Shown here: positions 1 through 64,000 of the stretch, in pieces | Layout: every line of letters begins with the position of its first letter | Position numbering within the stretch: position 1 is the stretch's first letter | From: Psococerastis gibbosa | Taxonomy: Eukaryota; Arthropoda; Insecta; Psocodea; Psocidae | DNA: 64,000 bases | Direction: 5' to 3' | Assembly (NCBI GenBank): GCA_963971405.1 | Contig: OZ020488.1 | Span: 1,302,001-1,366,000, forward strand | The notes under the pieces: generated by a model | Seen by the model: only the letters and a program-made list of their open reading frames with translations | The model's database searches: none | What the model was told of the DNA's origin: nothing | Position numbers and translations under genes: made by a program

Positions 1-199
1 AAACTGCAAACCACTTTCAGAATTTTGTGTGAGAATATAAATTATTACAATATTGGTGAAATTAACGCACATCTGGCGTGTTCTTATTGAATTTTACGTC
101 CTCCTATAAACTGTACCATTAATCCTCAAATAATAATCTACTAGTATTAAGTAAAACCATTCAATATATAACACTAGTGATATATATTCAATGGTACAA

Positions 200-284
200 G
201 TAAAGTCAAAATAAATTTATTTCCTTAAAATTTTAGTTTTACAATTATTTTAGAGGTACAATATCAGGAGGGGACCCTTTAGGA
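200..284 (-). repeat. Dispersed retroposon-like 3' end, copy 1
   Basis: Read on the minus strand, this segment matches 16,780-16,867 on the plus strand over about 85 bp. It runs from the last codons of an open frame (ending PPDIVPLK) through an AATAAA-like signal into an A/T-rich tail. The copy at 16.8 kb keeps nearly the same amino acids around PKGSPP. A shared 3' end with different upstream sequence suggests 5'-truncated retroposon copies. The family was not identified. Confidence 0.55.
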
Positions 285-670
285 CACTGGACATCTTTCC
301 TAGGCCTTTTTGTTGTTCGTCCTCGACGCAACAGCTCGGGGTAAGCTTTGGTCTCTCCCACCACTTCTCTTCCTCTGCGATGCCATCTTCCGCTGGTTAT
401 CTTACACCTCGTCTCCATCAGCTCCTTGCTACCTTCTGCCCCCCTCCCCATTCCCGCATTGTTTACGAGCCTTGGGCCCTTATATAGAGACATCGCTTCA
501 TATGCCCTACCCACGGAATTCTTTGAGTTTCTCATTATCAGCGATCTCATCTTGTCTACCTCGGCGTTTGTTCTCTCTCTCCACAATTTTGACTTCCGCA
601 TTACGATTGATGTTCCAAAATATACCCGTAGGTTCGAGGCATCGCCTCGGTGGCAGTTATCACCACCCAT
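245..670 (-). CDS. Unidentified 141-codon open frame, possibly the 3' part of a retroposon gene
   Basis: The frame starts MGGDNCHRGD and ends SPPDIVPLK. It is very basic, rich in Arg and Lys (KRPRKD near the end), and has no domain I recognise. Its last codons and the sequence just after the stop recur near 16.8 kb, which argues for a mobile element rather than a host gene. A LINE ORF end, or an unrelated transcript captured by retroposition, are both possible. The start codon is only the first ATG in frame, since the true 5' end may lie elsewhere. The amino-acid conservation between the two 3' copies is the only coding evidence. Confidence 0.25.
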   Translation of the reverse strand: MGGDNCHRGDASNLRVYFGTSIVMRKSKLWRERTNAEVDKMRSLIMRNSKNSVGRAYEAMSLYKGPRLVNNAGMGRGAEGSKELMETRCKITSGRWHRRGREVVGETKAYPELLRRGRTTKRPRKDVQCPKGSPPDIVPLK

Positions 671-1480
671 GTTTTGGCACGGGTCTAATTAGAGTTTTGC
701 ATATTATCTCATGCCTAGTTTGCAGTAAATAAGTTTGCTTGACGTAAAGACGTAAAGTGTTGCTGTGCAAGTGGACTTGGATTATGGTCATGTGGTTTAC
801 AGCTCGGCTATGCAACTATACCTAGGTAGAGTACCTCGATCGTGACGCCGTTGTCTACTCACGTTTTCGCAGAATACATGAGATACATGTCAATTGTAAC
901 CGACTACCATAATCCTTGGCGAAACAAGTATTGCATAGGCTACTAAACGACACCACTTTCAATCCCCAGGTAACGTTATTGAGTTATTATTGTAAAAATA
1001 GATACTACAATATATTATACAAGTATAGTACAGTAATTATTAGCACAATACAGGGCTATGGCGGGTTTAGAAATCGCTAATGCGCATCTCAAATTACAGA
1101 GTTTAATGCTTTTGGCCGGGCATTGGGCTACTAATGATTATATTTATGGTGTAATAAGTGTGGCAAATGATTGGTAGACATACCTACCGATTATTTTGTT
1201 GTTTGCAGCAGGTGCCCCGTCTTAACGGAAATCAACGCAACTTCCACTTCAGGCTATTCGCATGTGTGGTCGATTTAAATGTAAAATTTCCGGGTCACCC
1301 AAAAGACAATGTTAGCTTGCCTATTTTATGAATGACGTGCCACGGTGTTTATGTTTTGTAATTTGTTTTGCTAGTTTTTCAAAAATTCTCGTTGCATCGA
1401 AACATCCTTGCTACGAGGATAGAATTCCTGCTGGGATGTCCTTACTGCGAGACATGATTGTGCCCAGGGGCATGTCCAGC
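671..1480. other. Non-coding stretch, nothing recognised
   Basis: I see no coding exon, RNA gene or repeat matching elsewhere in the window. Open frames are short and lack recognisable motifs. Confidence 0.5.
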
Positions 1481-1675
1481 CAGGGACGGATCCTTGGGGG
1501 GGGGGGCGGTGGGGGCGGTCGCCCCCCCCCCCCCCCGAGAAAAATAGCCTTATACTAGATAGAATGGACTTTTGAAGGAAATGAAGAGAAATTGTTACTC
1601 AAGTAAGGGAAACGCGATATTTTTCAGGTCACCGCCCCCCCCCCCCCCCGAGAACTTTTTCTGAAACCGTCCCTG
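1481..1675. mobile_element. hAT-like MITE
   Basis: The element begins CAGGGACGG and ends CCGTCCCTG, a 9-bp perfect terminal inverted repeat of hAT type. It is flanked by near-identical 8-bp sequences, TGTCCAGC (1,473-1,480) and GGTCCAGC (1,676-1,683), 7 of 8 matching. An 8-bp target duplication is typical of hAT elements. It is 195 bp long, has no coding capacity, and contains long G and C homopolymer tracts that could pair with each other. Confidence 0.7.
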
Positions 1676-3206
1676 GGTCCAGCGGGAAGTTTAGGAGGGG
1701 GTCATAAGTTGGATGTGTAGGTGTAGTCTATAGGTACTCGTTTTTAAAATTAAGCTCAAAGCGAAATGGTTTTGAATCACTCAACACCCCTGTAGGCTTT
1801 GAAATTCCTTGCCAGAAGAAACAAGGACACAGAATTGTTTGGGAAAATTTAGGACAGCCAGCAAACAATTTCTAGGGAGTGATGTTTGAAAGTGAATGAA
1901 TGAGTGCCTGATATTCTGTATTACGGTATTATTATTATCTCTATTTTTCTTTTGTTGTTATTTTTGGTGAATTTTTTAATTTATTTTTATTATACTATAA
2001 ATCTATTTATTTAGGGTGGATCCGCCATTGATTGTGGCAAGATATGCTCGCTGTATGTTTTCTTGGGGGCGAGTTGGCCCTCACGTACTCAGTCTATCGT
2101 ACTGTAGCCAGCGTGACTTTAGTCGTAATGACAGAGTGTGTGGAGGAGACACCCCAGGCGTATGAGATCATGCTAAATTCCAGGTATTAAGCTTCCTGCC
2201 ATGTATAATGCACTTAAAAAGGTCACCAAAATACCATAATACACGGTGCGTCCTTTACGAGGAGGAGGTAGCCAAAGCCTACGCAGCATTCTTTCAATGT
2301 TATCGTCCACGTGTACAGATGAGAATTCAATTTGCTATTTAATTGAGAAGATCATGGTGACTAATATGACTTGTATTCATAGTTCTTATCAAGGTCTTAT
2401 AGTAATAATATTATAATACTTTCTATAGCAATTGAGGCTCAGTTGTTTCTAAAATAGGCTACAATATAATCAAAATCTGTCCTCTACCTTACATGGGCCG
2501 CTGTTGCGCCTCCCTGCCTGTAGAGGCTATCTATACAAAGTTACATGTGTATACCTACTTCCTTATAAGATCTAAGTGAAGGCAATACTAACAAAAAATG
2601 AGCTATATATTGTACCTGAAAGCACAGCCTTTATGGGTACAATTGACACTTGGGCAGACCTTGGCACCTTCACCCCAGCCTTTGTCATGACGAGATCCGT
2701 ACTGCCAGTCACCTATATACCTGTAGCCCATATTATAATTAGCATGTCCCATAACCTCATAATATCATATAATACCAAGTCTGTTTTTGGTTATAGCATT
2801 TCCTCGTTCATAAGGCAGAACAGTGCGTAGTACAGTATTCCGATTCTGTGAATTTGTTTTAATTCAATTGAAATTTGAAATAGGCACAATACCTTGCATT
2901 CAAAGAACGTCCACGTGTCTATTTGTGCCAATAGAAATTATACGGCTCATTCGTATATTTGGAAATTAACGTCCCAATTAAAAACTCCTTTTTAGCTCGA
3001 AGTCTAGCCATCCTGGATAACTGAATAACAGCAAAAACTCCGTAACACCGAGTATTTGATAGCCCGTTCGCTAGAATTCAGAATACCTAACCACCAAGAG
3101 ATAGCGCCAGCCACCCGGACTTTTGCTGTCAGACGTGAATAGGTAATGCAAGAAAAATAAAAATGCCAAATCGATTGGGGGTAATAACAATAAAGCGTGT
3201 CGTGGC
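1676..3206. other. Non-coding stretch, nothing recognised
   Basis: AT-rich sequence with short open frames only. No domain, splice-flanked exon or copy of the window's repeat families was found. Confidence 0.45.
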
Positions 3207-3317
3207 CAGGGCCATTCAATGAAGCCGTAAAGACATCGGGCTATTTGTTATTTGTTTACTGTCCGTGTCCTGAGTGTGACAGATGCCCCTCCATCATGCG
3301 AATTCAGGTCCGGTCAG
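3207..3317 (+). repeat. Local repeat family, copy A
   Basis: A unit of about 110 bp runs from CCATTCAATGAAGCC to CATGCGAATTCAGGTCC. Related copies lie at 4,070-4,155 (partial) and 4,192-4,300, all in the same orientation, with LINE-like sequence between copies A and B. No coding potential is evident. Confidence 0.55.
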
Positions 3318-3473
3318 GTCCGATTCAAGAGGTCATATTCCGGTATTCTAATAAAAATTTCAGAGGGTGGATCGAAAAGAAATAGGCTAAGAGATCTTAG
3401 TTATTATCTTAATAATTCAATCATCTAAAATATACCTAGTCTACTTTTGTATTTAAAAATAATATTAATGAAG

Positions 3474-3571
3474 CCGAATGTATCCGAATAACCTTTTCAG
3501 TTGCTCTAGTGGTAGTAGTACCTATATAGAGTCTTGCACAAGCACGAGCAAGCTACCAACTCTGCCATCGA
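3474..3571 (+). repeat. Diverged dispersed repeat, also at 20.6 kb
   Basis: The segment shares blocks (AATGTATCCGA, CCTTTTCAGT, GCACAAG, CCATCGAA) in the same order with 20,600-20,735. The spacing differs and the match is weak, so the family is uncertain. Confidence 0.3.
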
Positions 3572-3812
3572 ACACCATAAAAATAAGAATATATTATCAT
3601 ATCGTAAACAAACTACCATTTTTGGGGGATTACGGACTAATTATTGCATTTATTATTATAATTACAGTATTGCCTTTTGTTCCCCCAGCATATTCAACGA
3701 AGTCAGAAGCGTATTAAACCATAAATACGTCAGGGCGCACAACCCAGGACGCATTACTATGGGCAGTGGAGGATGAGTCTCGTAATTTGAATGTCGATAG
3801 GAAGGTTTCATC

Positions 3813-4045
3813 TTTTTTTTAATTGATTTAACTAAAGCTTTTGATACTGCAAGCCATAGTACAATATATTGGTAAATAAACTTGAAACCGCTGGTATACA
3901 TGGGGTTCCTCTTGACTTCATGGGATCTTACCTTTCAAAAATCAATGATGGTTTCATTGATGTGCTGTGGCATTCCTCAAGGAACTGTTTTAGGACCCAT
4001 TCACTATTGCACCATGTTCATAATTTATAAACATGACGTTTTTAA
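3813..4045 (+). mobile_element. Degenerate LINE reverse transcriptase fragment
   Basis: One frame reads FLIDLTKAFDTASHSTI, matching the conserved block DLxKAFDxVxH of non-LTR reverse transcriptases. Further on, another frame reads GIPQGTVLGPI, the equivalent of the GVPQGSVLGP motif. The spacing of the two blocks fits fingers/palm order, but they lie in different frames, and the catalytic YADD block does not follow. This is a decayed fragment of a Jockey/CR1-like LINE. No neighbouring LINE sequence is clear on either side. Confidence 0.6.
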
Positions 4046-4069
4046 TATTGTCTTTCTTACTAAAAGACC

Positions 4070-4155
4070 ACCATGTCCATTGAATGGAGCCATGGGATTT
4101 GTCTGCTGTAGATGTCTCCTGCCAGACTAATGGCTCTGAATTCTGATCGAGGCTC
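4070..4155 (+). repeat. Local repeat family, copy B (partial)
   Basis: It matches copies A and C over CCATTGAATGGAGCC and GTCTCCTGCCAGAC, then diverges. Confidence 0.4.
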
Positions 4156-4191
4156 CCCACTACATCTACGAAATTGGGGTAATAAGACACC

Positions 4192-4300
4192 AGGAGCATT
4201 GAATGAAGCCATAAAGCTATCGGTTACTAAATAGTTATCTGTTGGCTGTCGATGTCTCCTGTCAGACGGATGGCTCTCCATCATGCGAATTCAGGTCCAG
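4192..4300 (+). repeat. Local repeat family, copy C
   Basis: This is the best match to copy A, ending with the same CTCCATCATGCGAATTCAGG block. Confidence 0.5.
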
Positions 4301-4652
4301 ATCCCCCGCTGGCTCAGAGCTTGTAGTGCCAGCGTCAACAGGTCTTTGTGCAATTTAATTGTATCTTATTTATTTGGACCTGAAGGTCAGCCATCTGATA
4401 GGCATTGCGATCATTTTTTTGCCCGTTCTTGACCCTTGACCTTGACTGCACTGTTTTTTTATTCTATTGATATAGATTGATCGACAAAATGTCAGAGATG
4501 CGGAAGGTTTAATCTTATATCCGTCGGCAACTTATGAAAACACACTGTGACTTACTTCAACTCTTTATGTATATAGGAATAAAATAGTACGGAGAGAGCA
4601 ATTTGAACCCCATTGTAGGTACGAGTACGATATCTTTCCATTGGTTCGTTAT

Positions 4653-4745
4653 TAAACAAAAAATAACAAAAACTCTAAGTTTTTGTTATTTTTTGTTTAT
4701 TAAAATGAAATACCACGAAGTCACGAGTAATCTAATTATTTATTT
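4653..4745. repeat. Perfect 22-bp palindrome plus conserved tail; truncated member of a family
   Basis: Two perfect 22-bp arms (4,653-4,674 and 4,678-4,699) are separated by 3 bases. Each arm contains AACAAAAAATAACAAAAAC. The right arm continues into a block reading CACGAAGTCACGAGTAATC, which is found in the other orientation at 9.4 and 21.1 kb. In those copies the A-rich arm borders a body of about 200 bp. Here the body is gone and the arms meet as a hairpin. Confidence 0.7.
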
Positions 4746-6845
4746 ATCCATTGGTTCGGTCTAGCTTGTGTTTTTTGTTGGATTTTCTGACTTATCAAAG
4801 TAAACGATCTGAACATTGTGCACCCTCCTGCTGCTAAGTTAGCCGTCTACATGATAAGCCAAAAAACTGTCAGACCATGCGAACAGGTCTAATGGTGTTG
4901 CCCCGTTGGCCAGTTTTTGAGACGGTTGTTGAGTGGTTACGCTACGGGGCTAATAATACCCGGACTACTGCGAAGCAAAAACAGGATTTGGTCCAGGGGC
5001 TGACACGGGAAAAGTGTATAAGTGTAATCAGAGGGGCACAATGTGAAACCTCGGATTATAAAAAGGAGGTGAACCGGGTAGCAATAACCCAAGTCCCCAA
5101 GAGCTACCAATCCACGCCGACAAAACAAGTTTGATAATTTTTTCTCCACAGCCAGATTTTCAAAACATGAACGCTTAAACGCCTATTGGTGTGACAAGAG
5201 TTGGCAACAGTGTGGGGCTGCTGTTGAATGCCTACGATACGGCGATGATTGATACCGAGACGTCAGAAAACCTATATTTCGGCTAACATTGCCTTTATTG
5301 TATTGTATATTAATGAACTTATTAAACAAAATTGTTCCATGAAGGAATTTAAATTGTTATATAGTAAATTGTTTTCCCAATATTTGATTAGGGGCTGCCC
5401 AAAGTTTCAGGTCCTTGAGCCTACCTAACTTTGGGCTATAATGAAAATCTAAGAGCATCGCCTATTGACTTAAGCTGCCAATATAATGGCGAAACTTATT
5501 CGTTAGAAAATAGCCTACCGATACGTCATTAAATCTTAACGAAGATAGCATTAGCTTGTCGGCGGGTCCACTGAATACTTCTAGTTGTGACGGCCTTAAA
5601 CCAATTGACAGTCGAGCTACTGTACTGTGTAATAGCAAATCCAGTTTAAAAAAAAAAAACTAGACTGCTAATAGCATTATACGCAATGATTATTGAACTC
5701 AATCTCATTGATTATAGTCGATTAATAGTGGCAACCAATTCCCCGACTTGTTTTCTGCCCGAAAATATCCAAAATGGCCGCCTACGAGGCTACCGGACAA
5801 GTAATGGGCCCGCACATCTGATATGCCTGTTTGGCCATTTAATGTGCGAGTGTGGGTGCGGGTTACGGGGTCAACCCCTCACCCATTATACCTAAGGTCC
5901 TGGCTGGGTAAAAATTGCATATTCTAGGCATTCTTGTTACGCCATCATCATCAAAATCGTGGCCCCCGTCTTCCTCTAAAACTCTAAGCAGCCTCAAGCC
6001 TGTCAATTTTGGTAAAGAGTGAGGTTGCATAACATTTTTATTGCAGGAATGCAGAGTGCTTATACGAACTTGGTTAAGTCGGGCTCACGTCTGTTGTTGG
6101 AGACATGCTGTGTTGACATCGAGGAGAGGAGTAGTGTGCCAGCTTACACAGATTACTTCAGACGATTTCTGGCGTGTCTGGGGAAGACAGTGGATTTTCC
6201 GTTCGGTCAGCTTCCAAAATCATTGTATAATCGCGTCCGTGTGCCTTCGTGAAAAAGTTGACATGTGCAAAACAAACTCAACATTGTTTTTTGGAATGAA
6301 AAAACACCTCAACACCATAATTTCCCTGTTCAAACTGTTCCATATTTTTCCGTCACATCAGGTATACCTGTACGACATACTTATCATATAACACGTGCCG
6401 CTGTATTACTAAATTAAAATAACTAAAAACACTCCACAATAATTTTATTAAATTACCAAAACATTAAGCAATATTCATTGATTGGCTACATACAAGATAA
6501 TTTGTGAGTAATACCGCAGGGGAACTTTGACCCGTACCCGTACCCGGGTACCTAGCAACATTTAATAAACAAAATAATAAGCAATGCAAGACCGGTTGCC
6601 ACACACAATTTGTTGATGATTGCTATTCATTAACATGTACACGGTTTGTGCGGTGGTTTATCACATTAATACGTGGCTTCTTCAATTTCAGGTGCCGAGT
6701 TGTTCCCAGAAAGCCAAGTCCTAAAGACTTTGGATGTTGCGTATAAAGATATAATCAACCATGTATTTATTAAAAATGCCATCCCTGCCTCACGTTTGCC
6801 GTTTTTGCTTTCCTATTTATTCGTTTGTAGGGCCTATTAGGAAAA
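4746..6845. other. Non-coding stretch, nothing recognised
   Basis: Open frames of 69-116 codons near 4.9, 5.7 and 6.0 kb have no recognisable motif, no splice-flanked structure and overlap one another in different frames. No copies of the window's repeats were seen. Confidence 0.4.
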
Positions 6846-7144
6846 CTTTATGATTTTCGATTCCGAGATTTCAACGGATTTACACGTTTTTACAAAATGT
6901 CTGTCTGTCGGTTTTTCGGTCGGTCTGTCTGTTGGTCTTTCCGTCTGTCAGTTGAGCCTACATGAAAATTTCATCATATTCCACCGAGTAGTTTGCCCAC
7001 AAATCTATGGACAGACAGACAGACATTTCGTAAAAACCACTGTTTTGGTTCCCGGGACTTCAAAACGTGTAAATGTACTGAAATCTAGAAATCGAAAATT
7101 TCAACCATCACAAAGCAGTCCTTATACTAACGTATAATTAGGAA
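6846..7144. repeat. Inverted pair of a dispersed repeat carrying GACA/TGTC runs
   Basis: The left half reads TTTTCGATTCCGAGATTTC and continues to TGTCTGTCTGTC. The right half carries the reverse: GACAGACAGACAGACA then AAAACGTGTAAAT and ATCGAAAATTTC. The right half matches 29,040-29,240 in direct orientation, and 17,415-17,520 is a shorter copy in the opposite orientation. The inverted layout suggests a foldback element or two head-to-head insertions. Confidence 0.55.
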
Positions 7145-7315
7145 ACCAAAAATTCACCTATTTTGTTGTTTACCATACTGAATTGTATTATGTATAAATT
7201 TTACGACTTGAAGAGTAGTTGCGTAGCTAATAAATATTGTACCTTTGCCTCTTTGGACCTCGATCTGGAGGCCTATACGAGTACTTAGATTCAGTCATTA
7301 ACGGGATCAAATACT

Positions 7316-7333
7316 TACTTACTTACTTACTTA
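7316..7333. repeat. (ACTT)n microsatellite, probably a LINE tail
   Basis: A short run of ACTT units sits just past the end of the minus-strand LINE coding fragment. It reads as (AAGT)n on the LINE sense strand, as expected for a microsatellite-type 3' tail. Confidence 0.5.
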
Positions 7334-7355
7334 ACGTGTCCAGGTGGCATACGTT

Positions 7356-7690
7356 TTATTGATTGGTCCAGTATATAGCAGCCTGGACGGCCTTGTCGTT
7401 GGCTTCAGCCAGGTCAGCAGCTGTGCAAGGGGATGGTAGTAGTCTACATACTAGCATGTGAGCCGCGTCTTGGATCTCTCCACATTCGCACGCCGTGTCG
7501 TCTTCAGCGATAAAACCCCATTTCGCCGCTGTTGTTTTGCAGAGTGGGGCGCCAGTTCTCAAACGGTTCAGGGTGCGCCAGATTGGGTATGGTAAGTTGT
7601 GGCCCGCCATCAGTTCTTCCTTTGGATCGGGGACTTGGGGGTAAGATCACTTCCAGGCATCGAGTCGGAAGGATTGGGCTGAGGTTGTGA
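7356..7690 (-). mobile_element. LINE ORF2 C-terminal fragment (I/Jockey-type)
   Basis: The minus strand encodes LPYPIWRTLNRLRTG, then KWGF, then CECGEIQDAAHMLVC, ending after IYWTNQ. This is the conserved C-terminal block of many non-LTR retrotransposon ORF2 proteins (W..LNRLRTG, KWG, C.CG..Q...H...C, a putative zinc knuckle). Just upstream the same frame reads RLDAWK, a stop, then SYPQVPDPKEEL, which fits the usual sequence before this block, so the fragment extends beyond the first ATG and carries at least one stop. The reverse transcriptase itself is absent: a 5'-truncated, dead copy. Confidence 0.75.
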
Positions 7691-8017
7691 TAGGCATAGG
7701 GATCAAATATGTTCTCTAAGTCGTGGTACTAAATTAACAGTTTAGCTCAAGTTAATCATACTTGATGGAGCCGGCCATACATTGTTGTAAGAGATCGGAG
7801 CGCCAACAATTTCGCGCGGTTCACACGGTATACAACTAATACACTATAACATACTATGATTGACTTATTACCCGCTATTAACATGTCAATAATCAAACTA
7901 ACAAGGTCTAAACAGACAGCTCTACTCTTACAATACAGCGTATCTTCTATTTCGTCCTACTTTTCGCTCCTACATCTGACTAAATTATTACTATTTTGTA
8001 GGCTACAGATTATATTG

Positions 8018-8156
8018 TAGCATTATATGGTATATATAATACTGACATTAAACTAACTTAGGTTGAAGAGGCAATAACCGAAATTAGAGGCCCAGCATGG
8101 CATAGATCGTGGGTTTGAGTTGATTCTTCTAGATCCTCTAATTTCGGTTAGGCTAC
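8018..8156 (-). mobile_element. SINE family 2, partial and diverged copy
   Basis: It shares ACTGACATTAAACTAACTT, GTTGAAGAGG and CGAAATTAGAGG with the copies at 9.0, 17.8 and 61.7 kb, plus a remnant of the tRNA-like head (ATAGATCGTGGGTTTGA). Confidence 0.6.
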
Positions 8157-8180
8157 ACAGTGAAACTTGTTCCAAACTTG

Positions 8181-8220
8181 CTAAATATTGCTAAATATTG
8201 CTAATTATTGCTAAATATTG
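8181..8220. repeat. Tandem repeat, 10 bp x 4
   Basis: Four consecutive CTAAATATTG units, one with a single change. Confidence 0.9.
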
Positions 8221-8992
8221 GTCGAAAACTGCATTATTATGAGATCGATAATTGAGGCCCTATACCAACATGATTGTACGGGGTTTGACTGCTGTCAGGA
8301 AGTTGATAGAGAACTGGCCCATGTAACTGAGAGTGCAGGTGCGAGACTACCTGTAGACACAAACGTTCAATTCACCTGGGCCCATCTAACCGTAATGGGT
8401 GCCTTACCGACATCGGCAACAAAGGAACGCGGCTGCCAGGCATGTTACTGACCACAACTGTGGTGAAGAGGTATGATCCTTTACCAGTCATCAGGCCTTC
8501 AGAAATTTGTTAAAAAAATTTTCTGTAGAACCATATTCCTCCAAATGAGGCCCAAGTGAAATGCAGGCCTTATACCTGGTAGTGGCCTTGTACAGCAAAA
8601 ACGTTTATATTGATACACAAGCAAGGTATCCGCATGATAAAAACACTATTTGTAATTCTGCATCATTAATTTTTATTAGCCTAATTCAAAATGAATGGGG
8701 CAGCCGTCTAATAAACAAGTACTAGCTAACGAGACTCGATAATCCTACTACTGATTGATATCGTAATGGGTCCCATTGATAAGTTTCGAGTCTCGGGCCT
8801 GCGCTATCTTGAAGCTCCTAAATCAAGCCAGCAGGTAGCCGCTGGCAGTACGTCCGTCTTGGGCTCGATATATCGAAAAATAGCTGAAATAGCTTCCTTA
8901 TTGGGCTACCTATAATTTGTTTTGAGAGCGTCTGATTGGAGAAACTGGCAGATTTCTTTTGGTTAGGTATCTTATTGTACGGCACAGGAATA

Positions 8993-9172
8993 CATTGTAG
9001 TATTATATGGGATATATAACACTGACATCAAATTAACTTTGGTTGAAGAGGTAACCTCCTCGTTATAAACGAAATTAGAGGATGTGGAAAAAACTGGGCT
9101 TAGCGGGATTCGAACCCACGATCTACGCCTAACTGGGGCGTCGTCTTTACCGCTGGACCACAAGCCCCGACA
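8993..9172 (-). mobile_element. SINE family 2, full-length tRNA-derived copy
   Basis: On the minus strand, the head at 9,095-9,168 folds as a tRNA. It has a seven-pair acceptor stem, an A box (TGGTCCAGCGGTAAAG), a perfect five-pair anticodon stem ACGCC/GGCGT with a seven-base loop CCAGTTA, and a T arm GTGGG-TTCGAAT-CCCGC (B box). The loop would place AGT in the anticodon position, suggesting a threonine tRNA ancestor, although position 33 is C rather than T. A unique body and a conserved AT-rich 3' end follow. At least four copies lie in this window. Confidence 0.75.
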
Positions 9173-9213
9173 AGTTCAGTAATCGCCAAATCCTCTACTT
9201 ATGCTCTACTTAT

Positions 9214-9282
9214 GGTTAGGCGTAGATCGTGGGTTCGAATCCCGCCAAGCCCAGTTTTTTCCATATCCTCTAATTTCGTTTA
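9214..9282 (+). mobile_element. SINE family 2 head fragment, inverted against its neighbour
   Basis: It repeats the 3' half of the tRNA-like head and the following T-run of the 9.0-kb copy, but on the plus strand, about 40 bp away. The pair could form a long hairpin with an arm of about 65 bp. Confidence 0.65.
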
Positions 9283-9419
9283 CAAGGAACAGGAGTAATC
9301 GAGAACTTGTCCCCTTTTATGGACGTTTGAACATTTGCATTAATGTAGGATATGGTGTTTGCTTACGGGGGCGTGGCCGTGCAGTGTACAGTTCATTGAC
9401 CAATACTACCTGAGTATAA

Positions 9420-9672
9420 ATAATTAGATTACTCGTGACTTCGTGGTATTTCATTTTAATAAACAAAAAATAACAAAAACTTAGAGTTTTAGAAAAACTT
9501 GTTATAACAACCCGAATTAGTAAAACCCAAATAATCGTTGAGAAATTAACTTTGTCTAAGAAACCCACTTGTGTTAGTATAAAACTCTGAGCGCTTTCGG
9601 CAAGAACTGTCATCTACAGAGGGAAACCCACTAGCACAGTTACACCTTATCTACGATTTGAGACTTGCTCAA
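9420..9672. repeat. Dispersed repeat family 3, copy 2
   Basis: The copy starts with AATTAGATTACTCGTGACTT, then the A-rich arm AACAAAAAATAACAAAAAC, then a body of about 200 bp containing GTTATAACAACCCGAATTAG and ending GAGACTTGCTCAA. The copy at 21,079-21,345 has the same outer block in the same orientation but the body reversed. Confidence 0.65.
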
Positions 9673-11363
9673 CTCGAGGAGAAGATGCAAATGCAAACAT
9701 TTGTTTTGTCTTAACAAAAATTTGGCAATATTCCCATGTAATGTGCATTTAGCCTTTACTTGTACAAGAGCATTCGTATACGATACCGTTGCCCAGTCTT
9801 CCAAAATGAGTGATAATACTCGAAATCTCTTCTTTTTTAGTAGAGAGAGTGTATTATGGATCTGGTAGAGATTACTAAGCTGTTTGACCAGTGCCATATG
9901 AACTTGATGGCACGTATTAATTTCAACTATCATAACATTCACCAAATGCTAAAATGAAAAACAACGCTCTATACCTCAACATGATATAGCACTACCTATA
10001 GGATGGATACCTTATGACCTTTTAGTTTTTGCTATTTTGATACAATCAAGTTGCGTTTTAACTCATTATTTTGACACCTTACATTTGTACTAGTATATGT
10101 AGTTGGTATAGCTATGGTATTTCCTCTTGGTGGTTTAATTGGAATTTATCTGCTGACACGTTTTACCCCAATCCAAAGTACCGTATGGCTAAGAAATAAT
10201 ATGTATTTTCGCTTTTGGTTAACATAGACTTCTTAGTTGTATAATTCATCCCCGTATAATACTAGTAGTTAATAAGTAATTAATAACCCCCACACACTGC
10301 TGCCGAATCCCATCGGATCCCAAGCCAAGTTTTTGCACGTTCCACGGAACACAGTGATTGTAATATTTCCAGTATACGGTCCTCCCACCTCCCCCTCCCC
10401 CTAATAATTAACTTAAAACCGTTTTAAGTTTACGAAAGAAAAGTTACTTCTCTTCCCTTTTCCTTCTTCTTCTTCTAGGTAAACAGTCATACTATAAGTC
10501 ATACTATAGTAAGCGGTACACAACAATTAACTTGTTGCTGCGGGTCCAGCACTCTTCTGTCCTCAGCTATACATTTCTAGCTGGCCTGGTCGAAGACTTG
10601 AAGTTTGTCCTCATCGGTGGACGGCTTCTTCTGGCTTCTATCCCCCCCCCCCCACAATATCGTGTGACGCAGCGTTCGTCTAATAACTTTCCTCATTCCG
10701 TTCTAATTTATTTGACAATTCTCAGCAAGTGACTCACTCCGTCACGCAGGAAATGACCTGGCTATTGTGTTTGGAGAACTGGAGCTTCCTGGACAAAACA
10801 GCCAAGGACTTCCCTAGAAACCCGGCCCGGAGAAGTCCAAGGCTGGAAAAGAAAGGAGCGGACAACTGGAGAATATTAACTAGACATTTGTCGCCTTTAT
10901 CAATCAAATTAAGAACAAAGCAATGCTTTACTTAATATTTATGGCTCTTATAGATACGCCTAACGGGGTAAACGGCTCAAAGGAATGCTCAACACATGAT
11001 CTGATGGGTATGACTTTGCTTCGCGCCTCGCCCCGGCCTCGTTGCTAAAGAATAGGTCTGCTACCTTAAGAAACTCAAGAGACAATTAAAAATAATAATA
11101 ATAATAATTTGAGCAAGAAAAATGCCACAACTTTCTTAAAAATAGTTAAAAATTAAATAAACATGCCTACCATAAAACACGGATTAGCCTCGATTTACGT
11201 TGTGTGGTACGTAGGGAGTTTATGGGTCAGTTTGTTGAAACGGACATTAACTGTTATGGTGAAGAATATCGGCGATTGGAGTGAACAATAACGTCATATA
11301 GGGAGCATATCAGAATCCGCCTTTATAGGTTGAAGAGGACACTACATTCAAATACAGGTAGAG
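9673..11363. other. Non-coding stretch, nothing recognised
   Basis: Overlapping short open frames on both strands have no recognisable motif. A short C tract lies near 10.64 kb and an AAT microsatellite at about 11.09 kb. Confidence 0.4.
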
Positions 11364-11679
11364 CAGGGGTCCCCAAACTTTTTTGTCCGTGGACCACTAG
11401 ATTATTTTATGATTTTCCGTGGACCCCCATGGCTGTGATAGGAAAATCGTTAAATTCTAGGACCAAGATTAAGTAGCTTGTGCCTAAAATTACGTGGTAA
11501 TATTTGATTAAATGTTTAGAACGGGTATCGGGCGGATTTTGTAGTTCAGTGCCAAGACTTACTTTTTTCATTTCAAATTTCCAATAACTCATTTCTTATT
11601 TCTTACTTTGGCCTGTGGACCACCTGACATATGTCTGAGGACCACCGGTGGTCCATGGACCACAGTTTGGAAACCCCTG
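11364..11679. mobile_element. hAT-like non-autonomous element (316 bp)
   Basis: It begins CAGGGGTCCCCAAACT and ends AGTTTGGAAACCCCTG, a 16-bp terminal inverted repeat with one mismatch that closely matches classic hAT MITE ends. Flanking 8-mers AGGTAGAG and AACTAGAG agree at 6 of 8 positions, as expected for a somewhat decayed target duplication. No transposase is encoded. Confidence 0.75.
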
Positions 11680-12164
11680 AACTAGAGGATCAAGAGTTGA
11701 GTGCGTAGCCCTCAAGGTACGTAATTCCCACGCTACCAGTGCAGTGGCGTGCGTTATGGCTGTAAAATAAAATAGTATGGGCCGTGGGCAGCCGGAGGCG
11801 CTCCCGCAATTCACACCACTCATTTGTTTGTTCAACCTCATTTATTATTTATTTCCAAATAAATTTTAAAATTTAAATTCGGGCCTGTGCCTCACGGGCC
11901 TGACTTTATCTGGCTTTCGAATTTATGGGGAATTGTGTAACCAAACACAATGTCCGTGGTAGCAAACTGCCATAGTAGATCAGCATATATTTGCAAGATC
12001 TGCCACGTGCGAACATATTCTGCGAGTTATGGGGCTGTGGGGAGGGTAATTCAAGAGCTGGATACTGAATTTGAGCCAATCATTTGAAGGGGGAAATATG
12101 AAAAATTATGGTGGAACATAGGGGCTTGCTTAGAGTCTAGAAACTCGGCGGTTATCGTGTATTA

Positions 12165-12520
12165 AAAAAAATGAAAAATAAAATAAAAAGCATTATTAGT
12201 TTTGGAGCGGAAGCTCATGCGAAAAATCTTTGGACCTTTCAGAGTCACGTAGGACGCCGATGGATGGACAATAACAACTCATGCCGAACGGGAAGCACTA
12301 TACCAGATGACCAGAAGCTAGGCATTAGTGACAAAAGCAGGGAAACTCATATGGTTGGGTCAAGTCGAAAGAATGCATGGAACTTGAGTGCCTAAGGTGT
12401 TTAACAATAATCCCGGTGGTAGAAGATCCATCCATCCTTGGGGAGACCGAGGAAGAGGTGGATATCAATGTGACGTTAAGAGGCGATTGGTGGAATAACT
12501 TGGTTGCAGAGGGCTATTTA
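12165..12520 (+). mobile_element. LINE C-terminal fragment with frame breaks
   Basis: Successive frames read GKLMRKIFGPF, then WLGQVERMHGT, then KVFNNNPGGRRS. These match the order seen downstream of the reverse transcriptase in many LINE ORF2 proteins (RKLLRKIFGP, RWLGHVERM, K..F..RP.GRR..GRPR..W). The blocks are spread over frames with internal stops, so this is a dead remnant. No reverse transcriptase core was found upstream. Confidence 0.65.
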
Positions 12521-13074
12521 TTTAGTTTTCTGTGTTCGGTGTTCGGGAATCGAAACCTCTTCCCCCGGGTGGTAGTCGACCGCACTAGCACTCAGTGCGC
12601 TGCAATCTCATCATAAAAGCGATACTTAACCTCTACCTACAGTAGATTCTCCCATATATATAGCAATGAATGGGACTGATAGGGAGTGACTTATGCGGAA
12701 AACCCCTGCATGACCCATGAGGTTGGGGAGGGTTGTATGAGGCGATACCTATGCCAGGCACGTACGGGCACCACGTACCTACAGGCTCAACACAAAATAC
12801 TGCACGCCAGACCTACAAAACCGTGTCCCGCATGCAGTGTGCAACGCCGTTTGTACCATGCGCATAGTATTATTAGTATTTTATACCAATGCAGATTGTC
12901 CGGGTGGTAGATACGTATTGAATTTTCATTGTCTTATTCAAAATTAGACTGTTATGATAACGACGGTTATCAAGCAATCGGAATGAGGTCTAATTATTCG
13001 ATAGATAATCGGTAATCACCTGATTAAAAGTTAAGATTTTAGTAATATTTAAATTTGTAATATGATGGAGGCTA

Positions 13075-13265
13075 TATCAAGTTTTGGACAGGTGCCATTG
13101 ATAGCAATGTTGATTCAGAGCACTTAGAGACATGCTATTATCCGGGCAAAATTGCAAAAAACCCCTTGAAGGGGTGGTTAAGAAATAGTAAAAATTGGTT
13201 GTTAGCGCCCGGAATAAGTGCTCCCAACCAACTTTGCACCTTTTGGCCCGTATTGGTATTTTTCA
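13075..13265 (+). repeat. Dispersed repeat family 4, copy 1
   Basis: It shares TTGATAGCAATGTTGATTCA, GACATGC, TATCCGG and GTGCTCCCAA in order with 15,060-15,245. The two direct copies lie about 2 kb apart, with the tandem array of 13.7-14.0 kb between them. Function and class are unknown. Confidence 0.6.
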
Positions 13266-13710
13266 ACTGTCCTATTATATTTTTCTAGCAGTGGATGGCT
13301 TTATAACAGACACCCTTACGTATTATGTTTATTCAATTTTCGAATTTTCTATATATTATATATATTGCACCGATTACCCACATTTGTAGAAAGCTTGGAA
13401 AGCCAAAATTGTGCATATTCTCAGAATTTTGGTCAGTTTGCATTGGATTAACCAAAACCGATGTTTCGGTATACTATAGTACGTCTGATATAATTATTAT
13501 AGGCTTGATTGAGGACTACCAACTAATGGCGACAAAAAGCCTGGTTTAATAACTCAACTCTACCACGGCAGACTAGTCCGGACTCCTATGCTTCAGATAT
13601 TGAATTCACCTGTGACAGAGGTGGACGTAGCGACCGACACTGTGGGCAATGCCCCCCCCCCCCTTTGGAAGGCAGTTATATTCTTTGCCTCTAAAATCCA
13701 AGTGTTAACT

Positions 13711-14010
13711 GCACTCAAAATGCGTAAAACCCCACTATTTCAGCCCTATTTTCTTTTTAAAAAATCTCCCGGGGAGACCCCCGGACCCCCCTCGTGCACA
13801 ATTTCCTTAATTCCCTTTCATTTAGGAACCTCATTGCTCTGAAAATTCGTTAAACCCCCATATTTCAGCCCTATCTTTCAAAATCTTTACCCGGGGGTGA
13901 TCCCCCGGGCCCCCCTTGTGCACAATAATTTTAGTCATTCCCTGTAATATAGGAACCTTATTGCTGTGAAAATGCGTAAAACCCCAATATTTCAGACCTA
14001 TTTTTCAAAA
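13711..14010 (+). repeat. Tandem repeat, about 126-bp period, 2.4 units
   Basis: Units start at about 13,717, 13,842 and 13,969, each with AAAATGCGTAAAACCCC or a close variant. Each full unit holds a GC-rich inverted core (CCCGGGG..GACCCCCGG) followed by GTGCACAAT and GGAACCT.ATTGCT. The core could form a strong hairpin in each unit. Confidence 0.75.
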
Positions 14011-14362
14011 AAGTGGGTGCGTACGTACTTATGAACGCGCGTGAGAAGTTATGCTTAAAATAGTTTTTAATTGCATGCAAATATTAATTACAATAAAATA
14101 ATAAAATTTGAAAATATTAAAAATAAAAATTAGTTACTGTTTTGACTATTTTTCATGACGAAATCGAGAATCTACTGAATTGTATTATGTCGTGCCCAAT
14201 GGTTGGAAATGGAATAAATAGCCTACTACTTTGCATATAGGGCCTACACTACCTAACCTACCTACCATTTTTCATCTTTGGTCTTTCGCATCTTTCGCCC
14301 AGTAACTAGTTATGTTAGCTGCCATAATTAACCTTAATTTTGATAATGTCGAAGTTCCAGAA

Positions 14363-14523
14363 TTTAAAAATATAGCCTAAAAGTAAAACCTATAGGTAGG
14401 TATGCTATAATCAAAATCCAGTACATACTGGTTGCATTTAGGCCTATAATAATGTTTAAGAACCATGAAAAACTATTGATAAAAATGAGTGCTGGAGGTT
14501 TTACTTTTAGGCTATATTTTAAA
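14363..14523. mobile_element. Short inverted-repeat element (MITE-like)
   Basis: The arms at 14,363-14,390 and 14,497-14,523 are near-perfect inverted copies containing TATAGCCTAAAAGTAAAACC. The ends lie in TTAA-like sequence. The interior of about 105 bp is unique and non-coding. Confidence 0.5.
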
Positions 14524-14799
14524 ATACTGACACTGCCCTGACACGTGCGCAGTAACAAGGATACAGTCCAGCATTTTTCGTTTTTTCGTCATTCTGTGAA
14601 TTGTTGTGTTACAGATGCGCGCGCATCTTCAAAATTCACTCTCATCATTTTTTCATAACACGGCTACAGAAGTATAACTTCAAAAATTTACCCGGGCCCC
14701 CCTTCACATCCTCCAAACCCTCTGACTCATGCGCAACTCAAAGGACACTAAGGTCATTAATGTAAAAGTTGCGTACGTCCATGGGAACGGCTTTCCCCA

Positions 14800-14922
14800 T
14801 TTTATGCACTTTTATGAAAATGGGTGGAGGGCGCCAAATTATTCACTGCCCCTTTCGAAAACCTATCGTTACGCTACTGACAAGTGCCTTCCCCTTTTAT
14901 GAGGTCTCGGAGCGCCTCTGAC
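14800..14922 (+). repeat. Dispersed repeat family 5, copy 1
   Basis: It shares CTTCGAAAACCTAT.ATCG, TACGCTACTGACAAGTGCC and CCGCCTCTGA-type ends with 29,806-29,912, in the same orientation. Confidence 0.6.
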
Positions 14923-15059
14923 TGTGAAAGCTTTCAATTCAAATCTGTATTGTTGGCAAATTTACTGTGTTGGGGAGCGTTATCTATGACGATTTTAGTG
15001 GAGTGTCATAGTTTTTGTTAAGAATTCAAATTCGATAAGATATCGTAGGTGCAGTGGAC

Positions 15060-15245
15060 GCAGGCTATTAGGACAATTTTGCAGGTTTTGTTGATAGCAA
15101 TGTTGATTCAGAGCACGAAGCGACATGCAAATATCCGGTCAAAAGTTGGCAAAACAACCACTTCCAGTTGTTAACTAATTGTAAATAAATATCCATAGCG
15201 ACCGGAGTTCGTGCTCCCAATTAACATTGCACTTTTTGCTCAAAT
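15060..15245 (+). repeat. Dispersed repeat family 4, copy 2
   Basis: Direct copy of 13,075-13,265, diverged with small indels. Confidence 0.6.
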
Positions 15246-16779
15246 ATTTTATCAAGTAATTAATTAATTAATTTTTCTGTGCCTCAGGTCCCCAATTTTA
15301 AAGCCAACTGGCTGCTGTGTCATTTAGGTACCTATAGTGTAGACCGTACTTCTAGTAGTAGTTTATCCGCTTCCTTTTTGCATCATTTTAACCGGCACTG
15401 GCTTCAAAAAGCCGGAATTGATATCGTATGTTTTACGGTATAACTAACCGATGGTTTAATATTATATTTAAGTAGGTGGAAAAGTAGGCAGGCACACGCT
15501 GACTATAAAATATTTGTTGTTGCAGCAGCATGGACCTATTTCAAATATTTAAGTGACTTATTACTAACTTTGGCTAATTCTTATTCGGTAATATGTAGTT
15601 CCTATGTCGGCGTGCGCAATTATAATATTGCCCGAGGACCTGGATATGGCCCTATACGACGATAGTAAGTGCTAGATTAGAATACAAACAGTATTGTATT
15701 GCAGTATTGTGCGGTACACCTGTCAGTGCCTCTTGTGGACGGATGAGATCCCCGAAGAAGACGCAGGGGGGTCAGGGGTCACGAGTGGCCCGACGGGCTA
15801 ATAGCTAATAATACAGGCTGCGATTGAAACGTTTTCCAATGATACGCCATAATAAATAGTCAACCTCACTATACATAGCATGCTCCTCGTCGGTAGGCTT
15901 GGCCGCCAGATGGTGTTCTGTAGTAAACATGGTAAGCACCGCGCACTTCCAAGTATCAGCGGCTTTGCTTCCTATAATAAAACTAATGATACAGACTATT
16001 ACCTACACAAATCCCTCAATGGCCAATGCTTACAAAATTACATGACTGACTTTCGGTTAGTTATAAGAGTGGGCCGAGAGGCCCAAAATTCACCCAAATG
16101 GAAAATAAAGACAATTGTTTTTCTTTTTTTCTTTCTTCTTTCTATAATTAGTAAATAATAGTGCCTATTACACGCCAACTCAATTATTGTTAAATGCGAA
16201 TCGAACTCCCCCAATATCCCAATTCTCAACTATTTTTTTTTAAATAACGAACTTCAATAGTTGTGACCAATGGAACAAGCAATAATTATGTGTGATATTT
16301 GATGTAAGATACCCTATAGTGTATCATTTTTTTTAACGGAAATTATTAATGAATTAATGGAAAAATTCTTCAAATTATACAGGTTTACATATAAAAATTT
16401 ATTTCGGGGGGGGGGGTCCGGTTCCTATGGACCACACCCCTGGGCACGGCCATGCCTGAAGGCTTTTCCTCGTCCAATTATTATCCCTTAGCTTTGTTAA
16501 TATGAATTATGAATTGTTAATTGTAAATGCAATTTTAACTATCACTGGTGCAGAATTTCACAGCGGCTGTGGCTGCGCGCACAAATTAATTTAAGTTTTA
16601 AGAACGATTAAATTAAATCTGAAGCATTTAAATAGAACATGAGTAAGTTATGTTTTGCGTATTCTTGGGATTCCTGTGGAAAGTGAAGGTGCGGCCCATA
16701 TGTGTAGTTTCGTGCACGCAGGATAGCATTACAGCTACAAAACCGCCCAATAGTTTTATTGGGATAATCTAAGGGCTCG
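15246..16779. other. Non-coding stretch, nothing recognised
   Basis: AT-rich sequence with short open frames. A G tract lies near 16.41 kb. No recognised gene or repeat. Confidence 0.4.
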
Positions 16780-16867
16780 TCCTAAAGGGTCCCCTCCTAC
16801 TGATATTGTACTTCTAAAATCATTGTAAAACTAAAATTTGAAGGAAATAAATTTATTTTTACTTTAC
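16780..16867 (+). repeat. Dispersed retroposon-like 3' end, copy 2
   Basis: Plus-strand match to the minus strand of 200-284, including the PKGSPP codons and the AATAAA-like signal. Sequence upstream of the match is unrelated to that of copy 1, consistent with 5' truncation. Confidence 0.55.
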
Positions 16868-17340
16868 AGTTATTTTATCTTTTATTCATTTAATTATTTT
16901 TACATTACCCCGGCACATGGAGGTTTTGAATTGATGTTATGTTGGCAGCGTCCCACAACAGGACAGGTTTCCCACATAAAAAATTGCATGTAATTGCAAT
17001 ACAATCAAAGACATAGCGCCGCACACACAGCCAAACTCCCAATGCATATTAACTGCGAAATTGAGCGTATGTATAATTTATGAACAGTGATAAATAGTGC
17101 CATAACTTAGAGAGCAAGGCATTACGCCCCAGTTAAGTGATTTCTATGTGTTGAGGTTGACAAGTGTGCTGCATCGCTATGCTAATGTCTCATGCTACAA
17201 CGTGTGAGATGACATCATACACAGTTTATAAACTTCCGTAGCTTATCTATTCGGAAACCGAAATATAAACACAATACGATTTGGTAGTGGAAGACTCAGA
17301 AAATGTGCAACTTGAAAATATAAATAAACTGCAAAAAAAC

Positions 17341-17384
17341 AAAGACACAATGGCACAATGACACAATGGCACAATGACAATGGC
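17341..17384. repeat. Short tandem repeat of ACAATGRC-type units
   Basis: Repeated ACAATGGC and ACAATGAC blocks in alternation. Confidence 0.8.
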
Positions 17385-17414
17385 TAGTTATCGCTTTCCT
17401 ATTTATACTTGAGT

Positions 17415-17520
17415 ATAAGGAAAGCTTTGTGACGCTTGAAATTTTCAATTTTGAGATTTCACGATTATTCGAGGTCCCAGGACCCCCAAGAAATAGTTTT
17501 TTGAGAAATATCTGTCTGTC
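17415..17520 (-). repeat. Copy of the TGTC-bearing dispersed repeat
   Basis: In reverse orientation it carries GACAGACAGA, a TTTTGGGG-like block, CCTGGGACCTC and TGAAATC..AAATTG in the order seen at 29.04-29.24 kb. It is more diverged. Confidence 0.5.
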
Positions 17521-17802
17521 TGCTTGAACTCAATTGATAAAAATCTGCATGTAGGCTAGGCATGCTTTTGAGTTCAGTTGACAAAATTTTACCATGAATG
17601 AAATTAAGTTGTACTCGATTTTCTGCATAAGATTTGCATTTTATGGGACTTTTAGGTCTGATTTTCAAATAAATATTAAAAAATATATTATAAAATATTT
17701 ATTTATAATTTGCTCGCCAGATTTTATTTTTCAACCCGTTCAATTTTACCCCTATGCATGGGAATGTGACACTGGTAGCCCGTTAGGTATTTCCAATGGT
17801 AT

Positions 17803-17939
17803 GGTACATGGTATACTGACTAAACTAACATTAGTTGAAGAGGTACCGTAATCTCCTCGTTACAACCGAAGTTAGAAGTCCAAAACCTGGACATGGCGGG
17901 ATTAGAACCCACGATCTACGCCTATCTGGGGCGTCGGTT
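17803..17939 (-). mobile_element. SINE family 2, 5'-truncated copy
   Basis: It shares the 3' end (ACTGACTAAACTAAC), GTTGAAGAGGTA, CTCCTCGTTA and the B-box half of the tRNA-like head (GGCGGGATTAGAACCCACGA). The copy stops inside the head near the anticodon arm. Confidence 0.7.
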
Positions 17940-20599
17940 AGGTTCCACTGTCATGGGTTACTATAAACATATTGTGCGTAAAAAGGACGCCGTTATCCAT
18001 AAGGGTGGAAATCAGAGGCGTAAAGTTTTAGAATGATGGCGGGGACAAAACTAAGCAGACCTTATGACGTCTTCAGGCAGGATTTAAGGAAAATTGAAAA
18101 TATAAGAGCAAAATAGTAGGGTTTTACGCATTTTAATAGTTGTAAAGTATAGCTGTAGATTTTACAAAGCTAAAAAAGGAATGCTTATATTCATATTCCT
18201 GCAAAGGGGACCAAGAAGTATGAACTACGTCTTACAGTGCTCGAGGCTGGGGGGGGGGGGAGCAAGTTGGACCGTGCCCCCCCCCCAACTTTACGCCCCT
18301 GGTGGAAATGGAGAAACAAGTGTACATTGGCATTGGCGGCGACTTGGCGAAAATTCGGGGGTGCTCGGACATTAAACAATTTTAGCATAGGGTTGTGTTT
18401 TACAATAAAGTATCGCTTTTTTATTAAGTCCATGAAGTGGGTTAGCATACCATTTGCCATACCATACCATATCAGTAGTCCCCTTCTCTACGAAATCGGG
18501 GAGGGGGGGGGGGTGCTTGAGCTTCCAAGCACCGTACAAAGCGGTGCCAATGAAGTTCGGATAAGATGAGGCAATAGACGAAGGTACACACAAGTGTATG
18601 AGTAATGGGGCTCATGCTGGGCTTCGTGATAGGTAAAATTAAAAGTGGGATACTTAGGTACCAGGTACCATACCTAGCTGGCTATATTTCTATTTATAGA
18701 GAGGGCAACAGATGATGTTGTAAGTAGTGGGACTCCCCGTGGACTTCATATAGAAATTATCAAATCTGCTGCTCAATATGTCTTCATTGTATATGGTTTG
18801 TAAGATCAATAGGAGTTGGCCTGTATATACTATATATATAGTATATACATAGTATATATATACTATATAGGCCCTATACTGTCAGCCTGGGAATATCAAT
18901 GCACGTAGCAGCGCTCGAGCCGAATTCCCCTACACGACCACAGAAAAATTTTATTTTGTACGAAAACTGATTATGGGGACTTGCGATGCAAATACAAATA
19001 AACATAAGCAATATGCTACGGGAAAGATATTGTAGCCTAGTTCATGAAATTTCCACCAGAGAGCTCAGGCCGTATATTACAAGCGAAGAACATCTCAATG
19101 ATAAACCCCGATTAATTGAACGTTTCATATACATAATAAATGACTGTAGAGGCTATTAGCATGGCCCGCAATAGGCCGTTAATGACCATTGAGACCTTAT
19201 ACGTACAAATCTCATTACTCGTGTCCAGGTTAGGTTAATCAGCCGGGCGCCAAAGTGCCATGCGGCCTACACCACGCAACCTGCACAGGTAATGGACAGT
19301 GTGGGTGCCCGGCGATCTTGACCCCTCACCCCCGGAAAACGATGCATTGTCGACAAGTATCAGTCGCAGATGATGGTCCGGAAGCATCATCTATCAAATT
19401 TCTCATAAAAATTAGTTAATATAGGGACATAAATGAGATACCATAAAGTAGAAAAAAGCTTCTTTAAAATTTAATGCCTCTAATGTAAATGTAGCCGGCA
19501 CTAAAAGTGTTTGAAGTCGTGAACCAAAACTAATCATTCATGTTTTAATGCCTTCAAAAACTGTCACCAAGCCAGTTTCATACTACCCATATGTATTCAC
19601 TCACACAACACAAGATGGCTCCACACACATCCTGTCACACAACAAACTGTTCGAACCACAAGATCTCAACACCAATCTGAATATATAGGCATATCCTATT
19701 ACAATTAACTACCAATCCAAATAAAGTCATTAAAAAACTTCAATTATTTCGGAAGAGCAGTTACACAATGGATAAAGACCGAACTACTACCAACATAAAA
19801 GTATACCACCCCGTAAACACTCCACCCCCCCCCCCTCCCTCCATAGCCAGATAGTATAAGTCGCACACGGGCCCTTGCCTTGCGACATGGACTTAAGAAA
19901 ACGCTGTAACATGGCATTATTGTATTGAATTATATTATATTATATTATATTATTATTGTACTTTATTTACTTCTATTATTCATGCCATCGATTTTTTATG
20001 AGAAATTTGACTTGGGCAAAAAAGTGTAGTGCTGGGCCGCTGACTTGCTTTTAACATCCCCAACTGCGGGGAAGAAAAGCGACGTCGAGAGACGACTGGC
20101 GGGATGATGTGGTTGCGGTGACCAAGGCTCACAATGTTACAGCCAACTAAAGTCAAGTAATCACAATGAGGCTGATTAGGATTAGTTAGGTCTGCTGGAC
20201 ATAACGAGTTTAGCTTTGCTATCGGTTGAAACCTTTAAGACATGCAGAACATGGACCTATGGACCTAAAGATAAACGGTATTCTGCTGTCGGATGAAGGG
20301 GTCAGAGCTTAGGCCTGTGGTAGAGATGGCTCTTTCTTTGCGATAGTTCTGTATGGAATTTTGTGGTGAGCAGCATGCCCAGCTGCCGCGTTTTCCCTTG
20401 TAGTAAAGTTGTCAGTGTTGGGTTGGCGGATAGTGTGCAATTTCTTGTTTTTTAATTTCTGTTGGCATAATCCAGTTCTGTACCAACTAGACTACAGTCC
20501 TGCCACAATTCCGTAATCTACAAGCTACATTAAATTATTAAGAAACTTTTTTTTTTTTAAAAAAAAAAGAAGAAGATAAATCGCATACAAACAATTTAA
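17940..20599. other. Non-coding stretch with G/C tracts and an AT palindrome cluster
   Basis: G and C runs near 18.25-18.29 and 18.50 kb lie about 35 bp apart or pair locally. TATATAC/GTATATA palindromes lie at about 18,820-18,870. A TTATA microsatellite sits at about 19,925-19,965. No gene was recognised. Confidence 0.45.
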
Positions 20600-20735
20600 T
20601 GAATGTATCCGATTGACCTTTTCAGTCGCCTCTGTAGGTTATTACCCGTGATGAGTACGTCACGTCTCCGATTGCATGGCGTGTAAAGACTCGCACAAGT
20701 GCAAGCACGTTACCTCCTGGCCATCGAAGTCCAAC
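20600..20735 (+). repeat. Diverged dispersed repeat, also at 3.5 kb
   Basis: Shares ordered short blocks with 3,474-3,571. Weak match. Confidence 0.3.
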
Positions 20736-21078
20736 ATTAGCATGCAGGTACTTTTGTATGTACAACAGGCATTGTATGAGCCGCAATGGGTGCCATTGTG
20801 GGCCTAAGAAGTCCGTCATTAATGTATTACAAGCCATAAAACCATTATAGTGTAACGTCATCATCCAATATTTACACATCATTGTATCAATGTTATGTTA
20901 ATAAAAATGTCTTTATCATAACAAAGAATTGGCACTTGTTGCCAAAAGCAGTCCCTCCATGTTTGATTTAAAAACTACGCTGCAATATGATACTGTCATA
21001 TCTATTTGAAGCCCTTCAATACAAAACGGCCTAAATGAAAACACTAAGTTACGTTTTAGGTTTATATTATTAACAGAA

Positions 21079-21345
21079 ATAATTAGATTACTCGTGACTT
21101 CGTGGTATTTCCTTGTAATAAATTTGCTGAGCAAGTCTGAAATCGCAGATAAGGTGTAACTGTGCTAGTGGGTTTCCCTCTGTCGATGGCAGTTCTTGCC
21201 GCAAGCGCTCAGAGTTTTATACTAACACAGCAACACAGCAAGTGGGTTTCTTAGATAAAGTTAATTCCTTAACGATTATTTGGGTTTTACTAATTCGGGT
21301 TGTTATAACAAGTTTTTCTAAAGTTTTTGTTATTTTTTATTTATT
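21079..21345. repeat. Dispersed repeat family 3, copy 3, with inverted body
   Basis: The outer block AATTAGATTACTCGTGACTT has the same orientation as at 9.4 kb, but the following body (GAGCAAGTCTGAAATCGC to AACAAGTTTTTCTAAAG) is the reverse complement of that copy's body. It ends in TTTTTGTTATTTTTTATTTA, the other A/T-rich arm. The arrangement implies that arms able to recombine flank the body. Confidence 0.65.
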
Positions 21346-21918
21346 ATATTATTAAGGTTTCAGTTTAAGGTGCTTTTTAAATTGTCGGTATGTATAACAT
21401 ATTGGTCGATATCCATAATTAATAGGCTACGACATGGGCCATAGCCCATAGATATGGAGAGAGTTTTTTTTTCAAAAGTATAAACCAATCCTTGTAATTA
21501 TAAACGTTTCAGACACAGTAAGGAAAAAGTGGGTTGTTACGGGACAGATCTCTGAATACTTTGTTGACAAAGAATGGCCGTGCAGTTTTGATGACATTAA
21601 TAATTTCGTTAAAGCCTCAAAGATATGAAAGTGGTCAAATGAAAAGTTCATACAAATTCTATAAAATCAGTTTAATGCACGTGTTTACAGAAGTAATAAC
21701 AATGGGAAAATGTGAATTGCCTTCGAAAACATGAATTTTATTTGAATATTAATCTGACGACTTTCATAACTTGGCGCCAGTGGAATGGGAAAGTTAATTA
21801 ATTTTGTTAAATACCCACAGCCATTTCTTGTTAAAAAATATTTCGAAATCGAATTATTTTTACGTGTATTATTTGAGTTGCAGGGGCTTCACTGTCTCAG
21901 AATTCTTTATATACAAGA

Positions 21919-22097
21919 ATAAATAAGGACTTTTTGTTGTTTCTATTACTAAGCCAACCTAGCGGAGTTAGGGCTATAAAGCCTTCTCTTACACTCAACT
22001 AGGAAGGCCCGGGACCACCTGCTTTACATGTCCTCCGAAGCATGGCCAGAAAATGTAGCCAGTGTGGGACTCGAACCAACAACCTTTCGGGTGAAAG
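21919..22097 (-). mobile_element. SINE family 1 copy
   Basis: It carries the family core (AAGCCAACCTAGCGGAGTTA, GGAAGGCCCGGGACC), the B-box-bearing half of the tRNA-like head (GGACTCGAACC as read on plus) and a (ATAA)n-type tail. It stops inside the head. AAGAATA occurs on both sides and may be the target duplication. Confidence 0.75.
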
Positions 22098-23289
22098 AAT
22101 ATACTCGTACTTAGACATTATCGACATCGTTACTTACTAATTCTTCTACTAATTCAGTTTGACTTTTCCGCACTTAGCCCGTTATTGATTGCAGGTGTTT
22201 ATCATTTGTCAAGTCTATGAATAATCGGTTTATTCATTGTTAGTGCGGTGGGGACACCACGTGGGTCTTTTTATTGTAAAAGAGTGAATTTGTCATTATC
22301 GTCGGAGGATCGATTCGTTGGGCGTGGTTCATAATCACACCTTCGCACCAATACATTTTGGGCTGTGAATTATGGTCTGCTAATTATTAAGCCAGACAGA
22401 AAGGATTTAGGCTTTTTGATGGGTTACAGCTGGAGAGGTGTAACTCAAGTCACAAGAGAGGTCCCGTTCTCAAAAATCAAAACATTTATTGGTTTATTGG
22501 CAGCGTATACTTAATAATAATGTCCTGAAGGACTTTAAGGTTTACTTACAGCATGGATTTCAATCATTACCTACTTCCATTGTGTTCGTATGAATTTGGC
22601 CATTGGCAAACAGGTACATTTCCTACGTATGTCAACCTACACCGGATAAAACGCCACCTAACGGTGGAAATATCCGCAAGGATCCCACGTCTTAAAAAAT
22701 ACTAACATTATGTATGTGTAATCATACTTTTGAATGTGAGGGGGCGATCTTCCATGTCTGCTATGACCAGCCGCTGAAAAGACGTGCAACTTCGCAACAG
22801 GACATCGCCCATACCGGTACTATCTTTTTCTGACAAGCTTCTGTCCTCTGCTCTCTGGTCTTGCATTCTTATATCAAATTTGGTTTTGTATCATTCGTCT
22901 TCCACCTGAGCCAGTACTGTGTCTACTGCCAAAATAATAATATATAGGACGTTACATATACTCGAAGCTGGTTCCGTGTGATTGTTGCCTTTTGTGAAAA
23001 ATTGCAATGGGTTTTAAAAATGGCAACCTATATATGAGGGCAGTATTGATAAAATACCTGGACTATAAACCACTTAATGTCTGAAGAAGTGTCATTAAAC
23101 TAAATGGAAAGATTGTATAGAAGATCAAACTGGAATCGTAAAAAGGCAATGACTGATTTTATGTCTGCGATGAAGGAAGCGATAAAGAAAGTGCAACCGA
23201 GCATTAACTAAGCCTCCTTGCAAACAGACTTTCGCCTTGTTTTGCAGTCCGCAGAGTTATGTTTCATCCGAGTAAAATTATTGCTTCCT
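22098..23289. other. Non-coding stretch, nothing recognised
   Basis: No open frame with a motif and no copy of the known families. Confidence 0.4.
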
Positions 23290-23456
23290 GCAGGCTGATC
23301 ATGGCGATTATACCGGGGTTTCAATAATCCCTGGTGTTAAAAATGTAAACAAACAAATTTGGAAAGCACTTTCCATTATAAAATTATCTTGTTTACATTT
23401 TTAATACCAGGGATTATTTATACCCCGGTATTATAATCGCCATGATCAGCCTGCTG
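23290..23456. mobile_element. Inverted-repeat element with arms of about 60 bp
   Basis: The arms start GCAGGCTGATCATGGCGATT, continue through CCGGGGT and AATAATCCCTGGT, and end in TTAAAAATGTAAACAA. They differ by a few bases and one small indel. The loop is only about 40 bp, so the whole element is nearly a foldback. No clear target duplication was found. Confidence 0.65.
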
Positions 23457-24109
23457 CAAAACAGTGAGCGCCGAGCGGACACTATACGTAAATGTTGAGT
23501 GGTTAAGTGGTTGACCACGTACTGCATTTTGGGTTACAATAATCGAGTGCTCACTCAAATTCGTCGTTATCAATGCTAACAAAACCCATAACGTCGCTTC
23601 ACTCTTCATAGTTTGGTTATGGGGCAAAAAAATAAAATAATACTCCATTTTTGTAAAAAATGACTAAAAAGTAATTTTTCTGTGGAATCTTTCTATCGAT
23701 GCTTTTTTATTTCAGGTATGTTTTACTCGTAGGTGCTAAACAGAGCACCAAACTAAAAAGGTTTCTTTACAAAGCTATTTTTGATTTGAAGAAAAAATGT
23801 TTTATTTTAATTAATGGATAGATAATTAATACGCCAATGCATTGTATGCTATGCCGTTATTAGTGTGTATTATTATATGCCTGCTAATTGTCGACTTTGC
23901 GACTGTCTCATCGATTAATTCAGTAGGTACCGTACATCAGGGAAAAGGAGTTTAACCCTACGACAATTATACATAGCTACCATGGTCCATGGGGTTGCTA
24001 TTCCATCTATTACGGCAACTATACTAATAAATAAATAGGAAAGCATGACATTAACTCGGACCGGTGCTTTAATTTGACAAGGAAATCTATATTTTTTGAT
24101 CGGAACAAC

Positions 24110-24330
24110 CTGGTTCGAGAGAACTGAGTGCGCCGGCGGGGGGCCAGCCCCCGGTCGCGGGTGGGGGGCGCGTGGGTCGCACGCATGTTCTCGGCCTTGT
24201 AGCCCCCTCCTCAGCATGGCTGCGACACACACTGCTTGATTAAGAGACCTCCTGACACCGGGATTAATCTCTCGGCTCCCCGCATTATTCTTAGCTGCAT
24301 GCTCCCCATGTAACAACACAGGTTGGCGCC
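24110..24330. other. Local GC-rich island
   Basis: An unusually GC-rich patch (GCCGGCGGGGGGCC and nearby) in AT-rich surroundings, with several CpG dinucleotides. A 134-codon minus-strand frame spans it but has no recognisable domain and mixes very different composition. It could be a promoter or first exon, or an inserted sequence. Confidence 0.3.
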
Positions 24331-24690
24331 CTTGTGGTGCCTGGTGCCGGCCACTTGCCTAAATTAAATCGCGAAAAGGGGGAGGTTGAATGTATGCAAA
24401 TGCTTGTAGCTAAATTCTGGTATGCTGAGGGTCATGACTTATTCTGCCCCCAAGATGAGCCTCAAGGCTTTTTAGCAGTTCTACGCACATGCTTACAACG
24501 CCAGCGGTTGTCTTTGTGGTACTTGGTGCCGGTCAGTTGCATTTAAGGTCAATCGCGTTAAATATGCACTTGTGCAGGTAGTTCTTGGGCAAATGCCTCC
24601 CTCATAGCCTTCTGTATAGGCAGCCAAATTGAGACTTTATTAGGGTCACAACTTATTCAGAAGCCAGAATGAGGCTCAAATAAATAATTC
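24325..24690 (+). repeat. Diverged direct duplication, about 180-bp unit
   Basis: Unit 1 (about 24,325-24,475) and unit 2 (about 24,508-24,690) share in order: TTGTGGT.C.TGGTGCCGG, AATCGCG..AA, ATGCAAATGCTTG-like, GTAG, GGGTCA..ACTTATTC and GA.GCTCAA. They are strongly diverged and non-coding. Confidence 0.5.
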
Positions 24691-27600
24691 TTAGGAGCGG
24701 GTTCCACATCAAGAAACAAACTTGTATCGGATTCGTACATAATACAAACTGTAGGCTACAATATTAAGCATATTAGGCCTAAATATGATGACTCAAGCAA
24801 GACTAGGTGCAGGTCAGGTGCATTATCACCCTCCGACATTAAAAATATTTATACTATTAATTAACCCGCAATTAATAATTATAATCCGTGCGATTATTCT
24901 TTTGAAAGCGTTCCAATGACAGGCATTTTGCATTCAACCGATGCCAACTTTTTAATAGCCTCATAATACTCATAAATAATTATTAATTGTAATATATATT
25001 TTACGTCGAGTCTATTTTAATCACAATGGCCATGGTAATTCAGTGTGTTATTCGACACTTGTTTCAAGACATTATTGCCAACTTATCCTACCGTACTGAA
25101 ATGTACCGTGTGACACGATACACACAATATCATGAGTTATGCGCACAATCATAACGTAATGTAACACAATTTTACAGTGTCGAGCTCTCTCGTGGGATGG
25201 AAAAAATGTTCCCCTGCATTTTGATACATAACATGTGGCCACCACTCGTACATCTCTCAGTCACTCATATATAATACGTCAGAAGTGCGCAAATATTCAG
25301 TATATTTTATGTAAATTTCTCGCAATCATCCCGATAGAAATTTGTGACATCTTATCCCAGCAATGAACCCTCAGCGGTTTACTCTAAAAATTTTATTATT
25401 TTGATACTTTTATTAGGTGTGTGGGGGTCCACTACTCTCTTAACTGAAGGATTCGATAGAAGGCGTTAAGTGACATATACACCGATTGAATGCGTTACAC
25501 TCCACTCTTCCACATATAATCTGTTTATTTCATGATTATCGTGCATTCTTCTATGGGAATAATCCTGATGGTCTGCCTCTGAACCACCAATGCTCAAACT
25601 GTATGCTAAACATGTAAGAACCGGTATAAGTCAACTCGTGAAAACCTTACTATTTATCTATTTGTTAGGTACTGCAATAGTTCCATATAGCCCAGGCAAT
25701 GAACGCTCAAAAAAAGGTGTCGAGGGAGTTGGGGGAACACAATTTTTGACTTTGTAACTTTGTTTAGAATAGTTAGGAGGTGAACATATCAAAAGTCCTC
25801 GCTCGTACCCCTTGAGCCGGGGGGGGGGGGGAGGGGGGGGCTTTGAAGGTACCGTTTTTTTTGTCTTTCGCTTATATCTCGGAAACTAGGCGCCCCAGCG
25901 ATAGTTCTGCTCTATACCATATTGATGCTGATTAAATTTGCTACAATTTATATGAAGTAAAGTTTTTCGATATCTTGCATAGTTTTCGAGATATTTGCTC
26001 TGGAAAATTAGTGATTTTGGAAAAAACCATTTTTTCCTAACTTTTTTTGAATTTTTTGACAAGATAGCTCTTGAACGATGCAATCAAAAACTGAATGCAC
26101 GCCATAGGGCTGTAGAACATTAAATTTCCTTATATATAATAGTAAATATGGCCCCTTGTTTAAATATGAGCACCGGTAGATTTTACCTATCCCGAAGCAC
26201 TTTGAGATTATCATAGCCTAGAATGGGCAGACCAATAATATAATACAGTACTACACATTAATAATGGTATGGTATGCAACGCATTGGAGATTTGGAGCTC
26301 CGGTTATCCATAATGGTATCTACAGTATCTAAGTAGGAAAAGGATTTGTCAAGCGAAAAAGTCACAAACGATTTCACAATGTTAGTTTGTTTATATTTTA
26401 CGAACAGTTTATAATACTGTACAACAAGGAGGTATAGAAACATAGTATAAACAAAGTACAATACAATTGGCTCTAAGGCTGTCCATTACCCTGCAAATCA
26501 CACTGTCGAAAATCGAAATCAGAAATCAGAAAATCTACAACAATTAGATTAAGTTGTCAAAAAAATCTTGAATTTATTACAATAAGGGTTTTCACCATCA
26601 TACGGTTAAGTTTTAAAATGATAATTAATTAGAACTTGATAACTGAGAAGTAAATAGATAAATTTACAATTTTTTCAATGTTTCTCTTCTTTAGCGTTTT
26701 AACTTTGCATCGGATAGTCATGGTATGGTATCCCCTTATTGTACTGCCATACAATAGATTGGCAATTATGTTATGACTAAGTTACAATTATTAGATTAAC
26801 TGCTAATAATTATTTCATTGCAGTTGGTAATGTCCTAAGTCCAAATCCAAAATGTATCACATTGTATTGTCTTTTTGCAAATTGCTGGCATACAATTTTG
26901 TTTCTTCTATGGCCACCAGCCTATTACCGCTAAACATAAGATATACTGTATTTATCTCTGCACAGAAACATGCTTTTCGTGAAGAAGGACCAAAAAATAA
27001 TATAAAACATTCAGTATGTAGCTTTTTAGAATTTAATGGACTCTCTTACTAGCTTTATTTAGAAATCGTGTTACCTTTTCATTAACGTGGAATTCCTATA
27101 AAAAGAAGTATTTGCTTATGACTTAGAGGTAGATGGAAAAAGTAAGGGTAAGGCCTGATTTAGCTCCATTACCTAAATGTGGAACCATCTTCTTCTCCTG
27201 GAAGAAAACCTTACGGCTTATTCAAAATTGGTGAAGCTTCTATAGTTTTTAAAAATTCCACGTATTGTTATAATTTACCACACTTAATCTACAAGATTTT
27301 CCCGCAATGTTGTTAATAATTTAGATTATGCGAGATTGCACTGTTATACAATATATAGTGTAGGCTAGCAGTTTCGTTCAATACAATTTTTTCTGGAACA
27401 TTTTTGTGGCAAATATATTAATTAATTAAGCTTATATTATGGCACTTTGGTCACGGGTGCGAAGTTCTTTCTTGTAGAACGGCACATTTGGTTCAGCAGG
27501 TTTCACAACACCTCATACCTTATATTAAGTATTAAGTTATACAAAGTTAGGAAAGAGTAATTATTGCGAAAATATATTTTTTATGAAACATGTGATTGAA

Positions 27601-28984
27601 GATGATGCAAAACTGTATACAATGATGTTACAATAGCTAAGTTACCTCCAAACATAATCATATTAATAAGTGTTTGTTCAAAAAAGTTTCGGAATGGAAA
27701 AAGCTATGTCTATCAAACTACTAACCATCACCTCAACTGACTCCAATATTAGGACAGGTCCTAACACTTTAAAGGCAATATGGCAGAAATTATGATGGTA
27801 AAAGGTAAACGAGAATGTAAAACCAAATACCATAAAGCTGTCTGAATACATTACAACAATATTGTACTATAAGTTAATTTATCAATCAATTTGAAACTAT
27901 TATTCTTACATAGCTTAACAGTTAAAAAAAAAAAATAACTTTTAGCGTACAGCATACATATTTTATGACACCAGTGAAATTATTTCTTGTAAAGAATTAT
28001 TTTAAATATGGGTATAGCCTGTATACCAAATATACCGTATATGGAACAACTCACTGTATCACAAATTACAGTATTACTTATTGTGCTGATTATTGTAAAT
28101 TCAAAATTCAGCATGTTGCTTACGCCTCACGTAACCTTCCAAAATTTGACTCAAGCAGAACATTATACAGCAATTAATAAGAATGTACAAGTAAATTATT
28201 ATAACATAGGTTTGGAGCTTGACCTGAATTTAAAAATAAGTCGAACTGTATCTTCCAAGCTTGCTTATATTGTAGATTTGTACAAGCCACAGTTCCCAAT
28301 GCAATGTTTCTATACTGGATTTTAAAGTCAGTTAGGACTACTTGCATATGTTTGTACGATATGTACAAAATTACTGGAGTTTCCATTTCTAATCCAATGC
28401 AAAAGAACCGGTCCGAGTTCACTCGAACATGCTTTCCAATTTATCAAAATTATTAGATAGAGAAAATTAGTAATTTTATGGCAAATATTTTTCCTATGGT
28501 TAAATTTCCGATATCTCGGGGGGGGGGGGGGGGGCGGTTGTCCACCTGACGTCACTGGAAGTGAGGTAAATTCTCGATAGGTCAAACAAACACATTAATT
28601 ACCACACAGCAATAATGGCAGGGCATGCAATGCATTTGAGCGCGAATTTTCTATCATTTTTTTCAAAAATTAATTTTTTGGGCAAAACCAAATATTTTTT
28701 TGGGAAAGCAACCTATCCGGTTTCGTTACTCAATTTAACACCTAAAACATGCTTGAAGGTAGAAATCATCGATAGAAAGGTTTCGCATTTTTTAGTCATT
28801 TTTTCATTAAAATTTAGTTATTTTTATTTTTTTACCCCCAGAAGCAAACTATCAAGGGGCAAGCGACCCCCGCATTTTGTCAACATTAATAACGACTACA
28901 ATCTACGAGAATTTAAAAGAAATCGTTGGAGCCGTTTTTGAGAAATAATTTTTTTAGACGTTTTTTTGGAGTTTTTTGAAAATA
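24691..28984. other. Non-coding stretch with low-complexity patches
   Basis: A G-rich tract lies at about 25,818-25,840 and another near 28,517. Sequence around 25.86-26.05 kb has short imperfect repeats of CGAGATAT type. Open frames of 65-108 codons show no motifs. No gene was recognised. Confidence 0.4.
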
Positions 28985-29245
28985 AAACCCCCCCAAATTG
29001 AGTTAGCCAAAAAAAAAAAATATGGTCCCGAGGTATGATTTTTGTAAATCTACATGCCAAATTTCACTCAAATCCACTGAGTAGTTTGCCCGGAAATCGA
29101 CGAACAGACAGACCGACAGACAGACATTTTGTAAAAACCACTTTTTTGGGTTCCTGGGACCTCAAAACGTGTAAATCCGTTGAAATCTCGGAATCGAAAA
29201 TTTCGACCATCACAAAGCTTTCCTTATACTACGTATAAATTGGAA
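28985..29245 (+). repeat. Best copy of the GACA-bearing dispersed repeat
   Basis: It runs from CCCCCAAATTGAGTTAGC through CTACATGCCAAATTTCACTC, GAGTAGTTTGCCC, GACAGACAGACATTTT, TTGGGTTCCTGGGACCTC and AAAACGTGTAAAT to TTATACTACGTATAA. The layout resembles the conserved 3' region of some invertebrate retroposons, but no reverse transcriptase lies upstream, so the class stays open. Confidence 0.6.
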
Positions 29246-29709
29246 AGCAAAAAAGGTATGGGCGACACGACATTGCTTGTTTTCTGAGTGAAAATGTACT
29301 ATATTCGTAAATGAACAAACATAGGGTAGATGAAGGAAGGAACCCTTATGTCATGATGATATGGTGGTTGATATTAAAGTACGGTAACTCACAATGAATG
29401 TAAAAATGACACAATATTAATAAATTTCATTAAGTAGAATGAAACTAAATCCTTAAGGCGGCATAAATAACAATAAATGAGAAATGTTTATAAAATAAAC
29501 CCCTCGCTAATGGATGGGGAGGTAAATGAGACTCAATTTATGAAGCTCAAGATTTATAGGGGTGGCCAATCAACGACACATTTATCAGGGCTATCCAACC
29601 GGTGCATGCAGAAGCCGAGCTCTAGACTAGAATAAATGTAGTGGTTACTATCCTTAGTAGTTTCCAGACGCAAACGAAAGAAACTACGATATCCCCTATT
29701 TTAGGTAAA

Positions 29710-29795
29710 CACCCGCCCCCCAAATTGAGTTAGCTCAAAATTTAAAAATAACGTCTTGAGATATTTGAGTTTTGTGAACCTACATGCCAAAGTAA
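29710..29795 (+). repeat. Fragment of the GACA-bearing repeat
   Basis: It repeats CCCCAAATTGAGTTAGC, a TTGAGATAT.TGA-type stretch and CCTACATGCCAAA from the 28,985 copy, then switches to unrelated sequence. Confidence 0.5.
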
Positions 29796-29805
29796 ACCAA
29801 AATTG

Positions 29806-29912
29806 TATACACTTTTATGAAAAAGGCTGAAAACAGCTCCCTTCGAAAACCTATATCGTTACGCTACTGACAAGTGCCTCCCCCTTTCATGAGATCTGGG
29901 ACCGCCTCTGAT
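29806..29912 (+). repeat. Dispersed repeat family 5, copy 2
   Basis: Same-orientation partner of 14,800-14,922. It directly follows the fragment at 29,710-29,795. Confidence 0.6.
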
Positions 29913-30656
29913 ATATACAGTATGTTGCACATCCTCTTAACTCAGTAGTTCTGTACCTCTACTGTAAACTAAAAAAATAAGTTGGTTGGAACTTGGAACT
30001 CTGGATGAATAGCGCTTGCTCAGTACAAGCCTCAAGTAGGCTAGTGTTTCTATTTAATTTCATGTAATTTTTACCAAAGATACGACCTTTACGCTGAACA
30101 AATGCGGGCAGTCACGTTTGGTTGTTTGCAAAGCTTTGTTAACTCAATTGCCAGCCTATTTGCAAAGGTTAATTCTTTCTCCTCGTATAAATGGACTGAC
30201 CGCGCATTGTTTAGATGCACTTAACTCGGTAAAAGGCTTCTTGTATGTAATTCTCATAGACTCCCATCTTGTGCTAATAGATAGGTAAGAGCTCCAAAGC
30301 CTAAACCAGTTATCACAATAAGTTTTATGTATTTGTTTAGTACAGAAACGTACTGTATGGAGCCAGGATTTTTGGTAGGGGGCGCCAACAGCTAGGGTTC
30401 CAGTTCAAATAGACATCCTTAGGGCTGAGGTGATTTGCTATGATGGGGGGGAATTTTTTGAAGTGTAACTTCTTTGGGCGCACCACATACCGATTTTAGC
30501 AGAGCAATGAATTGGGCTGGCCCCCCTGTGACGCGACACGCAGCTAAAATATGTAGGGTTGTAGTCTGAACTATTGGGCATACTGAAAGAGGGGACCCCC
30601 CCCCCCCCCCCGTGGTACTATTGAATTGGAAGGGTCGCCCTTCGAGCAGGTATGCC

Positions 30657-30738
30657 CCTTAAACACGAGTGGAACACAAAATTAGTGAAACTGAGACGCA
30701 TTTCCTGCAATCCCATTTGAATTGCATGGGCGGGTTAA
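30657..30738 (-). repeat. Fragment of the 42-44 kb modular repeat, inverted
   Basis: The reverse strand reads AACCCGCCCATGCAATTCAA through GTTCCACTCGTGTTTAAGGG, matching 44,262-44,330 and, less well, 41,880-41,990. Confidence 0.65.
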
Positions 30739-30821
30739 CATAACTATTTAAAACAATTATTTGTTTTACATTGTGAGGCTTGCTTGTGTATTTAGCGGTT
30801 TGGTAATATTGAAAATATATA

Positions 30822-31107
30822 TTAAAAAAACCGAGCGTGTGCCTAAGACCGCACGGCAGAAGTGAAAACTTCATTAGCATTCCCAATCATTTTAGTACAA
30901 TTTTAGTACGTATATGTAGTAAATAATATTATGCATTATGTAGTATTATTAGGGATTGTGTTCGTAGATTGAATGTGAAACAAGTCAGAAATTAATACTA
31001 TATTATACATAATATTGTACTACTTACATAAGTTATAAATTGATTGGGATTGCCAATGAAGTTTCACTTCTGCCGTGCGGTCTTAAGCATACATTTGATT
31101 TTTTTAA
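30822..31107. mobile_element. MITE with terminal inverted repeats of about 70 bp in a TTAA context
   Basis: The arms (about 30,822-30,891 and 31,038-31,107) contain TAAGACCGCACGGCAGAAGTG, shortened here to its key blocks TAAGACCGC, CGGCAGAAGTGAAA and CCCAATCA. The inner 145 bp is AT-rich and non-coding. TTAA occurs at both outer edges, compatible with a piggyBac-type target, but unproven. Confidence 0.65.
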
Positions 31108-31183
31108 TAATAGGTATATAGGAAGTAAATTTTAGGTTCTCCAGTAGATACTTTACTCGTCTCTGACCTTTGACTATGTAAGA

Positions 31184-31843
31184 ATGTCAGAAGTGAGAAG
31201 AGCGCATGGCGAACAAAATGTATCAAGCAAACATGACGGGATGACGGGGATGGACGGGGCAGGTGATGCCAGAGACCAAAGCTCACCCCGAGCTGTAGCG
31301 CCGAGGAAGCAGAAGAAGAATTTGTGGCATACGAATACATCATCCGACATCAGCGGTACAATGTTAATTTACAACGTAAACCCTTCGGCAACATCGGCTG
31401 GACGTTTCGCGATGACTGGAGGCCTAACGAAGTTGGCATCCCATCAAAAACTGAAAAACCCGATTGAGCTTCAATACGAGTCGAGCAAGCAATGCATCCT
31501 TGGGCAACGTTCGAACATTTATGGTGGAAAACTTATCAGATTCATCGTGTACGATGCCCACCCAGTTGGAGTCCTTCGAGCCGGAAGCGTCCGTAACGTC
31601 CATCATATGACTCATGAGCGATTTGCGATCCCTCACGCTACAGTTGAGCAGATTGGTTCCAGTTCCAGAGCCAGGGGCGACCGGCGCTCCAGACACCCAC
31701 GGCCCCTCAGCCCACGTCGCGCAGCAGAAAAACGTGGCACGACTCCGGCTCGGGGTCCACTAATGGAGAAATTAACTAAATATTTTATTGACTCACCAAC
31801 AACTAGGTCCTTAACATTCAAAGCAGATTATCTAGGCTATTAA
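31184..31843 (+). CDS. Unidentified 219-codon open frame, doubtful
   Basis: This is the longest open frame outside the Polinton, starting MSEVRRAHGE and ending KADYLGY. It lies in a locally GC-richer patch. Its first 45 codons resemble the 3' end of a LINE-like sequence also seen near 40.6 kb (shared GAGCTGTAGC.CCGA then an AGA-rich tail), so that part is probably read-through of a retroposon tail. The rest has no recognised domain. The opposite strand is also open for 90 codons over 31,424-31,696. No splice sites could be assigned. It may be a chance frame in GC-rich DNA, a host exon or a dead element. Confidence 0.2.
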   Translation: MSEVRRAHGEQNVSSKHDGMTGMDGAGDARDQSSPRAVAPRKQKKNLWHTNTSSDISGTMLIYNVNPSATSAGRFAMTGGLTKLASHQKLKNPIELQYESSKQCILGQRSNIYGGKLIRFIVYDAHPVGVLRAGSVRNVHHMTHERFAIPHATVEQIGSSSRARGDRRSRHPRPLSPRRAAEKRGTTPARGPLMEKLTKYFIDSPTTRSLTFKADYLGY

Positions 31844-32914
31844 TATTGTACTATCTGAAATTTTCATTGGCTAATAGGTCATTGCAATTGTTTATATTCA
31901 GGTGCCTTCGAAGTGCGCAGAATAAAGTCCATGGTGTAAGCTGTTGAAGGGTAGTAAGTGTGTTAACACCCGTAATCAGTAATGGGGCCAGGCATGATGC
32001 ACAATACCAATTTAAAAAATACGTATTGCGAACCGAGTGTACAAAAGTAGAAACAAGTGTCAGCATATTTCCCCCTTCAACTCACATCACATGGGAAAGT
32101 CACTGCCCCACAACGGTATTATTCGACTCGGCCGATAAAGACAGTGCACTCTAACTTAACTATCCATTACCAGTCACCATAAAAATGTCATACACCTGAT
32201 AGCACGCACTGCAATTAAATCTAAAAATTTCACTGGTTTCAGAAATTATTAATATGCTAGACTGTGCCACATTGCCATTTTGACCAGACTTAGGGCCATT
32301 CGTTAAGTAAAGTTCTACTATGTTTCCGAATATACAAAAAAAAATCATTCGTTACGGTACATTACATTTAAAAAAAAAATATTTTAACATAAAAATTCAA
32401 CATTGAGTACAAAACTTAGTAAATTAGCACAAAACATATATAATAATACTCACGCATGGCACTACATTCCAACATTTTATACGGAAAATACGGTATTTTT
32501 TCTTGCTTTACAATTTGTATTCTATAATATAATGGTTGTTGATTTCAATATAAAACTCGAGGATTCTCGAAATCTCCATACCGTAGTAACTTATAAGTCC
32601 TACAAAATAAATTAAGAATAAGGTATTATAGTCTTTGAAATTATTTACTGGTCACGGAAGAAACTTAAAAGGTTAATAGTAGGAAAGTATGAAGATTCCA
32701 AAATAAAGTATACAAAAATAAGGGAATTACTTTGCAGACTTAAATTAAATCTAAAAATACTATTTTTAAGAGGATGTGGAACGTAGCTATGTTGGTCACC
32801 ACTGCATCACTCCCAAAATCAGTCATCAGTAAATATATTCTTCTTCTTTTAATGCCTCTTCTATTGAAGATTGAAGATCACCATGGCAATTTGAAGATTG
32901 CTATATAATTACAA
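31844..32914. other. Non-coding stretch, nothing recognised
   Basis: AT-rich, with short open frames lacking motifs. Confidence 0.4.
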
Positions 32915-32920
32915 AGGCTT

Positions 32921-33104
32921 TCACGGCCGTGAAGCAGTAGAATCTCGGATAGTAAGCCGTGGTCGATCAGAAAGTGTACTTTCAAACGTTTCGTGATCAT
33001 CAGTAGAACTGCATAGAATTCTAAAATTGTATCTCAGCAGCAACTGTGCAAGTAAGCTTTCAGATCGACCACGACCTATTATCCCGGATTCTACTGCTTC
33101 ATGA
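32921..33104 (-). mobile_element. Hammerhead-like retroposed element, copy 2
   Basis: Inverted arms (about 32,929-32,972 and 33,057-33,104) share CAGTAGAAT, GTGGTCGATC and GAAAG blocks. The minus strand reads CTGATGA followed closely by ACGAAACGTTTGAAAGT, then CGACCACGG and GATTCTACTG, as in the copy at 40.8 kb. GGCTTTCACGGCCG lies at the edge. Such sequence is reminiscent of the terminal regions of Penelope-like elements, which are known to carry hammerhead ribozymes, but that assignment is from memory of motifs and unproven here. Confidence 0.45.
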
Positions 33105-35257
33105 CTTGGAGACTGCTCCTGTGAATAAGGAAGTCGTGCTCTTGCCGAACCAGGCTTTTCAACCAGGATGACCATATTCTTTCTATATAAATCTTCTTTT
33201 TATATAATTCTTCTTATATAATTTACTATTCTAGTTGTAGAGGGCTTCTAAATACGTAACATCATAGGGTAATTCAAATTTTTGCTACATTGCGCTTGGG
33301 CTATCAATTTTTATTATGTGAAATTTTAGTTGGCAGTAATTTTCATGAATTAATTACTATACCAATAAATTAAAAGGCTGGCTGCTGATATTGCCTTCCC
33401 CTTGATCACTCCAAAATTGGTCGGTTTCAATTTTTTATTTAGTTCAATAATAATTAAGTCATAACGATTTGGTGAGTTGAATTAGTACAGCACTATTTCA
33501 TACTATACAATAGTACTACAAGACATTTTTTTTAGTTTTCGTTTGTGGGTTTTCCCAGAAACTGATGGGTGACAGAAATTTACCAAATTGTCATGTTCAT
33601 GTATTTTTTATTTGAATTATTATTTATTATTATAACAACAAAAATGAAAAACCCCTTATTCTATAGTAGTATGGTGTACGAAATAGTCATCTGCCAATTG
33701 AATAGACCAAATCTTAATAACTTAAGTCTGATCTTGAATAACAAATATAAACCAACCTATTTTGGGGTGACACAGTGGTGGCCAATGGCAACTATAAGCT
33801 ATCTTTTCAACGCTGTAGATTTCCCAGTTTTGATTCCCCTGACGTTATAGTCCATTTTCGCCCATTTTAAACAGAAAGAAATAGAAACCATATCGCATAG
33901 AATCAACTGCTTGAGAAAACAGCAATTTCATTTTTAGCCAGAATAACCTGTTTTCACAGCACAGCCGAGCTTTTTGCTTGGTCTCCTGGTACTACCCTAT
34001 GATATCATGTATGAAATAGTCTTCTGCAACTGAAACTAAATATATTTTATTAACATGTAGGCCTATAGTAAAATAGATCAAATTAAAAACGAAGAGATTT
34101 TGCGTGATCCAGGGGTTGGCAAGTAATTTAAATAAATAAATTTTCTACGGACCATATCCTCCCAAATAAAAATAAAAAGTCACTTACCGTAAGTTAATTT
34201 ATTAAAATCTTAAAAAAATGGGAAAACAAATTCCAGGTATTTAAAAAAATGCCTGTAGTGAGATCCTTTATAGTTTTTTCACGAGGAATGAAGGTGTAAT
34301 GGCAAGCAAAATTATGAAGAAACAACAGAAATATATCGGCAAGTAACATTTTGTGACTGGCTAGGCCAAGAACGAGAACTATACGATATCCGCCGACGAT
34401 AACGACCATCAATACAAAGATATAACGATATCAATATTGGTAAGTAAATCACTCGGGCTAATTCCATACGGACACTTAAGTCAGGGCCGTGCGGCTCCAA
34501 GAGGCACGTCTATGAGACGCCAAATTTACATTGTTTATATATTTGTCACTAAAAGCTGAAGATAAATTTATCTGCGGCTTCACCGTGATATAGTATATGA
34601 GCCTCTCTTTTATTTCGTTCCATAATGACATCGGAAAACTTTGAAAAACACAGTGTTCCCAGTCTCCATACGGGCTAAAGACTGACAGAATCAAAAAAAG
34701 GCTCTAAAGTTTCGTGCGGCTTCGCTGCGCTTTGAATAGTGTTAAATGTAGCTTACTGTTAAAATAAAAATATTTTTAACAGTAGTCATTCTACGAAAAA
34801 AAACATGGGTTTTGCCTTGATTTATTATACTGCATGCAATAATTTTATAATTTACTGTATGTAAGTTATATTGCTCCCTTTCGGAAAGGGGCGCGATTTC
34901 AAAGACTTGCCTCATGCTGAGAAAATTGACCGCACGGCCATCGTTAGGTAGTTCCCACAATTAGGGCGGCTCCCCCCTTTTGTAAGTAAACCAATGGTAA
35001 CTGGAATCCGAAAGGGGATTTTTCATTATAATTTCTTCCTTTTTGCCTGGCGAATGACTACAGTATATAGGTTCGGATTCCTGCACTTGCCTTAGGTTTA
35101 TATCATTGCTTGAAAGTCTCCTCGGTAAGGAATACGGCACCGCCTTGTATTGAAAGATATCGGGGTCGTCTAGTATTCCTTCCCCAGACTTCCAAGCGAT
35201 GGTATGACCTGCCCTTCCATTGGTTGTAACAATAGGTTGCCAAGTACTTCTGACAGT
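33105..35257. other. Stretch downstream of the KLF exon; may include its 3' UTR
   Basis: No open frame with a motif. The part next to 35,257 would be 3' untranslated sequence of the minus-strand KLF transcript. Minus-strand AATAAA occurs at about 34,821-34,826 and 34,198-34,203, so the transcript could end there, but this cannot be fixed from sequence alone. Confidence 0.35.
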
Positions 35258-35448
35258 TTACTTGGAGTGTTTGGGCTGGTGTCTCTTCATGTGTAGCGCC
35301 AGATGGTCGGACCTCGCGAAGGACCGTTCACAGACGACGCATTTGAATGGCTTGGCTCCCGTGTGTTTTCTGTAGTGCCGCGTGAGCTCGTCCGATCTAG
35401 CAAAACGCCACTCACACTCCGGCCAGATACACTTGTACGGTTTCTCTC
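35258..35448 (-). CDS. Terminal exon of a Kruppel-like factor (zinc fingers 2 and 3)
   Basis: On the minus strand a pyrimidine-rich tract ending TTTTTGTTTCAG (AG at 35,449-35,450) precedes an exon that opens in the second base of a Gly codon, giving (G)EKPYKC, and ends with TAA. The 62 residues contain two C2H2 fingers. Finger 2 has C-x4-C-x12-H-x3-H with helix RSDELTR. Finger 3 has C-x2-C-x12-H-x3-H with helix RSDHLAL. They are joined by the linker TGAKPF, and a six-residue tail (QPKHSK) follows. This spacing, the helices and the LHMKRH end are diagnostic of the KLF family, nuclear activators or repressors that bind GC/CACCC boxes. The intron splitting the first inter-finger linker is the usual KLF arrangement. 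Finger 1 and the regulatory N terminus must be in exons at higher coordinates and were not found in the window. The exact KLF subgroup cannot be told from two fingers. Confidence 0.93.
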
Positions 35449-38400
35449 CTGAAACAAAAAGACACCCATGTTAATATTATGGAGTTTATATGAATTGTAA
35501 TAGCCTGCTATAAAGCATAAAAGAGGGGATGGAGAACTTGAGACTACTTGCGCTCTGGAGCAGTTCTCTAATCCCGGGACGTGCATTATCTGAAGTTTAT
35601 CACAAGATAATGCCATTGGTAAGCACTCAATTTACGGGACTGCGGGGATACTCGAACCGTAAGTTGTAGTCATTGTCGATCTTGTTGGTTATCAAGCCCA
35701 TGGTCTTTTTATTATTTATTTATTTTTATTTTCTTTCGGTGTAAAGCAAGTCTGTCGATTAGTATAGCTTGATGGATAGTGAGTCATGAGTGGGTAGCGG
35801 GTAGGTATATGAAAACATTATAATTCCCATGGATAGCTAAGTTTTCCTTCAGATCCGCTTTTACTGTTGATGGGGGGCCAATGGGGCACCATTTTGTTGC
35901 TGATCGGGTACAGTATTTTTCTTAGGGAGTCCCCAGGGAGAAACATTTTTAAATGCAGCACATTAACAAAAAGGATCCTTCATCAGCCAATCTTCCTTAA
36001 CAGATGGATGCTCCTGTTGCCATAGTGGCAAATCGGCCTTTGGCCTAGTTAGGCAAAGACAAAATATGGACAATAGGAACAAGGCATGTTGTCACTAGTT
36101 TTCTAATGTAATACAATTAAATATTGTACTACAAGTATTATACAAGCAAGTGAAGCAGCGAGTAATGCCGCGGGGCCTATAAGGATGAGGCACGCCACCT
36201 GTGCCGGATTTGCATACTTGTAATTTTAAAATTTCACGTCTTAGGTAGGCAGAAGCGTTAAGATATAGAGGCAGTGGTGATCGAAATTTAAAGATAACAT
36301 TTATTTTAATCATTACCTATTTCAGGACATCCATTCTAAAAACTAGTTTGCCACAATGTTTGGCTAGGTGGGTCGTGAAGATCACTATCCAGGGTGTCTT
36401 GCCAGCTCTAGATAGATAAAAGGTCATAGAAGGGATATGATTTAATCTATCAAGGAAACTACAGGAATCAGCTACAGGCTATAGAACCATTGAGTTGCTG
36501 ACCAGAACGTCGCAAACAGCAGCAGTGGTCCACCAGTCCTCGGGCGTTCAATCTAACCCTCCTGCCTTCATTCATTAATTTGAAATATAAAACATTCCGA
36601 TAAGTTCGCCACTCCTGTTATTTTGGTAGCAATAGTGCTCTGTATTTTTAATATCATTCACGGGTTTGAGATAAAAAATTACAGTTTGAATTGTAATGGA
36701 AAATAAATATAAATGATAAATCCTTGTGACACCCCATACCAGGTAAGCCGTGTGCCTTGTAGCAAGCAACGGGACCACAACAGGTTGTTTTACACCTGAA
36801 ACCACATTCAAAGAAATTACCTATCGAAGAGAGGAAATTACTCTACAGAACACAATCATCAATTTCAGACTAATAAACCTCCATCAAGCTGCTACGTTAG
36901 AGATTATAATGAATAGGGAAAAGTAGGAGGCTGAAGTAGCCTAAAATAAACAATAATTAACAAATCTAAATCAATTTCGGGACCGATTACCTTTGAACAT
37001 GGAACGGTAAAATGGGAAAGGCTGGCTCTAGGTTGGCGGCTAATTATACCTAACTGGCATGCCATACCTGCTACCTCTCTCAGTGGGGTGTCTCTAGGTA
37101 AACCATATGGAGTTGCAATAGTTTGCTGGCCTCAAACTGTGAGAGGTGACTGGGTCCATGACCTACCACCAGACCTAGCAGGCCCTATCGCAGTTAAGGA
37201 ACAATTGGACCCCATAGTCCGTTTTTTCACTTTGATTAAATATCGAACGAACTGCTATAAAAAGGTCTCATTGCTTACAAGAATTATGTTCTTCTACATT
37301 TTGATGTATATTATGTGACTGTCACTAAGACCATATTAAAAAAACGCATGTTGGATGCTGACTTTAGCAACATCCTAAAGTTAAGTCCAGGAAAGGGCTC
37401 ATTTTCAAAAAAGCCATTTTACGATTTTCTTGTGTATCTCTCTTAAAAAGTGAAACAGTAACAGCTCCACAGCTACAGTATTGGCGTAGGCCTTGTGACC
37501 TATTGTGACTCCTGGAGAGAATTCCTACGACCTTGTTTCTCTTTTTCCTTATATTTTGCAGGAATTTGATCTTCTTAAGGGTACTTCAGGTAGCTAAGTC
37601 CTCATTTTGCGCCGTTTTGCGAAGCCACTAAACAACCACCTCACACAATTGCAAAACACCATCAGACAAGCAAGTGCATGCTTTCTGACAGGCTTAGGCA
37701 ATCTAACATGCATGCACGGCCATTGAACATAGCGGAAATGGGGGAACAGTGTTGTAATCGGTCGGGCTGCAGGCTGCTGCAAGTCAATACTTCCAACAAG
37801 AAACCCTGTGTTGCTTTAAGCAACTGCGTTGAATTTGACTTTGTTGCAATGCTAGAATTTCGTAATTTTTACTTTCTCACGTACGCCCCGTACGTGAGAA
37901 AGTCTGCTAGCTTTTTAACGATATAGAGGGCCTTAACCCACAGTTACTCTGTACCTTATTGTCGGTAGTGCCTAGGCACACTTTTCCCTCATTATTCTTT
38001 TGTAGGGCCATGTTTTACCTTGTGCCGCATGTGGCCGCACGCCCGGCATTTCGTTCTACCCAATCAACTACAGACAATAGTTCCTTTTTGTAGTCAACTG
38101 TTTTGCATCTAGTTAGACAAATTTTATTTCTTTACAGAAGGAAGTTGACTCTTCTTGTCCACAATATGGAACAAGGTTTTGTGTGTTTTCATGGTACTGT
38201 TGTACGTACCTAGGTGATTGCCGTTCATATGTTGTACCATAGAGTCGACAGTAGGCATTAATTGTTAGTTCTAAAGAGTAAAGACATTGCAACTTGCAAG
38301 TGGTATTAGGTATAGTCCGGTATTCTAATATAGAAACATTCAAATATCACTTGTAGATTGTAATTTTTTTTTCATTTTCACCTTTCATATCTGTTTGATC

Positions 38401-38840
38401 GCACTTTTTGCCTACTTGTGCCTGGCTGCATACCAAAGCAGAAAGCTTGAATTAAACGACTAGTATGGCAGACGAAAATAACTATAGTACTTGATGTGGA
38501 GAAAATTACTTTATTACGGGGAATAGGTATCATTTCCTCCGGCGCGAACAATGAATGGGCCGCATTGTTTTCGATACCTGTAATTTGTAGCATTACTGTG
38601 TTTGGTCGAGCTGTCTGCTTTCAATCAGCCAACAAGTCTACGGAAATGACAGAAAGGGGTGACGCCCTGTAAACCCTGTGCGCCAGCGGTTGTGTGCTCT
38701 GGGTCTATCTCTTGTCAACAGCACAACAATTCGCGAGGTCTATGGAAATAGCATGGCGTCCAGCATACGGGACCAGTATACACTATAGGCCTTGCATTTT
38801 TCCACAAATTGTATACTTTTGTAGTGCATGCGCTGCAAGT
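35449..38840. other. Probable KLF intron, no recognised exon
   Basis: If the KLF gene is intact, sequence from 35,449 upward is its last intron. I looked on the minus strand for the expected finger-1 exon (a C-x4-C finger ending in THTG before a GT donor) and did not see it. Open frames here have no motif. Confidence 0.4.
37871..37903. repeat. Perfect 15-bp palindrome with 3-base loop
   Basis: ACTTTCTCACGTACG at 37,871-37,885 pairs exactly with 37,889-37,903 around a CCC loop. No matching copy was seen elsewhere in the window. Confidence 0.9.
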
Positions 38841-38986
38841 CTTATATAAATAATCACTTTTTGTTGTATTACTATAAGCCAACCTAACTGAGTTAGGGCT
38901 ATAAAGCCCTTTCTTACGCTGAACTAGGAAGGCCCGGGACCGCCTGCTTTACATGCCCTCCAAAGCATGGCCAGAAAATGTAGCAT
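38841..38986 (-). mobile_element. SINE family 1, head-less copy
   Basis: It has the body and tail of family 1 (AAGCCAACCTAACTGAGTTA, GGAAGGCCCGGGACCGCC) but stops before the tRNA-like head, i.e. 5'-truncated. Confidence 0.75.
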
Positions 38987-39420
38987 GTATCTTGAATATT
39001 AGTGGCTTGTTGCCTATAGTAATTTTTGAGTAAGCAATTAAACAGTATTTCCCCCGGTTAATTTTAAAAACATCACTGGTCAACATGACAAAGAATTGGG
39101 GATTATTAATATTTGCAGGCACAGTATTCCCTTCGACCTGGTCGACCTTCCTACAACAACCGTAATAAACTGCATTATTATAGCACGATGTAAAGGATAT
39201 ATTGAATAGCATTTTATGCGCGGTGATCGGTATAATTTGACTCCCCCGCGCACACCTATAATGAAGACATTGATCACGGCTTTATTTGCGGCCTTGAGCT
39301 GTGCAAACTGTACCTGAACCAGCCTGCATATCCGTGTGATAGTATGGGCGCCGCAACGTCCGCGTTGCCCATTTCGTTATACACTAGCCCCATAATCTCT
39401 TTAATGAAGTCATTTTTCTA

Positions 39421-39620
39421 TAAATAAATAAATATTGACTTTTTCTGTTATTTTACTAAGCCAACCTAGCGGAGTTGGGGCTATTACACTCAACTAGGAA
39501 GACCCGGGACCACCTGCTTTAAATAGCCTCCGAAGCATGGTCTAAATGTAGCAAGTGTGGGACTCGAACCAACAACCTTTCGGGTAAGAGTTGGGGTCTG
39601 TACCACTACTCCTCATGTCT
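39421..39620 (-). mobile_element. SINE family 1, near full-length copy
   Basis: It includes the (ATAA)n tail, the core with a small internal deletion, and the complete tRNA-like head with B box (GGACTCGAACC as read on plus) and A-box region. It lies about 430 bp from the previous copy in the same orientation. Confidence 0.8.
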
Positions 39621-40494
39621 CGACATAGAGACAAAGACAACGTGGCATTTCTATAACGCTCGACATTTTTTCGGCGAGAAAACGGGAGTACCTGAAAAAC
39701 ATTGCGAGCAGATAACTGATTTAAGCCTCACAGGCTATTTATAGATATAAGATATAGAAAATACGTAGATACTTGATACTTCCAGCGGGAACACTCGTAG
39801 CTGACGATACACGCTCATATTCCTTTCAACTCTTTCTGTCACAGATCACAGTCCTTAAGAAAAAATATAATTTTCCCAATGGTCGGCCTTTTAAACTTCC
39901 GACTCCCGTCGTTGACTTTCTGCAATTTTATATAGATGTAACATGTATACCTGCTTACTTACTTACATGTAGGCTATACTACTTTCGCAAAGTGGACAAA
40001 TATGAAAAAATAAACGTTTATCTAAACCAAATCCGACTCCACGGGAGGACCATGGCCTAGCCAAGGGACCAAACAAATTTATTCCATGTACCTTTTTACC
40101 GATTAAACAAAAAATGGCTTTAAAATAACAGGAGACAGCAAGCCAATTAGTATTGTTTTGATATGGCATAAGCACAGCATGAGCGCAGTCGGCGTATATA
40201 TCTTTTTCTCACGTATTAGGTGAGATGTCTAAATAATGGGGGACTCGTTCTAGATGGCGCTATCGGCGGCTTGCTATCGCATTGTTCATTCATACGTAGA
40301 TTCATTATAGGCTGGCCATTGTTTTCATTGCATAGAGGGGAACTGTCACTGTAAATATTTGTGGTGGAGATGCTTTCGATATTACAGTGTCCACGACGCA
40401 GTTTATGAACCACCGCATTCTAGAATACATGTATACATCCCTGTTTTTTTTTTTTAGAATTCAATCAAGATACAATATATTCAACGCATCAGGC

Positions 40495-40695
40495 TCTATG
40501 CAACTCGGCGGGTCCATGTACAGAGTAAGAACAGATGACAGAAGACGGCAAGGCAGGCCATGAAATTGCAAGTGGGAGTCAAGTACAGTAGTGTGTCAAC
40601 GGCGAAACATATCGGCGGTGGCTTGCTCAAGGAAGACAAAGGACTGTGCGATGACTGAAAAGAGGTTGTGCCCACCGTGAGCTGTAGCACCGAAC
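40495..40695 (+). mobile_element. Probable LINE 3' end fragment
   Basis: It ends GTGAGCTGTAGCACCGAACAAAAA, i.e. a GAGCTGTAGC.CCGA block then an A-rich tail, like 31,270-31,320. Weak codon-like matches upstream (DDRRRQGRP) suggest the end of a LINE ORF2. No reverse transcriptase block is present. Confidence 0.35.
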
Positions 40696-40765
40696 AAAAA
40701 TTACCATTGTAGATCACATGCCTATATACTATCTCACCTCAGGTTTTTTTTCAGAATTTAATAGG

Positions 40766-40778
40766 CAACTGGAGGAGA
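40766..40778. repeat. 13-bp target duplication, left copy
   Basis: CAACTGGAGGAGA, repeated exactly at 40,992-41,004. Confidence 0.85.
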
Positions 40779-40991
40779 ATGTAACTGCAAAAGCTTTCAC
40801 GGCCGGAGTCAAATGAAGAACCAGTAGAATCCGGGCTGATGGGCCGTCTCGCTACGGAGCCACCGAGGTACAACCTTCGAAGTTTACGCAGCGCCACTGA
40901 AGATGTCGACCGCAGATGTTGACGAAACGTTTGGAAGTTCACTTTCAATTCGACCACGGCCCATCAGCCCGGATTCTACTGGTTCTTCATT
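40779..40991 (+). mobile_element. Complete 213-bp retroposed element with hammerhead-like core, copy 1
   Basis: Exactly bounded by the 13-bp direct repeat CAACTGGAGGAGA. Inside are perfect 36-bp inverted arms (40,812-40,847 and 40,956-40,991). Between them the plus strand reads CTGAAGAT, a six-pair stem GTCGAC/GTTGAC with a seven-base loop, then GAAAC. That resembles the CUGANGA-stem II-GAAA core of hammerhead ribozymes with one extra base, while the long arms would act as stem I. I did not find a convincing stem III and cleavage site, so activity is doubtful. A related copy is at 32.9 kb. The direct-repeat size fits target-primed retroposition. Penelope-type or retrozyme-type origin is inference. 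Confidence 0.6.
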
Positions 40992-41327
40992 CAACTGGAG
41001 GAGAGAGCCTTACTGGTGTAAAAAAATCAAATTCCACTGGAAATATCAAGCGTATAGCCACAAATGAGGTGCCATAATGTAGAACTAATGGTCATGTGCT
41101 TTTTGATCAATGAGACCGATCGGCCACAGTAGTACTGACCTTGATTTGTACGATATACGAACACCGAAGAATGAGGATGCTAAGTCGAAGGAGTTGCAAA
41201 ACTTTTTTTTATTGGATCTTATTGGATTTCCTGATGAAGGGACAATTTATCTGATCAATTCTCAATTTGTATTCTGCAATCTTGATGTAAACAAAATTAG
41301 CGCGCGTGTATCGGTGTACACATGTAA

Positions 41328-42590
41328 GAAGTGAAACTTCCTTATGACATCATTTTTCAAAAATGATCTACTACAATATATTTACAACTTTACAGAAATT
41401 GGTCAAGTAAAGCTAAATTAGATAAATTTTAGGCAAAAAGCTTTTATTATTATAAACATGTATACAAATAATTCAATTATTTTACCTTATTGTTGCTAAG
41501 ATTATAATAGAATTTCATTAATTATATTGTATATAGGGTGTCTGTAAGTCGGTTGTAAAGTCGGTTTACAGACGATAGTTTAACGTGACTACGCCTAAAT
41601 AACTAAATTTCGCTAACATAAGATATGGCTGGAAAGAGAAAGAAATGTGGAAAACCCCTTAAGTAAATTGAATTTTTTAAATTGATAACAACGCGGCCGA
41701 AAGAGGCCTATTTTTGTTGAAAATCGTGCGCACCCCCTGACGTTTCATACCCCCAAAGCCAAACCCCTTGCTTGATCACCACAAATATAGCATAGCCTGA
41801 AAGAGGAAGAATAGGCGAAGACATGGGTATAATTTAAATTAATATAGGCTTTCTAAATCTGCCCAAAAAATTGCTTTAAACCCGCCAATGCTATTCAAAT
41901 GGGATTGCAGGAAATGATTTTTTTCGCGTCATTTTTAACAAATTCCACTTGTTCCACAAGTTCCACTTGTGTTTAAGGGGTGAAGGGGTCATTTTTAAAT
42001 TATGTATTTATACTCGTTTGAAACCTTAATTCATTTTGCTTCTAATGAGACAGTAACAATTAATTTCGATTGAAAATTGCAGGCTGTGGAATGTTTTTAC
42101 TCTATGCATGTAATTGGAAGAGTAGCCTTTGAACCTGTTTTCCGCCGAAACACGGATGGCTTATACACTCACCTTAGCCTGAACGATGGGACGGATAGTA
42201 AACCTGAATATATGCCTGGAAAGAATGAGAAAGGTGAAAAAGAACTAAAGTAGTTTGAAGTTTTCAAATTGATATTAACACCTCCAAAAACGCGGCTGAA
42301 AAAGGCCTATTTTCGCTGAAAATCGGCAAATTTGGGCGCACCTCCTCACGTTTCCTCCCCTAAAGTCGAACCCTTTGGCCTATCACAACAAATATAGCAT
42401 GACCTGAAAGAGGAAGAATAGACGAATACATGGATATAATTTTAATTGAGATAGGCCTTCTACATCTGCCCAAAAATGAGCGTCATCCATGAGTACAGAA
42501 ATCAGGATGGCGCGTAACATTATGGCGCGTAACCGACATGGCGCGTAACAAAAATTTTCTCCCTACGTCATTAAAGAAGTTTCACTTCAA
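41328..42590. repeat. Modular repeat region, copy 1, with inverted GAAGTGAAACTTC ends
   Basis: The left edge AGAAGTGAAACTTCC and right edge AAGAAGTTTCACTTC are inverted to each other. Inside, 41,545-42,480 matches 43,946-44,840. Within it, two related modules of about 260 bp (about 41,625-41,870 and 42,205-42,475) each carry GGAAAGA, AAAAGGCCTATTT-like, CTCACGTTTC-like, CAAATATAGCAT and CTGAAAGAGGAAGAATAG blocks. No coding potential was seen. A small triple repeat of ATGGCGCGTAAC lies at about 42,510-42,550. Confidence 0.6.
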
Positions 42591-43059
42591 TAACTCTATA
42601 TAGAGCAATATAATTGAATAATGGGTACTTAGAAGAATCGTGTCAACCTGCAGAGTGCAGACTATAACAGGGCGATGGTCATGAGAGATAGTTTATTTTG
42701 GTTTTGTTTCGAAATTACAATAGTATCGCTATGATTGAGAGGGCTGGCAAACTGGGTCGTGTACAAACAAATTCCTTTCACTCTTCGTTGCGTCAGCCGT
42801 ACAACTTACAACTGTTTGGGCCGTAAAACCGAGAATTAGTTGGCTGGTCTGCAGCTATCAGGACCTTATTTAAATGTAACTCGTAACTTGAGCTCAAAGT
42901 GTTGCTCGTCGGCTAATCTGAGTGTTGCATCACAGGTTGCACATTCCTTTATTTTCATACTAATTAGAGTTTGACTGTCAGTTGAGTTTAAATTATAAAT
43001 CTGAGTCAACAGATTTCGTGCAAGAAAAGCCCTTTCGCATCAGAGCGGGGCCCGCCATT

Positions 43060-43945
43060 TTTTGTTTCTATAATATATGTAGATGCCACAGTGCTGGTTG
43101 CTTCATCAGAAGAACAACAGTTGTTATTAAATAAAATTAGTGCAGCAGGCAAATAGGCAGAAATGCGGGCATCGTGCAGAAGGCGCAAGTGATGACTGTC
43201 AGTAAAAGAGGGCAGAGAAAAATCGGAATATGGTTCTGGGCGGTGCGCCTGTAGTACAATGTAAACAATACCGGCACCTCGGATGCATGGTAAACTGTGA
43301 GTGGGAGGTGAGTCAGGAAATTCGCAGCCGCATTGAACAAGCTCGAAATGTCTTCATCAAAATCCAGAATTCTGTGCCAGAATCTGTGGCTGGACCTTCG
43401 ATTGAGAAATGTTATGTGTTCCCGTTATATATTGTATTGAGAGCTATGAGAACAAAATCAGGGCAATTGGAAAATTGAACACCGTCCTGTTACTATTACA
43501 AACGGAAACTGACATACTTCGGCCATATGATGAGGGACGGAAAGTTTCCATACATGATATGAGTTCATTCATTAGTAAAGCGTGAATTATTGTTTCAGTT
43601 GGACTTCTAATTTCGCAGATCAACCAATACATCGTGTATGCAAACCATCATTACTATCGGTATAAGCTGTAATAACTTAATGGAATACAGAAGGCGACAT
43701 CAAGCTCAAAGCAAAACAAAAGAATGGTTAGGTTAGAAGGTGACAGGCCAGGCCACAGAACCGATGGAGAGACGAGTGGGACTGTGACCCGCGAAATATG
43801 TCAGTTACGGCTTGGCATAAGCAGACAATGTACCAGGATGTCTGGGGAGCTCACTCTACTGAAGGAGAAGCATTTCAGAAGGAGATATGCATTTTTTGAT
43901 AACAAACTTGTAGTAAAACTGTGTTCATGCCCAAAAAATTGGTTG
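43060..43945 (+). mobile_element. LINE reverse transcriptase C-terminal fragment (RTE-like)
   Basis: A frame near 43,075 reads YVDATVLVASSEEQQLLLNKI, the region of the catalytic YADD box with the box changed to YVDA (quoted in two parts: YVDATVLVASSEE, then QQLLLNKI). Further on, YRHLGCMVNCEWEVSQEI and RSRIEQARNVFIKI match the post-RT block YLGs.i...g....EI..RI..A...F.K. Then KRKLTYFGHMMRDGKFP matches the later R.L.yfGHi.R block. Stops and frame changes separate them. It lies exactly between the two copies of the modular repeat. Clade assignment by motif is tentative. Confidence 0.7.
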
Positions 43946-44850
43946 TCTGTAAGTCGGCTTACGGACGATAGTTTAACGTGACAACGCCTAAATTAACTTA
44001 AACATAATTAACTAATTAACTTAAATTATATATGACTGGAAAGAGATAGAAATTTGGAAAAGCCCTCATGTAGTTTGATATTTTAAATAGATAACATTTT
44101 TGTTGAAAATCGTGAGCACCCCCTGACGTTTCACAACCCCAAAGCCAAACCCCGGCTTGATCACCACAAATATAGCATGGCCTGAAAGAAGAAGAATAGA
44201 CGAAGACATGGATATAATTTAAATTAAGATAGGCCTTCCACATCAGTCCAAAATATTGCTTTAAACCCGCCCATGCAATTCAAATGTCTCAGTTTACTAA
44301 TTTTGTGTTCCACTCGTGTTTAAGGGGTGAAGGAGGAAATTTGAAACTATGTATTTATACTCGTTTGAAACCTTAATTCATAATGCTTCTAAAGAGGTAT
44401 TAAAAATTTATTTCGGTTGAAAATTGCAGGCTGTGGAATTTTTTTTACTCTATGCATGTAAATTGAAAAGTACCCTTTGAACCTGTTTTCCTCCGAAACA
44501 CGGATGGCTTACACACTCACCTGAGCCTGAACGATGGGACGGATATTAAAACTGAAGATATATCTGGAAAGAGTAAGAAAGTTGGAAAAGAACTAAAGTA
44601 GTTTGAAGTTCTCAAATTGATAATAGCACCCCCATAAACGCGCCCGAAAAAGGCCTATTTTGGATGAAAATCGGCAAATTCGGGCCAAATTTGGGCGCAC
44701 ATCCTCACGTTTCTACCCCCCAAAGTCGAACCCCTTGCCCTATCACAACAAATATAGCATGGCCTGAAAGAAGAAGAATAGACAAAGACATGGGTATAAA
44801 TTAAATTGAGATATTTATATTGAGAAATCATCTGCCCAAAACCAGCGTTA
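43946..44850 (+). repeat. Modular repeat region, copy 2
   Basis: Direct copy of 41,545-42,480 beginning TCTGTAAGTCGG, with modules at about 44,030-44,255 and 44,560-44,840. The inverted GAAGTG ends of copy 1 are not present. Confidence 0.65.
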
Positions 44851-45399
44851 CTGACCCGCGTTCCCGATCCGCGTTACATTTTTCGTACATGCACCTAGTA
44901 TTCAAGCCGGCGCTCATCAATTTATTATTAGACGTTGTTACGTCAAAAAAAAACTATGAGCTTACTTAACAACTTCAAAATCATAAATAATCGAGTTTAT
45001 AAGTATAATTTTTCAAAATTTGTGTGTAAAGAAGTATAGTACTATAAAATAGATGAAATGCTTAAACCCGCCCCTTTTTTTAATGGCAGAGTACCCTACC
45101 TAGTACCTACTGCGCATCAGCATCGTCATTCCTCCTGAAAGGATTCCCATGTAGTTTCTATTGTAGTTTACAGCGAGAAAGAGAGAGAGAGAGGCCATTT
45201 TCTGTTTGGTTCACGGGACCTTATTAGTAAGGGGACTGCAGAAAATTCCCGAGAGAAGTAATTAATTTTGTTCGTCTCCAGGACTGACCAGCATTTCCTG
45301 CAGATCTCCAGCGCCGGGAAAACTGCCAATAATGCAAATAACTCGAGCACTAACCTTGAGCCTGCGTACACTCCATCACCCTTAATAATTTAATAACTT
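44851..45399. other. Stretch left of the Polinton, nothing recognised
   Basis: AT-rich. A GA microsatellite at about 45,176-45,192. No gene. Confidence 0.4.
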
Positions 45400-45405
45400 C
45401 ATTTC
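45400..45405. repeat. Polinton target-site duplication, left
   Basis: CATTTC, repeated exactly at 60,003-60,008. Six bases is the expected Polinton duplication length. Confidence 0.93.
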
Positions 45406-46319
45406 AGTAGAGTAGAAAGGGGGTTCCTGGGACACTTTTAGGCCACTCTTGCTTTTTACCTCCGGGCATGGGGGTTCCTGGGACACTTTTAGGCCACTCT
45501 TGCTTTTTACCTCCGGGCATCATTATTGTTCTAATTGTACATTGTCAGCCTCCGGCTATCACTTATTTTATACTACTTCTATGCTAACCTTGTAGCCTAT
45601 AAAACCACAACACATCATATCACAGGGGGTTTCTGGGACACTTTTAGGCCACTCTTGCTTTTTACCTCCGGGCATCATTTATGTTCTTATTGTACGTTGT
45701 CAGCCTCCGGCTATCACTTATTTTATACTACTTATATGCTAACCTTGTAGCCTATAAAACCACAACACATCATATCACAGGGGGTTTCTGGGACACTTTT
45801 AGGCCACTCTTGCTTTCTACCTCCGGGCATCATTATTGTTCTTATTCTACGTTGTCAGCCTCCGGCTACCACTTATTTTATACTATACTTATATGCTAAC
45901 CTTGTAGCCTTTCTTCTTCTTCTCTTCTTCTTCTTCTTCTTCTTCTTCACACAGTGTAAGGGGGTCGCCCCCTCCTGTTATCGGACATCATTCTCATTGT
46001 TTAAATAAATAAATAAATAAGGACTTTTTGTTCTATTACTAAGCCAACCTAGCGGAGTTAGGGCTATAAAGCCCTCTCTTACACTCAACTAGGAAGGCCC
46101 GGGACCGCCTGCTTTACATGCCCTCCGAAGCATGACCAGAAAATGTAGCAAGTGTAGGACTCGAACCAACAACCTTTCGGGTGAAAGTTGGAGTCCGTAC
46201 CACCACTCTACATGTCCATTCTCATTGTTTCTTCTTCTTCTTCACGTAGCCTACATACCGTATTTCGGGCGATTTCGCCTCCGCAATGATTATTTATTTG
46301 ATTTACATCATTTCATAGT
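45406..46319 (+). repeat. Polinton left terminal inverted repeat (914 bp)
   Basis: It matches the reverse complement of 58,667-60,002. From the tip inward it has two copies of a short GGGACACTTTTAGGCCACTC block, about 2.5 tandem units of about 155 bp (CCTCCGGC..ATCACTTA, GCCTATAAAACCACAACACA), a CTT-rich microsatellite, a SINE (46,003-46,216), and a unique inner 100 bp. It is shorter than the right repeat because it has fewer tandem units. Short open frames within the units are repeat-borne and not genes. Confidence 0.95.
46003..46216 (-). mobile_element. SINE family 1, full-length, inside the left Polinton repeat
   Basis: A 214-bp element with tRNA-like head (right side), core and (ATAA)n tail (left side). 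It is flanked by the 14-bp target duplication CATTCTCATTGTTT at 45,989-46,002 and 46,217-46,230. The same insertion with the same duplication is in the right repeat. Confidence 0.92.
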
Positions 46320-46537
46320 CTATGATTAAGATAATCTTTCACCTTCACCATTATTATTGAAGCAATAGTATGTTTCTTTCAACCATTGGTTTTTAATAAT
46401 CATTATCTAATTATAAGCTTAAAACTAGTTATGTAATTAATAAAACAAAAACAGAAATATTTAAAGAAATTATTCATATATTTACATTTCATATTATTGG
46501 TGTAGTTAACATAATACTTCAGTACATAATGAAATCT

Positions 46538-46843
46538 TCATTCTAGGATCTGTATGTTGACACTATTTTTTCCCCTATGGCTTGGAACGATGAGATACAT
46601 CTCAGCTCCTGGAGTGACTTTGCTTCCTTGAAAGGCTGACAGGTATAGTTGAGGTATAAAACACTCCACAACTTCTTTTTCCGGTCCTCGCAGTATCACT
46701 TTCACAGCTGGCCCATATTCTGTTTTGTCTATCTGCACTATTTTCAGTATTTGGTACTTAGCTCCAATCACCAGTTTTCGCATTGACATGGTGGGCCCGG
46801 CTTCTTGGTTGATGGCATTAACTTTATCACATAGAGATGCCAT
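46538..46843 (-). CDS. Small Polinton protein, possibly OB-fold single-strand DNA-binding
   Basis: 101 residues from MASLCDKVNA to NIQILE. The alternation of short hydrophobic strands (KLVIGAKYQILKIVQIDK, YGPAVKVILRG, VECFIPQLYLSAF, MYLIVPS) looks like a small beta barrel. The G.KY.I..I motif followed by YG..V.V.L resembles short OB-fold-like proteins seen in other mobile elements. A role in coating DNA during protein-primed replication is inference. It is the outermost leftward gene next to the left terminal repeat. The ATG is supported because the preceding 79 bp is shared with the polymerase gene. The start of this gene is also duplicated beside the right terminal repeat. Confidence 0.75.
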   Translation of the reverse strand: MASLCDKVNAINQEAGPTMSMRKLVIGAKYQILKIVQIDKTEYGPAVKVILRGPEKEVVECFIPQLYLSAFQGSKVTPGAEMYLIVPSHRGKNSVNIQILE

Positions 46844-46922
46844 GTTCTAAGATTACACAAATTCACTTGTAAAGTTGGCGTAGTATTACTTGAATGAAGG
46901 TTTGGTCTCAACTAAGCCCCTC
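46844..46922 (-). promoter_or_regulatory. Upstream element shared with the polymerase gene, copy 1
   Basis: Directly before the ATG, the minus strand carries blocks GAGACCAAACCTTCATTCAA, GTAATACTA and CTTTACAAGTGAATTTGTG. They recur in the same order and spacing before the polymerase ATG (58,337-58,413) and before a copy of this gene's start (58,561-58,635). Conservation outside coding sequence suggests a shared promoter and leader. Confidence 0.7.
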
Positions 46923-47246
46923 AACTGAGATGAGGGTGTATATCAGGTAAAATCATGTTGTGAGGGCCACAGCCGGAGGGGGATAGTTAAGTAATTTCTC
47001 CATTGCACCATATTTGTTAATGTAGGAATCGTTTCTTAATGTTGATCTCTCATACACATCGGTGTATTATAGGCAGCTTACAACCTTAAATCAAATGACT
47101 GATTTGTCCTTCTGTACCTAAGGCACTACATTTATGGTACCCCACCTAGTTCTAAATCGATTGTGTCTCATTATCTCTCTTTAATGACCATAATTAACCG
47201 GGTTGTATATGTAACATGTGTGAAATAGCATCAGTTGCAATTGAAA

Positions 47247-47942
47247 ATGAAGGGTGTCTTGACCACATATTATCCACTTCGTGATGGACTAAGCATTATT
47301 GTTGGTTTGCAATTCAAAGCATCAGCATTCGAAGTATACATCATAGTTGGTGATAAGGATCATGAAATTATATTCAATATGATCGAATGGCAGTCATGGT
47401 GTGCAACATTACAATCCTTTCGTTTATATCTACATAAGAAAACAATGTGTGGAAATATGATATGGACTCCTAATTTCATCAAATCAAACCTGACGATGAT
47501 GTTAACGAATGATAATGAATTGGAAATGAAGTCCTCATCATCACATATTAAACTATCTAAAATAAATATTGAGAACATACAAGCGTTGAAAGCAATTCTT
47601 CATATTGTTTGCCATGAGTTGGAAAAGAAGAAGAGGTTGGCTAATTTCCATCTAAAAAATATTATGGAAGAGATATTTATAGAGTTGGAAACAGATGATG
47701 TTTCAATGGAAGCTCTTTTACAGTTTGCCCAATCTCCAGCTCCAATAGTAGCTACTATCGAGGATGTTCGCAGTAAACTATTGTGGAAGAAGCATCAAAA
47801 TCAATCAAATCGTATGTATTTAGAAATTATAACCATCTATGAAAATGAGTTGTGCTATGAGATACTTAAGCGCTGGTTGGAGCGAGCTAAAGTCATTATC
47901 AATCAGACTGTTGAACACGATGGAACCGCTGGGGATAATTGA
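47247..47942 (+). CDS. Polinton gene of unknown function, first frame
   Basis: The frame opens with ATG at 47,247 (MKGVLTTYYPLRDG); upstream codons are open but lack an ATG. About 231 residues, mostly predicted helical with many Lys, Glu and Asn. No recognised domain. It overlaps a second rightward open frame (47,839-48,411) by about 100 bp in another frame. Whether these are one gene or two is not resolved here. It is the only rightward unit in the left half of the element, transcribed toward the integrase. Confidence 0.6.
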   Translation: MKGVLTTYYPLRDGLSIIVGLQFKASAFEVYIIVGDKDHEIIFNMIEWQSWCATLQSFRLYLHKKTMCGNMIWTPNFIKSNLTMMLTNDNELEMKSSSSHIKLSKINIENIQALKAILHIVCHELEKKKRLANFHLKNIMEEIFIELETDDVSMEALLQFAQSPAPIVATIEDVRSKLLWKKHQNQSNRMYLEIITIYENELCYEILKRWLERAKVIINQTVEHDGTAGDN

Positions 47943-48411
47943 GTTTCAAGGTTTCAAAGATAATGAAAATAATTTCATCATCAAAGAATTGGCTATGGGC
48001 CCTGCATGCAAGAACCAGTATGAACATTGGTTTTTCCGTCCACCCTTTCCATTCACCAATCTTACAAATCAAGTAAAAAGCAACAACACATGGTGCACAA
48101 ATAATCTCCATAAGCTTCGTTGGGAAGAGGGGAACGTGGACTACATTCATTTAAAGAATATTTTACTAGAGTTTGCTAACCAATATGTTAGAATTGCTAC
48201 TAAAGGAAAGGAGAAACAAGTTTGGCTTGCAGGAATACTAGAATGGGTTGTGTATGACTTGGACTCTGTGCTTCTGAGGAGTTTTGAGAAGTTACCTCAT
48301 CTAGAAGCTAAAAAATGTATTCATACAGGAAACTGTGCAATGATCAATTTGAGGAAACTACAGAAATGGTTTCAAGATGTCAATTGTTTAATTGATGATG
48401 ATGTTGATTAA
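47839..48411 (+). CDS. Polinton gene of unknown function, second frame
   Basis: 190 codons. From about residue 30 it reads IIEFQGFKDNENNFIIKELAM, here noted by key blocks IEFQGF and IIKELA, then WFFRPPFPF, WCTNNLHKLRWEEG and KGKEKQVWL. Proteins with the order QGF...KELA, FRPP.P, N.W...N.H.L.W..G and KG.EK..W are common uncharacterised open frames linked to mobile elements in invertebrates. An RNase H- or exonuclease-like fold is possible (acidic residue before QGF) but unproven. An AATAAA signal starts one base after the stop codon, and the integrase gene ends 13 bp further on, convergent. Confidence 0.6.
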   Translation: MKMSCAMRYLSAGWSELKSLSIRLLNTMEPLGIIEFQGFKDNENNFIIKELAMGPACKNQYEHWFFRPPFPFTNLTNQVKSNNTWCTNNLHKLRWEEGNVDYIHLKNILLEFANQYVRIATKGKEKQVWLAGILEWVVYDLDSVLLRSFEKLPHLEAKKCIHTGNCAMINLRKLQKWFQDVNCLIDDDVD

Positions 48412-48424
48412 AATAAAGTTATGT

Positions 48425-49339
48425 TTATAAAATTTCCGTTTTATTAATCCATGTAGGTTTCGGGAAACCAAGCCACTTCACATACAATTTATCCTTAGAC
48501 TTTTTCAACACTTTCTCCACCAAATATACATCTGTGTGCTTGGTTTTCTGCAACTCTTCCATATACCACGACCCTAATATAGGTTCACCATCCATAGCCT
48601 CAAGGAGATAGGTAGTAGGTCGAGTAGGTTGTACAAGACGCACACGAAATACTTCTGTAGACCAGTTCGGTTGGTAACCCTTCTCAAATAAGGCTTTCTG
48701 CTTGCTGATTCTGACGGGATCACCCTCTCGAAATTTCTGTTTGGTACTACCTTTCTCATCAACAGCTTTATACATAGATAATAATTTTGCTTCATGTTCT
48801 TCTCCCACATCGGCAGGACACATCTTAATGGTCCTATGCTTCGTAGTGTTGTATTGTTGCACTAAGCGAGGTAGTAAATGTAACCACTTATAACCACCCT
48901 GCAAGCTGAATTCCTTCCACATTCGATTTTTCAGAGTGCGATTCCAACGTTCAATAATTGAAGCTTTCAGTGTAGAATAAGTAGCATAATGATTAATGTT
49001 ATATTGTTTTAGAATACATTTCATTTGTATATTGAAAAATTCCAGTCCCATATCTGTCTGAAGGTGGGCAGGAGCTTGAGGAGCTCTATCGAGAATTTTT
49101 ACAAAAGCTTCAGTTACATCCTTCATAGATTTAGTTTTAACTGCTTCTGCATAGCCGAACTTTGTGAATGCATTTATCACTGTTAGAATATATTTATATC
49201 CTTTATTAATCTTTGAATATGGAATCATTTCCACCAGATCTGCTTGCCATAAATCATGCATTCCTTTAACAGTCACATGGCGTCGGGGATAATTCCGTCG
49301 AGCAGGTCGATGAATTTCATCAACCAAAGCTTGTTTCAT
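48425..49339 (-). CDS. INT: Polinton integrase with C-terminal chromodomain
   Basis: 304 residues of a retroviral-type integrase (rve fold). Catalytic acids sit at about D34 (WQADL), D96 (LQTDMGLEF) and E130 (IIERWNRTLK), giving the DDE triad. After the core comes an SH3-like stretch (GDPVRISKQK), then a chromodomain near residues 270-300 (VYLVEKVLKK, YVKWLGFP), a known Polinton feature thought to guide insertion through histone marks. It is expected to cut and join the element ends, yielding the 6-bp duplication seen here. Its start overlaps the stop of the upstream gene by four bases, suggesting one transcription unit with the next two leftward genes. Confidence 0.95.
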   Translation of the reverse strand: MKQALVDEIHRPARRNYPRRHVTVKGMHDLWQADLVEMIPYSKINKGYKYILTVINAFTKFGYAEAVKTKSMKDVTEAFVKILDRAPQAPAHLQTDMGLEFFNIQMKCILKQYNINHYATYSTLKASIIERWNRTLKNRMWKEFSLQGGYKWLHLLPRLVQQYNTTKHRTIKMCPADVGEEHEAKLLSMYKAVDEKGSTKQKFREGDPVRISKQKALFEKGYQPNWSTEVFRVRLVQPTRPTTYLLEAMDGEPILGSWYMEELQKTKHTDVYLVEKVLKKSKDKLYVKWLGFPKPTWINKTEIL

Positions 49340-50037
49340 TGAATAATAATATTTGCTTCTCGCAATTCGTTGATAATATTAATGATTTCGTTTTGATGGC
49401 TTGTATGTCCTGCGGCATGTGATGCATTAAGTAAGCGTAATCGTTCAACTAATTCATTTGGATCATTCCAATATTGATATTCACCACCAGATTTTATTCC
49501 AAAAAGCTGTTTAACAATATTTTTATATTTATAACGTTGACTGCTCCTAAGACGACCACTAGTAGTTAAATGAGCTCCAGTTCTTTCCAATATATCTTTA
49601 TAGGCTTGTAAATCTTCCAAAGTATAGTTTTCAGGTTTGTTCAATGTTAATAATTGATACAAACCCAATGTGCCTTGCCATGTTTTATCTTCGATTGTGA
49701 TCGAATCATCATCAGCATTAAAATGTACAGGGTATGAACCCAGCATAAATACACCTTCATTACTTCGTGTTACTCCATAGTATGTATCAATGGTTTTCCT
49801 ATTATATTGATTAGGCATTAATAAGTCTAAATATTTGCTAACTCCAGGTTTATGAATTGCTCTTGCTATCGCTGTTTGTTTGTTCAGCTCAATTAATTCT
49901 TGTAGAGGTTTCAAGACAGGTTTTAACTTCCGCTCTTGCTGAGAAGCCTCATTGTGTAGATCACGTTTAAGATTAAGGTACTTTTGTTGCAGAGCTTTGC
50001 GTATGTTGATAATATTCTTGATAACTTTGGTATCCAT
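49336..50037 (-). CDS. Conserved Polinton protein of unknown function
   Basis: 233 residues. Residues 1-60 are charged and likely coiled coil (KALQQKYLNLKRDL, ASQQERKLK). The middle holds YYGV, GVFMLGSYPVHFNADDDSI and TWQGTLGLYQLLTLNKPENY, a pattern I associate with an uncharacterised domain frequent in invertebrate Polintons. The C-terminal part is basic around RYKYKNIVKQLFG. It sits between integrase and ATPase with four-base overlap to the integrase start, so its product probably acts in the same phase. A structural or assembly role is speculation. Confidence 0.75.
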   Translation of the reverse strand: MDTKVIKNIINIRKALQQKYLNLKRDLHNEASQQERKLKPVLKPLQELIELNKQTAIARAIHKPGVSKYLDLLMPNQYNRKTIDTYYGVTRSNEGVFMLGSYPVHFNADDDSITIEDKTWQGTLGLYQLLTLNKPENYTLEDLQAYKDILERTGAHLTTSGRLRSSQRYKYKNIVKQLFGIKSGGEYQYWNDPNELVERLRLLNASHAAGHTSHQNEIINIINELREANIIIQ

Positions 50038-50084
50038 ATCTACTACACCGTGTTATAGTCGAATGAATAATGATGAGTTACGTG

Positions 50085-50843
50085 TTAAGCAGAGTTATTT
50101 ATATCTTTGAAATAGTGATCGAATCCCTGCCGATATCGTCCATCATTTAATCCAAAATCTTTTGCAATAACTAGGAATGTATGTGACTCTTTCCATGCTT
50201 CCGCACAGAGTTTCATGAATGTCGCTAAATTCATATCTCCCGCAACATGGTCTCTATACACATTCTTTATATTAAGCAAATCCTGTTTGAATAATACGAT
50301 AAAATTCAAATTATCTCGCAGCAAATGTTTCGGAATGGAGGTATAGGTCTGAGTGAGATAGAAGCAATCAACCCCTTTATGACGACCCATAGAGTAGACA
50401 TTTCGAATTTCCCCTTGAGATTCACATGAAACATCATCGAATATTAGCACAGAGTTAGGTTTGATGTCAGAGAGTGGTGTAACCGAATCGCCTGACCCTG
50501 TAAAAGTCATCCCACGAATAGAATTGATATTTTTCTCAAGCTGCTGGTATTTATGTTGAAACAATGTCTTGCAGAATAAGTACACATTTTCAAATCGTAG
50601 ACCAAACGGATGATATATCATGCTGCATAGTAGGCTTGTTTTACCACAACCTGATGGACCGCAGATTGTACCACGAATCGATGCAGGAAGTAAAGGCCCA
50701 TTCTTTCTATTACTCCGTACATTTTCATCTTCTTGACTTAGAATCACACTGAACTTATGTCTTTGTGGTACAAGCTTCATTATATGAGTGATTAAAAAAG
50801 CTATAAATACCACTGTATATACAAACATTTTACTCATTCGCAT
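50085..50843 (-). CDS. ATP: Packaging ATPase (FtsK/HerA, A32-like)
   Basis: 252 residues. The Walker A motif GPSGCGKTS lies at about 62-70 and Walker B VLIFDD at about 132-137, followed by a polar stretch and a conserved region with SMGRHKGVDCFYLTQTYTSIPKHLLRDN, summarised as GRHKG, LTQTY and LRDN. This is the family arrangement for ATPases that drive DNA into capsids. The first 21 residues are hydrophobic (FVYTVVFIAFLI), unusual for this soluble enzyme. A start at Met22 (50,780) would leave a normal-looking protein and put a TATA-like box of the opposite gene in free intergenic space. Both starts are possible. Confidence 0.93.
   Translation of the reverse strand: MRMSKMFVYTVVFIAFLITHIMKLVPQRHKFSVILSQEDENVRSNRKNGPLLPASIRGTICGPSGCGKTSLLCSMIYHPFGLRFENVYLFCKTLFQHKYQQLEKNINSIRGMTFTGSGDSVTPLSDIKPNSVLIFDDVSCESQGEIRNVYSMGRHKGVDCFYLTQTYTSIPKHLLRDNLNFIVLFKQDLLNIKNVYRDHVAGDMNLATFMKLCAEAWKESHTFLVIAKDFGLNDGRYRQGFDHYFKDINNSA
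50802..50809 (+). promoter_or_regulatory. TATA-like box for the capsid block
   Basis: TATAAATA lies 54 bp before the ATG of the PLA2-domain gene, in the right orientation or near to it for the rightward morphogenesis genes. It overlaps the first codons of the ATPase if the upstream ATG is used. Confidence 0.4.
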
Positions 50844-50855
50844 TTGAGAATACCT

Positions 50856-51575
50856 ATGTTGAACAACATAATTAATAAGTTACCAATTGAAGCACATATC
50901 CCCGGCTATCAATTTTGCGGACCAGGCACTAAGTTAGAAAAACGATTACTTCGTGGAGATCGAGGGAGAAACAAACTTGATCAAGCTTGTCGTGAACATG
51001 ATATAGCCTATTCACAATCATCAGATATAACTAGTCGACACGTGGCTGATAAAAATTTGGCAGATCAAGCGTGGCAACGTGTAAAAGCAAAAGATTCGTC
51101 TGTAGGGGAAAAAATCGTTGCTTTAGGTGTAGCAGCTGCAATGAAAGTTAAACGAAAGCTGGGATTTGGGTTGAAGCGGAAAGTGTCTTTCAGATCACTA
51201 TTGACTTCAGCTAAGAAAGCGATAAAGCTTACAAAACCACCCACTGTGGCGGATGCAATCAAGATCGCATATAAATCTGTGAAAAATTTAAAGGGAGATA
51301 AAAGGAAACCTCCTCGAATCATACCTATTGCCAAGACAGGTGGTATATTACCACTTATCCCGATATTTGCGGGGCTTTCTGCCCTAGGTGCTCTCTCTGG
51401 TGGTGCTGCAGGAATTGCATCGGCTGCTAATAAAGCCCATAGTGCACAGAAAAAGTATGAAGAAATGAAACGTCATAATCAAACTATGGAATCTATAGCC
51501 ATTGGAAAAGGCTTATATTTAGCACCATACAAGAATGGGAGTGGACTCTACTTACATCCTTATTCAAAAAACTAA
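50856..51575 (+). CDS. Minor virion protein with parvovirus-type PLA2 domain
   Basis: The ATG at 50,856 gives 239 residues; upstream codons are open but lack ATG. Residues 16-60 form a phospholipase A2 module: calcium-loop-like YQFCGPGT (18-25) and the catalytic pair in CREHDIAY (H48, D49), followed by a second Asp in KNLAD. This matches the PLA2 of parvovirus VP1, used to breach endosomal membranes. Residues 95-160 are very basic. Residues 162-190 are a Gly/Ala-rich hydrophobic segment. The C terminus repeats GLYLxPY twice (GLYLAPY, GLYLHPY), like basic core or minor proteins of adenovirus-type virions. It opens the rightward capsid block, 12 bp from the divergent ATPase ATG. Confidence 0.88.
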   Translation: MLNNIINKLPIEAHIPGYQFCGPGTKLEKRLLRGDRGRNKLDQACREHDIAYSQSSDITSRHVADKNLADQAWQRVKAKDSSVGEKIVALGVAAAMKVKRKLGFGLKRKVSFRSLLTSAKKAIKLTKPPTVADAIKIAYKSVKNLKGDKRKPPRIIPIAKTGGILPLIPIFAGLSALGALSGGAAGIASAANKAHSAQKKYEEMKRHNQTMESIAIGKGLYLAPYKNGSGLYLHPYSKN

Positions 51576-51580
51576 GTTGC

Positions 51581-51961
51581 ATGCCTCGGAACCGTCCACT
51601 GACTAATGTGGAACTTATAAAATTCGCCGCTAATGTTCCTCATTTTCGTGGTGTGTTCATGCGAAATGCACTACCTCACATACCATGGCAACATTATGAA
51701 GCTGGAATAATTAATTTAGATGATGCTATGGGACCCGGCACACATTGGGTTGCTTACCGCAAGATTAGAAACCAAGTTATATACTTCGATAGCTTTGGAG
51801 ACTTGAAACCACCTTTAGAATTGAAACAATATTTTCACAACTGTGCAATATACTACAACTATCAATCATATCAAACCTATTCAACATCAAATTGTGGGCA
51901 GTTATGCCTAAAATTTCTCTACATGAAAGATCCATTTTCCATGATATTAAAAGTTATATAA
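51581..51961 (+). CDS. PRO: Adenain-type cysteine protease
   Basis: 126 residues, short for the family, whose members often exceed 180. The catalytic set is visible: His55 in GTHWVAY, Asp70 in YFDSFGD, Gln98 and Cys105 in NCGQLC. Gln to Cys spacing (7) equals that of adenovirus protease. It is expected to mature capsid proteins. The start ATG lies 5 bp after the stop of the PLA2 gene, and the penton-like gene follows after 28 bp, consistent with a compact late block. Confidence 0.95.
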   Translation: MPRNRPLTNVELIKFAANVPHFRGVFMRNALPHIPWQHYEAGIINLDDAMGPGTHWVAYRKIRNQVIYFDSFGDLKPPLELKQYFHNCAIYYNYQSYQTYSTSNCGQLCLKFLYMKDPFSMILKVI

Positions 51962-51989
51962 GCTATGCATATGTTTGATTTATTATATT

Positions 51990-52685
51990 ATGTCGCTAAC
52001 ATTGACACTAAGTGGTAACAAGTCATTCCTAGGTAGCAATTACTTCCCTCCAATTATACTTGAAGGTGTATGGGAAATCGGCTTGCTTGACCTTGAAACA
52101 TATAATTCAATACCTAATCTCTCAAAGGGTGTGATTAAAATTATAAACGATTCAAAACCTCTGGAGGCTACAATAATTGAATTACCAATAGGATCTTACG
52201 AATTATCAGACATAGCTAAATATATAAATGAAGAGTGGGGTACTGAAATCGTATCGATAAGCGCGAATCGGAACACCATGCATTCCGTAGTTTGGATAAT
52301 ACTTGATGGCTTCACGATTGAAGTAAATGAAGAACTAGGATACCTGCTAGGCTTTGGTTATGATGGGGTGACATTTCCCACAAGTGGAATATATAAATCA
52401 ACAGATAGCATTAAAATATCTAAAGTCAATGCAATTCGAATTAATTGTAATATTACAAGAGGATCATATTTGAATGGTAGACCATCACATGCTGTTCATG
52501 AATTTTATCCTAATGTACCACCTGGTTATCGGATTGTTGAAGCACCACATACAATCGTCTACCATGCTATAAATACAAATATACTTACAAGTCTAACATT
52601 AGACATTGTCGATCAAGACAACAACACGGTCGATTTCCGAGGGGAAACTATTACTTTACGTCTTCATTTACGTAAACAACCATGA
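51990..52685 (+). CDS. Minor capsid (penton-like, single jelly roll) protein
   Basis: ATG at 51,990 (MSLTLTLSG) gives 231 residues; five upstream codons are open without ATG. The sequence is rich in beta-strand patterns. W..GL.DL.TYNS, IELPIGSYELSDIAKYINE and LGFGYD are blocks I recognise from Polinton minor capsid proteins. By family knowledge this forms the pentamers at capsid vertices. Its stop codon overlaps the ATG of a tiny downstream open frame (ATGA). Confidence 0.85.
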   Translation: MSLTLTLSGNKSFLGSNYFPPIILEGVWEIGLLDLETYNSIPNLSKGVIKIINDSKPLEATIIELPIGSYELSDIAKYINEEWGTEIVSISANRNTMHSVVWIILDGFTIEVNEELGYLLGFGYDGVTFPTSGIYKSTDSIKISKVNAIRINCNITRGSYLNGRPSHAVHEFYPNVPPGYRIVEAPHTIVYHAINTNILTSLTLDIVDQDNNTVDFRGETITLRLHLRKQP

Positions 52686-52855
52686 GAGTATATATTTCAC
52701 AGCGGTATACACCATACAACATTCCAACTCGAGCTTCCACACAAGTACGCTGTGTTAAGCTCACTAATGAGAACAGACGATATTTACAATCAATAGGTTT
52801 TAAAATCCACGATGACATCAATGCTAAACGTGAAGGAGTCCATTCTCGTGGATGA
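52682..52855 (+). CDS. Tiny basic Polinton protein between penton and major capsid genes
   Basis: 57 codons starting MRVYISQRYTPY and ending VHSRG. Its ATG overlaps the penton stop in an ATGA junction, and its 3' end overlaps the major capsid start by about 44 bp in another frame. The block RVYISQRYTPYNIPTRAS followed by LTNENRRYLQSIGFKI (quoted as LTNENRRYL, QSIGFKI) resembles short proteins next to the capsid gene in other Polintons, ending L...N...L.SLG. A virion or DNA-binding role is inference. Tight overlap on both sides argues it is translated. Confidence 0.55.
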   Translation: MRVYISQRYTPYNIPTRASTQVRCVKLTNENRRYLQSIGFKIHDDINAKREGVHSRG

Positions 52856-54026
52856 AAGTTTAACACGTTATGAATACCATAAGATTGCACCCTATTCATC
52901 AAGCAGTCTAAATAATAATGATGAAATTCGCATACCAATCCATCAACAAGATATACTTACTCTACCATGTGAAAGCCGACTGTATATTGAAGGTGTGTTA
53001 GAAAAAGGTGTGAAAACAATTGCTTATGAGGATGATGATGGGCTTAGTGCTAATGCTATGGCACACTTATTCTCTGAAATACGCTATGAACTCAATGGAA
53101 TAACTATTGATCATGTGCGAAATCCTGGTATTACCACTCAGCTTAAAGGGTTAGTATCATTCACCGCTCAAGATGCACAACGTCTTACAAACAACTCATT
53201 TTATACAGATACAAATAAAACTGAGAGGAACTTTAATTTCTGTTTGCCATTGAAAATGTTGTTTGGATTTTGCGAGGATTTCCGACGAGTTCTACTCAAC
53301 GTTAAACAAGAGCTTGTCTTAGTACGATCACGCAGCAATACGAATGCCATGCGGGATATTTCAAACACTAAAGACTTGACATTGAAACTGACTACTGTGA
53401 TGTGGGAAATACCTTTCGTAAGTGTGAGTGATAGTCAGCGCCTTGAATTGTTGAGTGTACTAAGGGAAAATATTCGGTTGCCGATTGGCTTCCGAACATG
53501 GCAACTGTATGAATATCCCAACATTCCCTCATCAACATCATCAATTAATTGGCCTGTGCGAATGATTTCTTCAAGTGAAAAACCACGGTTTGCTATTATT
53601 GGCTTCCAAGCAGCACGCACAGATGATGTTAAGGAAGATGCTAGTGTTTTTGATCAATGCGCTATACGACAAATACAACTATTCCTCGGCTCAGAATGCT
53701 ATCCATACCATCCGCTACAGGCGAACTTCAGCAAAAATACTGTTGCTGTATTATATGAAAATTTTCTCAATTTCCGGAAACACTACTACATGCAGGATGA
53801 AGCAACTCCAAACGTTTCCCGTAGTGAATTTCTAAAATCATACCCCATTTGGGTTATCGATTGCTCACGACAGAATGAGCTCATGAAAACTAGTGGTGTT
53901 GATATACGTTTGGAAATTCATTGTCAAACTAATTTCCCTGATAAAATGAGTGCCTACTGTCTACTCATTAGTGACTGCTTATATGAATATGTACCTTTAA
54001 CAGGTATTGTACATCAACTACAGTAG
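52812..54026 (+). CDS. Major capsid protein (double jelly roll)
   Basis: 404 residues beginning MTSMLNVKES. Strand-rich throughout, with blocks RIPIHQQDILTLPCESRLYIEG near residue 40-60, YELNGITIDHVRNPG near 95 and LKMLFGFCEDFRRVL near 145 (each quoted in part), then WEIPFVSVSDSQRL and SYPIWVIDCSRQ. This pattern is that of Polinton/adintovirus hexon-like proteins with two jelly-roll folds; the length is on the short side of the range. By family knowledge it forms the trimeric capsomers. Last gene of the rightward block, convergent with the polymerase across 281 bp. Confidence 0.88.
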   Translation: MTSMLNVKESILVDESLTRYEYHKIAPYSSSSLNNNDEIRIPIHQQDILTLPCESRLYIEGVLEKGVKTIAYEDDDGLSANAMAHLFSEIRYELNGITIDHVRNPGITTQLKGLVSFTAQDAQRLTNNSFYTDTNKTERNFNFCLPLKMLFGFCEDFRRVLLNVKQELVLVRSRSNTNAMRDISNTKDLTLKLTTVMWEIPFVSVSDSQRLELLSVLRENIRLPIGFRTWQLYEYPNIPSSTSSINWPVRMISSSEKPRFAIIGFQAARTDDVKEDASVFDQCAIRQIQLFLGSECYPYHPLQANFSKNTVAVLYENFLNFRKHYYMQDEATPNVSRSEFLKSYPIWVIDCSRQNELMKTSGVDIRLEIHCQTNFPDKMSAYCLLISDCLYEYVPLTGIVHQLQ

Positions 54027-54088
54027 AACCCTCGATATCCGGTAAATGAATGTAAACCATTTAATGATATAACAATTTTATAATACAT

Positions 54089-54305
54089 GTATTTTAATAG
54101 AAATCAATGTCGTTATAATCACTTAAGATAAACCTCCAACACAAGGTTAGTTAGGTTATTAATGTTTGCTGGTAATTAGTTCTAAGAGCCTTACAATCAT
54201 TTACAATTAGGGTGAGGTATTTTAAAAGAAATCAATGTCATTATAATCACTTAGTTAGATTATTTGTGTTTGTTCTGCTGGTAATTAGCTCCAGGGTTGC
54301 GATAC
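54089..54305 (+). repeat. Diverged tandem duplication between capsid and polymerase genes
   Basis: Two copies (about 54,089-54,213 and 54,219-54,305) share TATTTTAA.AGAAATCAATGTC, TTATAATCACTTA, TGCTGGTAATTAG and ACAATTAG.GTGA. They fill the gap where the two transcripts converge. Confidence 0.8.
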
Positions 54306-54307
54306 AA

Positions 54308-57300
54308 TTAGAGTGAAATGCGATAATGACCGTGAGCTAAACTATCAATTCCATTACGACACACATACCGTTTATCATCATAAGGGCTGAGAGTGAGTTT
54401 TTGTTGTTTAATTGTAAAAAGTTTATGATCAATACTTTGAATACGGTACATTGGTTTACACGAGTCTTTTACACTGTAGGACTTAAATAGGGTATTGTAA
54501 TAGTCTTGATGGGAAATATGATGTTTGAGGGTTGAGCGAACTATACCTTTGCCCACTTTCTTTTCTTTTCCCTCCTCAAACAAGGAATACAATTTGGGGC
54601 GTAAAGCAACACATTGTAAAATGTGAGAATGAGCATTCTCATCTTTAAACGTCCCCACTTTCTTTTTATTTTCAATATTGTATAAGAGATGGTTTGAGGG
54701 ATATACTGAGTTATCAAATAAATGGGGGTATGGCTTTAAATCAACATATAAATCATCACTCTCAACCTCATAAACCAGAGAATCTGTATCTGTTAAAATC
54801 AGTGTAGCTTTATCACCATACCTTTGTTTTACAAAGTTATAATGAAATTCATACATAACGACCTTAGATAGTTCCAGAACGGTTAGACCAACAAATATTG
54901 GCTTATTAAGTAAAATATTAGTTTTTTTTGAGCGGACTGCAATTAAGTCTTTTGAAAAAATCTGAAAATCTTTAAATGCGGGGGATGAGATAAGTTTGCT
55001 AGCTCGTTTGGTAGTGTTAACTAACTCTAATTTTGTGTGTTTTCTAACATTCTCCATTGTCTTCCCAAACATACTATTAATTTTCAATTTGTAAAAATCC
55101 TTCTCGAAATCATTACAAGCTAATTTTCGTTTTTCTGTGTTAAAATCGATAAAGGGTCGCATCCAAGCGCTTTGTTTAAAAGCTAAAATTTTATGTGTAT
55201 TTTTTAATTTTAAACCCAATTCTAAACATTGCTTCAAATTTCGATAGTGTATAACATAGTTGTGTTTATCGTTTAAGTTGGGAATAAGCTTTGAGATTGT
55301 GGATGATAAAGATATATTATTTTCAGCAAGAAATTCCTTACAATAGGGGGAAATCATGTTTGAAGTAACAACACAATGTTCGGCTGCCAGTGGGTATTCA
55401 TTATGTAAGTCGTGCAATTTTTGTGGATATTCCAAGTCCACCTGCAATATAAACCCATCATCCCCCTCGTCAGGTATGAGCATTACATCAAAGTTTTTAA
55501 TTTCTTCCATATCCATCCAACGAAACCCACTGACAGGCAAAAATTGGCGCATCGCATGTCCGTACAAGTTAGTACAATCCCAATATACTATAAATTTGGA
55601 TGGTTTATTTGATTCAAATTTTTTTAAGTATTTATTGTTACTTTCAGCAAATCTTTTTGAAATCATACTTATACCCCCGCGAATCCCAGCCTCACAAAAC
55701 AAATGCATATTAGGATCAGTCAACAGCTCAATTTCTACTCTTGTCATTTTTAAGCAGCTTTGAAGAGCTAGTCCTGGTGCTGTGTACATGTGACAAATTT
55801 CAAGGTTATCGTTTTCGAAACATAAGGCTCTGAAGGCTTCAAAAACATCACAAAGAAGAAGGGTGTCTGTTAATACATATAAGTCTTGGTATTCCCCTAA
55901 ATTCTTTATGTTAAAAACATTCCACACTTTTTGAGCGTGTTCATATTGTTCTTGTGAAATCTCCTCTTGAGTTAATCGACTAAAAAATGCTTCGATTGGA
56001 GGCAAATGCTCATCATTAAATTTTGATTCATGCGTCATATATTCATAGGGGAAGACACCTTTCCTCAACATTAAGTCTAACTTTTCACCCACAAAACATG
56101 TTTTCATAATTTGAAATTTATCTTTACCCACATCAACAAGATTTTTTACTAAAGAGTCTAATGAGGTGGCCATAAATTGGTATGTATCTAAAAAGCGTAA
56201 CTCCCCAATACTGAAGGCTATATATTCCTCCATAGTTTTAGCTATACATGTAATTTTTATATTTTTTAGCTTCCCAACCCCTTGCATGATAAGATGTCCA
56301 TCATAATGTCTCAAGTTATGCATAAAAACGGGGATATGTTTTGGAGTTCGAAAATTGCTCATATTACAGACATTATGTAATGCTTGTCTATATTTCCCCG
56401 TTATATGGCAGTGGTCTATTACTCGATCAGCTCCTAGTGGCTTTTGACAAACATTACAAATGATAGAGTTTTTAAAATTTTCTCTATCCTCATCAGTCAT
56501 AATTACCGGTTTAATATTTTTATAAATTTCTAAAATTTCATCCTTAACATTTAATAGGGATTTCAAAAATACATCAACAGCATCGGTTCCCCTGTAAACT
56601 ACCGGTTCTTTAAACTTATTCCCATTGATATCCACAACAACGTAGGAAAACCCTGATGGTATATGCATTGATAATTTTTCAGTGTTACAACTGGTCCCTT
56701 CAATGGGACTGAGAATGCTCTCGAAATCGGCATATATTCTATATGCTACAGGGATCATATATTGTGGCTTATCGAATTTCATAATACTTTTCTCCTTAGT
56801 TGGAAATGTGGTTTTTTGCGGATCATGTGTTGAGCAGAGTGGTTTATGTTCGTGTAAGCGTTCAGCACTACTGAAGGGGTGTATACACCAACGGCAATAA
56901 AACTTTTGTTCCTTATGTTTCGTGATTGAGAAATTAAGTTTGTTGAAATTTTTAATAAGACAATAATGTGAATTTTTACCTTCAGTTATGTAAAGCAGAT
57001 CTACTAGCTTATTATAATGTTGACTTTGTGATAAATATAATGGAAACAATCTTTGTTCATAACCAAACACATTTACTCCGATATTATTCATTTTTTCAAA
57101 TTTTGGAATGACTTGTAAAGATACTGGGTATGTTATACCTTTCATATTTAACTCCTTCTCACACTTTTTATAATTATGAACTCGCTCAGCGTGTATCTTT
57201 ACTGGATGCAAGTATGCTAAAATTGACCATATAAAACATTTAAGGTCTTCATTTTTAATATTGATTACTGCTTTGGTGTTATATATTTTTTTAGGTAAAG

Positions 57301-58336
57301 GAATGTAACTACTACCACTGCATGGATTATATTCAGCAATATAGATACTAAAACTTTTTAAACATTTCAACACCCACCCGCTTCCCATTGCTTGAAATTT
57401 ATCTATTTTTATTAGAATTTGTTCAATCATTTGTTGATATTTTATTGTGGGGTTATCACTTAGGAGAAGTTGTTCGTTTTTAGCACGAAACCACGCCTTA
57501 GTATAATTTTTATCGCTGTCGGGTCCACGTTCAAATTCAATATGTAGAGCTACATGCCATTTAATAGCTTTTAAAAGTTTTATGTTTTCAGTTGTAATGG
57601 TGTCAACCTCGCCTGTCATATTATTTAGATAAACAACTGGATCATGTATGGTCATGTTTTTATAATTATATTGTTTTACAACACCATCTAGAGCTGTAGA
57701 TGTTTTACATGCAAAGTTCTCATCGGTAGATAGCTCTCCCCCGCTCATAATTGTGCAATTATTTATATGATTAGTAAAATAGTCTCTCATAAATAATTCG
57801 TTGCAATTGAAACAATTAATAATATGTATGCTTAATATGTGGGTTTTCAAATTATACTTTCGAGTAAAAGGTGCTGAACAGAATTCACAAATAAATTTAT
57901 GTTCAGGGATTTTAACAGATTCAAGATTCTTGTACTCACATGGAAAGATGGATATGCATTCTTTACATAGAACTGTTTCAGTAGTGTTGATGATTTCACC
58001 TCCGCAACTCTTGCATTTCCCTCCATTCCCAGTCGATGTTGGTTTAGGTGTGATTTCATATGGAAAGATGGATGTGCATTCTTCGCACAGAACTGTTTGA
58101 GCAGTGTTGATAATTTTCCCTCCGCAACCCTGACATTTCTCTCCATTCATAGTAGATGTTGGTATTGGGGCAATTTCGACAGGTTCAGAATTCTCGTACT
58201 CACATTTAAAGATGGATGTGCATTCTTCACATAGAACTGTTTGACCGGTGTTGATGATTTCACTCCCGCAACCATCACATATTCCACATTTATATTCACC
58301 CTCGTTCAGTTTCCTTTTCTTCATTGGGGGTGTCAT
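54308..58336 (-). CDS. POLB: Protein-primed DNA polymerase B with zinc-ribbon array
   Basis: 1,342 residues, start ATG at 58,336. Order: three near-identical C4 modules (about residues 17-40, 68-90, 108-130; key pattern C..CG..IINT..TVLC.EC), a C2H2 finger (about 150-172), a linker, then YADFES (exonuclease I, about 535), an HNH/endonuclease VII-like insert with CNVCQKPLG and DHCHITGKYR (about 627-660), HNLRHYDGH (exonuclease II, about 673), YQDLYVLTDTLLL (exonuclease III, about 816), motif A DCTNLYGHAM (about 920), motif B KINSMFGKT (about 1,085), and motif C TDTDSLVYE (about 1,182). This is the family B enzyme that copies the linear element from a terminal protein. The leader shares sequence with the small OB-fold-like gene. 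Repeated zinc modules are more than I expect for the family. Confidence 0.97.
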   Translation of the reverse strand: MTPPMKKRKLNEGEYKCGICDGCGSEIINTGQTVLCEECTSIFKCEYENSEPVEIAPIPTSTMNGEKCQGCGGKIINTAQTVLCEECTSIFPYEITPKPTSTGNGGKCKSCGGEIINTTETVLCKECISIFPCEYKNLESVKIPEHKFICEFCSAPFTRKYNLKTHILSIHIINCFNCNELFMRDYFTNHINNCTIMSGGELSTDENFACKTSTALDGVVKQYNYKNMTIHDPVVYLNNMTGEVDTITTENIKLLKAIKWHVALHIEFERGPDSDKNYTKAWFRAKNEQLLLSDNPTIKYQQMIEQILIKIDKFQAMGSGWVLKCLKSFSIYIAEYNPCSGSSYIPLPKKIYNTKAVINIKNEDLKCFIWSILAYLHPVKIHAERVHNYKKCEKELNMKGITYPVSLQVIPKFEKMNNIGVNVFGYEQRLFPLYLSQSQHYNKLVDLLYITEGKNSHYCLIKNFNKLNFSITKHKEQKFYCRWCIHPFSSAERLHEHKPLCSTHDPQKTTFPTKEKSIMKFDKPQYMIPVAYRIYADFESILSPIEGTSCNTEKLSMHIPSGFSYVVVDINGNKFKEPVVYRGTDAVDVFLKSLLNVKDEILEIYKNIKPVIMTDEDRENFKNSIICNVCQKPLGADRVIDHCHITGKYRQALHNVCNMSNFRTPKHIPVFMHNLRHYDGHLIMQGVGKLKNIKITCIAKTMEEYIAFSIGELRFLDTYQFMATSLDSLVKNLVDVGKDKFQIMKTCFVGEKLDLMLRKGVFPYEYMTHESKFNDEHLPPIEAFFSRLTQEEISQEQYEHAQKVWNVFNIKNLGEYQDLYVLTDTLLLCDVFEAFRALCFENDNLEICHMYTAPGLALQSCLKMTRVEIELLTDPNMHLFCEAGIRGGISMISKRFAESNNKYLKKFESNKPSKFIVYWDCTNLYGHAMRQFLPVSGFRWMDMEEIKNFDVMLIPDEGDDGFILQVDLEYPQKLHDLHNEYPLAAEHCVVTSNMISPYCKEFLAENNISLSSTISKLIPNLNDKHNYVIHYRNLKQCLELGLKLKNTHKILAFKQSAWMRPFIDFNTEKRKLACNDFEKDFYKLKINSMFGKTMENVRKHTKLELVNTTKRASKLISSPAFKDFQIFSKDLIAVRSKKTNILLNKPIFVGLTVLELSKVVMYEFHYNFVKQRYGDKATLILTDTDSLVYEVESDDLYVDLKPYPHLFDNSVYPSNHLLYNIENKKKVGTFKDENAHSHILQCVALRPKLYSLFEEGKEKKVGKGIVRSTLKHHISHQDYYNTLFKSYSVKDSCKPMYRIQSIDHKLFTIKQQKLTLSPYDDKRYVCRNGIDSLAHGHYRISL

Positions 58337-58413
58337 GTTGAAAGATCACACAAATTTACTTGTAAAGTGGTATTACTTGGAAGAAGGTTTGATTTCAACT
58401 ATGCTCCTCAACC
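58337..58413 (-). promoter_or_regulatory. Upstream element shared with the OB-fold-like gene, copy 2
   Basis: On the minus strand, before the polymerase ATG: AAATCAAACCTTCTTCCAA, GTAATACCA and CTTTACAAGTAAATTTGTG line up with 46,844-46,922 in the same position relative to the ATG. Confidence 0.7.
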
Positions 58414-58483
58414 AATGTGTTACAGTTTTATGCAAGTTTCGAAATTAACTATTATTAATAACCATGAGTCAAGTACAATTGGC

Positions 58484-58540
58484 TTAAGGTTAGCATATAA
58501 CTTGAAGTATATAATAAGTGATAGCCGGAGGCTGACAAAT
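58484..58540 (+). repeat. Internal fragment of a terminal-repeat unit
   Basis: Matches AAGGTTAGCATA and ATAAGTGATAGCCGGAGGCT of the 155-bp units in the right terminal repeat, same orientation, about 130 bp inside its inner edge. Confidence 0.7.
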
Positions 58541-58560
58541 TATGATAGCTAGTTACACTA

Positions 58561-58666
58561 TTCTGAGTTTAGACCAAACCCTCATTCAAATAATACTAGG
58601 CCTACTTTACAAGTGAATTTGTGAAATCTTAGAACATGGCATGTCTATGTGATAAAGTTAATACCA
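58561..58666 (+). repeat. Inverted copy of the start and upstream region of the OB-fold-like gene
   Basis: The plus strand repeats the minus strand of about 46,814-46,922: the shared upstream element, then ATG (58,636) and about ten codons (MACLCDKVN) of the small gene, joining directly to the inner edge of the right terminal repeat. On the left the same two pieces are separated by the body of the gene. The inverted repeat therefore once extended further. Confidence 0.85.
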
Positions 58667-60002
58667 ACTATGAAATGATGTAAATCAAATAAATAATCAT
58701 TGCGGAGGCGAAATCGCCCGAAATACGGTATGTAGGCTACGTGAAGAAGAAGAAGAAACAATGAGAATGGACATGTAGAGTGGTGGTACGGACTCCAACT
58801 TTCACCCGAAAGGTTGTTGGTTCGAGTCCTACACTTGCTACATTTTCTGGTCATGCTTCGGAGGGCATGTAAAGCAGGCGGTCCCGGGCCTTCCTAGTTG
58901 AGTGTAAGAGAGGGCTTTATAGCCCTAACTCCGCTAGGTTGGCTTAGTAATAGAACAAAAAGTCCTTATTTATTTATTTATTTAAACAATGAGAATGATG
59001 TCCGATAACAGGAGGGGGCGACCCCCTTACACTGTGTGAAGAAGAAGAAGAAGAAGAAGAAGAAGAAGAAGAGAAGGGAAGAAGAAGAAAGGCTACAAGG
59101 TTAGCATATAAGTATAGTATAAAATAAGTGGTAGCCGGAGGCTGACAACGTAGAATAAGAACAATAATGATGCCCGGAGGTAGAAAGCAAGAGTGGCCTA
59201 AAAGTGTCCCAGAAACCCCCTGTCATATGATGTGTTGTGGTTTTATAGGCTACAAGGTTAGCATAGAAGTAGTATAAAATAAGTGATAGCCGGAGGCTGA
59301 CAATGTACAATTAGAACAATAATGATGCCCGGAGGTAGAAAGCAAGAGTGGCCTAAAAGTGTCCCAGAAACCCCCTGTCATATGATGTGTTGTGGTTTTA
59401 TAGGCTACAAGGTTAGCATATAAGTAGTATAAAATAATTGATAGCCGGAGGCTGACAACGTACAATAAGAACATAAATGATGCCCGGAGGTAAAAAGCAA
59501 GAGTGGCCTAAAAGTGTCCCAGAAACCCCCTGTGATATGATGTGTTGTGGTTTTATAGGCTACAAGGTTAGCATAGAAGTAGTATAAAATAAGTGATAGC
59601 CGGAGGCTGACAATGTACAATTAGAACAATAATGATGCCCGGAGGTAAAAAGCAAGAGTGGCCTAAAAGTGTCCCAGGAACCCCCATGCCCGGAGGTAAA
59701 AAGCAAGAGTGGCCTAAAAGTGTCCCAGGAACCCCCTTTCTACTCTACTACAAGAGTGGCCTAAAAGTGTCCCAGAAACCCCCTGTGATATGATGTGTTG
59801 TGGTTTTATAGGCTACAAGGTTAGCATAGAAGTAGTATAAAATAAGTGATAGCCGGAGGCTGACAATGTACAATTAGAACAATAATGATGCCCGGAGGTA
59901 AAAAGCAAGAGTGGCCTAAAAGTGTCCCAGGAACCCCCATGCCCGGAGGTAAAAAGCAAGAGTGGCCTAAAAGTGTCCCAGGAACCCCCTTTCTACTCTA
60001 CT
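58667..60002 (-). repeat. Polinton right terminal inverted repeat (1,336 bp)
   Basis: Reverse complement of the left repeat with extra tandem units. It holds the SINE (58,770-58,983), a GAA-rich microsatellite (59,036-59,090), about four to five units of about 155 bp, and a duplicated terminus (59,497-59,749 and 59,750-60,002). Confidence 0.95.
58770..58983 (+). mobile_element. SINE family 1, same insertion in the right Polinton repeat
   Basis: 214 bp, apparently identical to 46,003-46,216 in reverse complement, with the same 14-bp target duplication at 58,756-58,769 and 58,984-58,997. Confidence 0.92.
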
Positions 60003-60008
60003 CATTTC
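60003..60008. repeat. Polinton target-site duplication, right
   Basis: CATTTC, exact partner of 45,400-45,405. Confidence 0.93.
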
Positions 60009-60230
60009 ATCAAGCACGCGAGCCTATTAAAATTGTAATAAAAGCACTGTATGTATAGCAGTGCGGCCTTGACACCTACAGTACGTTACACGTACATCTT
60101 AATCTCATTAGCGAGCCAATCAATCATTTACATAACAGGCCCACGTGGTCCGATCTCTGCCGAGGTGACGGCAGAAAGGGTGTGGGTGGGGGCAAGGTTT
60201 GGACAAGGTTGCAATATCAACTGAACCTTA

Positions 60231-60616
60231 GGTGCCCATTCCATTGACCGGCTAGGGCTATTTCCAACAACGGTGACGTGGTAGCAGACATTCCAGACTT
60301 AGGTGGCGTTTCCACCGACCTCGCATTGCAGAATTGACGGAAATGTTTATTTTCCTCTATGCCATAGTTAAAATTGATCAATGATCATACAGTAAAATCA
60401 CAAACAAACAAACTAAAATTAAGAAATGGCTTCATGGGATATGTTAATTATAAACATTTTAATAGATTTCTATTGAAAAAAAAAAAAAAACATTTCCGTC
60501 AATGTCATTTGCAATCTGCAATGCGAGGTCGGTGGAAACGCTACCTAAGTCTTGAATGTCTGCTACCACGTCATCGTTGTTGGAAATAGCCCTAGCCGGT
60601 CAATGGAATGGGCGCC
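60231..60616. mobile_element. PIF/Harbinger-type MITE (386 bp)
   Basis: Nearly symmetric: arms of about 120-130 bp begin GGTGCCCATTCCATTGACCG and end GGCGCC on the other side, with few differences. It is flanked by TTA on both sides (60,228-60,230 and 60,617-60,619), the TWA-type 3-bp target of PIF/Harbinger elements. The loop is AT-rich and non-coding. Long arms this similar suggest a young or foldback element. Confidence 0.85.
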
Positions 60617-61642
60617 TTAGGAGACTATCGCAAACCCCCACTATCCATTTTCGGTACAAAATTTAAATTTTATATGGAATATTGACAATTGACAAACACA
60701 AAAATATTCCTCTACCTTTTATTTACTTTCTAAGGACAAACTCAACGACCTAAAAAATATATATCGTCTGCTAATGGCACAGGCTATATACTGAACCGTG
60801 ACGGGCAATGGATGATTGGGTCATCGACGGTCACGGTACCCCTTCCTATGGTGTTATTTTTAATTTTTGTTGAAGTGAAAAAAGTATGAGAAATTATTTA
60901 ACTTTTTGCACACATCAAAAATTAATATTAGCACAAAATTTTCTTACTTATTTTTACCTTTTATATGCCATGAAATTTCTATAATATGATATTGTTATGT
61001 ATTATTCAAGGAAAGGGAAATGTCAAGAATATTCTTCTTTCGAAGAGTAAATTATATTTTTAATTTTATGTTTCAAGCTGTAAACTTACTTACAGTCTAA
61101 TTAATCCATCAATAATAAGTTGAGCGTTCAAAAGTCACAATAAACAATTTATTAAAAAACAAAAAACAATTGACATTGTTGCTCGTTGCCTAAGAGGTCA
61201 AGTGCAGGGGGCAGTACTCGCGTGCATGAACTTTTGGTTTTTTTGCCGGTGGTGTCGGTATGCGTGGCGCGCCAAGTTTGACTTTTAAGTTTGGCCAAGG
61301 CTCACACATGACATCATAATAATGTGTACCTATGAGTCATCGTGCCTTATCGTGAGTCATACCAGTATTTATCAACAAGTGACAATTAAATTGTAGGAGT
61401 ATATTTGCTGATTTACCCGCAGGTCCATCGGACTGGCCAGGAACCATTGGAAAGCCCCTTAGCGTTAAGAAAGTAATGGTTAAAAGGTATCAAGGGGCGA
61501 CAGGTTCACAATTTTGCTTTCAAAGCGATTTGATACCCAGAATTTTTTTAAAACTTAACGTAAGGTAACCGCGCTTTCTAGGTTGTGAGTACCCCGGTTT
61601 ACGTGTAGTTTTGTAAACAAGGGTCATATTAAATAAGCTTAC
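60617..61642. other. Non-coding stretch, nothing recognised
   Basis: AT-rich, with no motif-bearing open frames or known repeats. Confidence 0.4.
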
Positions 61643-61815
61643 ATATTATATAATACGGTATATATATAACACTGACTTTAAATTAACTTTGGTTGAAGAG
61701 GTAACCTCCACGTTATATCCGAAATTAGAGGTTATAGAAAAACTGGGCTTGGCGGGATACGAACCCACGATCTACGTTTAACCGGGGCGTCGTCCGGACC
61801 ACATGTCCCGACAAG
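61643..61815 (-). mobile_element. SINE family 2, near full-length copy
   Basis: Conserved 3' end (TATATAACACTGACTTTAAA), body (GGTTGAAGAGGTAACCTCC) and tRNA-like head (GGCGGGATACGAACCCACGA, with ACCGGGGCGTCGTC) as at 9.0 kb. The A-box side of the head carries a small deletion. Confidence 0.75.
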
Positions 61816-64000
61816 AACAGTTGATGTACCTACTGTAGTATATATCCTCTACTTATATGCTCGTATTGACTTGATTCGTAATGTTAGACCGGTTGGCACA
61901 GCTACGCAACTATCTAACCGAACAAGTCTGAGAGCTTAGTTAATTAGTTAATGCTATAAAGGTCGGGTTAGGTTACTAGTAGTAGTAGTGTTCGTCGGGT
62001 TAATAACGACTTAGGCCTCATATTTGGGCCCATAGAGCGACCCCGACTTGACTGTCCTACGCCAGCCCATAGGACAGTGGACCTCCTGATCATAGTGGAT
62101 TACAAACCACTCGGGAAACATAGTGAAGTCACACGATTAGTTCGGAGGTGACCAGGACAAGTCCTACCATGTTTCCCTACCGGCACTGTGCACACGACCA
62201 AGTTATCTGCAGCTTTGAACCTGCTCTGGTTCGCTGGATTCAACTTGGTATGGCGGCCGGCTTAGGTTAGGTTAAGTTTTGGCTAAAGGTTTTGAATGCG
62301 TGGGAAGAATGCAATGCTAGGCTCGGACCAGACCTTCAAACTTATGCTCAAATGTTGTTAGTGAATGCGAAATGATGTACAGGAACATTTTTCAACTACT
62401 TTGGGTGGATGACATCTTATGTATGGCTTTAGAGGACATTTGAATTGGTACACCCGTAAGGTGTTTCCCCTCCAGTTGTCTCTTAAGATGCTCCCAGATT
62501 TTTTTTAGCTGATTTCAATAGTAAAATATGGAATAATAAATAATGTCTCGGGGTTGAGATGTGACATGGTGGTAGAATTGCCTTGGGAGGCCGGAGGGAG
62601 TCTCCACCAATGACAGAGACCGGTCTATCTGATATGTCTTCGTCGGGAGGATGCAGGAATAGAACTCCGACTGGCTGCCAACAAAAGCCTTGGCACTGAC
62701 TGTCACTAAATTACATTAAAAAAGTAATAATAAATGAAATGTAGTAAATAGAAGTACTGTCTATTCCAAAGTATGAATATAGTCTACACGTCTACGTCGT
62801 TCATGAGATAAAACACATTTTTTCATTCCTTTAATTGCTGGTCAGATAGTAAAACATGTCAACAAGTTGAATTACCAGGTTTCAAAATAGAAATGGGACA
62901 GTGAATTTGAGCACGTACTGTATCTATAACGGAACGACCACGAGCCAGGTCGTAAATAAGGCTCGGATTCGCAGAGGTTCATTAAATGGCCATAGCTGAT
63001 ACCTGTACCTGCACCTGGTGCAAACCTAAACCTAATTTGTCCCACAGCACAATATTTATCACAGCCGATACCTGGCTTGCCACAATTAATTTCCCCCTGT
63101 CCCGGCCGATGTTTATTCGTATTTCGTCCGATACCAATGAGATTTTTCGTTTACACCTCAAATGGAATTTTTAGTTATTTCCCATGCCTGTACGGACTAC
63201 ACAGCTATCTCGTCACTATTTATGGTCAAGCTAAAATTCAATTATTTAGATGAAGATATTCAAGTGACGGGTTCGCGATACGCCCGATAATTTCAATTTA
63301 AGGTCAAACCGGAGACTTTTGACCTTGAACGTTGGGCGTTGAATACATAGAAATATAATAGAACTGGAGCGGCGGGAGCCATAATATGCCTTACGAGGCA
63401 CCCTTTAACCATAAGCCAACTATCAGAAAGTACCAACGCAAAAAATATCGAAGTCTTACACACTGCAGCATAGCAAAGCGGATACCTGGACCCGGTCAAA
63501 AACTCTGTAGTTTAGTAGTTAGCTTGTGCAGGCTATTTCCCCGCCGAATTGCGTACTTATCTTGTGCAGGCTGCGCGTAGCAGCCATATTGATAACGGTC
63601 TCTAGCCACGGGATGGTTGAATATCCATTTTATAAACAAAGCCCCGCGTCGCGTACCTGTTCTGTATTTCACATTTTATTATTTCAAATAATTGCAGTTT
63701 TACCTATTGTTTCTCTTTACTGTCAAATTAAGTGTTTATATTTCAAGCCACATGCATTTAATTACAAAAGTTGGAGGTTTTTCTTCCCTGTGGGGCACGT
63801 AAAAATGTTGTAAGAGGTATGTTTTTAAATGCTTCATGCACAAATTTGAGACCTATAGTAATAGTAATTTTAGTTTGGTTTGATAGGGTAAGCATGTCTA
63901 CGCGTATACTTGTCCCTCCTATCGATTATTACTATGCCCCTGCGGTTTAAAACGTGTATTAGGAACCCCCTGCAATGTCATTTCCAGGCCAGTCACGTGA
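61816..64000. other. Non-coding stretch to window end, nothing recognised
   Basis: Several short open frames without motifs. No repeat of this window's families was found. GGTTAGGTTA near 62.27 kb is only two units long. Confidence 0.4.

What the first reader, a model, noticed from the sequence alone, without database searches (positions are those of the whole stretch)
46003..46216. One SINE insertion, with its own target duplication, present in both Polinton terminal repeats
The 214-bp SINE and its 14-bp duplication CATTCTCATTGTTT occur at the same position in both terminal repeats. A SINE can insert only once per site, so one repeat must have been copied onto the other after the insertion, or the element was rebuilt from one end during replication. 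This records terminal-repeat homogenisation in a Polinton and shows a SINE carried as a passenger that is doubled each time the element moves.
Basis: partly seen in the sequence, partly recalled or inferred. Interest (0 to 1): 0.85.

Follow-up and report, generated by a model that had tools for sequence, protein, structure and literature searches.

The report
SINE copied between Polinton ends
A small jumping gene landed once in one end of a large virus-like transposon and was then copied onto the other end; relatives in the same genome show stages of this end-copying, including one element caught half-way.

Summary
The element is a Polinton (45406-60002, 6-bp target duplication CATTTC). The 242-bp block 14-mer + SINE + 14-mer (45989-46230) is the exact reverse complement of 58756-58997. 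Four SINE-free sites have one 14-mer; two are, by position, the two ends of one element. One element (C14:39,278,976-39,293,080, duplication TGCATA both sides) has the SINE in its left repeat and an empty site in its right repeat, with a ~595-bp cap grafted outside. The cap ends inside the SINE and shares a junction variant found only on this element's two ends: an unfinished left-to-right copy. A pattern search counts 116 SINE-bearing junctions; 88 of the 100 listed form inverted pairs. Of 29 pairs read, 26 have both termini with matching 6-bp duplications; 14 of 26 have identical left and right repeats (1.7 expected when ends are shuffled), and 10 of 26 carry the same subterminal region at both ends (left/left 6, right/right 4). 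So the SINE inserted once, was copied across and multiplied, and end-copying recurs. Whether by panhandle pairing, template switching or recombination between molecules is inferred.

The parts
45400..45405 (.). 6-bp target duplication CATTTC, left side of the Polinton
60003..60008 (.). 6-bp target duplication CATTTC, right side
45406..46319 (+). left terminal inverted repeat; begins AGTAGAGTAG, holds 155-bp tandem units, a CTT microsatellite and the SINE
58667..60002 (-). right terminal inverted repeat; one more 155-bp unit and an extra 252-bp terminal fragment relative to the left
45989..46002 (+). SINE target duplication copy (left arm)
46003..46216 (-). SINE, left arm (RNA sense on minus strand; B box GGTTCGAGTCC at 46157-46167)
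46217..46230 (+). SINE target duplication copy (left arm)
58756..58769 (-). SINE target duplication copy (right arm)
58770..58983 (+). SINE, right arm, identical to left copy
58984..58997 (-). SINE target duplication copy (right arm)
59751..60002 (-). extra copy of the terminal 252 bp in front of the full right repeat
   Evidence: (I5)
46320..46517 (+). segment whose counterpart is part of the right repeat in three SINE-free right arms but missing from the right-type arms of the SINE lineage (198 bp; possible scar of the transfer)
46813..46916 (+). 104-bp inner inverted-repeat remnant, partner 58563-58666, 91% identical
   Evidence: (I16)
58563..58666 (-). partner of the inner remnant, directly behind the right repeat
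   Evidence: (I16)
48425..49378 (-). integrase (rve) open frame
50085..50879 (-). A32-like packaging ATPase open frame
52797..54026 (+). double jelly-roll major capsid protein open frame
   Evidence: E 2e-92
54308..58345 (-). family B DNA polymerase open frame (39% identical over 426 aa to a PF03175-positive stretch elsewhere in this genome)

Best explanation
A dispersed SINE inserted once, with a 14-bp target duplication, into the left terminal inverted repeat of a Polinton. The SINE-bearing left end was then copied onto the right end before reintegration, so both repeats now carry the same insertion. This doubly marked lineage spread to at least 44 places in the genome. The family rebuilds its ends from one another repeatedly: sometimes only within the terminal repeat, sometimes taking kilobases of subterminal DNA along, which gives left/left and right/right elements that still integrate with a normal 6-bp duplication. 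Shown: single insertion, the three states (none, one-sided with partial graft, both), spread, identical ends, left/left and right/right forms. Inferred: left as the first side, and that the copying happens on a free linear replication intermediate made by the family B polymerase, through panhandle pairing of the repeats or strand switching at a few shared bases.
For: Four SINE-free sites, each with a single 14-mer (one has 1 mismatch) and otherwise matching flanks. One-sided C14 element: duplication TGCATA both sides, full SINE left, empty site right with a cap ending after 144 nt of SINE; the junction variant CATTCTCTTTGTTT + SINE tail has exactly two exact places in the whole genome, both in this element. 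The 4 SINE-free arms carry C/C at two flanking positions, 66 other arms T/A, 2 arms could not be read (72 arms). 26 of 29 SINE-bearing pairs have both termini and equal 6-bp flanks. Left and right repeats identical in 14 of 26; 0 of 20,000 shuffles reach this, mean 1.7. Nine of these 14 carry variants from the reference haplotype at both ends, e.g. 7 in E18 including one inside the SINE, 4 in E06. Same subterminal type at both ends in 10 of 26, one of the 26 not typable. Joints read in E07 and E08 and partly in E01.
Against: 12 of 26 pairs do not have identical repeats, so copying is not automatic at each move. The 198-bp loss in right-type arms of the SINE lineage could be an ordinary deletion unrelated to the transfer. 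The C14 element could be a recombinant of a SINE lineage and a SINE-free element rather than a direct relic, although its private junction variant on both ends argues for copying within its own lineage. The SINE-free element on C1 has no recognisable outer left repeat in about 3.3 kb read outward, so its left duplication could not be checked. Several elements share a haplotype, so counts of elements are not counts of independent events.
Confidence: 0.86

Rival explanations
1. Nonhomologous or homologous recombination between two Polinton molecules in opposite orientation, not copying within one molecule, moved the SINE and made left/left and right/right forms (the model given for poxvirus repeat expansion).
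For: Both reciprocal classes are seen, left/left 6 and right/right 4 of 26; mixed-ended elements exist: E05 with two different termini, E21 with a 283-bp SINE duplication on one end, E09 and E02 with two repeat haplotypes; the three joints computed share 1, 0 and 3 bases.
Against: The C14 element has the same junction variant, unique in the genome, on both of its own ends, most simply a transfer within one element or between its sister copies.
Confidence: 0.35
2. Ordinary gene conversion between the two repeats after integration in the chromosome.
For: Would give identical repeats with different interiors, as in 7 of the 14 identical pairs: E03, E06, E12, E15, E17, E18, E25.
Against: Left/left and right/right elements have normal 6-bp duplications, so they were made before integration; homogenised haplotypes recur at more than one locus (E15 and E32; E25 and E26).
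Confidence: 0.12
3. Two independent SINE insertions at the same site in both repeats.
For: The target is identical in both repeats.
Against: Both copies are letter-identical including the tail and both 14-mers, while the 23 matches in 20 SINE loci read outside the Polinton are 89.9-95.2% identical to it; 20 of 20 matched copies there have G at a base where 64 of 76 matched Polinton copies have A.
Confidence: 0.01
4. The SINE is ancestral to the repeats and was lost precisely from the SINE-free ends.
For: None direct.
Against: SINEs are not known to excise precisely (recalled); each of four sites would need loss of SINE plus one 14-mer, together with the C/C alleles.
Confidence: 0.01
5. Assembly artefact in a repetitive family.
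For: E30 (C15:22,816,639-22,821,508) has inverted copies of the same host flank on both sides, 100 of 100 bp, so at least one locus is a palindrome, real or artificial.
Against: In the other 26 pairs the 100-bp flanks show no inverted similarity, apart from one 31-bp, 81% match in E04, and the 6-bp duplications agree.
Confidence: 0.04

Closest known systems
Endogenous mavirus-like elements with regenerated TIRs (PMC8547959, passages seen)
   Same: Integrated virophage elements; [quoted passage not shown] retrotransposons nested inside elements.
   Different: Ngaro retrotransposons there, not a SINE inside the repeat; no tracer, no one-sided intermediate, no count of left/left and right/right forms in the passages I saw.
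Poxvirus ITR expansion by copying one end onto the other (PMC10230479, passages seen)
   Same: Left-to-right and right-to-left duplication with deletion at the receiving end; rearrangements in 5 of 339 genomes there.
   Different: A different virus group and replication mode (the latter recalled); here the record is of integrated copies in a genome.
Retrotransposition near a poxvirus ITR with a pseudo-empty site at the other ITR (cowpox vGAAP; taterapox SINE; PMC9578705, passages seen)
   Same: LINE-mediated insertion with a target duplication at the end of a DNA virus; a single target copy at the analogous place near the other end.
   Different: There the insertion is near one end in the passages seen; here it is inside both repeats and multiplied in a genome.
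Vertebrate Mavericks (PMC8097293, passages seen)
   Same: 6-bp duplications, TIRs, (AGT)2 end motif read by the authors as allowing jumping-back in protein-primed replication; one copy here has an extra AGT (AGTAGTAGATATAAAA, C2:38981764).
   Different: End copying is not discussed in the passages I saw.
Adenovirus panhandle repair of unequal or lost ends (recalled, no paper read)
   Same: Protein-primed linear DNA with ITRs; one end can be rebuilt from the other.
   Different: Experimental virus system; in Polintons inferred here from genomic copies only.

Membership tests
Polinton/Maverick | 6-bp target site duplication | tested here: met
   CATTTC both sides of the window element; equal in 26 of 29 SINE-bearing pairs read, a terminus not found in 2, inverted host flank in 1
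Polinton/Maverick | Terminal inverted repeats with short terminal repeats (AG/AGT) | tested here: met
Polinton/Maverick | Family B DNA polymerase | tested here: met
   window frame itself not hit by Pfam DNA_pol_B_2 (not among the 6 genome matches, where 91 of 205 candidates were scored), but 39% identical over 426 aa (8e-104) to one of those six stretches
Polinton/Maverick | Protein priming of replication | not testable with these tools
   needs biochemistry; termini are compatible
Polinton/Maverick | Retroviral-type integrase | tested here: met
   rve, 5.3e-10
Polinton/Maverick | A32-like ATPase | tested here: met
   Pox_A32, 8.5e-9
Polinton/Maverick | Double jelly-roll capsid protein | tested here: met
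   2e-92
Polinton/Maverick | Adenovirus-type protease | tested here: inconclusive
   Peptidase_C5 at E 0.06 only, frame 51479-51961
tRNA-derived SINE | Dispersed short repeat with target duplication | tested here: met
   3,601 first-look candidates, 40 scored; 14-bp duplication proven by empty sites; an 18-bp exact duplication at one copy in L047; of the other 22 matches in the 20 loci my exact-word test gave only two 7-base words (L043 and a second copy in L047) and nothing for 20
tRNA-derived SINE | tRNA-like head with A and B boxes | tested here: inconclusive
   exact B box; A box not tested by a tool; ARAGORN and Rfam give no tRNA here
tRNA-derived SINE | Pol III transcription, LINE-driven mobilisation | not testable with these tools
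   needs RNA data and a partner LINE

The most novel reading that the evidence does not exclude
Polinton ends are routinely rebuilt from one another while the element is a free linear molecule, so that a sizeable share of integrations are defective-interfering-like left/left or right/right genomes; the genome keeps a readable archive of this, and a SINE in the repeat serves as a natural tracer that shows a transfer stopped half-way.
Probability: 0.6. Interest if true: 0.75.

Novelty: new variant of a known kind. Interest (0 to 1): 0.66.

Why it matters
As far as I recall, how Polintons replicate and keep two matching ends is inferred mainly by analogy with adenovirus and protein-primed phages. 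A recent family with at least 44 SINE-marked pairs in one genome, a foreign marker in the repeat, mixed-ended copies and end-duplicated copies makes the rate, direction and tract length of end copying measurable from sequence alone. It also shows how a retroposon gets two copies per move by sitting in a transposon's terminal repeat.

Tried and rejected
Rejected: independent double insertion, precise loss, SINE derived from the Polinton end (see rivals). Rfam and ARAGORN gave no tRNA in the SINE. Pfam, NCBIfam, PHROGs and PDB did not name the polymerase frame as a polymerase; Pfam and PHROGs gave a weak endonuclease VII stretch in it; a comparison within the genome did. A first alignment of unoriented loci was useless for three of the four SINE-free loci and was redone after orientation. 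One regex for a SINE base matched nothing and was corrected. E30 was dropped from the 26 because its flanks are inverted copies; E28 and E31 because one or both termini were not found in the fetched stretch. E13's right arm has a cut SINE and could not be typed. The variant counts of E13, E16 and E21 (133, 48, 47) are inflated by alignment across a cut or duplicated SINE; only equality of the two ends is used. The single variant shared by the ends of E29 also occurs in other elements, so E29 is weak evidence. Flank comparison tested inverted similarity over 100 bp only. The organism was not identified.

Full report
WHAT IS THERE. The window lies at C13:1302001-1366000 of an unnamed 409-Mb genome. 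A Polinton occupies 45406-60002. It begins AGTAGAGTAG on both sides, is flanked by CATTTC on both sides, and has frames for integrase, A32-like ATPase, a phospholipase-like protein, double jelly-roll capsid protein and a family B polymerase. The protease assignment is weak (Peptidase_C5, E 0.06). The arms hold 155-bp tandem units, a CTT microsatellite and the SINE. The 242-bp block with the SINE and its two 14-mers is identical in the two arms; the rest of the arms differ (96.6% over the longest 864-bp piece), and the right arm has one unit more and an extra 252-bp terminal piece.

SINGLE INSERTION. A search for the joined flanks found four SINE-free arms among 40 scored candidates of 126; a pattern search of the whole genome with up to 3 mismatches found the same four and no more. 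Each has one 14-mer, in one case with a single mismatch, between flanks that continue without the 214 bp. So the 14-mer pair is a target duplication. The SINE family is dispersed: another copy in the window (21904-22097) brought 3,601 first-look candidates, 40 of them scored. In 20 loci read from that search (one of them the window copy itself) there are 23 matches to the Polinton SINE, 89.9-95.2% identical. One, in L047, shows an 18-bp exact duplication; my simple exact-word test gave two 7-base words and nothing for the other 20. The SINE has an exact B box, but no tRNA is called by ARAGORN or Rfam, so tRNA descent is likely but not proven.

THREE STATES. None/none: C1:50,927,845 and C1:50,940,585 are, by position, orientation and interior, the two arms of one element, both without the SINE; its outer left repeat is missing or interrupted in about 3.3 kb read, so its left duplication is unchecked. 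The other SINE-free arms are C13:39,360,582, whose partner I did not find, and C14:39,292,155. One-sided: the C14 element runs from 39,278,976 to 39,293,080 with TGCATA at both sides. Its left repeat has the full SINE. Its right repeat has the empty site, the older alleles and the longer repeat of the SINE-free class; outside that sits a cap of about 595 bp which starts at the terminus, runs through units, microsatellite, 14-mer and 144 nt of SINE and then switches to a 155-bp unit. The cap and the left repeat share the 14-mer variant CATTCTCTTTGTTT. A genome-wide search for this variant followed by the SINE tail finds exactly two exact places, these two. The SINE of this element also keeps the family base G where 64 of 76 matched Polinton copies have A; 12 of 76 have G, among them both copies of this element, and 20 of 20 matched copies from the SINE loci have G. 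I read this as an early branch of the SINE lineage in which a left-to-right copy was only partly made. Both: 116 SINE-bearing junctions (62 forward, 54 reverse; 100 listed, all exact). Of the 100, 88 form 44 adjacent inverted pairs, 2,983-13,688 bp apart, 19 of them at 12,980-12,990; 12 sites were left over by this simple pairing, one of which (C1:43,544,951) is the true left end of E02.

DIRECTION AND SCAR. In the three right arms of SINE-free type the repeat reaches the equivalent of 46517 before right-specific DNA begins; in right-type arms of the SINE lineage it stops at 46319, 198 bp earlier. Two flanking positions read C/C in exactly the 4 SINE-free arms, T/A in 66 others, and could not be read in 2 of 72. 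Together with the C14 element this favours left-to-right transfer, though a plain deletion could also explain the 198 bp.

RECURRENCE. I read 29 SINE-bearing pairs (19). In 26 both termini were found and the 6-bp flanks agree; in E28 and E31 a terminus was not found in the stretch fetched, and E30 has inverted host flanks. In 14 of 26 the two repeats are identical from the terminus to 90 bp beyond the SINE's inner 14-mer (the one boundary position left out); shuffling right ends among elements gives 1.7 on average and never 14 in 20,000 trials. Seven of the 14 have the ordinary left/right interior (E03, E06, E12, E15, E17, E18, E25) and seven the same interior twice (E01, E07, E08, E16, E26, E29, E32). 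Five of the 14 are the reference haplotype on both ends; nine carry variants on both ends: E03 6, E06 4, E15 6, E16 (283-bp duplication), E18 7, E25 2, E26 2, E29 1, E32 6. Some share a haplotype (E15 and E32; E25 and E26), so nine elements are not nine independent events. Against full homogenisation: 12 of 26 differ between ends. E05 has two different termini; E21 has the 283-bp SINE duplication on the left only, while E16, and E31 whose termini I did not read, have it on both; E09 and E02 have one haplotype per end. Terminus type agrees in 25 of 26 (4 old type, 21 new type, 1 mixed).

END-DUPLICATED ELEMENTS. In 10 of 26 pairs both ends have the same subterminal DNA: left/left E01, E02, E07, E08, E10, E26; right/right E04, E16, E29, E32; E13 could not be typed. 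E07: the right end from 54241 is replaced by an inverted copy of 46758-45406. E08: 45406-49011 is joined to inverted DNA from 54625, with inverted left-end DNA at the far side (middle not read). E01: 51965 joined to 47470-48699, then, after about 42 bp not mapped, inverted left end. Shared bases at the three joints computed (E07, E08, E01) were 1, 0 and 3. The joints of E02, E10, E26, E29 and E32 were not resolved. E16 has at least 2.7 kb identical at both ends. The 100-bp flanks of the 26 show no inverted similarity (E04: one 31-bp match at 81%), so these forms existed before integration.

MECHANISM. Shown: the SINE moved between ends of an element lineage; ends are copied repeatedly, with tracts from hundreds of bases to kilobases. 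Inferred: copying on a free linear molecule. Two routes fit: pairing of the repeats in a displaced strand (panhandle) for repeat-limited identity, and strand switching or nonhomologous recombination for left/left and right/right forms. The (AGT)n termini fit protein-primed jumping-back as described for Mavericks (PMC8097293, passages); one copy has an extra AGT.

LITERATURE. Searches. The search for polinton + homogenization + terminal inverted repeats returned 0 papers; no title or abstract start listed by the others pointed to a SINE in a Polinton repeat, but I saw passages of only four papers and the library lacks most subscription journals. PMC8547959 (passages) states that truncated endogenous virophages have TIRs that must have regenerated; PMC10230479 (passages) describes ITR expansion with end replacement in mpox virus; PMC9578705 (passages) describes retrotransposition near a cowpox ITR with a pseudo-empty site near the other and cites the taterapox SINE. 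So the kind of event is known in neighbours; the tracer, the half-way element and the count of rebuilt ends in a Polinton family are what this case adds.

Noticed in passing
59751-60002: The right end of the window element has an extra 252-bp copy of the terminus in front of the complete repeat, outside of which the true 6-bp duplication lies: perhaps a second kind of end rebuilding.
   Followed up: partly
46813-46916 and 58563-58666: A 104-bp inverted repeat, 91% identical, just inside the repeats; on the left it covers the start of a small minus-strand open frame (read by eye), on the right it is a remnant. Looks like an older, longer repeat.
   Followed up: partly
C13:1100333-1100857; C12:12808104-12808628 and 12822826-12823350: 283-bp tandem duplication including the SINE, apparently between short CTTCTTC repeats; on one end in one element, on both in another.
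   Followed up: partly
C2:38981764 (L074): Terminus AGTAGTAGATATAAAA with one AGT more than its relatives, as expected from slipping at a protein-primed start.
   Followed up: no
C15:22816639-22821508 (L105, L106): SINE-bearing pair whose host flanks are inverted copies (100 of 100 bp): a genomic palindrome or an assembly error.
   Followed up: partly
41752-44868: Direct repeats about 2.35 kb apart next to the Polinton (D2, D5, D7).
   Followed up: no
9465-9671 and 21128-21345: Another inverted-repeat pair about 11.5 kb apart (I14, I15), possibly a second element.
   Followed up: no
9012-9167 and 61662-61742: A second repeat family next to a tRNA-Thr gene call at 9095-9167.
   Followed up: no
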